Program-made: the position numbers and the translations under genes | Source: Prostheceraeus crozeri | Taxonomy: Eukaryota > Platyhelminthes > Polycladida > Euryleptidae | Assembly: GCA_907163375.1 (NCBI GenBank) | Contig: CAJQUW010000883.1 | Span: 1 to 64,000, forward strand | DNA: 64,000 nt | Direction: 5' to 3' | The notes under the pieces: generated by a model | Told to the model about the DNA's origin: nothing | The model's input: only the letters and a program-made list of their open reading frames with translations | Databases searched by the model: none | Shown: one piece after another, positions 1 through 64,000 of the stretch | Layout: each line of letters begins with the position of its first letter | Numbering within the stretch: position 1 is the stretch's first letter

Positions 1-420
1 GAAGCAAGCTGTGTAGGGGGGGGGGACGTCAGCCGAAAATTTTTTCTCTCCGATTTCGCTGGAAACATCCTTCCTAACCCAAAATTTCACGTAGATTCCG
101 AATCTGGACTCCGTTTTCTCATCCGAACACTCCTTCCACTCGAAACAACCCATTTACAACCCAACATTCAGCAGATTGCACCAAAAACATCACACACTAT
201 AGCCTCAACACTAATCCTGGCGGTCGCCCAAGTCCACCACGACACTCTATCGTTCCAGAGGGGGGGGGGACTCAGATCCGAAGCACCACGGCGGCCGACC
301 ACGACACTCTGCCGTTCCAGAGGGGGGGGGGACTCAGACCCGAAGCACCACGGCGGCCGACCACGACACTCTGCCGTTCCAGAGGGGGGGGGGCGCCGGT
401 CGAGTGTTTGTCATTTGCTT
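1..420. repeat. GC-rich minisatellite with poly-G runs
   Basis: The segment gacactct..ccgttccagag recurs at 241, 303 and 365, giving a 62-bp unit present about 2.5 times between roughly 234 and 395. Each unit contains a run of 9-10 G followed by a cggcggccgaccac motif. The base composition is much richer in GC than the rest of the window. No gene is visible. The G runs could form quadruplexes and are also likely places for sequencing error. Confidence 0.8.
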
Positions 421-1799
421 ACTACTTTTGAGCGGCGGAAAGCACACACACTGCTAACAACAGAGCCGTTGATTTCACCAGTGAAGACTGTATTCGGTTT
501 CAAAATTACCATATTCTCTCTTACCATGCCCTCCCACTGAACCATGAAATGATGTCACCGTAAACGTCATGCCATCGGACATAACACTCAACAAGCCCAC
601 ATTTTCTGATATATTTTTCGAATTTGAACGAAGCATCATTTAGAAAATTTTATGATTTAGAAAACCATATCATTTTCGCTATAATCGACGCAGGCTTTGC
701 TTATGATTGAAAAGCCAAAAACAATTTTGCTCGGTACGACCAACAGTAAACCACCGTCTGATTTTTGGAGTGGCATTCGTGTTCAGCATGTTAAAATAGT
801 GCATCAAACACTTTTCACGACGATCATCCATACATTTCGCTTTTTCAATTCTTCGCATCGTAAAAAAGCAGCTCAATAAAAAGGATTTGTAAATCAGCAT
901 AAATAATCCATGATAAGTAGGAGTCCATGTTATGTCTTTGGGTTTGTGACTTCTGTCACACCTGTTACAGCAGACGTGTAATCAGGCAGCCGAAATATAT
1001 ACATTTCGACAGCAAGTTCTCGAAAGGAAGTGATGCAAAATTCCTTGCGAGTTGCAAGAAATGGCGCTTTGATGCGGCACTAGCTGATATGTCGCGCGTG
1101 AACCTCACGAGATTCCGCAAAATTATTTTGCAGTCACCATGGCATCGCGAAGTGAAAATTAAAATGCAACTGGACATATTTTTCACCTAACATTTCAAAA
1201 CGATGCGGAGTTTTCCATCTTCAGTCTTCTTAAAAGCCTGAAGTCTCATCACAATGCGTGGATCTACGCTTTTTATATGCATATATATATTTCCATCAAG
1301 GTGGTCTTCCAGTTTCCTCGACGGATGTTCAAAATGAATAGATTCTTACAAAAATTAGTCACAGCTTTAATCAGAGTTTTACCTGTTTATAGTTTATTTT
1401 AATTATTTTTAAATTATTTTTTGATTTAATTTGTTGATGACTTTATTATTTAGTGAGAAAGAGAGAGGGGACGATTGTGAATTCCTAATATCTGATTGCA
1501 GAGTCGTAACAGGAAGTCAAAATCAATTTTATCAAGGTTCTTTAAGCAATTTATTCCAAGCAGATCCTCTTGAGAAGAAAAAGGAGCCAAATTTTGAGAG
1601 ACTTTTAATATTGAAATTGATCTTCTTTTAATTTCAACTGCTAAACTGTAATGTTAGAAAGCTGCTATTTATTCATGATGTCATCATTAAATATAGCGGC
1701 AGCTCATGCAAATCAAGCCGGAATTTGTCAGAATAGCACTCATTTGTGATGTGCGTGTTATCAGTAGTAGTTCATAAATGCACGTAAAGTAGTTTTGAC
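421..1799. other. No recognisable gene
   Basis: AT-rich sequence with only short open frames (up to about 87 codons) that show no family motif or convincing splice context. No repeat family seen elsewhere in the window was recognised here. Confidence 0.5.
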
Positions 1800-2662
1800 C
1801 ATAGAGTGAGTATATTAGGTATAGCGGTAGCTCAGCATATATTATATCCCCAATGTGTATACAGTTTCGATTTCATTAAATGAATTTGAGTCGAGATCTG
1901 GTCGACACGTAGTACCACCTGCGAGATGCAGTTTTTGCACTTTTGGAAAATATAAACGAATTTAAGACGATAGTGGTAGCAATATAGAATAAGGAATAGC
2001 ATGAGGAACAGTATTCCACAAATCCTCCATGTCATAACAACTGTGAGAGGTAATAGTTTGTTAATTAAGCAATTCGATGGGTTGCCATTAATGCTCAGCT
2101 TTATTGTAATAAGATTATTTTCTTAAGCGTGATCATATCACAAAATGCCACTCACTGAAAGAGCAAATCATCGTAATCAAAGTAACTGATCACGATCAAC
2201 TTTAAAAGATGTGAATGGGTCCAAATTACTATTCATATTCAAGAAATGACACCTTGTAAATGATTGAATCATGCCGCTGAAAATTAAATTAAAAACATTT
2301 CATCTTAGCCAAGAAGCTCCCAATAAGATCTCAACTTTTCCTTGAAGACTTGCAGGGACTTGGATTATAATACAGTTCATGAGATTTCCATGATCATCAG
2401 CCTAATTTCTGCTTATTAAGATGCCTGTTAGCAAATATTCATTCCTTTTGATATCCAACTTGTTTTATGCTACTTATAAAGGGACGTCATGTCGGTAGTA
2501 TATAAATTTGCCAAGATTTAGCTTTTTAAAAACTGCTTAAATGATTTTTTGGACCGCAGGTACGCGATCTCCGCAAAAAATTGAATACTTTCATGTAAAA
2601 ATTTTCAGTGTACGCAGACACTTTTTTGAGTCGACAATTTATCTATATATACTTCGTCTATG
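1800..2662 (+). mobile_element. Non-autonomous DNA transposon, family A, copy 1
   Basis: This degenerate copy starts with catagagtgagtatat and ends with an inverted version (acttcgtctatg). It shares its whole interior order with copies at 12361, 31152, 41700 and 50930, including the near-terminal motif cttttttgagtcgac. No transposase is encoded, so it needs a helper supplied elsewhere. The termini are more diverged than in copy 2, so this copy is probably old. Confidence 0.75.
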
Positions 2663-3277
2663 GTTCTGACAAATGCTTCCAGTTTGTGCAGTTAAATACC
2701 AAATTCTTAACTGATTACCCAATCTAACTGCTAATCAGAAGTAATTTCATGTTGAATGAAGAAGAAGAAATTGTCCTGCTTAACCCTTTCATACTTAAAT
2801 TATTTTCAAATTAAAGGTTTTTAAAAAATCAAATGCAAATTGCGGGAGTTCCTGGGATCGCACGAGGAGACGTGCCATTAAAATCGCATTGATCTCCTCT
2901 TTATTTTGGTTTTAAATATTTGCCGTATTGGGATCAACATTGTCCATTCCAAACATTGCTGTCAATGGACACAATTTGAAATGAAAGGGCTAAATTGCTA
3001 TTATAATGGAAGAGATTCAATTGAAGTCAAATTATAATTGTCGGATCGATGATTATCGATCAGAGAGAGGGTTCCTGTAGAATGCCTCGAGTTTTCAGAA
3101 AGATTGGACAATTATAATGATGCACAGGCAGCAGTTATTACCAAAATGAAACAAAATGATGCGTTTTCTGGATAATGTCACTATATCTGTAGTCATTTGC
3201 TTGCCCAAAAAGGATGATATATTTAAAATGTAATTCATTTGAAGCAGAGAAAATGTACGAGAACCGCTCCTCTTATA
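2663..3277. other. No recognisable gene
   Basis: Intergenic AT-rich sequence. I see no supported coding region or repeat family in it. Confidence 0.5.
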
Positions 3278-4293
3278 CAGAGCTGATCATTAAAAACGGA
3301 CCACTTAAATTTCGCTGAAATTCAACCGATTCTCATTCCTTCCATTCGCATCGCACAACAACGTGCCATACATCATTCGAGAGGTTGCATTCTCAGCTTC
3401 ACAATGCGATATGATAGACTTGTATCCCCAGTGCTCAAAATAAGAAAATCACTCAATTTACACTTTGCAATTTATCAATAAGAAAACACGTAAGCATGAT
3501 CATGAATCAGACACGGAGAGAACGAGCATTTTCTTGGCTCTCTTTTGACATACTGGTCATCAAAATCGGTGAGCTTACAAAAAATAAGTGATATGGTGCC
3601 ATAGTTGTTTTTCAAACTTCTTCAATATCTTTTCTCATTCTCGCAAAAGTACACAAACAATGAAGGTAAGCAATCGTCAGCTGCTATGAGAAAACAACGA
3701 CAGGTCTTCGGCAATTGTCCTGTTTTGAACCTTCGTTCACCTTACATGATGTTTGCGTACTTTTGCAGAAATGCAAACAAATATTGAAGAAGTTTGAAAA
3801 ACAACTATGGAACGTATGTGAACATAACTTACATATCGCAACTTACATAGTCCTCACATCGCAAGGATTTTGAAGATACCAAGCACCAACACTTTTGAAG
3901 AAAAAGTAAAGACATAACATTTTCAACCAACAAGGTCATGATTGTGTGATAACTTCACGATATCACTAATTTTTTATAGACTCATCGATTTTGATGACCG
4001 GTACGTCAAAAGAGAGCTCAGAAAATGCTCGCTCTCCTCGTGTCTCATTCATGATCATACTCACATGTCTTCTTATTGAAGAAGTGCAATTTGTAAATTG
4101 AGCGATTTTCATATTTTGAGCACCGCTCTGCAAATGCAATAACAGATACAAGTGTATCATATCTCATTTTGGAGCTGATAATACAAGTTCTGGAATGGTG
4201 TAAGGTACGATGATGTGCGACCCGATTGGAAGGCATGAGAATCAGTTGAATTTCAGCGAAATTTAGGTGGTCCGTTTTTTGTGATCAGCTCTG
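3278..4293. mobile_element. Foldback-like element with ~330-bp inverted arms
   Basis: The left arm begins cagagctgatca at 3278 and continues with a stretch containing cggaccac and tttcgctgaaattcaac. The same sequence occurs in reverse complement ending at 4293. The arms extend roughly 3278-3600 and 3960-4293 and are clearly diverged. The centre holds a second palindromic element (3598-3811). No transposase is visible, and the open frames in the arms are shadows of the repeat. Confidence 0.75.
3598..3811. mobile_element. Nested palindromic MITE
   Basis: Terminal inverted repeats of about 30 bp, beginning ccatagttgtttttcaaac on the left and appearing in reverse complement on the right (gtttgaaaaacaactatgg), enclose roughly 150 bp. 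It sits in the middle of the larger inverted-repeat element, so it is either a later insertion or that element's original core. It has no coding capacity. Confidence 0.75.
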
Positions 4294-4511
4294 TCAGTAG
4301 GCGCAATTAAAGGTTGCGCCACGAGCGCGAGTTTAATTGAGAGTGGTGTAACCGAATTGTCGCCAGTTTTCTGCCAAACTGACATAACTTCCCTGATGTA
4401 TGAGTTGCATGAATCATAGATATCGGACGGCGTGACCAATGATTTCAGAAACTTTTTCTAAACTGTCGACAACCAGAATTCCATTGATTAAATGGCTTGT
4501 CGGTTTGTCAA

Positions 4512-5000
4512 TGGGGCTGTTCATTAACTAAAATTCTGCCGACAGGAAATTAAACAGATTCAATTATTCTGATGACAGAACGATCAGCTGACTATATGAA
4601 CGGCGGTATACCACCGAAATCGGCAGAAGATTCAGTCGGTTTTGGTGTTATTCCGTCGTTCAAATAGTCAGCTGATCGTTTTGCCGGCAGAATAGTTAGA
4701 TCCATAGAAAAAGATAATCTCTAGAACGGAAATATAGCTTCATGCAATACACAATAATAACACTAAAATCGCACGCATTTTCACTTAGAAACACTTTTTC
4801 AACCACTGTATGATTGGGTTAGAATCAGTCACATGTGTAAGCTTTTGAATTGGTGATTCATTCCCATCCTAGTTCACCCGACTATGCCGCGACCTCGAGT
4901 CAATTTCCATTCTATATGCAACTTCAGATAAACAATCTATTTCTATGATTAAATCGGTATAATTTTCTGGCGGCAGAATTTTAGTTAATGAACGACCCCT
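4512..5000. mobile_element. MITE family D
   Basis: Terminal inverted repeats of about 29 bp: ggggctgttcattaac at 4513 and the matching gttaatgaacgacccc ending at 5000, both followed inward by attctgccg. An internal hairpin with arms near 4590 and 4665 contains gatcagctgacta. A related terminus lies at 62981. No open frame of interest. Confidence 0.8.
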
Positions 5001-5059
5001 ATATTGTTGACTTGCTGAGGTAGATTTTCGAAAATTGAAATCGGTTCGATGTGCTGCCT

Positions 5060-5628
5060 ACACAGAATTATATTGTTTAAGCGTATCACATTGCTAGAAG
5101 TGCAAACTGATTCAAAACGATGCCACATGCAAGAACTTACTAAGTGGGCAAAAGGAAATTTTCAATGCCTTACAAGATAGAAAAAATAGTCGTGTGTCGC
5201 TTGCGGATTGCTGTGAATTTGTACAAAATGCTCCCATCGCCACGATTCCTTCAGATTCGTAGAATTCAGATTATTGCTCAAAAGTTTTCTCAATAATGTT
5301 GGTCCTTCCGATCATTATTAAAAAAGTTAGCAGGCTCACGAAAAACCGTTCACAAACTTCTCTGTAGAATAACAACAATTATTTTGCATGGCAATTTGAT
5401 CTATCGTTTATATAATTTCATTGTTGTTAATTGACATTGTCCATGTCTCTTTACTCTGTGACCCGGTTGATGACAGTCACTGAAACTTCGCACAATTTGG
5501 CGTGTTTGATATTGAACTGGTTGTTCATTGTTCGATTGCTATGGTATTATGTCAGCAGATTGTGCCATGTCATTAACGTTGCATGCTCCAATATTTCTTT
5601 CTAATCAAAAAGAAGAAGAGACTGTATC
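5060..5628 (+). mobile_element. MITE family E copy, 3' end lost
   Basis: Starts with cacagaatta and matches, in the opposite orientation, the copy at 36452-36977 over most of its length. It is interrupted near 5362-5440 by sequence homologous to the tail of the tRNA-derived SINE (tgcatggcaatttgat, then ttgttaatt). The 3' terminus is replaced by the inverted repeat that starts near 5632. Confidence 0.65.
5362..5440 (+). repeat. 5'-truncated SINE tail insertion
   Basis: Matches the conserved non-tRNA tail found at 21030 and 21330 (ttttgcatggcaatttgat..ttgttaatt). No tRNA-like head is present. It lies inside a family E element, which lacks this sequence in its copy at 36452. Confidence 0.65.
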
Positions 5629-5631
5629 TGT

Positions 5632-5872
5632 CATAGAAATATACTGTTTATCTGAAGTTCGCTAGAATGGAAATTGACTCAAGGTCGCGGCGCATCCGGG
5701 GGAACTAAGTTGTGGCATGAAGAACCAATTAAAACCTTCGATTTACTCATGTGACTGATTCTAACCCAATGATGCAGACGTTGGCAGGTGCATCTAAGTG
5801 AAAATGCGTGTGATTTATGTGCCACTATTGTGTATTGCATGAAGCTTAGTTTCCATTCTAGAGGTTGTATTG
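5632..5872 (-). repeat. Inverted copy of 4711-4955
   Basis: The reverse complement of this stretch matches the inner part and right flank of the family D element at 4711-4955, including tgattgggttagaatcagt and caatttccattcta. The 66-codon frame on the minus strand here is a shadow of the repeat. Together with the family D copy it forms an inverted pair separated by about 0.7 kb. Confidence 0.7.
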
Positions 5873-8150
5873 TTGTCAATTTCTATGGTATCTGTGTATG
5901 CATCACACTTGCAAAGAAGTCGCACTTTTTAGTCTCACAACTGTGGGTGCAAATGAATTAGAACCATTGATGTAGGAGTATACATCAATGATTAGGACAC
6001 GCCAGGCAGTGACTTCCTACACAGTTCCTGTGCGACAAGTGGACGCTGCTGTGCGACGACCAATCTTTCATTCGATGTTGTTGTTCGATATTCTTATTAA
6101 GGGCTGATTCTTAATTCTTCTTTCCATCATGGAATAAAAACTGCACTTTTCCTCCATATGCTTCGTTTTATACAGTATGGTCTTTGAATTGAACTTTTGT
6201 CGCATACCTCATTGTAAGGGTTTCTACAGATGACGTAAGCAGATGACGTGCGCCAATTCTAGATCATCGTTGATGACCGCATTTCTAATAATAGTATCGA
6301 TCTGGTGAGTGAAAAAGATAAATATTTATAGCAACAGCATTTTCAATATATATATATATATATATATATTGCACTTTTCTTCATTGCTATCACTCACATA
6401 ATTCACAGATGTTGCTTCTGTTTGCTTGATTATCTAGGTGTGAGATTTTATGGCGATGCAGGTACAGACACTAACTCAGGATCTGTCTATTCCGAATGAT
6501 ATCAGGTAAGTACATGCAAGAGGCAGTTAAGGTTAGAGAATATTTCTAAGTCAATCGATAATTCCAAATTAGTTAGCAAGATAAGCATTAACTGAAATTT
6601 TCCATGAGACCTGTCGGTTTCTTTTCCTTCAAACTACACTACAATAGCACACGATTCGCGCTGTTTTAGCCGTGGTCAGTATGACATCCCCTGATGTACC
6701 CACAGTGATAGAAACAGGAATTTTTAAGCGATTAATTATATATTTTCATAGAGCTGATCTATATGAGCCCTAAACTTCATGACGATTCGTAAGTCTTGAG
6801 AATGATTCACCATTCATGGTTAATCAATAATGTTAACAATTCTGAATAATATAGTAATGTTAACAAATATGAACAGGCAAGTTATGAGTTTTAACTGTTT
6901 GTAGGAGAATCCTTCTCAGTTTTTGAATATAAAACCCTAAACTTAAAACCCACATCGATGACTATCAAAACCCACAGTATTGTGACGGATCTGACAAATC
7001 CTAGAATGCAATCATACATGGTGAGTTTCACCATTTCCTCCATATTTAACTTCATATAAATTTTGAAATTAGCAAGTTAATGAAATTTCGATGGGCATTA
7101 ATTAAATATCAATGTAAACACACTGCTGACAAATCGCCTAAGGCAGTGCGCTTACAATAATCAAGAAATGTTGCTTTTTGCAAACACAGTGTAAATAGAA
7201 CACTTAGATATTTATTTAGTTTTGTCGTCAGCTGAAAAATGGGAGCACACCTCAATAGCTACCAATATCAGGAATCATCAGCAGGTCTAGTTTACATCTC
7301 TCAACATTGACACAGCTCCCTACTTAAAGTTGCAGCTATGCGCGGGTAAATTTTAGATTTGTAATTGGCAAGTTAGTAAAATTTCGACGGAAAAATTTAT
7401 TATATAATCGTTATATTAATATTAATTATTTAATTAATATTATTACATTAATGATATAATTAGTTATATTAGAATTAGTTATATTAATATTAGAATTAGT
7501 TATATTAATTATTTTTACATTATATAATTTATAAATTTTTAAATTTATAAAATTTATTAAACACACAACTGGCAAATCACAAAAGCTGGTGCGCCTGCAA
7601 TCATATTGCATAATCATCATGTAAAGTCTAAAAATTACTTTTCTGTATAATGGAAAAATCTAGTGGCAAAATGATGCGATTGCATAACATTCTGCTTCAC
7701 TCACATTATTACGTAATAGCAATTACGTCACAAAAGTTGGCCCCAAAATTTTCCAACACAGTGCATGATTACCACTTAAAAAATCTCGACATGGAAGACA
7801 TTATTTAAAGAAACTTCTATCAATATGTCGTTATCATGAAGTGCGGCAGATGGTTGATCAATTTTGCCACAGAATAAGTCTTACTGCCTTACTGAAGCTT
7901 TTTCATCCATTTGGGAACACGGTCTCCCTACTGACGTTTCACCACGACCTTTGACATTTTGCGTCATCGACTGCCAACTAGGTCATGGAACGAAATTAGC
8001 TGGCCTACGTAAACATATAATACCCAGAAGAAGTAGCTACATATCAACACAAATTAATATGCCAGGAACTGCAGCGGTTTCAATGATCTCCTTAAATATG
8101 TTTCCAAATCGGCATTACATGTAAAATTGAATCAATTTACACAATTTCAG
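5873..8150. other. Intergenic, with TA microsatellite and AT-rich block
   Basis: Contains a short (TA)n run at about 6346-6369 and a very AT-rich block at 7395-7560. The next recognised feature is the acceptor of the first supported WASP exon at 8150. An upstream 5' exon of that gene probably lies in this interval, since the 8151 exon starts at an acceptor, but I cannot identify it. A possible donor at about 6304 (ctg|gtgagt) is only a suggestion. Confidence 0.5.
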
Positions 8151-8382
8151 GGCGAATGATGCTGATACACGCATGATAAATGGTAATTTAAGTGAGGAAG
8201 AAAATTGGAGACTTCATTCTCTGTTCGGAACAAAATGTCAATCGCTAGCAAGTGGCATTGTTCAACTTTTTGTCGCTGATCCACCTGATTATAATGCATG
8301 GAGGAAAGAAGCGTGTGGAATAGTTTGCTTTATCAAAGATTCATTCAAACGCTCATTTTTCATCCAAATGTTTGACATGGAG
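8151..8382 (+). CDS. WASP: WASP exon: N-terminal half of WH1 domain
   Basis: An acceptor (acaatttcag) precedes 8151 and a strong donor (gag|gtaagt) follows 8382. Translation in the frame of ATG 8173 gives LSEEENWRLHSLFGTKC, then a segment containing VQLFVADPP, WRKEACGIVCFIKD and SFFIQMFDME. This matches the pattern of the WASP WH1 domain, with the conserved aliphatic 'VQL', the W..E.CG..CF.KD block and the F.IQ/FI strand. The open frame runs back to the acceptor without a stop, so a further upstream exon with the true start is possible. Confidence 0.9.
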
Positions 8383-11300
8383 GTAAGTATATGTCGCATA
8401 GTTCTTTTTTGTGTTGTTGTATGTATATCTTATTGCATTTCTATCTTTATTATAGTAATTTTTCACCCTCGACACTCATGGTCAGTGATTCATATCTGGT
8501 AGCGTTTTGATGACTTGATCGAAATTCTTAAGGGAGTATCGCACAGTTGCAGACAGAAAAAAGAGTACGACATTGCTAAAGTTATTTTTTCACAATTGGA
8601 AATGAAGTACGGCATACTTTTGGGTGATTGACATTTGCAAATTAATCGTTGGAATATGGGGATTGTTTTACACTACATGCTTTTGCGAGCATTAATAATT
8701 TGACATTTCACATTTGTAAAGAATAGGGTTTTTAAAGGATACATGCTACATATTTTCATTCATAGGATGACAACAAGGCACAGCTGTGATATCATGAAAA
8801 GAGTTGACGTACACTCTAAAATGTGCAATACCAAAGCTACTTACTCGTACGAAACCGATGTACAAAACGAGAATAACAAAATGTGCGGAAGCACTATTGT
8901 TCGTGTTCATACACTACGAAAGCGATTGGCTTTCCAGTTTAATTATCTTTATCATCCAATATGAAAGCCAATCGCTTTGGTAGTGTATGGGCACGAGCAA
9001 TTGTGCTTCCGTACACTTTGTTATTCTCCTTTTGTACATTGGTTTTGTATTCAAAATCAGCCAGCTTTCGGTCTCTACAGTTTACAGTGTACAGATAAAT
9101 AGACTTTACCATGACTCATCAAATGACCTTCATTAATCTACAACAACTATTCTGTAGCAATCGGGAGCATCATTCTGTTGAAGATTATCACATAAGTTGA
9201 GAATATTAACAAATTTCTTATCTTCATTTCTGATACTCGTTCTGCAGTGAATAAAATACCATTTTGTCTCCAAATACATTCATGAATTCGAATTCACAGT
9301 TGATGAAGTATGGGAGTGCATTGTTAAGGAATTTCGATATGCAGTTGGTCACGTTATTCTTGCAAAAGATCAGAATTGTCGGATAGCTATGTCGAGAGTC
9401 AGTCATTCAACTTCACGACAATCTCGGAACATGTGGTGTCAGCAGGGGTACGCGGTTAGAGCAGGCTCCGAGGCGGCTGGTTGTGGATTTTTTTCCATCG
9501 CGTAAGAAAGTCGCGTGTGATTTCAGAACCTTTTTGCTGAAATTACTTAGACGCTCGGTCCCGCGCGTCTCTGTGTGTACAGGCCCATAGGTTTATCAAG
9601 GTTCTGAACGTCATTCCGCGCCGTGTCAGGTGTGAATAGACTTTAACAATGTGCGATTATCATAACGGCTGAGGGAAATTATTGCAATGAATACAAATAG
9701 GCAATACCAAGGGAAAAATAGTATTTGTATTGCTCTGCAGTAATGAATCAGAAGTCGAGAAGAGAATGCAGCTCAATACCGGCTGTCGGTTGGAGTGGAG
9801 TTTCGTTTTCTGATGAACTGTTCAGCTCTCAATTCGATCGATTCATAAAAATAATTTCTCTCATCATTTTCAGAAGAATATAATGCTTTGGAGTCAAGAG
9901 ATCAATCATGGTTTCGAATACAACACACCGAGTCCTCTCTTCCATACATTTCAAGCCTATGATCGTTCAGCGGGACTCAATTTTGCCATTGATGACGAAG
10001 CCCAGAATTTCGCTTCGGTCATTCAAGCCAAACTTCAACAGAGAAGGAAGCGAAAGGAGCAGAGCATCAACGCACGTGCAGGAGAACAGCAATGTGTTAA
10101 AGGACCATCAGCATCCAATATTGCAGCTTCAAGGAGTCAATCAGCAACTTCCATATCATGCAATGCCGGCGGAGATTCAAATCAAGATATTGGAAGAAAA
10201 GGCGACACTTTACGTGCAACTGGAACTAAAAGCAAGAAATTGACAAAAAAGATATCGGACTTCCATTTGATTTCACACATGTCAATCACGTCGGAGATGT
10301 CACACCACCGCTTTCAAATGGACGGTCTTCTCAGTCACCGCCGTCACCACCACGTACTGGTCCGCTCTGGGTTTGCGGTTCCCCGCCTCCTCCACCGTTA
10401 TTGGGTTCGATGCCACCACCACCATCTTTAATGTCACAACAGAGCAGGATGTCTCCACCAGCAGGACCGGCAATTGGTCGCACTTTGTCCCCTCCACCAC
10501 CGCCGCCTCGAATGCCACAACCGAACAAGATGTCTTCTCCCCTAGCAGGACCGGCAATTGGCGGCGCTGTGTCCCCTCCTCCACTACCGTCTTCTCCAAT
10601 GCCACAACCGAACAGGATGTCTTCTCCTCCACTAGCAGGACCGACAATTGGCATCTCTATGTCCCCTCCTCCACTACCGCCGCCGCCTCCAATGTCCCAA
10701 CCGAACAGAATACCTTCTCCCCCAGCAGGACCGACAATTGGCATCTCTGTGTCCCCTCCTCCACTACCGCCGCCGCCTCCAATGTCCCAACCGAACAGAA
10801 TACCTTCTCCCCCAGCAGGACCGACAATTGGCGTCTCTGTGTCCCCTCCTACACTACCGCCGCCGCCTCCAATGTCCCAACCGAACAGGATGCTTTCTTT
10901 CCCAGCAGGACCGGCAATTGGCGGCGCTGTGTCACCTCATCCACTACCGCCGCCGCCTCCAATGCCACAACCGAACAGGATGCCAACTCCCATATCAGAA
11001 CCGGCAGTTGGCGGCGCTGTGTCCCCTCATCCACTACCGCCGCCGCCTCCAATGCCACAACCGAACAGGATGCCAACTCCCATATCAGAACCGGCAATTG
11101 GCATCACTGTGTCAACTCCTCCACTACCGCCGCCTCCAACACCACAACCGAACAGGATGCCAACTCCCATATCAGAACCGACAATTGGCATCACTGTGTC
11201 AACTCCTCCACTACCGCCGCCTCCAATGCCACAACCGAACAGGATGCCAACTCCCATATCAGAACCGGCAATTGGCATCACTGTGTCAACTCCTCCACTA

Positions 11301-14300
11301 CCGCCGCCGCCTCCAATGTCACAACCGAACAGGATGTCTTCTCCTCCACTAGCAGGAATGGCAATTGGCGGCGCTGTGTCCCCTGCACCACTACCGCCGC
11401 CGCCCCCATCGAATGTGGCATCACCGCCGTTGCCGCTCGCTCCATGCACTCCAGTTGTAGATAATGATACTCTGCCAGTTCAACCTCCATCCACCGGGCG
11501 ATCAAATCTGCTGCGATCCATTGAGAACTTCAGCAAAGACAGACTGATGGTAAGTCATGGTGGTCAGAATCTTTATATAGAGACGAATCAACATCCATGT
11601 ATTTCGGTGAGATCATGCATAATTGAAATAGCACGGCAAATATCACATTTACATGTAATGGCTATTTAACTGAGACTCCTCAAACATCTTTTACATGCAT
11701 CGATGCAGATATCATCATTACGCGGTACATTGCTGATTTCGTTTTTCCGCATTGTGCCATAGCTAAACTACGTACAATAGCTTGACCTTCACACGCACAA
11801 TGATAGAATCACGATTTCTCATGGAGACGAAAATCAGATTGATCAAATAACTTGCAATGCACTGCCTCCAGTTAAGAACTTTTATTTTTACTACACGTTT
11901 CACTAATAAAACTCTATTTAGATCTTATATGGAGATAGTGACCTAATCAACTTACCCTATTGATTGATCGGTTCTTACATGAACAGTTGAAATCGCAGCA
12001 AGCCGGTGGCTTCCGTTCCATATTAATGTATGCAGTGGAAGAGTCAGATTTTTATGGCGTCATTTGTCTAACTAATATCAACTTATACTATAATATACTC
12101 GTATTAACATAATATGTTAATATAATATATATTAACATTATAGTATAATAATGTTTAATTTTGGCACGTTTGGTAAACAAAATGATAAAAGACGTGCTTG
12201 AGCGACATGACCTAAATGTCAGCTTCAGCCTGCGGCCTCGTCTGACATTTGTCATGTCACTTTATCGCTATGGCACATTTGGTTAATGTTTATTACCGTA
12301 TAGCTTGTAGTGCATCCACTACAATTGAGCTCACTGTCTATGTTACTGAAAATACTAGGCCATAAAGTAGGTATATTAGGTAGAGTGGCAACTTCCGCAA
12401 TTATTAAATCCTCAATGTGTATACACTTTCGATTTTATTGAATGAACTCGTGGGGGATATAGTTGGTAATTGTTGCCAAATGTAAGTACATGTATACACA
12501 TTTTTGCAGTTTTGAAGAAATTGTCACGGAATTGACTGATCATGACAATAATGCAGAAGGAATGATGACATTTTACCGATTCTCAGTGTCATGACAGCCT
12601 TGGAGATTTAATGTTTGTTAAATTAGCAATTCGATGGTTCCTGTTACTTTCACGCTCAACCTCTAGAGTACTTCCTTAAGCGTGATCTTATCACAGCCAC
12701 CTGCCACTGGCAGAGCAAAATAAAAGAATCAAAGACAATCACTTCAATTAACTGTGAAAGATGTAAATGGGTCCACATCTTTATTCAGATTAAAGAAATG
12801 AAGCAAGAATATAGTGAATCACAAAATCATGCCGGTGAAAATTGAATTAAAAACTTGACATTTCAGCCAAGAAAGCACGGATAATATCGTGACTTTTTCA
12901 TGAAGACTTCCATTATAATACGAATCATGAAATTCCCTTGATAATGAGCTTAATTTCCGCTTAGTTAGGATGCTAATTAGCAAATATTCATTCCCTTTGA
13001 TATCCAACTTGCTTCATACTACTTATAAAGGGGCGTCATCTCAGTAGTATATAAATTGGCAAAATTTTGACTTTTTTGAAACTGCTCAAATAATTTTTTG
13101 GACCACGGGAACGTAATCTCCGTAAAAAACTAAATCTTTTGATATAAAAATTGTCACTGTATACAGATACTTTTTTGAGTCGACACTCTACCTTCATATC
13201 CCTACTCTATGCTCGACGCTTCGCGTCTCGTGCTTCAAATAACATAGACAATTCGTTCAATTATGGTGGATGCATCCCAAGCTATACGGTAATAAACATT
13301 TCTAGCATGCTATTGAGTGCTTGCACTAGTGAGAGGAACTCAATGCAATGAAATCTCAATACATTCAATACATAAATAATTTATTTTAGGTGCAAGAACC
13401 ACTTTTTTAAATGCATTCATACAAATACAAGGAACTGCAATATCATGCTGGAGATAGGCCTACTGTACATAAATTTTTGTTTCTCACGTGCATTCAATAG
13501 TCATAACTAATTATGTATAACTATCGAGATTTTGTTCTTCGAATTAAAATTTCGAATTGCAAAGTGAAGTTGTTTAGTTATGAAATTTCTGGATAAAGTA
13601 TTCTTAATTCAAGAAACTTGGCTTGCTTTAAAACCTTGATTTAAAACATGCTTTTCTTGAATATTTTGATTTTCTCAGATAATGCCATGCAATATAAGAT
13701 TTACTTGAGTAAACTGATAAATATTGGCTTTGATGACATATAGTACGGTATTACCAGCCGTTACAAGTGCTTTATGCTGGTGTTTATATGGACTTCATAG
13801 TCAGTAAATCAATACATCCGCATTAAAATGTACTTGTACATTGCCTCAGTATACATTGGCGTTGAGGGCAGATTGAATGAATATATTTTCGAGTTTGTAA
13901 TTCAATAAGCTGAATTCTTATTGATTAAATACAGACATTGTAGACATTGATGATGAACTTGAATACAAAGGGGAATCGAAGAGAATCGTGATTATAAAAG
14001 TGACAAGGAATTCAAGTCGCAAGATTTGCGAAAAGTAGTACAAGGCTACTGTGTTAAATGGCGATGCAGTGATATTCTATAATCGATTCTATCATTACAT
14101 TCTAAAATCCTGGGGAGACCACACATAAACAGTGTTAGGCTGACAAATCTCTAGCAGTGTCATTCACAAATTGAAATGACCTTGCCACGACCAATTAATT
14201 CACTATCTAACAACGTTTCTGCGCGGTCGCCTAAGGAAAGAAGTGCAATTTATGCTCAGATAACAATGCAAATAGATTTCCAAAACAAGCAGTTACGCAC

Positions 14301-17062
14301 GTATATTTTGCGATTCATGACAGGAAAACCGGGGGAGGGGGCATTATAAATTCATGTTGAGTGTTTAGAAATAAAGTGTTTATAGCTAGGTCAACTATTG
14401 AACGATAATGACTATTGACATCAACTGCTAGACAATATATGGGCATCAGACTTACATGCATCCACAGTCCTAATTCGTAATAAAATTCGTAAAATACCGT
14501 GCTGCGCTTCTTATGCACATAACAATCGATAAGCTAAGGTGCGATAGGGCGATCTCTATTTCAGAATGTGCGGTAATTCCCCTGCGAAGTTGTGGCAACA
14601 AGTTCGGTAAGCTCGAAAGATTTATCAGGTAAAGTTGGTAAAAACTGAAAGTCACGACATGGGTTCATTCATGTTACTTTGAAAGTTACAGTTATTGTAA
14701 ATAGGGCAGTAATTTTTCTCTGATGGATTTAAAACCTAATAAGGGCTTCTCTTGAGACACCGTTAAACTCTAAGCTTGTCTGTTTGAATTCCCTTATTTC
14801 TAACACAGCTGTGACGGTATGGGATATTATTTTCATTTGAACCACATAGATAGATTCATTTGCGTGTGGGTTAATCTACACTGTAAACTCTAGACAGTCA
14901 AAAATCAGACAAAATAACGGCCGAAATGATCAGACAATTGCAACAGACAGCATCAGCCTGTCTATTTTTCTAGAAATATTGACACTGGAACGATTTGACA
15001 CTAGCTACTTACAGTATATCTGGACACTCCTAATTAGGGCTGTCCATCATCGGTTTTTTTATAGTCGACTAATCGCGTATTAGTCGTATTTCTACACTTA
15101 AGTATTTGACTGGGCCTATTTACTGTAATTCTGCAGATAAGGGCCTAATTCTTCACTTTCTGCCGAGTAATCACTGTAGTGATTGGAATTATGACGCTAT
15201 CTGATGATCCCAAACTGAGTAACAAATCGGTTTGTGTCATGAAATGTGACTAGTCGGATTCTAAATTGTAGTCGACTAATCAGGGTAATAGTCGACTAGT
15301 CGACAGTCGGTGGACAGCCCTACTCCTAATCATATCTGTTCTATCGCTGTACAACTCACTCACACAAGTATTCTTATATGCAGTTTATGAACTACTCTGA
15401 TGTCTTCCAAGATGTCTTTCGTTCTGTCGCTGTCAACTTTCGGGAAGTATATATACCCTTGAAAGTTGTAAAGAACACAGTAAAAACAGAATTAAAAGAT
15501 GGCATCAATATGTCAAATATTCAGACCGGTTATTCCAATGCCTTCAAGTATTTCAAAAGAACCCTACTTATCTAAACATTGGATATTCTTATAATTGAAA
15601 ATTATCAAGGATACCATCCAATTTTGATAAAGGTGTATATGTTAGTCATAAGTAGTATGATATGCAGTAAACGTAATAATACAAATTAGTCCATGCGATT
15701 AGACAAAAATTGTCTGATAAGCAGGAAATTTATATGATAATACGTAGCATCAGCCAAAATACTGATTTGGCTGATAAATTGTCTGACAAGTGGCTGTTGA
15801 CAGTTTATAGTGTAGGGCGGACACATTCCTATCCCATCCATTGCATGCAATGGTAGCAAGCGATAGAGATTGACATATATATTCGTCTCTCCTTGGCTTG
15901 TGTGATTGGCCAAGTGCGCGCAATGCAGGAATGGTTCGTATCTGCGAACCATCGAACTTCAACGATCAGATTGTAGGCAGACCCGTGAAGTAAAAAGTCC
16001 ATATATTTAACTCAATTTCTCTTCGTGGTAAATTCGTCAAATGGAAATATTCTTCACACGGTTCGACTCTTCACGATCTAAATTTACTGACTGGATAAGT
16101 TTAATATGCTTTTTATCTTCTGGTTCATCAGAATTCAGACTTGAATTACGTTCCCTGGAAAATTGAACTTCTTCCCCTCGAGACTAGCTCTGGCTGTGAC
16201 CATCAATATTGAAGAAAGTCATCTGTAGATCCAAACACACAGACCATAGAGTAGAGATATATGAGTAGAGTGTCGACTCAAAAAATATCTGTATACAGTG
16301 AAAATTTTTATGTCAAAAGATTTAGTTTTTTAATGAGATTACGTTCACGTGGTGCAAAAAATTATTTGAGCACTTTGAAAATAGTCAAAAATTGCCAATT
16401 TATATACTACCGAGATGACTTTCCCATATAAGTAGTATGGAGCAAGTTGGATATCAAAAGAAATGAATATTTGCTAATTAGTATCCTAACTAAGCGGAAA
16501 TTAAGCTCATTATCAAGGGAATTTCATGATTCGTATTATAATGGAAGTCTTCATGAAAAAGTCGCGATATTATCCGTGCTTTCTTGGCTGAAATGTCATT
16601 TGGGATTTAATAATTGCGGAGTTACCACTCTACCTAATATATTTACTCTATGACACAGACTAAACAATGTATCTTTGTGATTCGACCGTATTGAAATTGT
16701 TGTCTGAAAAATCATTTTATCATGTCATTTCCACTCTTTCTGACATATATGTTGCCTGCTCTCCAACTGGTATAAGGATTTTGACTTATGGCTTATTTTG
16801 TTTAGATTTAACATTAATCGTTTGAATCTGATTGAATTCGTTGCTTCGTTGCTGAGCGTCAGTTTCATAGCAATGAGTTTTTATATTTCTCTTCCAGCCG
16901 GCTTCAAGAAATGACTCACCTATTGGACCATCATCTGCCGCAAGCAGTAACGGTGGTGGATCATCACTCGAGGAAATCATAAGAAGGGCCATGGAAGAGC
17001 GATTTCATCATTTCCAAGACAGTGATTCCGATGATTCGGAGGATGATAGATATGCTTTATGA
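8151..17062 (+). CDS. WASP: WASP/N-WASP family actin nucleation-promoting factor (gene span)
   Basis: Proteins of this family link Cdc42/Rac-type GTPases to Arp2/3-driven actin branching in the cytosol and at the membrane. The exons seen are 8151-8382, 9874-11549 and 16898-17062. In order they encode a WH1/EVH1 domain, a basic patch, a CRIB motif, a long proline-rich array, a WH2 motif, then C and acidic segments. This is the canonical WASP order. All junctions have GT-AG signals and phase 0 between the listed exons. The 5' end is uncertain: the first exon opens at an acceptor, and the first in-frame ATG is at 8173. The WH1 frame and the CRIB-to-WH2 frame differ by -1 at about 10251. With that shift the listed exons give about 683 residues. 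Introns of 1.5 and 5.3 kb are full of MITEs. A short exon between WH2 and the last exon may be missing. Confidence 0.88.
8383..9873 (+). other. WASP intron 1
   Basis: GT-AG intron joining two halves of the WH1 domain in phase 0. It contains the palindromic family B element at 8810-9091. A less AT-rich stretch lies at about 9420-9640, for which I see no coding assignment. Confidence 0.85.
8810..9091. mobile_element. Palindromic MITE family B, copy 1
   Basis: About 280 bp that folds back on itself almost completely. The termini are tacactctaaaa and tttacagtgta, and the inner arms contain acactacgaaagcgattggc. Copies 2 (30561) and 3 (32797) share the same layout. It is flanked by TA at both ends. 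No coding capacity. Confidence 0.85.
9874..11549 (+). CDS. WASP: WASP exon: WH1 end, CRIB, proline-rich array, WH2
   Basis: Acceptor tcattttcag precedes 9874 and donor gatg|gtaagt follows 11549. From 9874 to 10251 the frame gives LWSQEI, FEYNTPSPLFHTF and AGLNFAIDDEAQNF, the end of WH1, then a basic RRKRKEQ patch and KKLTKK. The -1 frame then reads DIGLPFDFTHVNHVGD, a good CRIB motif, followed by SPPSPPRTGPLW and about eleven copies of a 30-residue proline-rich repeat. A WH2-like GRSNLLRSIENFSKDRLM ends the exon. Without the shift, translation stops at 10431. No good donor/acceptor pair is visible that would remove the mismatch by splicing. Confidence 0.88.
10245..10251 (+). promoter_or_regulatory. 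A AAA AAG heptamer at WASP frame change (possible -1 frameshift site)
   Basis: In the WH1 frame the codons are ACA (10243), AAA and AAG, so the last base of ACA plus the next two codons form A AAA AAG. This is an established efficient -1 slippery sequence in other systems. A -1 slip makes the next codon GAT at 10251 and yields T-K-K-D-I-G, joining the basic stretch to the CRIB motif exactly. A 9-bp inverted repeat (tccatttga 10262-10270, tcaaatgga 10314-10322) starts 10 nt downstream. A one-base loss from the A run would look identical. Confidence 0.45.
10480..11400 (+). repeat. Coding minisatellite in WASP proline-rich region
   Basis: About eleven tandem copies of a unit of roughly 84-93 bp, most often 90 bp (for example gacaattggc recurs at 90-bp steps near 10732 and 10822). 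In the coding frame each unit reads approximately S-PPLPPPPPM-QPNRM-P--PAIG. Unit lengths are multiples of three, which keeps other frames open too. The long frames at 10373-11464 and 10648-11352 and on the minus strand are shadows of this. Confidence 0.9.
12361..13211 (+). mobile_element. Family A, copy 2 (best preserved)
   Basis: Starts cataaagtaggtatatta and ends atatccctactctatg, so the ends are imperfect inverted repeats. About 850 bp. It is the best reference copy for the family because nothing is inserted in it. A minus-strand frame of 62 codons here, and its counterpart in copy 3, belong to the repeat and show no family motif. Confidence 0.85.
14877..15814. mobile_element. CACTGTAAA-ended element F
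   Basis: The left end is cacactgtaaact-like (ctacactgtaaactctagac) and the right end is the inverted ctgttgacagtttatagtg. Both ends share the subterminal motif tcagacaa, and TA flanks both ends. The interior carries no transposase and is interrupted by a hAT-type MITE at 15035-15322. Confidence 0.7.
15035..15322. mobile_element. hAT-type MITE with 8-bp target duplication
   Basis: Terminal inverted repeats tagggctgtcca / tggacagcccta enclose AT-rich sequence with repeated agtcgactaat subterminal motifs. The 8-bp sequence ctcctaat lies directly on both sides (15027-15034 and 15323-15330). The TAGGGCTGTC-type terminus and 8-bp duplication are typical of hAT elements. Confidence 0.88.
16245..16652 (-). 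mobile_element. Family A, copy 3, internally deleted and inverted
   Basis: Begins catagagtagagatata and ends atttactctatg. Compared with copy 2 it is in reverse orientation and lacks the middle, at 408 bp. It lies 245 bp upstream of the last WASP exon. Confidence 0.85.
16898..17062 (+). CDS. WASP: WASP last exon: C (connector) and acidic segments
   Basis: Acceptor ttctcttccag, phase 0, 55 codons ending in TGA at 17060-17062. It encodes a Ser/Gly-rich linker, then SSLEEIIRRAMEERFHHF, an amphipathic helix like the WASP C segment, then DSDSDDSEDDRYAL, an acidic tail. In known WASPs the acidic tail has a near-terminal tryptophan that contacts Arp2/3. Here a tyrosine stands near the end and there is no W. 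The match of order and composition to the WASP C-terminus is good. Confidence 0.85.
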   Translation, partial: PASRNDSPIGPSSAASSNGGGSSLEEIIRRAMEERFHHFQDSDSDDSEDDRYAL

Positions 17063-17344
17063 TGACTAAATCGACAAATGCTCAAGCCGTTCCTAGGACT
17101 GCAACTCTGATTGAAGATGTTCGTTGAAAAGATATTTTTCACAACTGTTTCGCTATTTTAATTGTCTACTTAAGAGTCTTACGGCCTCATACAGGCTTTG
17201 CACGTATTGGTCATTCAAAATTTCCATAGAGCATCATTTATGCAACAGACTGCCGCAACATCTCCAATTTTCCGCGTTCATTAAAAGAAAAGAAAATTTC
17301 AATGGGTTTTGCAATAGATGTAGATCACTGATATGACCTGCCAC
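17063..17344 (+). other. Probable WASP 3' UTR
   Basis: Follows the stop codon directly. A variant poly(A) signal attaaa occurs at about 17279, and aataaa at 17387-17392 lies in the neighbouring SINE. No other coding feature is visible. Confidence 0.5.
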
Positions 17345-17545
17345 GCACTATAGAGTAACTATCAACAAAAGAATGAAATGAAATGAAATAAACGAAAGGT
17401 CGAAATGCCATGCAGAAGATTTTCGGCCGACGGGATTCGAACCTACGACCCAGGTTAACTAAACCTGTGCTCTACCAACTGAGCTGCAAGCCGCTTGCAA
17501 TCTGCTGTGTCAATTGTCAGGATCAAGCCCTCTGTGCAATAGGCA
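17345..17545 (-). repeat. tRNA-derived SINE (Thr-AGT-like head)
   Basis: Read on the minus strand it contains cagctcagttggtagagc (box A region), a clover-leaf-like anticodon arm with loop ttagtta (anticodon AGT), and box B ggttcgaatcc. The tail ttctgcatggca resembles that of the copy at 21190. Upstream of the tRNA part is a conserved ttgatcctgacaattgaca. Acceptor and T stems have mismatches, so it is not a good functional tRNA gene. It lies just past the WASP stop, antisense to it. Confidence 0.75.
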
Positions 17546-17952
17546 GAAGTTCAACTCAAACAAAAATTCAGCATTCAGTGAAAATATTTGCATCACGGGA
17601 TTCAGTTTTTTTACGGATTTCCTGATTTTTAAAAACCAATATTGGATCATTTTCTTCAAGAAGCAAAATTTTGCAATTTTTTCCTGTGTTTACATGCTAG
17701 CGAATTGGTACTTGACATTTCAACGTCTAAGTAGTTTGAGACCTGCAAGATTTCAAATAGAATGAAAGCTTTCTGATAAGAAGCTTAATGAAAAGGTAAT
17801 TAAGTTGATTATACAGGAAATTTCAATGCATCATTTTAGGAAACTTATTTTTTTCTGCATCTTTTTTCGAGTAGGCTAAATGGATCTCGTAAGTGAAGAC
17901 ACTGGTCCAAATTATCAACTAAGAGAAATGCATTGTGCGAGCAATTAAAATT
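17546..17952. other. No recognisable gene
   Basis: Short AT-rich interval between the SINE and a family E element. Nothing further is supported. Confidence 0.5.
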
Positions 17953-18567
17953 ATTGTGTAGAATTGATTCATAAAATATTTTGTTTATCTGCTTCGGTTT
18001 GCTAGAAGTGCGATTAATACGAAATCGACGGCACATCGAGGAACCTATTAAGTGGGCAAAAAGGAATTCCTAAAACCTTACGGAGATAGGAAAAATAGTC
18101 GTGCCTCGCTTGTGGATTAATGTGAGCTACAGCAAAGTGCTTCGATTGCCAAAATTCCTTCAGATTCGAGGAATTCAGATCATTGTCCACAAGTTTTCTC
18201 CATAATGTTGGGCATTCCGATCATTATTAAAGAAAGTAGCAGGCGTACGAAAATTAGTCCACTTGATGATCCTCTCCTCGGCATTGCTCACTGAATAATG
18301 CATACATTAAATCGAAGCCAGGCATCGAAGTGTGCTTTAGTGTGTGCGAAGTGGTATCACAGCACGCACGCATCTCTCAATGGCTGTGATGTCCTCTGCT
18401 GACAGCTTATTGTTTGCCATTTCCAATAGCAAGTGATACACGAATTATCCATTCGAGAAGGAGCAAGTTGTCTAATTCTGTGATGTGCCATCTCGATATT
18501 AAGGTTGCATACAACCCTTCCTTTCTAGGAAACCGAAGACGCGCGCAGATGAATCTAATTCTGTGGT
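17953..18567 (+). mobile_element. MITE family E, long subtype, copy 1
   Basis: Near-identical in layout to 35094-35694: tttatctgcttcggtttgc at the left, ttaagtgggcaaaaaggaat, ttccttcagattcga, and a right end taattctgtgg. The left terminus is degenerate. Translated fragments such as IPSDSRNSDHC persist between copies, but stops interrupt them and I do not recognise a protein. Confidence 0.75.
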
Positions 18568-19439
18568 CATGATATTCCGTAAAAATTCAACTTCTGTGTG
18601 AACTTCTCTTCTTTACTAAGTAGTATTGCCTAAACGTTTTAATTTTATGTTGTAATTAATCAAAATAAGTGTCAATAGAATGCCTTGCGTATTATTGCGT
18701 GGACAGTGCCAGTCGCGTGTCCTGTAATTTTTGAGTTGTAATCGGTATTCCATGCTTAACGTCAGCTTCCAGTCACTCTGTACGTGCCTGAAGACGGGTG
18801 GAGCATTCACCCGAAAGCTCGCAATAAAATAGTTGAAGAGAACTTGGTTTTTGAAGAATTCATCATGTTATAACTGCTAGTTGTTCTCTGAGAAGAAGGA
18901 TATGGATGAACTTCTGTGTGATGATTAATTCATTTTTATTTGTGTGATTTTGTAACTCAATTGCCTTCTGTATATGTTAAAGCTAATTATGATCATTGTT
19001 TTTGATTGCAATATTTTGCTCAGGTAATTAGCGATATGACCTAGCGCAAGAAAGTGCTCTTATTAATAGGTCTTGTAGCAAAAGTTACTTCCATCAAAGT
19101 TAATTTTAAAAAATGCTACCTCTCCATGGTAAGCCTAAACAGTGAGTCGAAGGCTTTCTTTTGTGTTGCTATCACGGTCTGTGAATTCCGTGCTTCGATG
19201 CATGTTAGGCCTACATTCTCAAAAGTGGCAAAAATTACAGTTCTCACATGTGTAGTACATGTGAGACATAAATCATAGTGTGTAGTACATGTGAGTACAA
19301 GAGTTCCTTTAATAAAATCGAAACTGCATTCACAGTGGGATTAAATTCATACTGTGTTGTTGCTCTACCCAGCAAACTTAATATATGGTGCACAATGCAT
19401 CACTTTTTTCTATAGAAAGGATTCACCTCGTGCTCACTA
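18568..19439. other. No recognisable gene
   Basis: Intergenic sequence without a supported gene or a repeat family that I can match elsewhere in the window. Confidence 0.5.
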
Positions 19440-20425
19440 CATTGTAAATCGCTGGATACGAAAATTACATACAAACATGTACCAAGTTTACATACAATTT
19501 GAAACCAACATTTGATACGAGATTCTCGTATGTTTACAGAGATCTGCTATTTTTTTCATACGAAATCTCACTTACTTTCGCATGTGATTGGTATGTAGCG
19601 ATACTAACAATTCTATCTGTGATTGGCTGTTTTACACTGAAATACGAGTCGTTGGTATGTTTTATATACGAGACCCGATGCAAATTCATCTTCATTCGTA
19701 TGCCTCTGGTATGTAGAGCTTTAAGTCATATAGCAAAAGAATATATTTATTACATATATCCGTCAAATAACTTCATTAATGCCAGTCGTGAATATTTCTT
19801 TTTGATCGTGTGATATTTAACTAGATTAGATTTATTGTGAATTTTATGCTCCTCGAGTATGTCGTCGTTGTTACTTGTGTAGCAACATTAACAGGGCGCA
19901 TGGTTAGCTCTATTTATGAATCATCTTGTTTAACATTATTTCAGTAAAACGATGCCTATCGTGCAACCATGTTGACTTATATATCTCAAACATAACTATT
20001 TTTGCGTTCATGAATTATAATGTGTCTTTATTTCGAATTGACATTATGCCTAATTTCAAAATTACATAATGCACAATTGTTGATGGTTGAATACTTATTG
20101 ATTATTTATGAAATTCCGTAGACTTACATGCATTAAAATCGAATTCCGTATTGTAAGTTTGACTCTTGAATGTCATTATCTCACTACTTACAAAACAGTA
20201 GTAACATAAGTGGGATCTTTATTGATAAAAAAGGCCTTAAAGCAACATACTTTAGACATAATTGATGCTTTCCTTTAACATTGTGCTGTTATGGCTTTAG
20301 TATGTAAAGCATACCACACTTGAAATAACATGCGAAAAGCATATAACTGCGTATATACAGAAATATATCAAAAAAATTTTGGTATACATCTTTCGTATGT
20401 GATTGGTATTGAGCGATTTACTGTG
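19440..20425. mobile_element. CACTGTAAA-type element G
   Basis: Ends cattgtaaatcgct and agcgatttactgtg are inverted repeats and TA lies directly outside both. The interior has several tacgaaa / tttcgtatgtgattggta motifs near both ends and no transposase. A 104-codon open frame at 19499 has no recognisable features. Confidence 0.65.
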
Positions 20426-21029
20426 TAGCATAACTTGGAAAACTTATTTCGATTTTATACAGAGCAGCATATTTCATGATCTTTTATGTTTTAGCTCGTT
20501 TTCGAATACAAGTATGGCATTTCAGATTCTATGTAATTACGGCGATAATAAGAGTTAAATCAAATGGAAAATCCAGTGGTAAACCCACCCGGAAAATTCT
20601 ACCAATTCGTTGCCCTTGTTGTTCGCGATTTTGATGTAGGCCTTTCAAATTGCATGAAGGCCTTTCAATATTATGAATGAGATGGTCGAAACTCCAATAT
20701 GGATGATCATCACTTATTCGACAAGAATAATGGAGTAAACTTATCAACTGCCGATTTTGTCATTGGTACCAATGCTAGCAAATGTCACATACAGAGCTAC
20801 ATGTGCATATAAAAAATCCTTATTCTTACATTCGCACATTTTGTTCAGCCTGTTACACACAAAACTCAGAAATTCACTCGGAGAAGATCGACATGGTAAA
20901 CTGGTACCAGTTAATTGAATTCAGTGGGAAGACGAGTCAGGCGCTTATTGTGAGATTTTTGAATATATTCGTATTCACATCATGAGCTTCACTGATTTTA
21001 TGTGATCAGTTTTTGGGACTTTCTAAAGC
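20426..21029. other. No recognisable gene
   Basis: Short open frames only, without family motifs. Confidence 0.45.
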
Positions 21030-21098
21030 CCCAGCCGCACATCTTTTGCATGGCAATTTGATCAATCGTTTATCTGATTTCACTGTTGTTAATTGCAT
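21030..21098 (+). repeat. SINE tail, head missing
   Basis: The segment ccagccgcacatcttttgca and the following sequence through ttgttaatt match the tail of the SINE at 21190-21395 almost exactly. The tRNA-like head is absent, so this copy is 5'-truncated, as expected for target-primed retroposition. Confidence 0.75.
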
Positions 21099-21189
21099 TC
21101 ACGATATGGTTTAAGATGCTTTGGTGGACAATCGATCCCCGCTACTTGCCTTAATGTCGGCGGTCACAATTGTGACGTGTTATTTATTC

Positions 21190-21395
21190 ATTGATTATTA
21201 TTGCCTTGACAAATCATGTGTGGTGGTGAGGGTTTTGATCCTGCCAATTGACAGAGTCGCGTAAGTGGCTCGTAGCTCAGTTGGTTAGAGCACAGGTCTA
21301 GTTAGCCTTGGTCGTAGGTTCGAATCCTACCAGCCGCACATCTTTTGCATGGTAATTTGATCAATCGTTTATCTGATTTCACTGTTGTTAATTAC
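21190..21395 (+). repeat. tRNA-derived SINE, most complete copy (Thr-AGT-like)
   Basis: Contains a conserved leader (ttgatcctgccaattgaca), then a tRNA-like part at about 21269-21343 with cgtagctcagttggttagag and ggttcgaatcctacc. The T stem is perfect and the anticodon loop reads ctagtta (AGT). The tail is cacatcttttgcatgg. The acceptor stem has a mismatch and an extra base lies before the D stem, arguing against a working tRNA gene. Copies occur at 17345, 51770 and, as tails, at 5362 and 21030. Confidence 0.75.
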
Positions 21396-22270
21396 TCATT
21401 GAATATAACCGCTTGCATTTGAACACAGAAGTGCATAAAGTACTTTACGTTTAATAAATAGCAGAGTTGATTATTTCAGAGATATTTTAGAATTTTTAAT
21501 AAATACTTTTATAAGAAACACTGTCCACGCACATTCAGACAATAAGTGGTGATTTTTATACATAGTTTCCTGACCTATTGGACAGTGTGTCTACCTTGCG
21601 GAGATCGAAATATTCATTGTGGGCCTATCTACATTTGAAAAGTCTGAGAATATGAAAGTTAAGCAAATAGAAAGTTCAAGAAAAGTTCATGCGAAGCGTG
21701 GGGCTAAAGAGTAGATCCGGTTTGAATTATTGACGTAGATAAAGACCATTATGGCTGTGAATCGATTATGCACAGCAATAAATGAAACACCATGATTTCT
21801 CCTACAGCTATGGTCGAGCATCTAAAAGAATATATTCTTCCCTGTAAATCATGAAGTTAGATTAAAATATGAATCTGAGTACTAAACAGAAGAATACTAC
21901 AATTACCGAACTCAAACTCACAGAAGTGTGCTAAAATGCTTGTTGAGTGCTAATATGATGAAGCATCAATGTCAATAAATTCAGTGAGTCAGCCTGCAGC
22001 TGGTAAATACGCCGAGCGCTTCGATATAATAGAAATCCATTCATAACCGAGACACGAGTGTGTATTGTTGACGAGCAGTGACTGGGAATTATCACTGAAT
22101 TATCAGCTGAGACAGAAAATTATCATTCGGGTTGCTTCTGTCTCAGGTAGCGACTGCTGAGGAAATGACGGTTTTGTGTGTTCATGAATGTCGAGGTGGG
22201 TGCAATGAAACAAGAAGCGATCCTGCAAACACCAATCTCTGACATTTTATCGATATCCTCTTAATGAACC
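21396..22270. other. No recognisable gene
   Basis: Intergenic sequence; no supported coding region or repeat family. Confidence 0.5.
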
Positions 22271-22514
22271 TACACTGTAAAACGTAAAAATCCGTTAAAA
22301 TTAACAGCTAAAATTAGCTTGCGGTTTTTTACCGTCTGAACTGCAAATATCCGCAAAAACAAGGGTTTGTTTTATCTGATATGAATGGATTTTAACTGTT
22401 TCGCCATCACTCATCACGTCGTGACGTCATCATTTTAACAGATATTTGTGGATATTTTCTGTGAAGTTTAACGGTTATTTTAGCTGTTTTTAACGGTGTA
22501 TGGTTTACAGTGCA
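22271..22514. mobile_element. CACTGTAAA-ended MITE C
   Basis: Left end tacactgtaaaacg and right end ggtttacagtgca. Both sides carry ccgttaaaa / ttttaacgg subterminal motifs, so the 244-bp element folds on itself. No coding capacity. Confidence 0.8.
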
Positions 22515-23271
22515 AGACATCAATTTGGATCAAAAGAATTCTCACGGGCAGTGCTTTGAGCCCTGCTAACGTCTATCATCTTCTCCGACTGTACTTTGAG
22601 TCCTGTCAACTTTCTCCATCCCCTCCGACTCTGATTTCAGTTCTGCCAGCGTTTTCCATCCTCTCCGAAGGTGATTTTAGTCTTGTAAATGCCACCGTTT
22701 CCCCACTTCACCGACTGCGCTTTGATTCTTGCGCATATTTTTTGATCCAAATGCACTTGTGTTTAATTACCAAAGCAGCTCTTCGATGGATGTGCGCATG
22801 TGATGTAGCGGGTTAGATATGCTATATGGAATTTTTCGATATAGTGGTGCTAGTCCTATGTAACTAATTTAGTGAGTACTAAAATGATTACTAATATTTT
22901 CGAACTCAAGCAGTACTAGATTCTGGGACTCATTTATTGGTTGTAGTTAGTACTCAGGTTAAGAACTCCTTCTAGCACTCATTTAGAACTTAATGAATAA
23001 CAGTGTATTGTTTGCTTTTATGGCTGAAAAGAAGTTTTGTGTTTATATTCAGCTGTTCAAATGAATCACAAAGCGCATCCCTATCGTGTATCAACTGGAA
23101 ATTTAACAAATAAGTAATATGCTGTATTATCGCGCAAATTATTTCCTCGCACCCTCTAAATAAATGAAGAAATCAAAACTAATGTTTAAGGTCGAAATCA
23201 GATGCTATAATCTTTTGAACTAATGCTTAGTTATGATACACAGCCGTCGGAATCAAACACATACTACCTAC
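22515..23271. other. No recognisable gene
   Basis: A 106-codon frame at 22496-22816 includes short imperfect repeats of ctgccaacg/tctccgac type but no family motif. No splice context was found. Confidence 0.45.
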
Positions 23272-23511
23272 TCAATACCGTTTTTCATCGATAGGCTTAC
23301 ATGGATCTACATGTAGAGGGACATCAGAGTAATCCAAATCTGAGCGTTTGCCTTTACGTGTCGTCCCATATCTCTCTTTCCAAGCGCGTTTTACACGAAG
23401 AATTTTGAAATTGGAATCCATTAAATGTTCGGCAGTGTCATCTTCGTAAATCCATAACGCACCAACAAATGCGATAGAAATAATTGGAAAGATGATCACC
23501 AATTTCAGCAT
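23272..23511 (-). CDS. Putative amidated neuropeptide/peptide-hormone precursor 1 (AWKERYG family)
   Basis: A 79-residue product. Residues 1-20 or so form a hydrophobic signal peptide (MLKLVIIFPIISIAFVGA). An acidic spacer follows, then K41-R42, AWKERYGTTRK (43-53), G54 and K55-R56. Gly followed by Lys-Arg is the standard context for a C-terminal amide after prohormone cleavage, so AWKERYGTTRK-amide is the expected peptide. R52-K53 gives an alternative cut. A C-terminal tail with one Cys follows. A splice acceptor (cattccag|a) sits one base before the ATG, as in the paralogue at 50181-50387, which argues for a real gene with a 5' UTR intron. I do not recognise the family. An antimicrobial or other secreted peptide is an alternative. 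Confidence 0.72.
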   Translation of the reverse strand: MLKLVIIFPIISIAFVGALWIYEDDTAEHLMDSNFKILRVKRAWKERYGTTRKGKRSDLDYSDVPLHVDPCKPIDEKRY

Positions 23512-24198
23512 TCTGGAATGAAATGAACACGATTAATCAATCATATATAATTATTGTAATAATTAGTGATAAAATAGGTCTCTAAAACTATAGCATGTAC
23601 AACTTATCCATTTCGAGCTCTGATATTCGGGGGGAGGGATCTGTCCCCCTCTTTTACTTCATAAGTATAACCCAGATCACATGAAATTCACGATGCAGCA
23701 TGCAGCATACTTTGTACGAACATCCTAATGTGGCTTTCACTTACTCATCTTTATGCTATAAAGATCAATACAAAATCATCAATTTTGAGCGATTTTTACA
23801 CCTCTATTTTTGACATTTTAACGCATTTTTGCCATAAATCTCCACAATGATAGCTATTTACTATGCCAAACTGGCTAAATATGTTGGGAAATAGTCTGTG
23901 AACACAAAACAGATATATAAGATTCCATTTATGTTCTGGAAACAGCTCTAAAATTTGTATGAGAAATGGGGAAGGTTTTTATGCATGATTGAACTTTTCA
24001 ATGTTTCAGTGAAATTGCATTGTACAGTTCCAGGTAACTTAAAATGTGGTTGCAAAGAAGAAGGACGGATTGCAGATGCCTAGAGACTTCAAATAATCAA
24101 GGAAATTCGTAAAAATGGTTCCTTGTCGCGCAATTACTACAAATTTTGGCAAGTAGTATTTGCCATTTTCTATACTCTATTCGATTTTTGCGGTATAA
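23512..24198. other. Upstream of precursor 1; nothing else recognised
   Basis: Probably contains the 5' UTR intron and perhaps the promoter of the minus-strand precursor gene. No further feature is supported. Confidence 0.4.
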
Positions 24199-25640
24199 TA
24201 CAGGGTGAGTCAAAGCCAGGGATGCGGAGTCCTATCATTCTGATAGGACTCCGACTCCGACTCAGGGTGGCAAGTATATATAGCCTAGTTTTTTGAAAAA
24301 AACTGGTAACCTGCATCATAGATCAATATAGGCTTACGTGAACCTATATCTAGTGATCATTGTTCTATCAATTCAATCATTTTTGATGAATGTTTATCAA
24401 ATGTCGCTTTCAGTTGGATGCATACGACTCAGCTACTCCCATATTCTTAATGTGTCCTTCACACGGTTTTTCTCCAGTCTCTACCAGGCAGGAAAATCCC
24501 CATCCTTCTCCAAAAAATATGAGTTCACTTTCGATTTTAATGTGCACTTTAGAGGAGCCATTACACACGATTAACGTGAGGGTAAGAAGTTATGTTCTCA
24601 AACAAACTAGTGTTTCATTTTTGTCTCTGATGTGACCTTTGGCGCGTAGGTGTGATCGAGGCTGGGAAAGCTTGCCTTCTCTACTAAATCACCGAGTGAA
24701 AAAGACAATCCTTTTTTACTATCACGGTTCATTCCTTCAACTATTACAAGCTTTGCATGCACTGCTGTCTCTGTACTTTTGTTTGATGAAGAAAGTTGAC
24801 ATCAAGACAGTGACAGCTATATGCCTGGAAATAGATAATTTGCTTGTATTATGTTTCGGGTCTAGTTATAGGCCGGAGTCTGGAGTCCTATCATTTGATA
24901 GGACTCCGACTCCAGCAAAAATGATAGGACTCCAGGACTCCAACTCCGCATCCCTGAGTGAAACTTCACCGTGAGCCAAAAACAAAGTTAACAAGGTTTA
25001 CATCATAAGCGTCAGTTGCAGTTAGACGGAATTGTAGCATGGATGCTCATTAATCGTAGGACAGCGTGATTGATTCGTCTACTGAATGAGATAGTCAATG
25101 CGTCCAACAACATCTAGCTATGAGTTCGAATTTGTTTCGGGGAGAAAGACGGAATTATGCGGTTAAAGAGCCGTTTGGTTAATTGCTGCAGTAGATAACT
25201 GTTCCGGATTTGGAGGCGACGATTGCGCAAGAATTCCATAAAAACACTACATCAACAAACGCTTGCGTGCATAAGAGACTTGGGCAAATGAGGACAAGAT
25301 ATGCAGGTAGCCACCCGGGAAATAGAAGAAGTTTTAGTTTCACTTAATGCAGACCGGACAACATCTACTGGTCGTATCCCTGAAGAATTAGAACTTTCTC
25401 AGTCCTCTGCATGTAGAATTTTAAAAAAGTCAATTCCATCCTTATAAGTCGTTTTGCTAATAGGAGCTTGTAGATGGATATGACGATCGCTGACATCAAT
25501 TTTGCGAGATACTGCAACATAGATTTACTGATATTCCAGCGTTTTTGAGAAAGCCGACATGTTCACACGAATGCGCGTTTCATCTTAACCAAAGGCGACA
25601 TTTCTCTTCGGAAAGAGGAACTTCGCAGAGCTTTGATGGC
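24199..25640 (+). pseudogene. mariner/Tc1-like transposon remnant, interrupted
   Basis: Starts at tacagggtgagtcaaa and resumes after the hAT-like insertion. Around 25330-25430 a frame reads EEVLVSLNADRTTSTGRIPE and SSACRILKK, a helix-turn-helix typical of Tc3/mariner-like transposases. Further on, decayed fragments align with the stretch leading to the first catalytic aspartate (FARYCNID, HECAFHLN in place of SDEAHFHLN). Several stops and frame changes are present, so it is not functional. Confidence 0.55.
24217..24956. mobile_element. hAT-like non-autonomous element
   Basis: Terminal inverted repeats cagggatgcggagtcc / ggactccaactccgcatccctg enclose 740 bp. Internal copies of gataggactccgactcc lie near both ends. 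Imperfect 8-bp flanks (agtcaaag and agtgaaac) suggest a decayed target duplication. It interrupts the mariner-like remnant. Open frames inside (24338-24974) show no transposase motif. Confidence 0.7.
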
Positions 25641-25807
25641 GGTCGTGATCCTCGGTACCAGGCGTCGCATATAATTTCGATCGTAGTGTCCACCGGTATA
25701 TTGGTGAATAGGCTCTTGAAGTCGAAGGATAAGCATCTCTCATTATTTTCTACTTTCATTTTACTGATTTGTCGTCGGAATTCAAAGGAGTCTTCGATGA
25801 AGTACAA
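25580..25807 (-). pseudogene. Penelope-like reverse transcriptase fragment, inverted 5' part
   Basis: The minus strand reads FIEDSFEFRRQISKMKVE, then CLSFDFKSLFTNIPVDTTIE, the A-motif region of Penelope-like reverse transcriptases (consensus SFDV.SLFTNIP). It is head-to-head with the rest of the enzyme, which is on the plus strand from about 25900. Such 5' inversion fits twin priming during retroposition. Confidence 0.7.
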
Positions 25808-25899
25808 TACATAGTATGCCTTCTTCTATCGACACTGGCAAAAGACGTGGAATTTGTGTATTATCAAACCGATCATCTGGCAATGGTTTTCCTCCAGAC

Positions 25900-26880
25900 G
25901 GTTCTTTCAGTCAAATCTTCGTCGCAGACTCGGAGAAGAACTTATTTTCGAAGTTCCAAGTACCAGAATCCTACGGCAGATGCGTTGATGCCACTTTTTT
26001 GTTCTTGGTTGATGAGAATCATGGTGGATCACTCTTGAAGGCATTCAATCAGCAACACAGTGCAAAACCCAGTTCACAAAGGAACCTGGTGACCATTTCC
26101 TTGACGTCACCTCTATGTCGAATACATCACCGCGGCTATTACCACGTCAGTCTACCGACAGGAATCATTCACTGGTCTGTGGCAACTACAGCTCCTTCTC
26201 TCCTGAGCGCTGCAAGCTTGGTCAGCACACTCTTTCATCGGTCAGGAATGCTGTGCTGTCCCCAACATTTAGACGAAGAATCCAATGTTCTTGTACCAGT
26301 GTCTAAATAACAATGGTTACCCGAAATGGCATATTGACAAGGACTCTCAGCCAAACAGTGTAAAAGTTCCAAACAGCAGAGAAGAAACCATTTTTTCCAT
26401 CTCCCATACTATGGTGAAATCAGCGAACGCATTGCTGCTTGCCTTCGAAAAGAAATTGGTGCGACATTCTACCATGTCAAAGCCATGCCCGTCTTCAGTA
26501 CCACAACTTTATCTGCAACTGCGATGAAAATCATGATAACACTTCCTCTCATTCCCAAAGTATGCCATTCATGTCCTTGGGGTGCAAGGTACACGGTGAA
26601 AATGAAGCAATGCCCTTCGACTCGCCAAGTTGAATATCTCCCACATGGCTCAAGAACGGAAGCACCAGACCACGATCTAAGAAAGAAGCAGCATCTGCCA
26701 TCACTCGCCATCTAACGGAATGTGATCAGCGAATATCAATAATGGGAAAGGACAACCAAGGATTCAAGGTGATGAAGCTGGCAAAAAGCTCATTAGAACT
26801 ATCCATCATGGAAAGTATGACAATTCCGTCTCACGTTACCTGACCTGTGTGATTAGAAGGAGAGACTATTTATATCAAGA
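25900..26880 (+). pseudogene. Penelope-like reverse transcriptase, C-terminal part, decayed
   Basis: Plus-strand frames contain SYGRCVDATFLFLVDENH, corresponding to the Y.RYVDDTF catalytic block with one aspartate replaced by alanine. These are followed by FNQQHS, FLDV, TSVYRQESFTGL and NNNGYPKWHID, all typical of the Penelope-like palm/thumb. Frame changes separate them. Weak resemblance to the GIY-YIG endonuclease region follows at 26600-26880. Not functional. Confidence 0.65.
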
Positions 26881-27653
26881 CTATGTTGAACTTTGTCGGA
26901 TCTTTTGAGACATAACATATCTTCACATCATTATAATTCTGGTGTTCAATTTTGTTAATAGTTATATCTACTTTGACTTTAAGTTAATAGCGGTCCCTGA
27001 TTTCCTTATTACTTCCCATGTCACTTGATCTATGCATTCATCTGTATCGTATCATTCACATAGACATTTTGACAAGTACTCATTACCATCTTATAAAATG
27101 TGAAGATTTGTAACCAGTTTAGTCTTGTTGTATTTCACCTTCAGAGAACAAGCATAACCATGAAGCATGAGTTGCTTTTAATTACAAAATTCTTTTACAA
27201 CAAGAATGATTATCGTAGAGGATCACTAGCGATTTACAATTCAAAAGCACAGTTCAGAATTCTGAATTAGTCAATCATCATTGTGCAAAGACCATCTGTC
27301 GTCAAGCCACAACATGTTAAACCCGGGTAATTGCAGTTCAATATTTCAGTGCTAGAAAATTTGCGAACCTCGCAAAATGTCCATAATGCTTCATTCTTAT
27401 TCACTGCAATCTACATTGTCATAATTATCATCATTGAAGTAAGCCTCATGCATCGTTATCGGTGCCCTGGAAGAGAATGAAGTAGCTAATTTCCAGACAT
27501 AGATTGTGGCATTAATTGGAAACACTATGACATGCACATCTGCATCATGCAATATATGCACATCTGCAAAATAAAACTACAAATTTATAATGATAAGTGT
27601 GCTTCATAGTTAACACTCTTTATTCAATTTCATCAGTTATATCACAACTAAAC
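26881..27653. other. No recognisable gene
   Basis: Intergenic sequence between two transposon relics. Nothing further is supported. Confidence 0.5.
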
Positions 27654-27822
27654 ACAGGGAAAATACAGTCTGTTTCATAAAAAGTGGATCATCCTAAAAT
27701 TTGACTAAATAAAACAAAAGTATGATACAGAAAGCATTTTTCATGTTATTTCATGTCCCTAACATATTTAAATGTCCTTATATAATCTGATAAGCTATGA
27801 TACAGTAACGGTTCTTAAGAAG

Positions 27823-28822
27823 CTAATATTTTGTGGCCCTACCCTTATTGTCAATGACATTACCAATTCGTCTAGGCATTGATTCGATGACATCGTTGAT
27901 TTTTGACTGATCTAACTTTCTCCACTGTCTTTTTAACAGTGACGTAAGTTGTGATACGCCATCCTTAGGTAGCAGCGAACGACGAACGTTACGTTTTAGA
28001 ATACTCCATACATTTTCTATGGGATTCAGATCAGGAGAATGTGCTGGCCAAGATAATATCCTAAGCCCTAATTGAGACTTGCATAAGTTGACTCTACTAC
28101 TCCTGTGACACGTAGCATTATCATCCATAAATAACCAAGTCGATGGATCACCAAGTTGATTTGTCATTTGGCCAATGTTCATTCGTAAAACATTCACATA
28201 GCGTTCAGAATTCATGGTTCCTTACTGTATGTGAAGTTCAGTGCGGCCATTGGTCCAAATGCCAGCCCAAATCAGTAGAGTCGCACCACCTTGTACCCGG
28301 GGACGATGTAAATGTCTCGGAATTTCCTGATCAGATTTTATCCATAATCTCAATCGACCATCACTATCCTTCAGACGGACTGATGCCTCATCAGACCAGA
28401 CAACCCGATCCCATTGATTTTGCCAGTGACAATGACTCATTGCCCATCTGAGACGTCTTTTTGTATGCTGATCTGATAATTCGATCTGAGAGGGCCTCTT
28501 ACAGCTCTTGAAGTTCGACTCAATAAGTCTTCTACGAATAGTGGACTTAGAAATAGACGAGTCTAGTGCAACCATCTCAGTTAACGAGAGACTTGGATCA
28601 ACTTTAACAAATCTCAAAATTAGGCGGTCTCTACGTTTGGATGTTTTGCGTGGACGGCCAGAGCCCTCTTTACGACAGAGTCGAAAATCATAATTATGCC
28701 ATCGATGCACATTTGTGTAAGGGACATTTAGTCGCTTGCTTGTAGCTCGCAAAGAAAACCCTAGTTCTTTCTAGCAAGGCTGACACTTAGCCTTTTGTGA
28801 ATGCGATCTCGTGATTGTTCAT
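27823..28822 (-). pseudogene. Tc1-family transposase pseudogene (DD34E)
   Basis: The minus-strand frame from 28752 to 27823 encodes a nearly complete Tc1 transposase interrupted by one in-frame TAA at about 28216-28218. Visible features are the SGRPRKTSKR DNA-binding linker, SDEAS (first Asp), MDDNATCH (second Asp) and HSPDLNPIENVW (catalytic Glu). There are 34 residues between the second Asp and the Glu. A start-like ATG at 28822 is joined through another frame change, as GFSLRATSKRLN reads in a different frame from the N-terminus. A possible left end with acagtctgtttcataaa lies near 27666. Few lesions suggest recent inactivation. Confidence 0.88.
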
Positions 28823-29240
28823 TTGTGTTTTGTATTGTTTTCAACCGGTAAGAGATAGATTTCTAGCTGAAAGCAATCAGGAGTGCTGCCAACACCACCG
28901 CAACGAAGTCAGGAAGCTATGGAACATGAAGTCCAGTTAATCACATGTAGCAGTTACATTATTGTTGATGAATAATGGTGCTATACTGGCTCTGATTGAC
29001 CGATTTTCTTTATTTTTGTTTTGTTTGATAGCTTTTGGCTTGTAGAACAACATATTGCATAACAAAGGAAACAAATGAAATTCTTTAAGAGTGAGGTATG
29101 ATTTTGTGTAACATTGCTAAATGAAGATCAAATTATCTACTACTTTTTTTTATCTATAACAGGAAAACAACTCAATATTCATGCTTGAAATTTCCAACAA
29201 TGATATTAGTAAGCACAACTGACATATCTTCCAAATTTCA
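28823..29240. other. No recognisable gene
   Basis: AT-rich interval before a possible exon at 29241. No consistent upstream exon for it was found. Confidence 0.4.
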
Positions 29241-29509
29241 GAGAAATTAATTCAATTTTGGCGGAGTTAGACAAAGTTGAAGTTAAGGCGATGTTTAGGG
29301 GTGATCCATTTTTTATGAAACAATCTGTAGATTTTCTTAACCGATGCGTAGATTGCCCACATAACCTGTATCTGCACGGGACATCTTATAAAATTGTCAA
29401 AAAGATCAAGAGATCCCCTGATGAAGAGTTCCATCATCGAACATTTCACATACAAGGTGTTCAGCAAAAAACGTGGGGATTGCAAATTATCAGTTTGAAA
29501 GAAATGTAA
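29241..29509 (+). CDS. Possible terminal exon of an unrecognised gene
   Basis: An acceptor-like ccaaatttcag precedes 29241 or so and an open frame runs to a TAA at 29507-29509. It includes LAELDKVEVKAMFRGDPFF, NRCVDCPHNLYLHGTSYKIV and KKIKRSPDEEFHHRTFHIQG. The composition looks like a globular protein rather than random sequence. I do not recognise the family, and no upstream exon in a matching phase was found. It could be chance or a relic of an old gene. Confidence 0.35.
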
Positions 29510-29608
29510 TCAAATTATTGTACTCTCATTTCTTCTCATTCATTTTTTTTCGTAAGTTTGCTCAAATGAAAATTGAACTATAATTAAAGCTAATTTTAAG
29601 CATACTCG

Positions 29609-29847
29609 ATGGCTGCCTCGATCTATGATGGCTTCGAATGGACACATAGACATCGAACAAGAAGCGAAGAAATACAGGTAATTTTAATTTTTTAATCAAA
29701 GAGTTAATATTTATTGAATGTTTTTATCACAGCATATATCTGATATCACTTTATATGCCACATTTACTGCAGATGTTCGAAGTGATTCCTCCGTGCTCGC
29801 ATGCATTGATTGAGCATTTTTATCCGGGATTTTGTAGGGTTTTATAA
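29609..29847 (+). CDS. Possible two-exon small ORF
   Basis: ATG at 29609 opens 23 codons ending in a donor (acag|gtaatt) at 29677. An acceptor (tttactgcag) at 29772 then starts a phase-0 exon, MFEVIPPCSHALIEHFYPGF, ending in TAA at 29845-29847. The splice signals are plausible and the product would be 47 residues. No similarity is known to me, so this is weak. Confidence 0.2.
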
Positions 29848-30560
29848 GTTTCTTGTGAAATGGAATTCCAAGCAGTCGTCACAACTTCCTTGAAATCCTC
29901 TGCTGATCTGATTATCCAACGATTTCTCTGTGGGCCATCTAAAAGTAGAAATACTTGGATTCCTAGCGCACGAGATTTATGGTTGCTGAGAAAACTTCGA
30001 CCGATAGAAATTTGATGAACTTCAAAGGAGTCGTATCATATAAATATGACTTTTTCGGAATTTTATTTATATAGGTATAATGTGGATTTAATTTGTGATT
30101 CATAGGTTAAAAAACTAAAGAGCCACAGTCAAACTTCTATCAATCAATTTTTAGATTCAGCAACCTTGACTTTTGAGATTTTGTACGTTATCTTTATTGT
30201 CTTCAAAATGGTCTTTGGGTCAGTGTGCTTTCCGAATCGTTGAGCTTATGCTTCATAATATAGTGGTGTTCCAGGATTGCCTTAAATCATGAGGATAAGG
30301 TAATTTACATAAAACAATGATTGCTCCAAAGAATGCATGCAAGTGCATAAAAAATGGAAAGATCAATCTACGTAGGATTAGAGGTCTTTGTAGAACAACA
30401 AATATTCGGCTGTTGTAGACTCTTCTCAAGTGAAACAAATTCAAGATTGCTTTTTAATTCATACAGTGTCGCACTTATATTAGACAATTGAAGTTGAATT
30501 TCCCTTTCATGCTTTGTTTTGACACTTTTGCATGGTATATTGAAACCCTTGACCGTCTAC
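29848..30560. other. No recognisable gene
   Basis: Intergenic; only short open frames. Confidence 0.5.
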
Positions 30561-30836
30561 TACACTGTAAAATGTGTAATACTAAAGCTACCTACGAAAC
30601 CGATGTACAGAACGAGAATAGCAAAATGTACGAAAGCGCGATTGTTTATGCTCATACACTACGAAAGCGATTGCCTTTCCTAGTGGATGATAAAGATAAT
30701 CCAATAGCAAGGCCAATCGCTTTCGTAGTGTATGAGCACTAACAATCGCGCTTTGGTGCATTTTGTTATTCTCGTTTTGTACATTGGTTTCGTAGTCAAA
30801 ATCAGCCAACTTTCGTACTCTACAGTTTACAGTGTA
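30561..30836. mobile_element. Palindromic MITE family B, copy 2
   Basis: Termini tacactgtaaaatg and cagtttacagtgta, with arms containing acactacgaaagcgattg and a centre of about 30 bp with ggataataaagataatcc-like sequence. 276 bp. The best preserved copy of this family. Confidence 0.88.
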
Positions 30837-31151
30837 TTCATAAATTTTGTTGATTTTCAAAATAAATAAATTGCTCCATGTGGATAAAACATCAAATGGC
30901 CAATTTAGCTTCGCTTGAATAACTTAAAGCAATGATGGGATATTTTGCCTATTAATGTCACAACATCTGGGGGAAAATTATTTCCCATCTGGGGGGGGGG
31001 GCAACAGAACTTGGAAAGCCTAGCTGACATCCTTCTTTAATGTCTTTCTAAATATTTTATGAAATTTGTAATAGTGTCACGATACTCGTTTTCCATAGCT
31101 GGGCGACTTATATTGATGAATGCCCCATCGCACAGCTCACATCGTATCAGG
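30837..31151. other. Short spacer with an 11-G run
   Basis: Contains a G homopolymer at about 30991-31001. No gene. Confidence 0.5.
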
Positions 31152-32413
31152 CATAGAGTAAGTATATTCTGTAGAGTGGTAACTCCGCATTTATTAAATC
31201 CCCAATGTGTACACACTTTCGATTTTATTAAATGAACTCAAAGGGGATGCAATCGGCTTTGCTTCCAAATGTGAGACATACATATTTATGCAGTTTTGAA
31301 GAAATTACAACGGAATTGAATGATCATGATAGCAAAGCAGAAGGAAATGATAATATTTTACAGATTGTCCGTGTCATGACAGCCTTGAGTTTTAATGTTT
31401 GTTAAATTAGCAACTCGATGGGTTCCTATTACTTTCATGCTCAACCTCAAGAGCATTTTCTTAAGCGTGATCATATCACAGGCAACCTGCCACTGACAGA
31501 GCAAAATCACATTAAGGACAATGATTTCAATTAGCTTTGGAAAATGTAAATGGTTCCACATCACCATTCAGATTCAAGAAATGAAACATGGATTTAGTGA
31601 ATCATCATGCCGGTGAAAATTGAATTAAAAACTTGACACTTCAGCCATGAAAGCATGGATAATATCGCGACTTTTTCATGAAGACTTTCATTATGATACG
31701 GTTCATGAAATTCCCTTGATAATCAGTTTAATTTCTGATGAAAAAATAACCTTCTGCGGATACTAAATTGATTTATTACGATAACCAATATTTCGCCTTG
31801 CGGCTTTGTCAAGGTTACAATAAATAAAGCAGAGAGTGGTAAAAGGTGGGCCTATTTAAACAAACTTTCAGTACAGCTAGAAGAGAAACATTAACTTGGA
31901 TGAACCCGTTACATGACAGTGTCTATATTTACATGTGGACCTTGACATCCGTTCATTAGGGAGCCTGCATGTTGCCGAATGTACATTGTAACCTTGTGTA
32001 TTTTAATGTGTAATGTGTATTGTAACCTTGACAAAGCCGCAAGGCGAAATATTGGTTATCGTAATAAATCAATTTAGTATCCGCAGAAGGTTATTTTTTC
32101 ATCACGCTTCCATTCCGGATACGAGGATCACCTGATTTATTTGGAAAGTTTAATTTCTGCTTCGCTAGGATGCTTATTAGCAAATATTCATTCCTTTTGA
32201 TATCAAACTTATTTCATACTACTTATATAGGAGAGTCATCTCGGTAGTATTCAAATATGCAAAATTTTGACATGTTTTTAGAACTGCTCAAATAATTTTT
32301 TGGACCACGGGAACGTGATCTCCGCAAGAAACTGAATCTTTTCATATAAAAATTGTCACTGTATACATATACTTTTTTGAGTCGACACTCTACCTATATA
32401 TCCCTACTCTATG
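31152..32413 (+). mobile_element. Family A, copy 4, carrying a retroelement insertion
   Basis: Starts catagagtaagtatatt and ends atatccctactctatg. It is longer than copy 2 because a palindromic element of about 410 bp sits inside it, flanked by the 13-bp repeat agtttaatttctg (about 31724-31736 and 32147-32160). Confidence 0.85.
31737..32103. mobile_element. Palindromic Penelope-type element with hammerhead-like core
   Basis: Inverted arms of about 85 bp (gatgaaaaaataacc at left; ggttattttttcatc at right) enclose about 200 bp. Each arm carries ccttgacaaagccgcaaggc followed by gaaa: a GCC-GCAA-GGC hairpin (32036-32045 in the right arm) followed by GAAA, then aataaa. This resembles the stem II and GAAA core of the hammerhead ribozymes known in Penelope-like retroelements, though the CUGAUGA half is degenerate. 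The 13-bp target duplication fits retroposition. Confidence 0.6.
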
Positions 32414-32796
32414 CTATCAAGGTTTTGAATTTCTTGCTAAAAATAATTCAATGACTGGCCTAAAGCTTTGTTTTCATAAATCTTCAATATTTTGCGGTAT
32501 ATATGATTTTGGTTGGATGAGATGACTAGTGAATCAAGTCTGCTTCCGACTGATTTAATATGAGTTCATTTAACCCTCGCCCCACTCGAGTGTCTTGACA
32601 AACGCACCCCTTCTGAGCACCCCCTCCCCAACCTGCTTAATTCCGGACCTGAAGGTTTAACAAATTCAAAACAAAATGCACCAAATGAAAGCTCTCATCA
32701 TGACGAGTCAGAATACCATAATTGTTTTGATATTCAAGGTCATTGTAGAGGTTAAATGCAAGGTCAAAGGTCAAAAAGAATATTTTTTGACTATGC
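32414..32796. other. No recognisable gene
   Basis: Spacer between family A copy 4 and family B copy 3. Confidence 0.5.
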
Positions 32797-33081
32797 ACAT
32801 AAAGCTGTAGAGTACGAAAGTTGGCTGATTTTTGACTACGAAACCGATATACAAAAATTAGAATAACAAAATGTACAAAAGCCCCATTGTTCGTGCTCAC
32901 ACACTACGAAGGCGATTGGCTTTCCTATTGGATTATCTTTATCATCCAATAGGAAAATCAATCGCCTCCGTAGTGTGTGTGTGTGTGTGAGCACAAACAA
33001 TAAAGCTTTCGTACATTATGCTATTCTCGTTTTGTACATCGGTTTCGTAAGTAGCTTTGGTATTATATAGTTTAGAGTGTA
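32797..33081. mobile_element. Palindromic MITE family B, copy 3
   Basis: Same layout as copies 1 and 2, with a degenerate left end, right end tagtttagagtgta, and a (GT)n expansion near 32974 where the other copies have a short agtgtatgag segment. Confidence 0.8.
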
Positions 33082-34109
33082 TTTATTATTGCTTGCCCTG
33101 TCTCAGAAACAATTTGATCAAATTTTGAATTTTGAATTCAAAGCGTCGAAGTCTATGACACTTGAAAACATTCAAAGCGAAAATAGTGCCAAATTCGACA
33201 AACCTTTCGTACATTGAAATTTTTGAAATCTCACTGTGACGAAAGTATTAGGCAGATGTTATTCAAAATTGGTAGAAAGCTGTGGAATAAGCAGAAAATA
33301 AGGTATCTAAACTTTGGAGTTCGCATCTTCCATCGTTTAAGAGTTAGATAAAACTTTCGGGAGGAGGGACGCTGAGAGCTCCCCCTTCCAGTGGGGCGAA
33401 GGTCAACCTGGGCAATTCGTATAAAGTGACCATAGAAGAATTCACGATCGATTTTGGAAATTGACTATTTTTCTGAATGATGACAGTCAGCAATCAGGAT
33501 ATAAACAAACATAAATTCAGACGCATTTACAATGAAACAAAATGCTCAACTTACCTGAATGGGATGACTACTGCTGAAGTACCTAAATTATGAAGAGCGC
33601 AGTGACCGCACTTAAATAAAAAAATAATTATAAAAAACAGATGGAGGCATATAATAAATTCTGCAAATGAAAGACAATCTCAACGAGTTCAAACGACAGA
33701 AACTCGTTACATTTTCTAATTTTTTCTACTTGATACTTGAAAACAGTAATTTGAGCTGGATGATTGGACGTTTCCGGGATAGTGATCATTCTAAATATTT
33801 CAAATGCCACATATTCAATATTATCGCTTAAAGTTCAGCTTTGAAGTTGCTTAACTGTTTCTTGTGGGAGAAAAAAATTATTGAGGTCAGATTATCATAT
33901 AATTTGAGGCTATTTCGTAGATGTTATGCAGTGATTGGAAATTCAGAAGTCTCATCATCTGTATTTTGTTGTTTCAGTACAAAGGTCTAATTCAGCCATA
34001 GTTTTTAATGATAGGTTCAGCCAAAGGCTATGGATTCAAGTGCATTGTTGCACCATCATTAGTATACGGCCTGTTTTAATCAAAGTGTTTAGGTTTTAAT
34101 GATGTATAC
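33082..34109. other. No recognisable gene
   Basis: AT-rich interval before the 2-kb palindrome; short frames only. Confidence 0.5.
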
Positions 34110-36116
34110 TGTACATGAATGGCATTAAACACATCTCAAATTTGAGTTGCACGATTGATTAACTTAAATGTTGATTACTACAAATAAACTTTCTATGAAT
34201 TTAAGCAAAACGTTGAATTGTCAGAATTTTGCACTACTAGTTTACTGACAAAGTCAATAATTTATGTCACAACATCAATCAGCTTGCAACAAAGATCTTA
34301 AACTGTTGCGATAAAATGAGATAAATATTGCACTGCAGTAAAACTGTAAAGTGTCAATGTGTGACTTTAGAGAACAGTGGTTCTTCATTACTAAAAATAG
34401 CATGAATGGACTTAATTATTCATAAAAATGTTTATCAATTTAACTGTGGAACAAAATATTTTTTGAATGTATCCACAGATAATCGTGCTACTAGAACTAT
34501 CGTAGAACTTGGAACAGGTAACCACAACTTAACAGTTCAAACAAACAAACAAACATAGAAGCGCAAGCATCAGATTATTTGAAGAATATTCATGTGCACA
34601 TGCAATCTTGGAAAGACAAAATATCTATTTCATTTCATCGTTGAATGTTCGGGATATGTAGTGACTAGACAGTTGAAGTCCGGTACGTTGCCTTCCACAC
34701 CGGGAAATGTTTCATTTCCACGAACTATGGGAGAAATCTGCCTGAAAAGTGCAATCATAATCATAGAAATGACAAATCTCATTTTGAGTGATTAAAGGAT
34801 TGTTAGATCATTGCGTTATGCATGGATCTGGATAAACAAATGGGACTTTGCGGTGTTTGTAGCTCCGTAACTCGCATAACGATTGGATGTTGGGTGTCAC
34901 TCAACAAATTAAAAATAATAAGGAAATCGTGCGCAAATTTAGGAAGAAAACGTATATTCAGCTGTCTAGTCACTACATATCGCGAACATTCAACGATGAA
35001 ATGAAATAGATATTTTGTCTTTCCAAGATTGCATGTGTACATGAATATTCTTCAAATAATCTAATGTTTGCGCTTCTATATTTGTTTGTTTGAACCACAG
35101 AATTAAATATTTTGTTTATCTGCTTCGGTTTGCTAGAAGTGTGATTAATACGAAATGGACGGCACATTGAGGAACCTATTAAGTGGGCAAAAAGGAATTC
35201 CTAATACCTTACAGAGATAGGAAAAAAGTCGTGCGTCGCTTGCGGATCAATGTGAGTTCCAGGAAAGTGGTTCGATTGCCAAAATTCCTTCAGATTCGAA
35301 GAATTCAGATCATTTCGCACAAGTTTTCTCCATAATGTTGGCCCTTCCGATCATTATTAAAGAAAGTAACAGGCGTACGAAAATTAGTTCACTTGATGAT
35401 CCTCTCCTCGGCATTGCTCACTGTATAGTGCATACATTGAATCGAAGCCACACATCGATGTGTGTTTTGGTGTGTGCGACGTGATATAACAGCATGCACG
35501 CATCTCTCACTGGCTCTACTGTCCTCTGCTGACAGCTTATTGTTTGCCATTTCTAATAGCAAGCGATACATGAATTATCCATTCGAGAAGGAGCAAGTTG
35601 TCTAATTGTGATGTGCCATTTCAATATTAAGGTTAGATACAATTCTTCCTTTCTAGGAAACCGAAGCGCGCGCAGATGAATCTAATTCTGTGGTTTGAAC
35701 TGTTAAGTTGTGGTTACCTGTTCCAAGTTCTACGATAGTTCTAGTAGCACGATTATCTGTGGATACATTCAAAAAATATTTTGTTCCACAGTTAAATTGA
35801 TAAACATTTTTATGAATAATTAAGTCCATTCATGTTTATTTTAGTAATGAAGAACCACTGTTCTCTATAGTCACACATTGACACTCCACAGTTATGCTGC
35901 AGTGCAATATTTATCTCATTTCATCGCAACAGTTTAAGATCTTTGTTGCAAGCTGATTGATGTTGTGACATAAATTATTGACTTTGTCAGTAAGCTAGCT
36001 CAAAATTCTGACAATTCAACGTTTTACTTAAATTCATAGAAAGTTCATCTGTAGTAATCAACATTTAAGTTAATCGCGCAACTCAAATATGAGATGTGTT
36101 TAATGCCATCCATGTA
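34110..36116. repeat. 2-kb palindrome interrupted by a family E MITE
   Basis: The left arm is 34110-34680. The right arm is 34959-35093 plus 35694-36116, split by the MITE at 35094-35694. Matching landmarks include ggcattaaacacatctcaaa (left) and gagatgtgtttaatgcc (right), and gaatattcatgtgcacatgc and its complement in the inner arms. Arms are roughly 560-570 bp and visibly diverged. The loop is about 280 bp. No coding region with known motifs. Confidence 0.85.
35094..35694 (+). mobile_element. MITE family E, long subtype, copy 2, with 6-bp duplication
   Basis: Ends ccacagaatta and taattctgtgg. The insertion splits the right arm of the palindrome, and the uninterrupted left arm shows the empty site. 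The duplicated sequence is tttgaa on both sides, so the duplication is 6 bp. Closely matches 17953-18567. Confidence 0.88.
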
Positions 36117-36451
36117 ACTTAAGAATTGTCGATTTACTGATGTTGGTTGTCACTCTACAAATTAAAAATAATAAGAAAATCGTCTGCTAATTTGGGAAGA
36201 AAACTCCAGTAGCTCTCGCACTATGTAATAACAAAGTTTATAACAGTGACCAGCGAAATTAGGGACAATCATTAGAATTGATCTGATTAGACTTCGTTTT
36301 ATTACACTCAACATTTACTGCATGCAGACGGCTAAACAATGCTTGTCAATATTGATTTTGTAAAGTATCAAGTCTGGCCTACAATCAGAAAGTGGAAAGT
36401 ATTCAGAAGTTGTTGTTATTTATCCGACGAATCCTCAGTTGAACTAGTCGA

Positions 36452-36977
36452 ACCACAGAATTAGACAGCTCGTCTCTTGTTCTGTTTGACTAGAAGGGAA
36501 GCATTGGAACATGTAGCGTTAATGTAATGGCACAATCTCCTGACTAAACACCATAGCAATCGAACAATGAGCAGCCAAGCCAGTTCAACATTAAACACGC
36601 CAAATTGTGCAAAGTTTCAGTGACTTATCAACCGGATCACACAGCAAAGAGACACAGTCGATGTCAAGTTCTACAGAGAAGTTTGTGAGCGTTTTTCATG
36701 CGCCTGCTAACTTTTTTAAAATGATCGGAGAGCCCAACATTATCGAGAAAACTTTTGCGCAATGATCTGAATTCTTCGAATCTGAAGGAATCGCCGCGAT
36801 CGGAGCATTTTGAAGGAATCCACAACAATCCGCAAGCTTCGCACGACTATTTTTGCTATCTCTGCAAAGTATTAAAAATCTCTTTTTGCCCACTTAATAA
36901 GTTTCTGCATGTGCCATCTGTTTGAATCAGTTTGCACTTCTAGCAAAGTGATGCGCTTAAACAATCTAATTCTGTGA
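36452..36977 (-). mobile_element. MITE family E, short subtype, with 6-bp duplication
   Basis: Ends ccacagaatta and taattctgtga, flanked on both sides by gtcgaa. Matches 5060-5628 in inverted orientation. A minus-strand open frame of 65 codons (36696-36893) with IPSDSKNSDHC is the intact version of fragments also seen in the other copies. I do not recognise it. Confidence 0.85.
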
Positions 36978-39757
36978 GTCGAACAAACTAAACGATCAAC
37001 CGGAAGAATTAATCAAATGATTTCTCTCGAGGATCAGACACAATTTTGCATTTCGTTGTTTCTTTAAGTTTCTGCTCCTTTACAAGTGAGATATAAATCA
37101 TTTGAATTTTTCCTGTTTCTTGTAAATTGATGTTCATCACTATGCATGCTCAATGTGGTTGATCCTCAAATTAACATTTATTAATTAAACAACAGGATTG
37201 ACTGACAGAAAATTAGGAATATTGTACATAAATCTACTGTTGTCTTGACTAATTCATTGAATTTATTAGAATCGTCTATAAGTCGTATCCTCCTCTCATT
37301 CTCATTACAACCATGATTGCGCTATATGTTCCTCTCAAAATGTATTGTGAAGATAATGTTCACTCTTTGTTTATGCAGATGTTTTCTTGCAAATAATCAT
37401 CTGATATTCTGATAATCTGAATCATAGTCTAATCTCTAATAACAACTGTTTGGTGAATGCAACTGCTAGCCCCTGAACACTCAACATAATCGAATGCAAT
37501 TGAAGGCCACCCAACAAAAGGAATGATTGAGATTTTTACGTGATTGTTCACGTATTGAATTTATTGCTTGCCGGTCACCTTGCATGAATGCGCTGACATT
37601 TTTTACTTGCTCTCAAGTGCTTCATAGGCCAGGGACAAAATGAATAGGAAAAAAGATGGCGAGAAGGGTTTATGTATTATGCTTGTTCTCTATTCTAATA
37701 TACATATGCAAAAATGCCAGCTCAGCCAATCTACACGACAACCTTCCACGCTCGAGCTACCAGGATGAGAGTCTTGGAGGACAACCGCATTCTATTATAC
37801 CAGTCTTTTAAATCTTTCTGCTAGATGACCCTTCATATTCTACATGGAGGAATCCATCGGTTATTTGTTGAATGCTAGTAAGTGTTCAAGAATCGACTTT
37901 TCCGCAGTGCGTGTTACAAGTACGCGTACGTACAACTTATCGCTGACGTCAATTCTGAAAGCACAATCATGCAGTCAGTAGGCTACTTGTTACTGTCTCC
38001 AGCATCATTGCATTTTGACGTAAATTTTCATTACACTTGAAAATCGGATCATTATGAGAAACCTGTATAAAGTACAATCCTATTAGGCCTACTTGATAGT
38101 GCTAGACTGTTTCCAACAAGTTTCTCTTATCACAGAGCTCGTTGAAATATGCTCATTTTAAGTACTAATGTTAAAAGCAGAATGGAGGTCACAAGTTCAT
38201 AAGTTGCGACTATTCAAAACTGAAATGAACATCAAATTTGTACTAAGTAGGCTGCTGTACGCACTAACTATATCTGCAACTGCAGCCCTTCATCGATCTA
38301 GCTTTAGTCAAATGTCAGAAAGGTATTGCCCATCAATACTGGTGGTTTTTACTCCTCATTATCACAGGCTCAAATCTTCATTTTCAGCAATCATTGTCTC
38401 ATGTGTTAATGATCCATCGTCATAGAATTCATCTCCCATCAGTGCATAGAATTCTCAGTAATCCCGTTGTATGATATTTCCATTTACAAATCAGTTTTGT
38501 ACGTAACAAACTCTGTTGCAATAGAATTTAAGTGGTCCGCGGCGCATTGTTATTAGTTGGTGAAGTTGTGAGTATATAGAATCGTGACGCAGACAGTGTT
38601 TTCCTATTTTTCATGTGCATGCATGGGTCAGCGCATACATACATTTTTTTACTGCGACATGGGTGTGCTTTGAAATTGATATGCCGCCATTTAGTCAATG
38701 TTGGAGAAACACGCATGATAGAAAAACATGGCATCCCCGAAAGATAGGCATTCATGTATTCGCTGGCCAAATAAATAGAATTTTGAGCATCTGCTCACTT
38801 TTTAGTGTGCTATTGAAACTACACAAAAAATTGTAGGCATTCTTATTAACACAGGTTGTTTATTTTGCTGAAGATCTGCGTCGTGGTGCTACGCATTTGC
38901 TGTGTAAACATATCAACTTGGCGATAAAATGTATCCCTTCTTCAAGTAAACGGAGTTGTGCATAGTAATTATCAGGGGTCCGCCAACCAGGGCATACAGA
39001 AAATTAGAGGACCCGAAATGCGAAACTGGTTGGTCTTCCAGCAGACGAACTAAAATTGTGACTGCGATTTCGAACTCGGTGCTTGACAATTTGTAATTTT
39101 TGGTCGCCCATTGTTTAAAAATGACTTTCAATGTACGTACTTTGTTAAGAAGTTTTGACTTTGCCTGACATGCCTGGAACGATCTTCAGTCCTCTTAATG
39201 ACTAACTTATTTTCTATCATTCTAAAATATTTACGTGCATTTGTTTCAGACCATTTGGAAATGAAGTAAATAGACCCAATGTCTAAAATATCCAATCATA
39301 TATATGCAGATAAAACAGTCGGTGTCTAAAATTATTCTGACCAGAATTACCATTCCATTTGTACCAAATACCAATGCATTCGCAGATGATATTGCAACAC
39401 CATGTGGACCCGAAAAAAGTCGTTAATACATACTTTTTGGTTGTGGAAGAAACTCTTGGTAGCTGATCATCTTTTGCATTACTGTAAGGCTATTAATTTT
39501 CTCGGATTTCGCGGTTTGATGACAACCGCGAAATTAAATACCCCGCGAAAAAATGAGGTTAAAAATTCTTTCGAGATTTTTATGATAAATGTACTTGATG
39601 CATGTATTGGGATAAATATAGGAATGCAATACGCAAACTATGTCATACATGCAGATATCATCAAAATAGAATTCAAATATATAACAAATTCTTTGTTGTG
39701 CTAGAAATTACAAGAATGCTCAGTAGTTCTTCTCATTAAGTACTGTATAGTTCATCA
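36978..39757. other. Large interval without recognised features
   Basis: Short open frames only (up to 100 codons at 39402), none with family motifs or convincing splice sites. No match to the repeat families catalogued here. Confidence 0.5.
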
Positions 39758-41172
39758 TCATTCTCGCGTTACCTTGCACTTTCCGTATGCATCCAGGAGA
39801 CCGGTCTTCCGCCATCCCGTGACAATTGCATCGCTTTGTGTCTCAACATCCTCGAGGGCCTTAATGAGACATTTACATTGCAATGGTTTCATTACAGAAA
39901 GACGCAAGTCAATGTTGATGCTTGAAAGAGCAACACCAGATGATAAACCGTCAAGTAGCTTACCTGCGTAGAAAAGTCTTTGAACTGACATTTCAATTGT
40001 TTTTTCAGGATGCAGGTAACATTTCAGAAGTACAGCGAGCAGGAACGATTAGCCAGTCAATGCAGTTTTCTTGAAGAATTTTCTTCATTTCATTGTCAAG
40101 CGCTTGAGTTCGGAGAATATCAAACGTCACTAGGGACTTTTGATTTGAGGGGAGGTTGAGATGCTCTTTTTTCAATTTGACGAACGGTAGAATGATTTTT
40201 TTAATGTAACATATCATGCTATCAGAAGTGTTCCAGTGTGAGTCCGTGTGTGTCACATCCCAGTCTTTTGGGAATTGAAAGTCGGGGTGACATTTGTCAG
40301 ACTTTCCGGCATAAATCAGTTGAGGAGGAAGAAGCTTACCGACCAAAGATACCGCCAAAACAGCAGTGATCTGTCGCCTGTCATTCTTTGCTATGATTGA
40401 CACTTGCTTGACACCTTCCTGATCCATCGTGTAGTCCGATAGAGGTACAATTGGTACGGCGGTCTGATCCCAGTTAATTACAAGATCCTTGGGAATCTGA
40501 CCTTCTTCGATTTTCTGGGTGAATAGCTTGATGTAAGAGTCCTACTGTTCTAAGAAATTCGTTGGCAACTGGCGTGCCGCCTTCGTGCCTTTCCTCTTCA
40601 CCCATCCCATTCGCCGAAATAGAGAAACAGCCCAAGGCTTACCAAATTCGATAGTTACTCCGTACTTTTCAAATGAGATTTTTCTTTGAATTCTACTACA
40701 GCATTTCCGGTACTGATTGTTATGGCTCTAGATACAGGTGCACCGTTTTGCCAAAGCACCTGCAAATATTGGCGAATTTCTGGCTCAAACTTGCCTGCTT
40801 TTAGTGGAACCCCGCGTTTCTTCATAATGCCTGTAATAGTCTGTGACGTCTCACCACTGCCCAACTTTTCCTTGTAAAGTTTCAACCATCCGCGAATTGT
40901 ACTCTCATTTATTTTCATATTCTGCGTTCTCTCAAAGTACCGCACAGTATTTGCGATTCCATGCATACCGGCATACTTCGCAACCTTGATTCTGGTATCA
41001 TCAGAATAGTGGCCGTATTTCTTCCTTTTCCGGATGTTCTGTTTGCTGGATTCACGAGTGAGAATAACTTCATCATTTATCGCTTCCGTCAAGCTGTCTC
41101 TTCTGGATTCGGTAAATCTGAATGATTTTCTGGTGGCTTCTTTGCTGGAATTCGAATGACGTATTGGTCCAT
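39758..41172 (-). pseudogene. pogo/CENP-B-like (DDE_1) transposase pseudogene
   Basis: On the minus strand, ATG at 41172 opens MDQYVIRIPAKKPPE. After a frame change comes a helix-turn-helix region (KVAKYAGMHGIANTVRYFER, ESTIRGWLK). A middle part carries INWDQTAVPIVP, the first catalytic Asp. The core then has KLLPPQLIYAGKSDKCHP, LVTFDIL and VPARCTSEMLP. The C-terminal continuation at 39991-39758 is in another frame, and the usual PLD triad residue is not preserved there. At least three frame or stop lesions are present. Family members move by cut-and-paste, and this copy cannot. Confidence 0.85.
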
Positions 41173-41699
41173 TCTGCTACGGTGAAACAATGCAGGTGCG
41201 AGTTAGTGAATCATCCCATTGAACTTGTCATTGATGTCTGGCTATAATGTATGAGTAAATTGTGCGATATCTCATTGGTTACAAGTTAAACAGTAAGGGA
41301 ACACAGTGGAGAACGCTGATTGGACGTAAAACTTTTTCATTACCTTTCTCACGCACACTAACTGTGTTTATGTTTTATTGTCTTTTGTCAGAGCAGTCTG
41401 ACAATTGTGTGTAACCATGGACAACTAGAGGGAAAAGGACTGTTCACTGAATCATTCAGAGCGTCAGATCTGCCATTTGTAGGCCATGCAAGCGCATTAC
41501 CTCAACGGGAGAACAGCAAAATTTGCACATAAAGGCTTCTAGCTTTTGAGCTACTAACCCGATTTACTTGATATTTGAAATACTGATGATTCAGGGCGTG
41601 AGCATCATTTCATCCATTCATGTCATCTAAACATTCTCAATACAAAAAAGTTAGTCAGTGTGCGAAAATTAGTAAGACGATAAAAATTGACAAAATTCC
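41173..41699. other. No recognisable gene
   Basis: Upstream side of the pogo-like relic; no terminal inverted repeat was identified. Confidence 0.45.
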
Positions 41700-42292
41700 T
41701 TGATTTTGCTAAATTAATAATTCGATGGGTTCCTATTACTTTCATGCTCAACCTCAAGAGAATTTTCTTGGAATATCACGCAACCTGCAACTGGCAGAAA
41801 ATCACATAATCAAAGACAATGATTTCATTTAACTTTGAAAGATGTAAATGGGTCCACATCACTATTCAGATTCAAGAAGTGAAACATGAATTAAGTGAAT
41901 CATGAAATCATGCCGGTAAAAATTGAATTAAAAAGTTGGAATTTCAGCCAAGAAAGCAAGAATAATATTGCGACTTTTTCATGAAGACTTTCATTATAAT
42001 ACAATTCCTAAAATTCCTTTCATAATGAGCTTGATTTCCGCTTATTTAGGATGCTTATTATCAATTATTCATTCCTTTTGATATCCAATTTGTTTTATAC
42101 TACCTACATGTATATAGGAGAGTCATCTCGGTAGTATATAAATTGTCAAATTTTGACATTTTTCAAAAGTGCTCAAATAATTTTTTGGATCACACGAACG
42201 TAATCTCCACAAAAAACTGAATCTTTTCATATGAAAGTGTTCACTGTATACTTTTTTGAGTCGACACTCTGCCTATATATCCCTTCTCTATG
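41700..42292 (+). mobile_element. Family A, copy 5, 5' truncated
   Basis: Matches the second two-thirds of copy 2 and ends atatatcccttctctatg. The left third with its terminus is missing. Confidence 0.82.
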
Positions 42293-43707
42293 ACCGTAAT
42301 ATTAATTATAACGAATGTTTCAAACTTGAGTTCCCACACCTAGAATAGAGAATGCAGGCCTTGAATAGACTTCAACACATGAATTTTTATATCAGATGAT
42401 TTCGCTTGAAGAACTGCTAAAGAAGCCTACCAAAAATAAAAGTGATGGGAACTCAAATTTTAACTGACTTTTGTGAGCAGGTAGCAAAACAGAATGATTC
42501 GATCAGATTATTTGAATCAAAACACGAGTCCGTTGTCTCGACATTCCGGTTGGGCACCAAGTCGTTAAAATTCCCGTCCGATGACTTTCCAAGAATTGTA
42601 TTTAAATCAGGCCACACGCAATAGAAATAATATGCAGGTTTCTATCGAAGGCTTGAATTAATGCCCGATGACAGATAGCTATAATTTCTATTCATACTTG
42701 AACTGTCATGGATTAAAAAACACTTGCGATGGTTCATAGATGTCGATGAACAAGTAACAGTGTTGAAATTATTATGTTTAAGATATACACACTAATAGTG
42801 GGGGTGCTAAGTCGACAATAAGGGCTGAACCGTGCAAATAGAGGGTAGAGGTCAAGATTTTTGCTCTAATACAGATTAAGGCATGAGTATTTTATCTTGA
42901 TATGTATCTCTTTGGACACTTTTATATTTAACGCATAGTCATCAGCCAAAAATTCTTGTTTTACATGGAGAATCCCTATCTAAGATATTAATTGTTTTAG
43001 TCCGCCGCAATTCACTGTTGCTACATTTGCAAGCGTCACTATGGTAACAATAATCAGCGAAGTTTAATTTTAGTCAGCTGCAAAATATTTATCTGAAATG
43101 ACACGTGCTCCAATATAATAAACAAGTTGAATGGTGAAATTGTACTTCAGACTTAACGAAATTGATGATATAAATATAGTTTGTTGATCTTAATGTGTTT
43201 TAAGAACGACATCAGGTGGTGTAATGCAAGCATACACCCACAGTATCGTTATAATCGATTTTGAACAATTTGCGGATATTTATGACATCGTGGAGATCGT
43301 TTCGGCATTTTTTTAGTAAATATAGCATTTTGTTAAATAATGTATCGACAACAATTGAAAGTAGGTCGTTCATTCAACTATTTCTACAAAAAGAAATGCA
43401 TGTAGTGGCGGCTAAAAAACATCGAAGGTCAAAATGAAAACTAATAAAGTACAAAAAATCCAGAGAACTCATAAAAGAGGGTATTTTTGCGTTAAATAAT
43501 TCATGTACGACTCGCAAGTGGAGCGAGCGTACAAAATATGTCACGTTTGGAGAGAGATCGATTTTTCCGGCTGACTTTTAGGACAAAAAATTAATAGGTA
43601 ATGGCTATTACACTGGCTGATCTGGAACAATTTTAATCTGGCAACTGTTACACCGAATTAGCCAGCAAGACTGATTACTTAATAGATAAGCAGGATATGG
43701 AAAGTAT
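42293..43707. other. No recognisable gene
   Basis: A 60-codon frame at 42442 has no recognisable motif. Otherwise AT-rich spacer. Confidence 0.45.
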
Positions 43708-43998
43708 CTACATTAAATAAAGCACTAAATAAAACTTTGTTACTTTAAGAGTTTCCGAATTACCGTAGGCAAATAAGTTTGCTTCGCTTAAGAAATCACT
43801 AAGTATCTCAGAAAACATCGAAGACGAGGATAAACCAAGCAAGGCTAAGCAAGACAAGCAACGAGTCAAGACACATTCTAATGCAATTTTTTGTCTTATT
43901 GAATGATCTGCAGCCATGCTTGTAGCTAATAAACATGAGGCGTGTTGATAGATATGGATAACTTTTGTACCGGCTTCAATACCGCGTGCAATAGCCAC
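43708..43998 (-). CDS. Possible exon of an unrecognised gene
   Basis: The minus-strand frame is preceded by an acceptor-like ttttattaggcag and runs 96 codons to a TAG, reading for example ARGIEAGTKVIHIYQHAS and ECVLTRCLSCLALLGLSSSS. The composition is protein-like and rich in Ala, Leu and Ser. There is no ATG at the start of the frame, so it would be an internal or last exon. I recognise no family, and no matching upstream exon was established. Confidence 0.28.
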   Translation of the reverse strand: MAIARGIEAGTKVIHIYQHASCLLATSMAADHSIRQKIALECVLTRCLSCLALLGLSSSSMFSEILSDFLSEANLFAYGNSETLKVTKFYLVLYLM

Positions 43999-44049
43999 TG
44001 CCTAATAAAAAAGTTCACTGAATAAATCAGTCGATACCCAAAGCATTCA

Positions 44050-45840
44050 AATTATAGATAATTTTGCTTAAAATGTTGGTGCATCCCTTCTTAGTGTCAT
44101 TCTCTAGATCGCTTCAAACAGCAACACCCAACGGACAAATCTGTCCTGAGAAACATTTAACGCAATAAATACATGTTTTCACCAATTTTACAAAAAAGAT
44201 TATCACTTTACAGCACACCGACAGTCAAATTTGCCAATACTCATTTGTGTAGAGAAATATAAGACGTCAACTTCCCTTAGTAGAATGAATGTTTCAATAA
44301 AGTAAGGTAAGTCAAACATAAGGTCTAAGTTTCGACAGTCTGTCAGCTTCAGGGTGCAGTAGTTTTTTTTACTGCGACTTGAAGTTGACAGAGACTGCGA
44401 GAAACGTTGACTTTGTATATGCGCATGCATGTATATTTTGCCTACCGTACTTTATGAAAACGTTCGTCCTACTAAAAGGAGTTCACTTTTAATAATTTTT
44501 CCCCACAGATGACCATGAACCTCCTGTGTCAGGCAAAAAATTGTCAATACTGCTTCAATCACCACCAACCTAGCTCACTTCACGCATTCTAAGCAAGCCT
44601 TCACCAATATGACAAGAATATCTTAAACAACATAACTGGTCTGTGTACACAGACAGACAGAAATACCTCAATCACAATCAAACTTGTCCCACATCTTCTC
44701 AGTATCATTCAGTAGAGCGCTTCACAATGCAGAGGAAAACGGGAGCTCTGCAGGCGAAAAAGCGGTTCTACGAGTAAAAGTACTTGGTCGGATGGATGCA
44801 TTTCCGGGTGCAGTTTCAGTTGTGGATCTGTATCTGAAAAGGTAGCGCATCGACACCCAAAGGCCTTGTCAATGCTGCCTCAATTCAAACCAAACATGCC
44901 CCACATCTCAGTGTCATTCACTAGATCACTTTAAAAACAGTAGTCAACGGGCGACTCTGGGCCAAGAAATAATTCTCAAAGTATAAGTACTCCTCGGATA
45001 GATGCACCTCCGGGTGCAGTTTCAGTTGCGGATCTGCATCTGAAAATGGCAGTGCAACGACACCGAAAACCTTGTCAATGCTGCCTCAATTCGAACCAAA
45101 CTGGCATCAGCCAGGCATGGGAAGCACCTCGCGCAATCAACGCACGCCTTCACCAATTCTGCAAAAATTGTATTTTTCCCACAATTCTTTACAATGTCAG
45201 TCAAAACGTTGATAGTATTATCTCAACTACAACCAACTCATTATCATTCTGCAGAGCACATCAAAAGACAACAGCGCAACTCAGGCCTAACATGCACTGC
45301 ATGCTATCATCACACGTTTTCACCAATTTTACAAAACTATAATTTTCAAGAACGACTTTACATCTACAGCGAATACTTTGCGAATTTGCCTCAATTGAAA
45401 CCAAACTTACCCCATACATTCACAATTTTATCTCCAGAGTATCAAAACACAAGCGTTAACCGGCAAATCTGGCCGGAGAAAATTTCACGCAATCATCACA
45501 CATTTTCACCATTTTTACAAAAAATAGTTTTCGATCATATCTTCACGCTGTCAGCCAAAAACTTTGTTAGTAGGCCTACTGCCTCAATCAATACCGGAGT
45601 TGCCCAAAACCTCAGTATCATTCTCCGTAGCGTTTCAAAACACAAGAGCAAAGGATAACTATATCTTGAGAACCACTTCTCCGAGATAAAGTACTTGGTC
45701 AAGTACAATGTAGATCTATGCTCACAGCATCATTTCAATTGTGGACCTGCATCTGAAAATGGCAGTCACAGCGGTGGCCAAAACTTTGACGATCCCGCCT
45801 CAATCACAACTAAGCTTACCCACACAACTCCCTGACTAAT
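44050..45840. repeat. Decayed tandem repeat region
   Basis: The motif cttgtcaatgctgcctcaat recurs at about 44868 and 45073, a step of about 205 bp. Segments like acacgttttcaccaatttta recur near 44170, 44600, 45150, 45310 and 45500. Units also share cccacatctcagtatcattc and gggtgcagtttcagttg. Divergence is high. The open frames at 45046 and 45194 are repeat shadows. Confidence 0.65.
44203..44430 (-). CDS. Possible small ORF or exon
   Basis: Starts with an ATG at 44430 and runs 75 codons (includes KLTDCRNLDLMFDLPYFIE). It lies 5' of the 43708-43998 frame on the same strand and might belong to the same gene, but no consistent splice pair links them. Weak. Confidence 0.18.
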   Translation of the reverse strand: MHAHIQSQRFSQSLSTSSRSKKNYCTLKLTDCRNLDLMFDLPYFIETFILLREVDVLYFSTQMSIGKFDCRCAVK

Positions 45841-46149
45841 AGGCGACATGTAGCACTTGAATTCTGAGATTTCGAATTGAAATGAGCAATGAAAAAGATG
45901 ATCAAGAGGTCTGGATCAGGTGAGCCACAGATTCGTGTGAATATACATGTGCATTGATATGTAGTGACAACTCTCAGAGAAGTCTTCCTTTGTAGAGATA
46001 TCCGCAGTTTAAATATTTGAGTGAATACAGATGAAATTGTGTGGGATGACCGTCATGAGCAGAGCTATCGATTCGGATTTTATAGATATGATGGATTGAT
46101 GTATGTTTCTTGCATTTCCCATAACTTTTTCTATGTTTGATCACACTAG
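45841..46149. other. No recognisable gene
   Basis: Short spacer between two repeat regions. Confidence 0.45.
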
Positions 46150-46470
46150 TCAATGCCCGAGGCCTAGATTCACAAGCACGAGCAAGCCCGCCGCGGTCTA
46201 GATTCATGCGACCGAGCACGCACAAGTACACCCGCTCGAGGTCAGAATTCACACAACTGAGCGCACCCGATGTCTAAATTCATACGCCGGAGCACACTGA
46301 AGGTATACATTTGTGCGCCTGAACACGCCCGATGTCTGAAATCAGGTGCCCAAGGCAAGAATTTAGACAACCGGAGTAGAGTGCGTGAGTGCATGAATTC
46401 AGACTACGGGTGTCTTCGAGCGTCCAATTTTCGTCATCGGTCGGGCTGCGGTATATGAATGTAGATAACG
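46150..46470. repeat. Short imperfect tandem repeats
   Basis: Degenerate units of roughly 40-55 bp built around cgatgtctaaattcatacg and cggagcacac, with four to six recognisable copies. More GC-rich than the surroundings. Confidence 0.55.
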
Positions 46471-46479
46471 GGCGTGCTC

Positions 46480-47790
46480 CTAAGAATGATCATGAGAAGG
46501 TGTGGACCTACTTTGGTTGCAAGTGAAGCAGGATCATTTATGTTTTGCCGACGTTGTGAAGTTGTGTTGCAAAGAAAATGTACAATTCGCATATTGCTGG
46601 AAACATTCAAGGATTTCATGAGTTGTTTCACAGGTCATTGCTGTCTGTTGCGTGTTACGTTGTTGCACCCTATGGAGTATTATCATGAGAAGGTGTGGAC
46701 AGACTTTGGTTGCAACTGAGCCAGAAGGTTTTTCTTGACGATGTGAAATCATGTTGCGAAGAAAATGACGTGAAAAAAATTCGAGAGATGATGGAAAATT
46801 AAGATGATTGCATGAGTTGTTTCTCAGGTCAGAGTCGCCGGTTGGATGTTGGTTTGCAAAGTCGTTTAGAGAATGGTGATAAGAGGGTATGAAAAGACTT
46901 TGGTTGCAAAAGAAGCGGAATCACTAACGTTTTACTGAAGCCATGAAGTTGTATTCATGATGCGAAGAAAACGACGTGAAAAAAATTCGAGAGATGATGG
47001 AAAATTCCGATGATTGCATGAGTTGCTTCTCAGGTCAGAGTCGCCGGTTGGATGTTGGTTTGCAAAGTCGTTTAGAGAATGGTGATAAGAAGGTGTGGAC
47101 AGATTGGTTGCAACTGAGCCAGAATCATCAAGTTTTTTCTCGACGATGTGAAGTCATGTTGCGAAGAAAATGACGTGAAAAAAATTCGAGAGATGATGGA
47201 AAATTAAGATGATTGCATGAGTTGCTTCTCAGGTCATTGCTGTCCGTTGCTTGTTGCGTTGTAGCACCCTATCGAGTATTATCATGAGAAGGTATGAACA
47301 GACTTTGGCTGCAATTGAAGTGGAATCACTAATGTTTTTCTTGACAATCTGAAATCATGTAGCGAAGAAAATGACGTGAAATGCGAGAGATGATGGAAAA
47401 TTAAGATGATTGCATAGGTTGTTTCACTGGTCCTTGCTGTCCGTTGCTTGTTGCGTTGTAGCACCCTATCGAGTATTATCATGAGAAGGTGTGGACAGAC
47501 TTTGGTTGCAATTCAGTTAGGGTAACAAATGTCTTGCTGACGTCATGAAGCTGTGTTGCGAAGATAATATGTAAAAGTTTAAAAATTGGTTCGATGATTG
47601 CATGACACAAACATTGACACAAAACATTCCATGATTGCATGAATTGTTTTTCTTGTCAGAGTCACCGGTTGGTTGCCGTTTTTGTAATGTCGTTTTGAGA
47701 ATCGTCATGTGAAAGTGTGGGCAGTCTTTGCTTGCAATTGAGCCAGAATCACTCATGTTTTTCTTGACGTTTTAAAGGTGTTGTGTATTT
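46480..47790 (+). repeat. ~200-bp satellite array, about six copies
   Basis: The segment gagagatgatggaaaatt occurs at about 46784, 46990, 47189 and 47388, giving a unit of roughly 200-208 bp. Units begin near atcatgagaaggtgtggac. Their second halves come in two types: one with gtcattgctgtccgttgct, the other with gtcagagtcgccggttgg. Two internal copies (about 46820-46900 and 47028-47100) are almost identical, which points to recent homogenisation. No protein is supported. Confidence 0.82.
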
Positions 47791-48654
47791 TTTTTGTCAA
47801 CGATGAGGCATGCTGAAAACTCAATTGATAGTGTATTATTTAAACAAACGGATTGAAATACTTTTTTGCTAACTCTACTGTGCAAGCTCGTGTATAACAC
47901 GGTATGAAACTCATATTTGGAGAGTATGGTTTTAGAAGGTGGCTTTGGGAAAATGTACTATGAAAGATTGTACAACTATGTAAAAAACCTAGTTTTCAGG
48001 GAGCACTATTCTGAATGAAGTCCTCTTGGCATCTTCCAAACATTTTTGCTCTTTTCCTGATGTCATTTTTTATAGGTTCCGGTGCCATGTTGGTGCTCCT
48101 TTTTGGTAGAATTACAGCACAAGACCAAAACTCATTTTGATTATTTTCAACAATTTGAAATTTCGGAAATACAATGGGAAATTAAATGGGACCCACTACG
48201 TAAAGGAGGAAGTATAAAAAAATTATACTTCCGGTCCCCTACGTAGTGGGTCCCATTTAACAAAAACGGGTGGTCGTATCTGACCTCACTACAGAATGCA
48301 TATCATGCAGCAGAAAAAGTCCGCAAAGATGCGAAGGAGCTGTGGCAGGCAGTGTGTCTAAAAAGGCAGATTTTCAATCATTAGGCCATGCTTTCAGCAT
48401 CTATTGAACTAGCTTCCTATACTTTGTATGCCCTATCTGGAGTTCTCAGCTTTCATTCGCTCATGCGTTCTTATGGACTTGAATCCGCCGAATTGAATGG
48501 ACTTGAATCCGTCATTCCTTAATCTCCGAAATGTGCTCTCGTTCGCAAATGGCACCTTCCTCCAAATTTCTCTCCACTCGCAATTTTTTACAACCAATCT
48601 TTCTCTTGTTCTCGCTACGAATGGTCTCCGTATCCTCATACCGGCCTAACATTG
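47791..48654. other. Spacer with a strong hairpin
   Basis: Nothing coding is recognised. It contains the hairpin at 48176-48261. Confidence 0.5.
48176..48261. repeat. 86-bp perfect-armed hairpin
   Basis: Arms aaatgggacccactacgta and tacgtagtgggtcccattt, followed inward by a second pairing of aagtataa with ttatactt. Probably a tiny palindromic MITE. Confidence 0.8.
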
Positions 48655-48742
48655 CGCAGACTGTTGTAGACCGCTGCAGAAGACAATCGCTCATTTCACG
48701 CAGACTGTTGTAGACCGCTGCAGAAGACAATCGCTCATTTCA
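48655..48742 (+). repeat. Exact 44-bp tandem duplication
   Basis: The unit beginning cgcagactgttgtagaccgc at 48655 repeats at 48699 without any difference that I can see. Recent origin or an assembly artefact. Confidence 0.88.
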
Positions 48743-50180
48743 TATCTTTAGTAACTCTACTGTGGATGAAGTTTTGCTATTCGGAAGATAGAGCCTAAGC
48801 AGTGGGCGGTTGCTGCGTGCGTTGGATTTCTTTACTATCAGTAGAGCATTTTATATTCACTAAGTCTCACTTTGAGTCTCGTTCTCTCTACCCTAAAATT
48901 ATTCGTTTGCTAAAAGTGAGATGTTAAACAAATTCTGATATTGACATCCTCATTACTGAAAAGCCAAAAGCCTTTACCATAAGCTATCTTTTCTTTTTCC
49001 CATCATTTTTCTCTTTCAATTTTATTTCTCATTTGTACTGTCTTCATTATTTGATCGTGCAAGCATGCTTGGGTACAGTTAGATTCAAAATCAAAGCTTT
49101 CTGATACTTGTGCATCTTATAGCATTCATAGAAATATATTTCAATTCAATGACTAACTTTTTCATGCCATATAGAGTGTTCAATGTTTTCATGAATATAT
49201 TCAAATTGGCAATTTTATAACGATGTCACCTATTAACATTAGAAAGCAATTCAAAAGGTGACAGACATTTTTGGGATTAGTGTATATTAAAACGGAGGAC
49301 ACAAATGGGAAGTTGTAGCTCCATTGAAAATGCATCGAAATTGGCGGACATAAATTGGAAATTTCTGATTTATGTCCTCCAACCTTGATAGAATGCTATG
49401 GTGTGAAGACGTGAATCGGTCTAATTATTTACAAATCATTCAAATTATTTACACAATTGTGCTATTTTAATCTTTTTGCAGTTATAGACACCATTTAAAT
49501 TGTCATTGTATCTTTATTTCAATAATACATGTACTATGCAAGCCTACCAAATCTGTGAAGCCAGATAAATTAAAGCAGGTTATTGCGTTTCCATCTAAAG
49601 GCTATGTAGCACTACTTAAACCCCGCCCTGGGATTCGATGGCTATGGATGTCATGTATTATTTTATCCTTAACGCATGTTCATTCCCATTATATATATGA
49701 GACTCCATCTTTCAAGGGAGTGCTTTATTTCTAACCAGAATTATTTAATTTATCATAGAAATTGGTGGTGCAAGCACGAAATATACCTAGGACTCTGAAA
49801 TAAGAGTTGCCGTAAATCACAGATATTTGTCATATATTTAGGATAATTTGAGACAAAATGAGGATATATCTATGGTAAACTGAACTTTATTTTCCTTGCC
49901 GATGCTTCATTTTCCAAGAGAAAATATAGCACTGCTTTAAAATGGCAAACATGCTTTAAATCAGATTGAGAGAGAGAGCACTTTTTTCTCATACTTGAAG
50001 AAAATAAAGTCCTCTTAAATATTCGTAATAAGTACTCTATTTCATACATATTGCACTTTACGCTTGGTATTCCGTTGGTATCTGAATCGGCGACTTCTGA
50101 AAATATCCGAAAGTCTGTGAACAGAAAAACTTCGTTAATACTCGAATAAGTCTCTAATACCAGTTACAGTCATTTTATCT
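48743..50180. other. No recognisable gene
   Basis: Contains a small inverted pair (ggaggacacaaat near 49296 and atttatgtcctcc near 49380). Otherwise nothing supported. Confidence 0.5.
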
Positions 50181-50387
50181 TTATAACAGTCGTTGAAAAT
50201 GGGAGCGTTTTCCTCTCCGTCCTGTACCATATCTCTCCTTCCATGCGCGCTTGGAAATGGCAGAATTCAAAGTATTTTCGAGTAACACATCATCATCATC
50301 ATACCCTTGATACTGATCACATATCCAGGAGGCTCCGATGACGGACACACATACAACCAAGAAAATGACTGCGATCTTTGATGACAT
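50181..50387 (-). CDS. Putative amidated neuropeptide/peptide-hormone precursor 2 (AWKERYG family)
   Basis: A 68-residue product. Residues 1-19 form a signal peptide (MSSKIAVIFLVVCVSVIGA), followed by an acidic spacer with D30-D33. K46-R47 then precedes AWKERYGTGRR (48-58), G59 and K60-R61, again a cleavage plus amidation context. The tail is only SHFQRLL. Nine residues of the mature core are identical to precursor 1, while the spacer and tail have diverged, the pattern expected when selection acts on the released peptide. A splice acceptor (tcgtttcag|g) again lies one base before the ATG. Family not recognised. Confidence 0.72.
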   Translation of the reverse strand: MSSKIAVIFLVVCVSVIGASWICDQYQGYDDDDVLLENTLNSAISKRAWKERYGTGRRGKRSHFQRLL

Positions 50388-50521
50388 CCTGAAACGAAAA
50401 AGGATCGATGAAAGAATGACTAATGAATGACTTTTAGAGAGCTGTTGCGGAGAACTTGTTGATATTTGAACATACGCAGTAAAAGAATCAACGATTTACC
50501 ATGTTGAAACCCTTAGAGTAA

Positions 50522-50900
50522 GTTTATTAGCAGCAAACATGCTTCAGTAGGCAAGCTACCATCATCAGTGACAACGGTCAGTAAACAAGGATGCAATATA
50601 TACAGTGCGAATTAGACAAGAAAAATCAGTATAGGAAAAGCGGCTGTGATTGGCTGCGGTTATTCAAGATAATTTTAAAATTCTCATTCGCACTCCATAC
50701 ACGAAAATTGCTGAATCATTGTATTTAAAGTCATTCCTTCATTCACAGTACCTAATGAATAACCGCAGCCAATCACAGCCGCTTTTCCTATATTGATTTT
50801 TCTTGTCTCATTCGCACTGTATATATTGCATCCTTGTTTATTGACCGTTGTCACTGATGATGGTAGCTTGCCTACTGAAGCATGTTTGCTGCTAATAAAC
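50522..50900. mobile_element. Palindromic Penelope-type element with CTGATGA hammerhead-like core
   Basis: Inverted arms of about 145 bp start gtttattagcagcaaacatg and end with its complement. In the right arm CTGATGA (50854-50860) is followed by a GTAG-cttgc-CTAC hairpin (50863-50875) and GAA (50877-50879), then aataaa. This is the order of conserved residues in hammerhead ribozymes of Penelope-like elements. The base after GAA is G rather than A. The ribozyme activity is inference. Confidence 0.6.
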
Positions 50901-50929
50901 CTATCAAAAGCTTGCGGCTTCTCACTGTC

Positions 50930-51478
50930 CATAGAGTAAGCATGACAGGTGGAGTAGCAACTCAGTATTAGTTAAATTCCCAATATGTATGCAGTTTCGA
51001 TTTTATTAGATGAACTCGAGTTGAGACCCAATAACAAATGTGAGATATGCGAATTTTTGCAGATTTGGAGATATTACCACAGAATTGACTGATCATGATA
51101 GCAATGCAGAAGGAATGATTGTATTTTGCAAATGCTCCGTGTGATGGCAACCTTGGAGAGGCAATGTTTGCTAAATTAACAATTCGAGGGTTGCTATTTC
51201 TTCGATGTTCAGCCGTAGAAATAAGAGTATTTTCTAAGCTTGATCATATCACAAACTACCTGCCACTAAAAGAGCAAAATATCACAATCAAAGCCCATGA
51301 TCATAATTGACTTGGAACAGATGTAAATGAATTCACATTACAATTCAGATTCAAGAAATGAAACCTTGAATTGGAGAATGATCAAGCTCATGCCGATGAA
51401 AATTGAATTTGAAATTTGAAATTTTAGCTAAGATGCGCAATTAGATCTCACCTTTTCCATCAAGACTTGCATGATAAT
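50930..51478 (+). mobile_element. Family A, copy 6, 3' end lost
   Basis: Begins catagagtaagcatgacag and follows copy 2 for about 550 bp until hAT-like sequence takes over near 51480. Confidence 0.78.
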
Positions 51479-51479
51479 T

Positions 51480-51640
51480 AGTGTTGTGCGGTTAGACAAA
51501 TTTCTTAACCGTAACCGACCGTACAGAAAACGTCCGTAACCGTAACCATGGGATTTTTAACCGCAACCAACCGTAACCATTGGATTTTTTAACCGTAACC
51601 GACCGATAACCGCAAAAACATATATCCAACTGTTGATCGT
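51480..51640 (+). mobile_element. hAT-like terminal fragment
   Basis: Begins tagtgttgtgcggttaga and continues with at least five copies of taaccgtaacc-type subterminal motifs, a typical hAT end. The opposite end was not found. Confidence 0.5.
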
Positions 51641-51769
51641 ATGAACGTAAAGGCTCGTTGAGTCAAAATCAGTCTAAATCAGTTATATTACTGGTCATCG
51701 TAATAAACCGCAACTTAATAAATGTCAGTCACCATTGTGTCGAAATATTTTTTCACTGATCACAATTGC

Positions 51770-51905
51770 AATGACAGCTGATGATGGTGATGGTGGGGAC
51801 TTGATCCTGACAATTGACATCCGTCGTATATAAGCAATCGTAGCTCAGTTAGTAGGGCACAGTTCTACATGCAGATAGATTGGAGTTGTGGGTTAGAAGC
51901 AAGTA
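51770..51905 (+). repeat. Diverged copy of the Thr-AGT-like SINE
   Basis: Shares the leader cttgatcctgacaattgaca and a tRNA-like cgtagctcagttagtagggc with the copies at 21190 and 17345. Box B is degenerate (gtgggttagaagc). Confidence 0.6.
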
Positions 51906-54061
51906 ACAATAGTATAATTGAATTATTTAGGGAATTTGTAGCATGGCCTTAAGCAACATGTTTTTCTCCACACGTTTGAGCAAAATCAACCCATATCTAC
52001 TGGTCTCAATCTCAATTGTACAAGTCAGAATAATGGCACATCAGGTAATAGTACACGCTCTCTCGCATCCTGCTGGATCCGGGTCAGGGGTTGCAGAGGA
52101 AGGGCATGGAGGTACGACTTCTGTTAACAGAAAAAATTTAGTGGTCTGAATCAACGATGTCTATGTCACTCATCCAATGAGATTGCATTACTAGGAGTCG
52201 ACTGTTTTCTGGATATACCTGCATATATATCACATTCCATGAGCTACAAGCATGAACGAGTCTCATGAACACAGCAATCGACAAGAGGATGAGATGAATA
52301 ACGAGATCGGAATCACGTCTCAATGATGACTTCTATGAAAAAAGAGCTTTGTGTAAAAATGTGTAGCCTGCAAGGCACATGCAACTGGATACCGTGAGAG
52401 CTGTCATGGAACATGAATTGCGTTTGTTTGGGTGAATTTTCCAATACTGACAGAACTGTTTTGAATAATTGTCTCACAGATCATGTCAGTCAAAAGGCTC
52501 CGAGGTTTTTAGTCCACCTGCTATGCGTGTGGCATTGAGCGCTAAAAATTGTGTAATAAAAACTACATTGACATATTATTTTTAGAGATTGGAAAGAGCC
52601 AAGTGAATTGGTAGAATTTGTCAATAATTGCTAATTAGTGCAATATATTTCTCCTACTATCCGTAGGTATCATCAGGCAGTAGGTGAATGATTTACAGAA
52701 TAAAATTTGAAATTCACATCAAAATATATATAAAAAAAGATATACAAAATATACAAAACTATGGTAAGAGAAGAGAAGAGAAGGAGCTATGCGGCAGGTA
52801 ATAAAGGGTTACATAGTACCAACAGCATTTATAGTAAACGACCTGACTGGAAGAAAAATGGAAGAAATGGGATGTGAATTAAAAATGTGATTACTGTGGA
52901 ATAACAAAGTCAATGAAAGAGGAAATCTCTAGACTAACTGTCAAGTTCGTGTCTTGAGTTGATCTTAGGTTGTAACTTGTTAATGTAATAGGCTTCTCTC
53001 AAACGAAAGTTGGAGAGTTGACTATATTCTATATATTATTCCCAATTGACTACATATGGAAGTTTATACATGTTTATCTATTCTGTCGGTTTTGATCTCA
53101 TACCATCTTTCAAAAAGTCGGTTGATTATGTAATCGGTAGTTATTCTGTCAGCCAAATTTCAGCTAATCAAATGAAATGAGATTGAAAAATTAAACATCT
53201 GTTCAATAAACTTCAATATCGATAAATACCACATTCAAAAAATGCCGAATATTCAGCAATCTTCCTATCAGTCGGATAGCCCTTTTTATGGTGGGCTCGA
53301 CTTCTCTTCGAAAAATGTAGAACTTGAAAGCTACATGTGAGTGCTTGAGTTTACATAAGGATAATTCTAAGACCTTCATTTGATTAAATATGATTTAACA
53401 TACAGCGGCAAACACTATTTGTTGTATACATTCATTCTGCTATCTCATTCTCATCATTGTATGGGAAAAACAAGTGGCAAATAATTTTTTGCCACCCTAT
53501 CAAAAAGTGGCAAAAATTCATAATTTTCGAGTGACACGCTTGATTCCAGCGGCGGACGATCCTACCGAACGAATTTTTCGGCATCCGATGACGTTATTAC
53601 AAAACAGATTAATTTTTGAAGCCGAGTAATGTCGAGATGCTGACCTTGGATAGTAAATTGTAGATAGCGCTGACATTGCTTCGAATCTGTCTACATTTCT
53701 TGTTGTGTTGAAGTATTTGGAATAAAGAGAAAAAAAATCAAGTTCCACCTTTGGTATATGTGATTTTGAAAGAATCAATTAAGTACTCGTCCTTTCGTCC
53801 TTAACTGACAACTGTCATTGTAATTTCTTGCCAAGTTTGCTGCATATAATTTATGATTCCATCTAGGTTTAAAGAATTCCATTAGAGACTTCTATTCAGT
53901 TTAATTTCATTGACACACCGGTCAAGTATGATGAGAGTCACTTGTAAGTATTGGGAAAATGTATAGCCTATAGGTCTATGTAAGACTGCTTCAATTTCTT
54001 AAGCGTTATTAGAATATTCTTCGAAATTTGCATTGAATTTCAGAAGATATGAACATTTATT
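51906..54061. other. No recognisable gene
   Basis: Intergenic sequence with short open frames only. Confidence 0.5.
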
Positions 54062-54358
54062 ATGAAAGATAGAGGCCCAACCTTCAAGATGTTGGAATTT
54101 CAATTGACAAAAGCACGACAATCTAGAGTGCGAAGCAAACTATATTTCATCACGGTTTTATTTGTCGCTACAGCGTATCTTTTAAAAAATTTCGGTGCAC
54201 CGTTTATCATACCCGGTGAACCGGTCAGAGCAGATCAGTGTTTCCAACACAGCGCTGATGCGTGGAAATGGCGCGGAATTCAGGAATCATCCACGCAGCG
54301 CGGAAATTTAAGTCTTTCTTGCGCAAGGGAGATTTTTATTCATTTTGGTGCAAATTGA
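54062..54358 (+). CDS. Possible small membrane-protein ORF
   Basis: ATG at 54062, 98 codons, preceded by an acceptor-like gaatttcag near 54040. Basic N-terminus, then a hydrophobic stretch (LYFITVLFVATAYLL) that could span a membrane. No family recognised. Could be chance. Confidence 0.22.
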   Translation: MKDRGPTFKMLEFQLTKARQSRVRSKLYFITVLFVATAYLLKNFGAPFIIPGEPVRADQCFQHSADAWKWRGIQESSTQRGNLSLSCAREIFIHFGAN

Positions 54359-54473
54359 AAAGTGATGCAAAGTTTGATTATGATTTTCAGTGTCCCTGAT
54401 AGTCACTAATTTTTGCAATGACCTACCATGTCATGGTTTCGTGTCTGTCTATGTGTGTGATATCACCACATGT

Positions 54474-54712
54474 GGTACCGGCGCTGTGGCCTTGTGGTAG
54501 AGTGTTCGCTCTGCGTCCGGGAGACCTTGGTTCAAAATCTTGGTCGGGTCAAACCTAAGACTTTTAAAATAGGTACACTCTTCATTCTTGCTAAACACTC
54601 AGCACGAAAAAGAATGAGAGTGGTAAATGACAACTCGGCCACATGGAAGAAAGGCTCCGTGCCAAATGTGCTTCCGAGTATAAACAACGTTCATTTTCAT
54701 TTTCATTTGATA
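54474..54712 (+). repeat. Second tRNA-derived SINE type
   Basis: Head with tgtggccttgtggtagagtg (box A) and ggttcaaaatc (box B). A central body follows with gggtcaaacctaagac and gctaaacactcagcacg, ending in a (cattttc)n-like tail at about 54692-54712. This head and body resemble a SINE type widespread in marine invertebrates, from memory. Different from the Thr-AGT-like family. Confidence 0.7.
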
Positions 54713-55389
54713 TCTGTGGAAAGCAAAGCTTCAAATTATTCAAATTTATCAAACATTCGAAGATTCGTCTATTCACGATCACTGTAGATCATCATGTGAT
54801 AAAAGCTGAAACGTTAGGGGCGAAAAAGTAGCCTTCGCTCCTATAGCTGATATTGGTGAAGTGAAATACTTAGACCAATGCTGCACCTCACCAGGGAGCT
54901 AAAATATCTGTTACAATACTGGAGAGGAGATGAAAGAAAACAACATCGATGAATGTCAATTTTCGCTGATATTTACTGTTTTTAATGGCATTTAACTGCT
55001 CGATTTTTGAAGTAAAGTTTCACCTTGTGATTTACAGTGATTGGGATCCATCCACTCGTTGTATTCGCGCGAATCTGAAATAATATACTATATACGTACA
55101 AACCCACTCATAAGTTTTGAGCTGGATCAGTAATCATGTCTATTTCAGATGAATGTTATACATTAAATCATTTATTGCAACCTGTCTAAGATCTGGTTAT
55201 ATGTGAGGCAAGATTCTGTCAAAGGAATAGGTCTGCTCCCATTACATAGGCGTACAAGTGCTACTGCACATGCAAATGCTATAAAGATCATAATTTCAAA
55301 AGTAGTTGAGAAGTTCTTCTGCAAAGAAAGTCAGCATCTGGTGTTCTCATATTTAGCTGAAATTTTAGTTTGAATCCGTCTGTCCGTGC
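54713..55389. other. No recognisable gene
   Basis: Nothing further is supported. Confidence 0.45.
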
Positions 55390-56060
55390 TTTCATGCAGA
55401 CATCTTACTTTTTTCTACGATATTGCTGCCCAACCTGCTTCAGTCGCTGTCCAAAGTGTCCTTATCAAGGGTCGCTGAATTGAACTGTTTCACATCATCC
55501 TACAAGTGCTGGATCAAATTATGATCTGCGCTTTGTGCTGGCCAGTCTGCAAGTGGTATATGAGTTCTATTTTCACATATTGACAACTCGAATGAGATGT
55601 GTGGCATAAGGCACCATCGCACCGAAAATATATCGACTGGTCATAATGCCAATAATGGCAGCATCTTCTGGAGCTCCCGAGAATCGACTTTTCCGTTGCA
55701 TCGCACAAGTTGAAGCACTCCATCAGAGAGAACTATTCACCAGGCCAGAATGAACCGATAGAACTCAACGCTTTTTGTGAAGCATCGAAGACTTTGAATA
55801 ATTAATCTTTCACCAGTACCCCTCCAAACATAGTCCCTCTGTCGTGATGCAGATGCAAACAAAATTCATAAGTAAAAACGATCTGATTCCAGTTTAGTTA
55901 AGTTCATTCGTTATTTTTTCTACACTAATCAAGACACTTTCATTGGCTTGCTTGTAAACAAGGGCTTTCGGGCGGCTATTCCAAGAATGTGATTTCGTCG
56001 AGTGGAATCTTTCACGGTGTTCAAAGAATCAATTGACGTCGAGTGTTCATAGAAATGCTC
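55390..56060 (-). pseudogene. Tc1-family transposase relic
   Basis: On the minus strand decayed motifs follow the Tc1 order: CLHLHHDRGTMFGGVL-like text, then DGALCHTSHSSCQYVK (QDNAPCH region), then DWPAQSADHNLIQHL (catalytic Glu replaced in the NPIEHLW block). Multiple stops and frame changes. Older than the 27823-28822 copy. Confidence 0.65.
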
Positions 56061-58686
56061 AGTTCGCTTGCAGTCGTTTCTGCATGTTTTTTTTATTCGC
56101 GAGCCATGTCGAAGCCGAGAGTGAAGCCAATTGTGGCAGATCTGAGAGCATCTGATACTCTGATGGAATCGTTAGGCTCGTCTGACTCATCATTGCATAC
56201 GACGAAGGCCTCGGCCAATAATTTGTGCTACATTTTTAAGTAATGCATGATCTTTCGAGTTCAGGAATCGCTATCTTTTCAACACTCATTAACCTCGATC
56301 AGGCGATAATTGCTTACCTGAAAATTCTGACACTCTCACTTATCTGCGTTGTATCAGTTGCACCCTTTTACCATCTAGTCGTCGATGAGTGATCTGTTTC
56401 CTGAGATTCTACCCTCTCATTTGATCGTTTTTGAAAGCATAAGTGAAAACGTTTTGTTTTTGAAAGAGATTTCCGTTGATGAACAACTCAGAAATTGTAA
56501 TCTGATTATTGGTATTGCAAGAAAATCATGGAAGAATGATTCCATAACAGCAATTATGAGGGCGAGATCGTTTTCGAAAGTTCATAGATTTCATTTGTCT
56601 TTTTTTATATGCCTTACACCAGGTTTATCCGATGATAGATGCTTATTACCTTTCTGCACTTTTCTTCCATTAAACATTCATTTGGCACATGAATAAGGTG
56701 GAAGACCGAAACATGCATTTGTGAAATTGAAGTTTGCGAGAATATATCTCCGATAAATATTTTTCTTTATAAAGTTGGGCCTTCATGTCGATTAGTAGCT
56801 GATATACGTAGGGGCGTATCTAGACCCCTGCGCGGAAAATTTTCGCTCACCAATTGTTATGAACTGCGTCATGGTGATGGCAGCATTCATATTACTCATA
56901 AAGATGTCATCAGTTTTCATCAGTAAATTCTCCAAGTTCTCACTCTCTAAGTTGAAGAAATCATGGTTAAACATAAACAGTCGATAAGTTATTGAACACG
57001 CTACATCGACACTCGGACAGTTTGGATTTTCTTGTCTGATGGAAATCTATAGAAACACACATTATTGATATTGGTATCACTAATTTTTGCACTTAGAAAT
57101 TCATTACCGCACCATAGTGGTGTTCGAACATCGACCGACTATGAGTACATGTAGGTGACTTTCATTTCTAGTCTTAAGGCACATTTCAACGCCTAGCAGC
57201 AACCTCTGCTCTCTGCACCCATTATCGAATGAATCTATCTTCCCTAAACCTGTCCTTGATGACGTCATCTTCAATTGTTTTCGGTTGCTGTACGCAAACG
57301 ACACTACTTGACATTACGGGACTACGACAGGTGTCCCGCAGTGGCGTAGGCAAGGGGGAGATTGTTGTGATAGATAGATACCCCCAAATGAGTGGGACTG
57401 TAGGATAGAGGGCGGAGATTTTGTGGATCATGAATATAGGGATATTTCCTTGTAGTGTTGTGAGTGCTGTATTAACTCATGCAATGCTATATGAGCCATT
57501 GGTGTTGAAGGCAGTTACTGATTATCTCCTGATTTTCGTTCTACAACTTACCATTTCTTAAATTCCATTTGGACCAGATGATCCAACGCTGCTAATTTAG
57601 ATGCTGGGCTGGCATGAGGTCATATTCCTAATGGGATTTAGCTGAAGGGTATATGGACACCTTCAATTGTCATCATTGCCAGCGGGCGATCACATGCAGC
57701 ATTTGACAGCCGTGACACAGCTTTAATCCGACTCGATGCATAAAACGACTTACATTGACGCTGAAAATTCAGCTGTGAAAATGAAAAGATGAAATCATTC
57801 GACGCATGTCAGAAGATTTTCTCAAGTTAATCTATCTTCCAAGTGTGTCCATTGCATTGATGATTGCATCAATGACCAGTCGACCGTTAGCAGACAGGAC
57901 CGATGAATCGCTTGACGCAGCGAATCCCGCTGCGGTAACATCCGTAGTGCAGAATATCTGTTCCAAATTATAGGCGGATTGTCGTCATTAAGATTCTTAT
58001 GCTTACCTTGTGTGGAATATTTCTCGTTCCTTCTTACCGATCGTCTATCTCTTCTGTGATTTTTATAAGATAAAGCGAGCAAGAACCGGCAAAAAGTAAA
58101 AAATGTATTGAAATTCTAGCGTTGCAGTGAGACCATACAGTTATTATTTTACTCGAAGATTGAGTTGAGCCTAGTAACATTGAAAGAGAATGAAAACCGC
58201 TATAGAGTGCATGAGGCGGATAAGGTCCACCCATCTAATAGGTGAAGGGACTTATAAAACTTAATAGTACTACAAAGCTTCATTTGGATAATGTGAAAAT
58301 GCACATATAAACATGGTAATCTTCCGCTCGTTCATTGTTTTGATTGCTTGAACATAGCACTTAAAATTTATTGAATACTATTAAGGTTTTTGTTTCTTAT
58401 CTATTTTCAGCTTCTTGCATTTGTCAAAAACGCACCATTAATCCACGATAAGTCAAACAAGACTTGAGCTGTTAGCAGTTTATGTACAAACTGAATATAA
58501 TTTGTTCTGCAGGAATGCGACAGGTGATTTAATACACATCTGCGATGTGATCGATAGAATAAATTATTTTCTTTTGATCAATTTCTTCATTATATTCATA
58601 ATATGGATCTCATAAATGCAGTATGAACGATAGGATAGTATTCCAACATATAGTATTCCAACATACATATCCATCAGTCATATAAC
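56061..58686. other. Large interval without recognised features
   Basis: Open frames up to 103 codons (56385) lack known motifs. No repeat family from elsewhere in the window was matched. Confidence 0.5.
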
Positions 58687-58860
58687 TACGAATTCAATGA
58701 TGCCATATTTTTATCAGCTAATAAAAACGCACAAGAATAGCGAAGAGATGAAAATCCGACCGATTGTTTCCAATAAAAATTGACCCACCAAGAAACTGTC
58801 TTGTCTATTATCGAATATTCTTTACAAAGTGGCTACATATTCCAATTGGTGACGAAATAC
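58687..58860 (+). pseudogene. Penelope-like reverse transcriptase fragment
   Basis: A frame reads FYQLIKTHKNSEEMKIRPIV followed by SN, the conserved 'P..HK...RPIVS' block near the start of Penelope-like reverse transcriptases, then TKKLS and LLSNILYKV. It is short and ends in stops. Confidence 0.55.
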
Positions 58861-59555
58861 TTCAATAAGGTCAAGCGCAGTGCCACACGAATTATTGGTC
58901 CGTATGCACAGCCTAGTCACGACTTGAATTGGTATGCACAAGTGAAGACTAGCCAGTCCATTGATGTATATACTCCTATATCAATCAGCTAGTTGCGACT
59001 AGAGGTAATAATAGAAGGGAAAGGACCACTGACTATCCCAGTCAGTAAGAAGGAGATTCCTCTTCGGCGTCGTCAGAATTCATCTTAACTAGAAAATCAT
59101 CTGCTGAATTTCATTGGCCATTCAATATCCTGCGAGAAACGTCAGTGAATGGGAAACATTACGCCTCTAGAAACTGCAGTTCACCGAGATTGATAGTATG
59201 TCAGCTAGCGACCAGCAGCAAAGCATTAAATGAATTTATTATGAAACGTATGTAGTCAACTTGAGAACCATGTGAAAAAATATGATGTTGAACCTCCAAG
59301 AATCCCCCTTGTCTTCATCTTGCAATCGCAGGTTAAACTGATGACCGTTTCGAACCTGAACAAGAACAGGAAATCCGGTTGGTCGAATGCATTGCCGCTT
59401 TAACGAAATTTGATTGTTCTACTATTCAAGGCTCATGCTGTCCACTATCCAACGCGATGAATCTACTGACATTTGGAAATACATGATAAGCTCTGATATT
59501 ATGTTTCTGCAAAATGGTGATGTCATTCACAACCTTCTGCGTAGCAACTCAGGCA
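58861..59555. other. No recognisable gene
   Basis: May include more of the same reverse-transcriptase relic, but I cannot align it. Confidence 0.4.
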
Positions 59556-60283
59556 GTGAGACGATGTATAGTGTAGATATGCATCATTCAACCGATGGAG
59601 ATGTACCCACCCAGCAAGAAAAATCCGAGGAACGTACGGATACAGGGAAGATAACCACAAAAAAACCGCGGATTACTTTTAATAAGTCGATACGGTGATA
59701 AAAGGATAACAGATATCCACGGATATGCGGGAGATATCCTCTATTTTCCGTGGCAGATGATGAGAAGGATAGTCGATATCCGTGGATAGTGTACGGATAT
59801 TTGAAGGTCGCCTCACAATGATATACCGGATGAGTATCCTTAAGATATAATGACGGATATCCGAGTTTGTTAAGCACTAAGTTACAGCATTAAGTTGTTT
59901 ATGAGTACTAAGCAATATATGAGCATTATATAGGAAGAGTCAGCCTTTTCATTAGAATCTAGTTGTACTAGGCCTATTCATAGAGGTGCAATATATCAGT
60001 AATTGCAATGGTTGATTATGCTTTGGCGCAAATTTGCGACAGCTTTTCATTCGATATTTTTTTAGAGATCTACATAAAAGCCTACAATTTAGATATAGAT
60101 TAACTGAAATTCAGCCGGCTGAATATTAATCTGATTCACGTTCTGTCGGTATATAGAATTTACAGTCGTGTTGATGAACGATGTCGAAAAATGACAAAAT
60201 ACCCATCAGTCGGTTTTCAAGTTTTACTACCGTACAATAATTCAAATGGATATTTTAACAACACTTAAATCGATCTTATATAC
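59556..60283 (+). repeat. 728-bp direct repeat, left copy
   Basis: Identical by eye to 62071-62798 except for one base (t at 59635, a at 62150). Contains a cluster of ggatatccg/gatatccgtgg motifs at about 59700-59880. The 97-codon minus-strand frame inside, identical in both copies, has no recognisable motif. Confidence 0.92.
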
Positions 60284-60502
60284 ACCTTTTCCAAACCAAC
60301 TATAACAATTTTCAAATCAGAGATAATAAATCTCAAGACAAAAATAATTCTGACTTTTGATCTGAGAATTGTTACAGAAGAGCTGCGCTGTCAACTAAAG
60401 TGCAGACGGAAAAGTCAAAGCAAAATAAATTTGCTCAATTCAATTGTAAAGATCGCAAATGGTTTATATATAACAAGAAATTTTACGAAGCTAATAAGAG
60501 TA
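60284..60502. other. Spacer inside the direct-repeat pair
   Basis: AT-rich, nothing recognised. Confidence 0.5.
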
Positions 60503-60650
60503 TACCGTATTTTCTCTAATAAGCGCCGCCCTCTATTAACCGCCGCACCTTGACACGCATGGAAAATAAGCGCCGCCCTCCAATAAGCGCCGCAACTGTT
60601 TAAGTGTGAAAAAATAAGCGCCGCGGCGCTTATTAGAGAAAAATGTAGTA
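60503..60650. mobile_element. MITE with repeated TAAGCGCCGC motifs
   Basis: Begins taccgtattttctctaat and ends attagagaaaaatgtagta. The inner parts tctctaataagcgccgc and gcggcgcttattagaga are inverted repeats. Four direct and one inverted copy of aagcgccgc lie within 148 bp, a sharp GC island in AT-rich sequence. Confidence 0.75.
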
Positions 60651-60793
60651 AGTTTTTTTTAAAGTAATAGGCCCACATATGGAAAAAGAATACTTTGTAA
60701 TTATTGATTATGTTTGTAATTAAAAGCAAAATAAAATAAACAAAACAAAACAAAATAATCCAAATCAAATATATTATTTTTTTAAAATAACAT

Positions 60794-61822
60794 TCACTCA
60801 TGGTTGATATCTTCGCCAGCCATGCAAGCGGGGAGAAGAGTCAGCATATGTTGGTAGATATTGTGCACTTTGTCGAGGGTGATGGCTGCAATGGCTTGTT
60901 CGGCAAGCTGCATCATTGTTGCCACCCTTCGCTGTTGTTGTTGTTGGAGCAGATCATCTCGGATCTCTGCCATCAGCTTCTTGAATTCAGCCTTCCATAC
61001 GCTGAAGGAGCCCTCGCAAATGTTCAAGAAGGGAGAGTAGGCAGGCTGGAAGCGATAGGAGTGTCCCACTTTCAGTTGAGCAATAGCAGCTATGTTGTGA
61101 GATGGAGCGTTGTCGAAGATGAAGATCAAAGTCCTGTCTTGAAAACGTTCGGAGCACTCCTCGAGAAATTGCTTGAAGTCAGCAGCGCGATATCCTCCTT
61201 CCTTGAATGCATGGTGCACCAAGCCTCGTTCGTTTGACACAGCGAAGATTGTGGACATGTGTGCGCTTTGTCTTGCATTAACAACTCGAAAGGCTGGCTG
61301 TCCTCGTAGCGCTCTGCCCATGCTTCTTCTCAACCAGAGGCGAAAACCGCTTTCGTCGACATACACTTTTTCGACGTTGGCCATCCTCAATAGCCATTGA
61401 GCCATATCCCTTCGCGCAGCTTTAACATCAGGCGAGTTGCGTTGAGCCGGCACGTCGCGCAACAACTTCAAAGTTATAAGACGACCATTCAGTGCATTGG
61501 CAACTGAATTTTCACAAATTCGAGGTTTGTGCGGAAGTCTGTGGCGGAGTTCTGTGTTGATTTGAATCAACGTGTACTCAGGGTGCTCCTCGACGACTGA
61601 AACAATTGCATTGATCATTTGCGCATCAATGCGCCTGTTGCGAGTGCCACCGCGAGGGCGAGAAACGACACCATGCTGTTGATAGCGTCGAATGATCGCA
61701 TACGCAGTTCCTTGAAGGATTCCCAACTGCCGCGCCGTCTCAGCAAAATCTTCATGCCTCTCGTAGGCAGCCACGATTCGTTGTTTGTCAACGTCGCTTA
61801 TGCGGTTTCTTGGCATCGTCAA
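60794..61822 (-). CDS. Intact IS630/Tc1/mariner-superfamily transposase with DD32E spacing
   Basis: A 342-residue uninterrupted frame. The N-terminus has a paired-like helix-turn-helix (DVDKQRIVAAYERHEDFAET, YAIIRRYQQHG) and a basic GGTRNRR linker. The catalytic core has VDESGF (first Asp), FIFDNAPSHN (second Asp) and YSPFLNICEGSF (Glu). Exactly 32 residues separate the second Asp from the Glu, against 34 in the Tc1 copy at 27823. The acts-as-cut-and-paste role is from family knowledge. No introns and no lesions, so it may be active or recently so. Clear terminal inverted repeats were not found around it. Confidence 0.88.
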   Translation of the reverse strand: MTMPRNRISDVDKQRIVAAYERHEDFAETARQLGILQGTAYAIIRRYQQHGVVSRPRGGTRNRRIDAQMINAIVSVVEEHPEYTLIQINTELRHRLPHKPRICENSVANALNGRLITLKLLRDVPAQRNSPDVKAARRDMAQWLLRMANVEKVYVDESGFRLWLRRSMGRALRGQPAFRVVNARQSAHMSTIFAVSNERGLVHHAFKEGGYRAADFKQFLEECSERFQDRTLIFIFDNAPSHNIAAIAQLKVGHSYRFQPAYSPFLNICEGSFSVWKAEFKKLMAEIRDDLLQQQQQRRVATMMQLAEQAIAAITLDKVHNIYQHMLTLLPACMAGEDINHE

Positions 61823-62070
61823 ATTTCAACAGAATATCGTTTTATTGAAGCTTTTAACTTGGCAGTGAATTGATGTCTTGCGCGTTTTGCAGTTGATTTG
61901 CGATTATTGACACCTAATCACTTAATTGACACATGAATTGAAAATTTCTACTCTTGATCTAAGAAATAAGCCGGCTGAATTGCGTCATCTTACATTTGAC
62001 ATGATAAAATATTCTTGTATTGAGATTATTTACAATTGATTTTCATTAGCTTATATTTGACTTGGAAAAG
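61823..62070. other. 5' side of the transposase
   Basis: Presumed upstream region of the transposase; no terminal repeat recognised. Confidence 0.4.
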
Positions 62071-62798
62071 GTGAGACGATGTATAGTGTAGATATGCATC
62101 ATTCAACCGATGGAGATGTACCCACCCAGCAAGAAAAATCCGAGGAACGAACGGATACAGGGAAGATAACCACAAAAAAACCGCGGATTACTTTTAATAA
62201 GTCGATACGGTGATAAAAGGATAACAGATATCCACGGATATGCGGGAGATATCCTCTATTTTCCGTGGCAGATGATGAGAAGGATAGTCGATATCCGTGG
62301 ATAGTGTACGGATATTTGAAGGTCGCCTCACAATGATATACCGGATGAGTATCCTTAAGATATAATGACGGATATCCGAGTTTGTTAAGCACTAAGTTAC
62401 AGCATTAAGTTGTTTATGAGTACTAAGCAATATATGAGCATTATATAGGAAGAGTCAGCCTTTTCATTAGAATCTAGTTGTACTAGGCCTATTCATAGAG
62501 GTGCAATATATCAGTAATTGCAATGGTTGATTATGCTTTGGCGCAAATTTGCGACAGCTTTTCATTCGATATTTTTTTAGAGATCTACATAAAAGCCTAC
62601 AATTTAGATATAGATTAACTGAAATTCAGCCGGCTGAATATTAATCTGATTCACGTTCTGTCGGTATATAGAATTTACAGTCGTGTTGATGAACGATGTC
62701 GAAAAATGACAAAATACCCATCAGTCGGTTTTCAAGTTTTACTACCGTACAATAATTCAAATGGATATTTTAACAACACTTAAATCGATCTTATATAC
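62071..62798 (+). repeat. 728-bp direct repeat, right copy
   Basis: Second copy of 59556-60283, same orientation, offset 2515 bp. Flanks outside the two copies do not match each other and show no target duplication. Confidence 0.92.
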
Positions 62799-62861
62799 TT
62801 TCAGAGATTTTTTAGTAAAAGTTTGTACAATAATTACATTATGCAGGCAGTCAATATTCAG

Positions 62862-62981
62862 AGTAGCCAATGAATGACGGCATAAAAACCACTGAATATT
62901 CTGCCGATGTCAGTATTATAACGTCATTCATTATCTCGGCTGAAAATTCTACCGGCAGAATCTTAGATTATGAACAGTCCC
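62862..62981. mobile_element. MITE family D terminus
   Basis: Ends attatgaacagtccc, matching in inverted form the ggggctgttcattaac end of the element at 4512, and contains two copies of attct(g/a)ccg. The left end was not identified. Confidence 0.6.
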
Positions 62982-63392
62982 AATTCACAATGCAGTGTAA
63001 TCTCACTCAAATTTCATTCCTTTTGATTAAGTGAAATTGTGCTATTCCAATAGCATGCTCCATGCCAGTACTTGTAGTTTCAAAAGTCCTAGCTGGTCTG
63101 TTTGATCTTTGCCACGTGAATGTGGACATCCCAGCTGAAAATTTCGAACTTAACACTAGAAATACGGTGGAAAATGTATTACTAAAACTACGGACTGAGG
63201 TCAAAATGACCTCACATACAGATTATTATCATCTAATTGTCGGAATTGCTTTCCATAAGCTAATACATATACATGTATTCAAAACTTTCTAGTACCTGAT
63301 TGAGGATGTAGACTATATTTATAACATGTAAAAAATTTAAGAGTATGAAATAGGAGCACGAACAGTGACAAAGCATGAACGAAAAAACATCA
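62982..63392. other. No recognisable gene
   Basis: 3' side of the piggyBac gene; no TTAA-flanked terminus was recognised with confidence. Confidence 0.4.
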
Positions 63393-64000
63393 TTATTTTC
63401 TACAGTGTAGACAAACTATGGTTTTTTCAGCGTGTTTACCACAGACGTGAGAAGCACAGGAAACACACATATTTTGAGTTTTGTTTCGGCATCCACGCTC
63501 AGCACAAAATCGACGTGACTGTGAAGGAGTAGACGGAAGGCTTGTTGTTTGAGTGTTGAAGCCTGTCAGTTCCTTACCGAGATCAAGGATAAAATTTCGT
63601 CGGCTGATGAATGAGTTGTTTGCATATCTGAACAAAATCCAAGCATTGATAGCGGCCATGTCCAGTATGTTGAAAAATACAGCGACTGGCCAGCGTCTCG
63701 AAGCAGATTTGGTGGAATACAACCGAGCCATCTGATCTATGCAATCAACGCCGACCTTTGTTGTGTTATAATGCAAGATTGTTTCTGGTTTTCGCTTCTC
63801 ACTGTCTGCGATGTTGACATTATCGTGTAAAGTGCTCAACAAAGCGACAACTTTGGTCTTTTTGGCTTTGTAAACTGTCAACGTGCACCCAGATTCCGAG
63901 CGAAGAATTTTAGAGTCATATACATGATTCTTTGTCATGATTTTTTGGACGTCGGGTAACTCACGTCTGCTTTTCTTTACTGTTCCAACCAAGCTGGTGT
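63393..64000 (-). CDS. piggyBac-type transposase, C-terminal part (cut by window edge)
   Basis: The minus-strand frame is open from the window edge to a stop at 63393, so about 202 residues are visible. Features are LVGTVKKSRRELPDVQK, then GVDCIDQMARLYSTKSASRR (the GVD..D block with a catalytic Asp) and WPVAVFFNILDMAAINAW. The C-terminal cysteine/histidine zinc-binding domain reads C..RGCRNKTQNMCVSCASHV, CGKHA and VCLHC. No lesion in the visible part. Family members excise precisely at TTAA. The rest lies beyond 64000. Confidence 0.9.
   Translation of the reverse strand, partial: TSLVGTVKKSRRELPDVQKIMTKNHVYDSKILRSESGCTLTVYKAKKTKVVALLSTLHDNVNIADSEKRKPETILHYNTTKVGVDCIDQMARLYSTKSASRRWPVAVFFNILDMAAINAWILFRYANNSFISRRNFILDLGKELTGFNTQTTSLPSTPSQSRRFCAERGCRNKTQNMCVSCASHVCGKHAEKTIVCLHCRK

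Follow-up and report, generated by a model that had tools for sequence, protein, structure and literature searches.

The interval 50181-50387 raises the question of whether it holds the gene for a short secreted signaling peptide, and whether such a gene belongs to a family. The window, by which we mean the whole stretch of DNA analyzed here, corresponds to positions 1 to 64,000 of contig C715, which is 267.5 kb long, and the assembly searched contains 2.05 Gb in 14,165 contigs. Judging from sequence comparisons, we think it probable that the window holds two paralogous neuropeptide (or peptide-hormone) genes, each encoding one conserved secreted amide and related to a longer type of precursor encoded on contig C611.

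Two short precursors in the window

The interval, on the minus strand, corresponds exactly to one open reading frame including its stop codon, which encodes a precursor of 68 residues (copy 2), MSSKIAVIFLVVCVSVIGASWICDQYQGYDDDDVLLENTLNSAISKR-AWKERYGTGRR-GKR-SHFQRLL. The coordinates that the earlier note had given for this second precursor were right to the base. The other precursor (copy 1) reads MLKLVIIFPIISIAFVGALWIYEDDTAEHLMDSNFKILRVKR-AWKERYGTTRK-GKR-SDLDYSDVPLHVDPCKPIDEKRY and ends in RY without a glycine. As the earlier note had described, the two are encoded on the same strand about 27 kb apart (both minus, with ATGs separated by 26.9 kb), and AWKERYGT is identical in both, within a recurring core of the form KR-AWKERYGT-xRx-GKR. 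The layout around this core is likewise kept, with KR upstream, GKRS downstream, a hydrophobic signal-like start, and an acceptor-like AG one base before the ATG, while spacer and tail have changed: 11 of 38 aligned residues are identical before the core, 15 of 17 inside it, and 0 of 6 after it. At the DNA level, the copies match over the core for 56 bp (78.6%, E = 4e-7 within the window), and the copy 2 protein retrieved copy 1 with an E-value of 4.9e-7 genome-wide.

All stop-to-stop frames of at least 40 amino acids in the window (697 frames) were scanned for dibasic and glycine-dibasic sites downstream of a methionine with a hydrophobic start. Only 3 frames were kept; two were copies 1 and 2, and the third was an unrelated hydrophobic frame. 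Feature coordinates are collected in Table 1.

Table 1. Positions of the peptide genes and associated features; positions are those of the window unless a contig is given.
Feature	Position	Strand	Remarks
Copy 2 precursor CDS	50181..50387	-	68 aa + stop, one exon
Copy 2 signal-peptide-like N terminus MSSKIAVIFLVVCVSVIGA	50331..50387	-	hydropathy scan only; putative cleavage point
Copy 2 splice-acceptor-like AG (50389-50390) and pyrimidine tract (13/15)	50389..50405	-	1 base, then ATG
Copy 2 core KR-AWKERYGTGRR-G-KR	50205..50252	-	predicted processing
Copy 2 predicted peptide AWKERYGTGRR-NH2	50214-50246	-	predicted processing
MITE-like inverted repeat	50519..50903	.	148-bp arms, 97% complementary
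Copy 1 precursor CDS	23272..23511	-	79 aa + stop, one exon
Copy 1 signal-peptide-like N terminus MLKLVIIFPIISIAFVGA	23458..23511	-	hydropathy scan only; putative cleavage point
Copy 1 splice-acceptor-like AG (23513-23514) and pyrimidine tract (12/15)	23513..23529	-	1 base, then ATG
Copy 1 core KR-AWKERYGTTRK-G-KR	23344..23391	-	predicted processing
Copy 1 predicted peptide AWKERYGTTRK-NH2	23353-23385	-	predicted processing
C611a precursor	C611 507648-508103	-	151 aa
C611b precursor	C611 513854-514300	-	148 aa

An acceptor-like AG was found 1 to 3 nt upstream of the ATG in all 4 genes of the family (the two in the window and the two on C611), with 12 to 13 pyrimidines in the preceding 15 positions. 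As a background, 131 of the 2896 ATGs in the window pass a looser acceptor test (at least 9 of 15 pyrimidines). We take this layout to be a shared gene structure, in which a non-coding first exon would be followed by one coding exon. The MITE-like repeat lies within either the presumed 5' intron of copy 2 or the region upstream of it, and does not belong to the gene.

Longer precursors elsewhere in the assembly

The earlier note had suggested a local gene family that may continue outside the window. Whole-genome searches uncovered no further copy on the 267.5-kb contig; the relatives that they revealed form a longer, multi-peptide pair of genes on contig C611. These searches were six-frame and intron-blind, and more divergent members could escape them. 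With copy 2 as query and E-values up to 10, four places were found: copy 2 itself, an identical protein on contig C10060, copy 1, and C611 (E = 0.17). Copy 1 as query gave six places, i.e., both window copies, C10060, C611 twice (E = 0.022 and 2.8), and contig C5521 (E = 0.3). The C5521 match was dropped; its frame contains a stop, and none of the 5 frames listed there is precursor-like.

Searches by pattern gave a similar picture. The exact degenerate core pattern occurs at 3 places genome-wide, one of which is the C10060 copy (reversed control, 0), and a relaxed version at 7 places in 2.05 Gb (reversed control, 3): four loci, the C10060 copy, and two other matches, on C2284 and C7955, which have Thr in place of Ala/Ser and Phe in place of Tyr. 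We thus count four loci plus the C10060 copy as the family, namely the window pair and two longer precursors on C611. Among prokaryote and viral contigs, no relative was confirmed, which accords with an animal gene.

The two C611 genes (C611a and C611b) lie 6 kb apart, and their products share 50% identity across residues 5-148 (E = 2.6e-37). Both precursors begin with a signal-like start, a spacer, KR-[AS]WKARYGxxRx-GKR, a second spacer, and KR-FMxMxGxSNTRx-GKR. These are followed by an (S)GHFxxxxQR stretch, by PYGAWDIDFxQLGPxLxxWxN, and by a terminal FxxSxxPIMRY-GRRR with the stop directly after it. The predicted amides are [AS]WKARYGxxRx-NH2, FMxMxGxSNTRx-NH2, and a terminal PIMRY-NH2 peptide. 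Like the window copies, the C611 genes have a signal-like start, the KR-...-GKR core as first peptide, and a single coding exon; unlike them, they encode 151 and 148 residues, with the additional FMxMxGxSNTRx-NH2 peptide, the PYGAWDIDFxQLGP stretch, and the terminal PIMRY-NH2 peptide. The acceptor-like AG stands 3 nt before the ATG in the C611 genes, and 1 nt before it in the window copies.

The short and the long precursors are connected by marginal E-values (0.174 with copy 2 as query, 0.022 and 2.8 with copy 1), and a search with C611b did not retrieve the window copies among its 13 matches. The family link rests on the 11-residue core, the processing frame, and the acceptor-ATG layout, and it is statistically modest.

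Predicted products and known peptide families

Two features of amidated precursors were found in copies 1 and 2: a hydrophobic N-terminal start, as judged by the hydropathy scan, and a short conserved peptide between a dibasic site and a glycine-dibasic amidation site. GKR is a standard signal for cleavage and subsequent amidation. As GKR follows the core, the 11-residue amides AWKERYGTTRK-NH2 and AWKERYGTGRR-NH2 are likelier mature products than AWKERYGT alone. Amides that end in K or R are less usual.

Processing could also take place within the core, at an RR that follows a glycine in copy 2 and at an RK in copy 1. A convertase cutting there would release AWKERYGT-NH2 from copy 2 (from ...TG-RR) and AWKERYGTT from copy 1, and AWKERYGT is indeed the strictly identical part of the two. 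However, the C termini of the two copies would then differ in kind, and an internal dibasic site is absent at this place from both C611a (TSRL-GKR) and C611b (RARS-GKR), whose GKR nevertheless has equal spacing. We regard internal cleavage as unlikely.

For the 11-residue amides, the transcript would contain a non-coding 5' exon, joined by splicing just before the ATG of the single coding exon, and on expression the signal peptide would lead the precursor into the secretory pathway. A prohormone convertase would cut at the KR before and the KR after the core, the KR would be trimmed, and the exposed glycine would be converted into an amide, freeing one or the other peptide. The released amide would then act on a G-protein-coupled receptor.

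Several described families share single traits with these precursors. The published description of luqin/RYamide (PMC7041311) names a C-terminal cysteine pair about 10 residues apart, a peptide next to the signal peptide, and, in molluscs, a WRPQ-like motif; it also mentions that some flatworm luqins have no cysteine pair and that the luqins of parasitic flatworms are placed C-terminally. The C611 precursors resemble this family in ending in RY-NH2. They differ in that all four precursors contain just one cysteine, and thus no pair, and in that the first peptide is [AS]WKxRYG..., with the RY peptide last and without the WRPQ motif. We rejected membership on the cysteine pair, the peptide position, and the WRPQ motif, of which flatworm luqins may also lack the first two. 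A search of the genome for the exact luqin pattern WRPQGRFG found nothing, a result that an intron or a variant may explain. The core also contains W-x-x-x-Y (WKERY), reminiscent of the Wx3Yamides of oyster and scallop, of which the published peptides end in an amidated Y (PMC5996578). That assignment fails because the Y is not C-terminal: in the window copies it is internal and followed by GTxRx and then GKR. Finally, the LRYamide/LXRYamide precursors described from the bivalves Patinopecten yessoensis and Crassostrea gigas have an amidated RY end, with several peptides in the oyster form (PMC5996578, PMC8398477). Judged by this published description, the PIMRY-NH2 end of the C611 precursors is similar, while the window copies have no amidated RY end; a relation to these precursors, or to scallop RSamide, is conceivable.

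Profile and structure libraries gave no usable match, whether Pfam for all four precursors (best E = 0.097, below the cut-off), NCBIfam for copy 2 and C611b (best E = 0.074, below the cut-off), or the PDB for the same two (best E = 0.057). The strings AWKERYG, WKERYG, KERYGT, WKARYG, AWDIDF, PIMRYG, and the like were not found as a peptide in open-access main texts; what matches there were proved to be chance strings in unrelated papers. While amidated peptide precursors are an ordinary kind of system, this family seems undescribed in the texts searched.

The lack of a match to a known family would also fit secreted host-defense peptides, or other basic peptides that are not neuropeptides, as would a product that is short, cationic, and aromatic, with a net-positive core. 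Defense peptides often diversify in their mature part. Here, the core is constrained, and it stands in a dibasic and amidation layout, accompanied on C611 by several distinct predicted amides, all of which is typical of signaling peptides. A role in defense therefore appears improbable to us.

Divergence, origin, and surroundings of the short genes

The earlier note had read the pattern as that expected under purifying selection on a short released peptide, which a comparison of synonymous and nonsynonymous change inside and outside the core would reveal. The data support this reading, as divergence was unequal inside and outside the core. Over the 17 codons of the core, copies 1 and 2 show 8 synonymous and 3 nonsynonymous differences (pS 0.67, pN 0.08), compared with a pN of 0.43 before the core. 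When 11 substitutions were placed in the core at random (uniform substitution, with sets containing a stop left out), only 1 of 20,000 sets gave 2 or fewer amino acid changes; the 17 codons are a short stretch, and synonymous sites are near saturation. For the other five pairs among the four genes, the same test gave 0, 1, 1, 9, and 47 of 20,000. The first peptide is not singled out for conservation in the C611 pair, where pN amounts to 0.51 before the core (agreement at 13 of 48 residues), 0.25 within the core (12 of 17), and 0.26 beyond it (47 of 81). The sole DNA match between C611a and C611b at E-values up to 0.01 falls inside the coding region.

The copy 2 region recurs on contig C10060. 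Comparison of C10060 1-66000 (of 101,698) with the window showed that C10060 26302-43090 runs collinear with window 41773-51721; identity ranges from 95.9 to 99.0% across the three long pieces, and C10060 has two insertions, one of about 4 kb and one of about 2.9 kb. On either side, the long similarity, which spans approximately 10 kb and takes in copy 2, ends inside the compared stretch. Of 40 matches to window 48800-50180 that were scored among 2196 candidates, only C715 itself and C10060 span it in full; the other 38 are confined to a high-copy repeat in its first 484 to 487 bases. Copy 1 had no partner on C10060 in a genome-wide search with its protein. Either an unpurged allele or a recent duplication could account for the C10060 copy.

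Absence of the downstream peptides, together with tails that have no significant relation to the long form, might suggest that the window pair are decaying relics of a C611-type gene, in which the core seems conserved only through its shortness. Both reading frames are intact, however, from signal-like start to stop, at a near-saturated synonymous distance, and a single set in the 20,000 of the substitution test changes so few residues. The C10060 copy also encodes an identical protein, yet with differences from the window at 1 of 207 bases in the CDS and at 5 of 1011 in its vicinity, its divergence is too small for any inference on selection. We consider decay very improbable. Carriage of both copies inside one mobile repeat, which the earlier note had raised, has hardly any likelihood: the window does contain several transposons, SINE-like pieces, and the MITE-like element beside copy 2, but the exact core pattern is confined to three places in the genome, and the 6-kb neighborhoods of the two genes share, besides the 56 bp over the core, only SINE-like pieces at the differing offsets 21139-21300 and 51708-51867 and a 24-bp chance match (E = 0.8), so that a common repeat was rejected at the sensitivity used.

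If the window pair are indeed functional amide genes, they would descend from, or share an ancestor with, the longer multi-peptide precursor type kept as the two C611 genes, and would carry only the first peptide of that cocktail. A more specific scenario, which we put forward tentatively and at somewhat less than even chance, is that of an undescribed neuropeptide family whose single-peptide genes, releasing only peptide 1, would have arisen from a multi-peptide precursor with three predicted amides, possibly via an internal deletion that brought the front part of peptide 1 next to the processing tail of peptide 2. By eye, TGRR-GKR-SHFQR of copy 2 resembles NTRR-GKR-SGHFGFFQQR of C611b, a likeness that is not significant without the processing site, and the DNA common to copy 2 and peptide 2 of C611b reads CGGAGAGGAAA and CGG AGA GGA AA; copy 1 DNA looks closer to peptide 1 of C611a. 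In the tails, SHFQRLL of copy 2 resembles SGHFGFFQQR, and DLDYSDVP of copy 1 resembles DIDFQQLGP or YSYVPI. Compared alone with the C-terminal halves of the C611 precursors, the tails gave no significant match: out of 3000 shuffles each, 304 for copy 2 and 368 for copy 1 reached the combined score. Once the processing site was included, the counts fell to 0 of 3000 (copy 2) and 15 of 3000 (copy 1), but this is a site whose conservation has reasons of its own. Among the matches listed between C611b and the flank of copy 1, no remnant of another peptide downstream of copy 1 was significant. That peptide 1 became joined to the tail of peptide 2 is a guess, and we infer the direction from long to short.

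Such a derivation would have uncoupled the control of one signal from that of its former cocktail. If the family is real, it would offer a clear case of one peptide from a multi-peptide precursor having its own short genes. It would also add a peptide family that the searched profile libraries miss, because conservation between the short genes extends little beyond the 11-residue peptide. The sequences of the predicted peptides are specific enough to be synthesized and used in receptor screens.

The remainder of the window contains genes and repeats of other kinds. A Pfam scan covered 135 of 178 selected open reading frames of at least 64 amino acids. Two of these 135 frames matched WH1, including a partial domain (PF00568, E = 2.8e-12) in frame 9817-10428 of a gene at 8131-11669 (plus strand), which we named WASP-like by reading its translation; the proline-rich frame after the WH1 frame contains 11.0 copies of a 90-bp unit (10430-11401). 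tRNA-Thr-like, SINE-like pieces at 21139-21340 and 51708-51867 each lie within about 2 kb of one peptide gene, and a tandem array at 46489-47511 (5.2 copies of a 206-bp unit) has similar DNA at C611:490956-492616. Transposase genes, all on the minus strand, are found at 60797-61825, 27826-28770, and 63396-63998; the types detected were DDE_3 (one open frame of 343 amino acids), Tc3 (two frames), and DDE_Tnp_1_7 (a matching piece). Beside the C611 genes, at C611:517582-519241, lies a region with 96% identity to that of the Tc3 type.

Two observations concern other contigs. Positions 1-20000 of contig C6227 (100.7 kb) carry mitochondrial genes, with cox1 identified by Pfam and cox2, nad6, nad5, cox3, atp6, and nad1 named by reading their translations; three near-identical cox3 units stand in tandem, along with more degraded ones. 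The mitochondrial genome may be unusual, or the contig may represent a nuclear copy or reflect an effect of the assembly. According to published descriptions, [A]PGWamides are among the families restricted to mollusks (PMC6425005), with only APGWamide in gastropods and cephalopods and a varying first residue in bivalves (PMC5996578). A mixture of this last, bivalve-like kind was seen in the present assembly, where the degenerate pattern [A/S/P/T]PGW-GKR gave 8 matches within about 230 bp on contig C3896, five of them APGW and three SPGW (control, 0).
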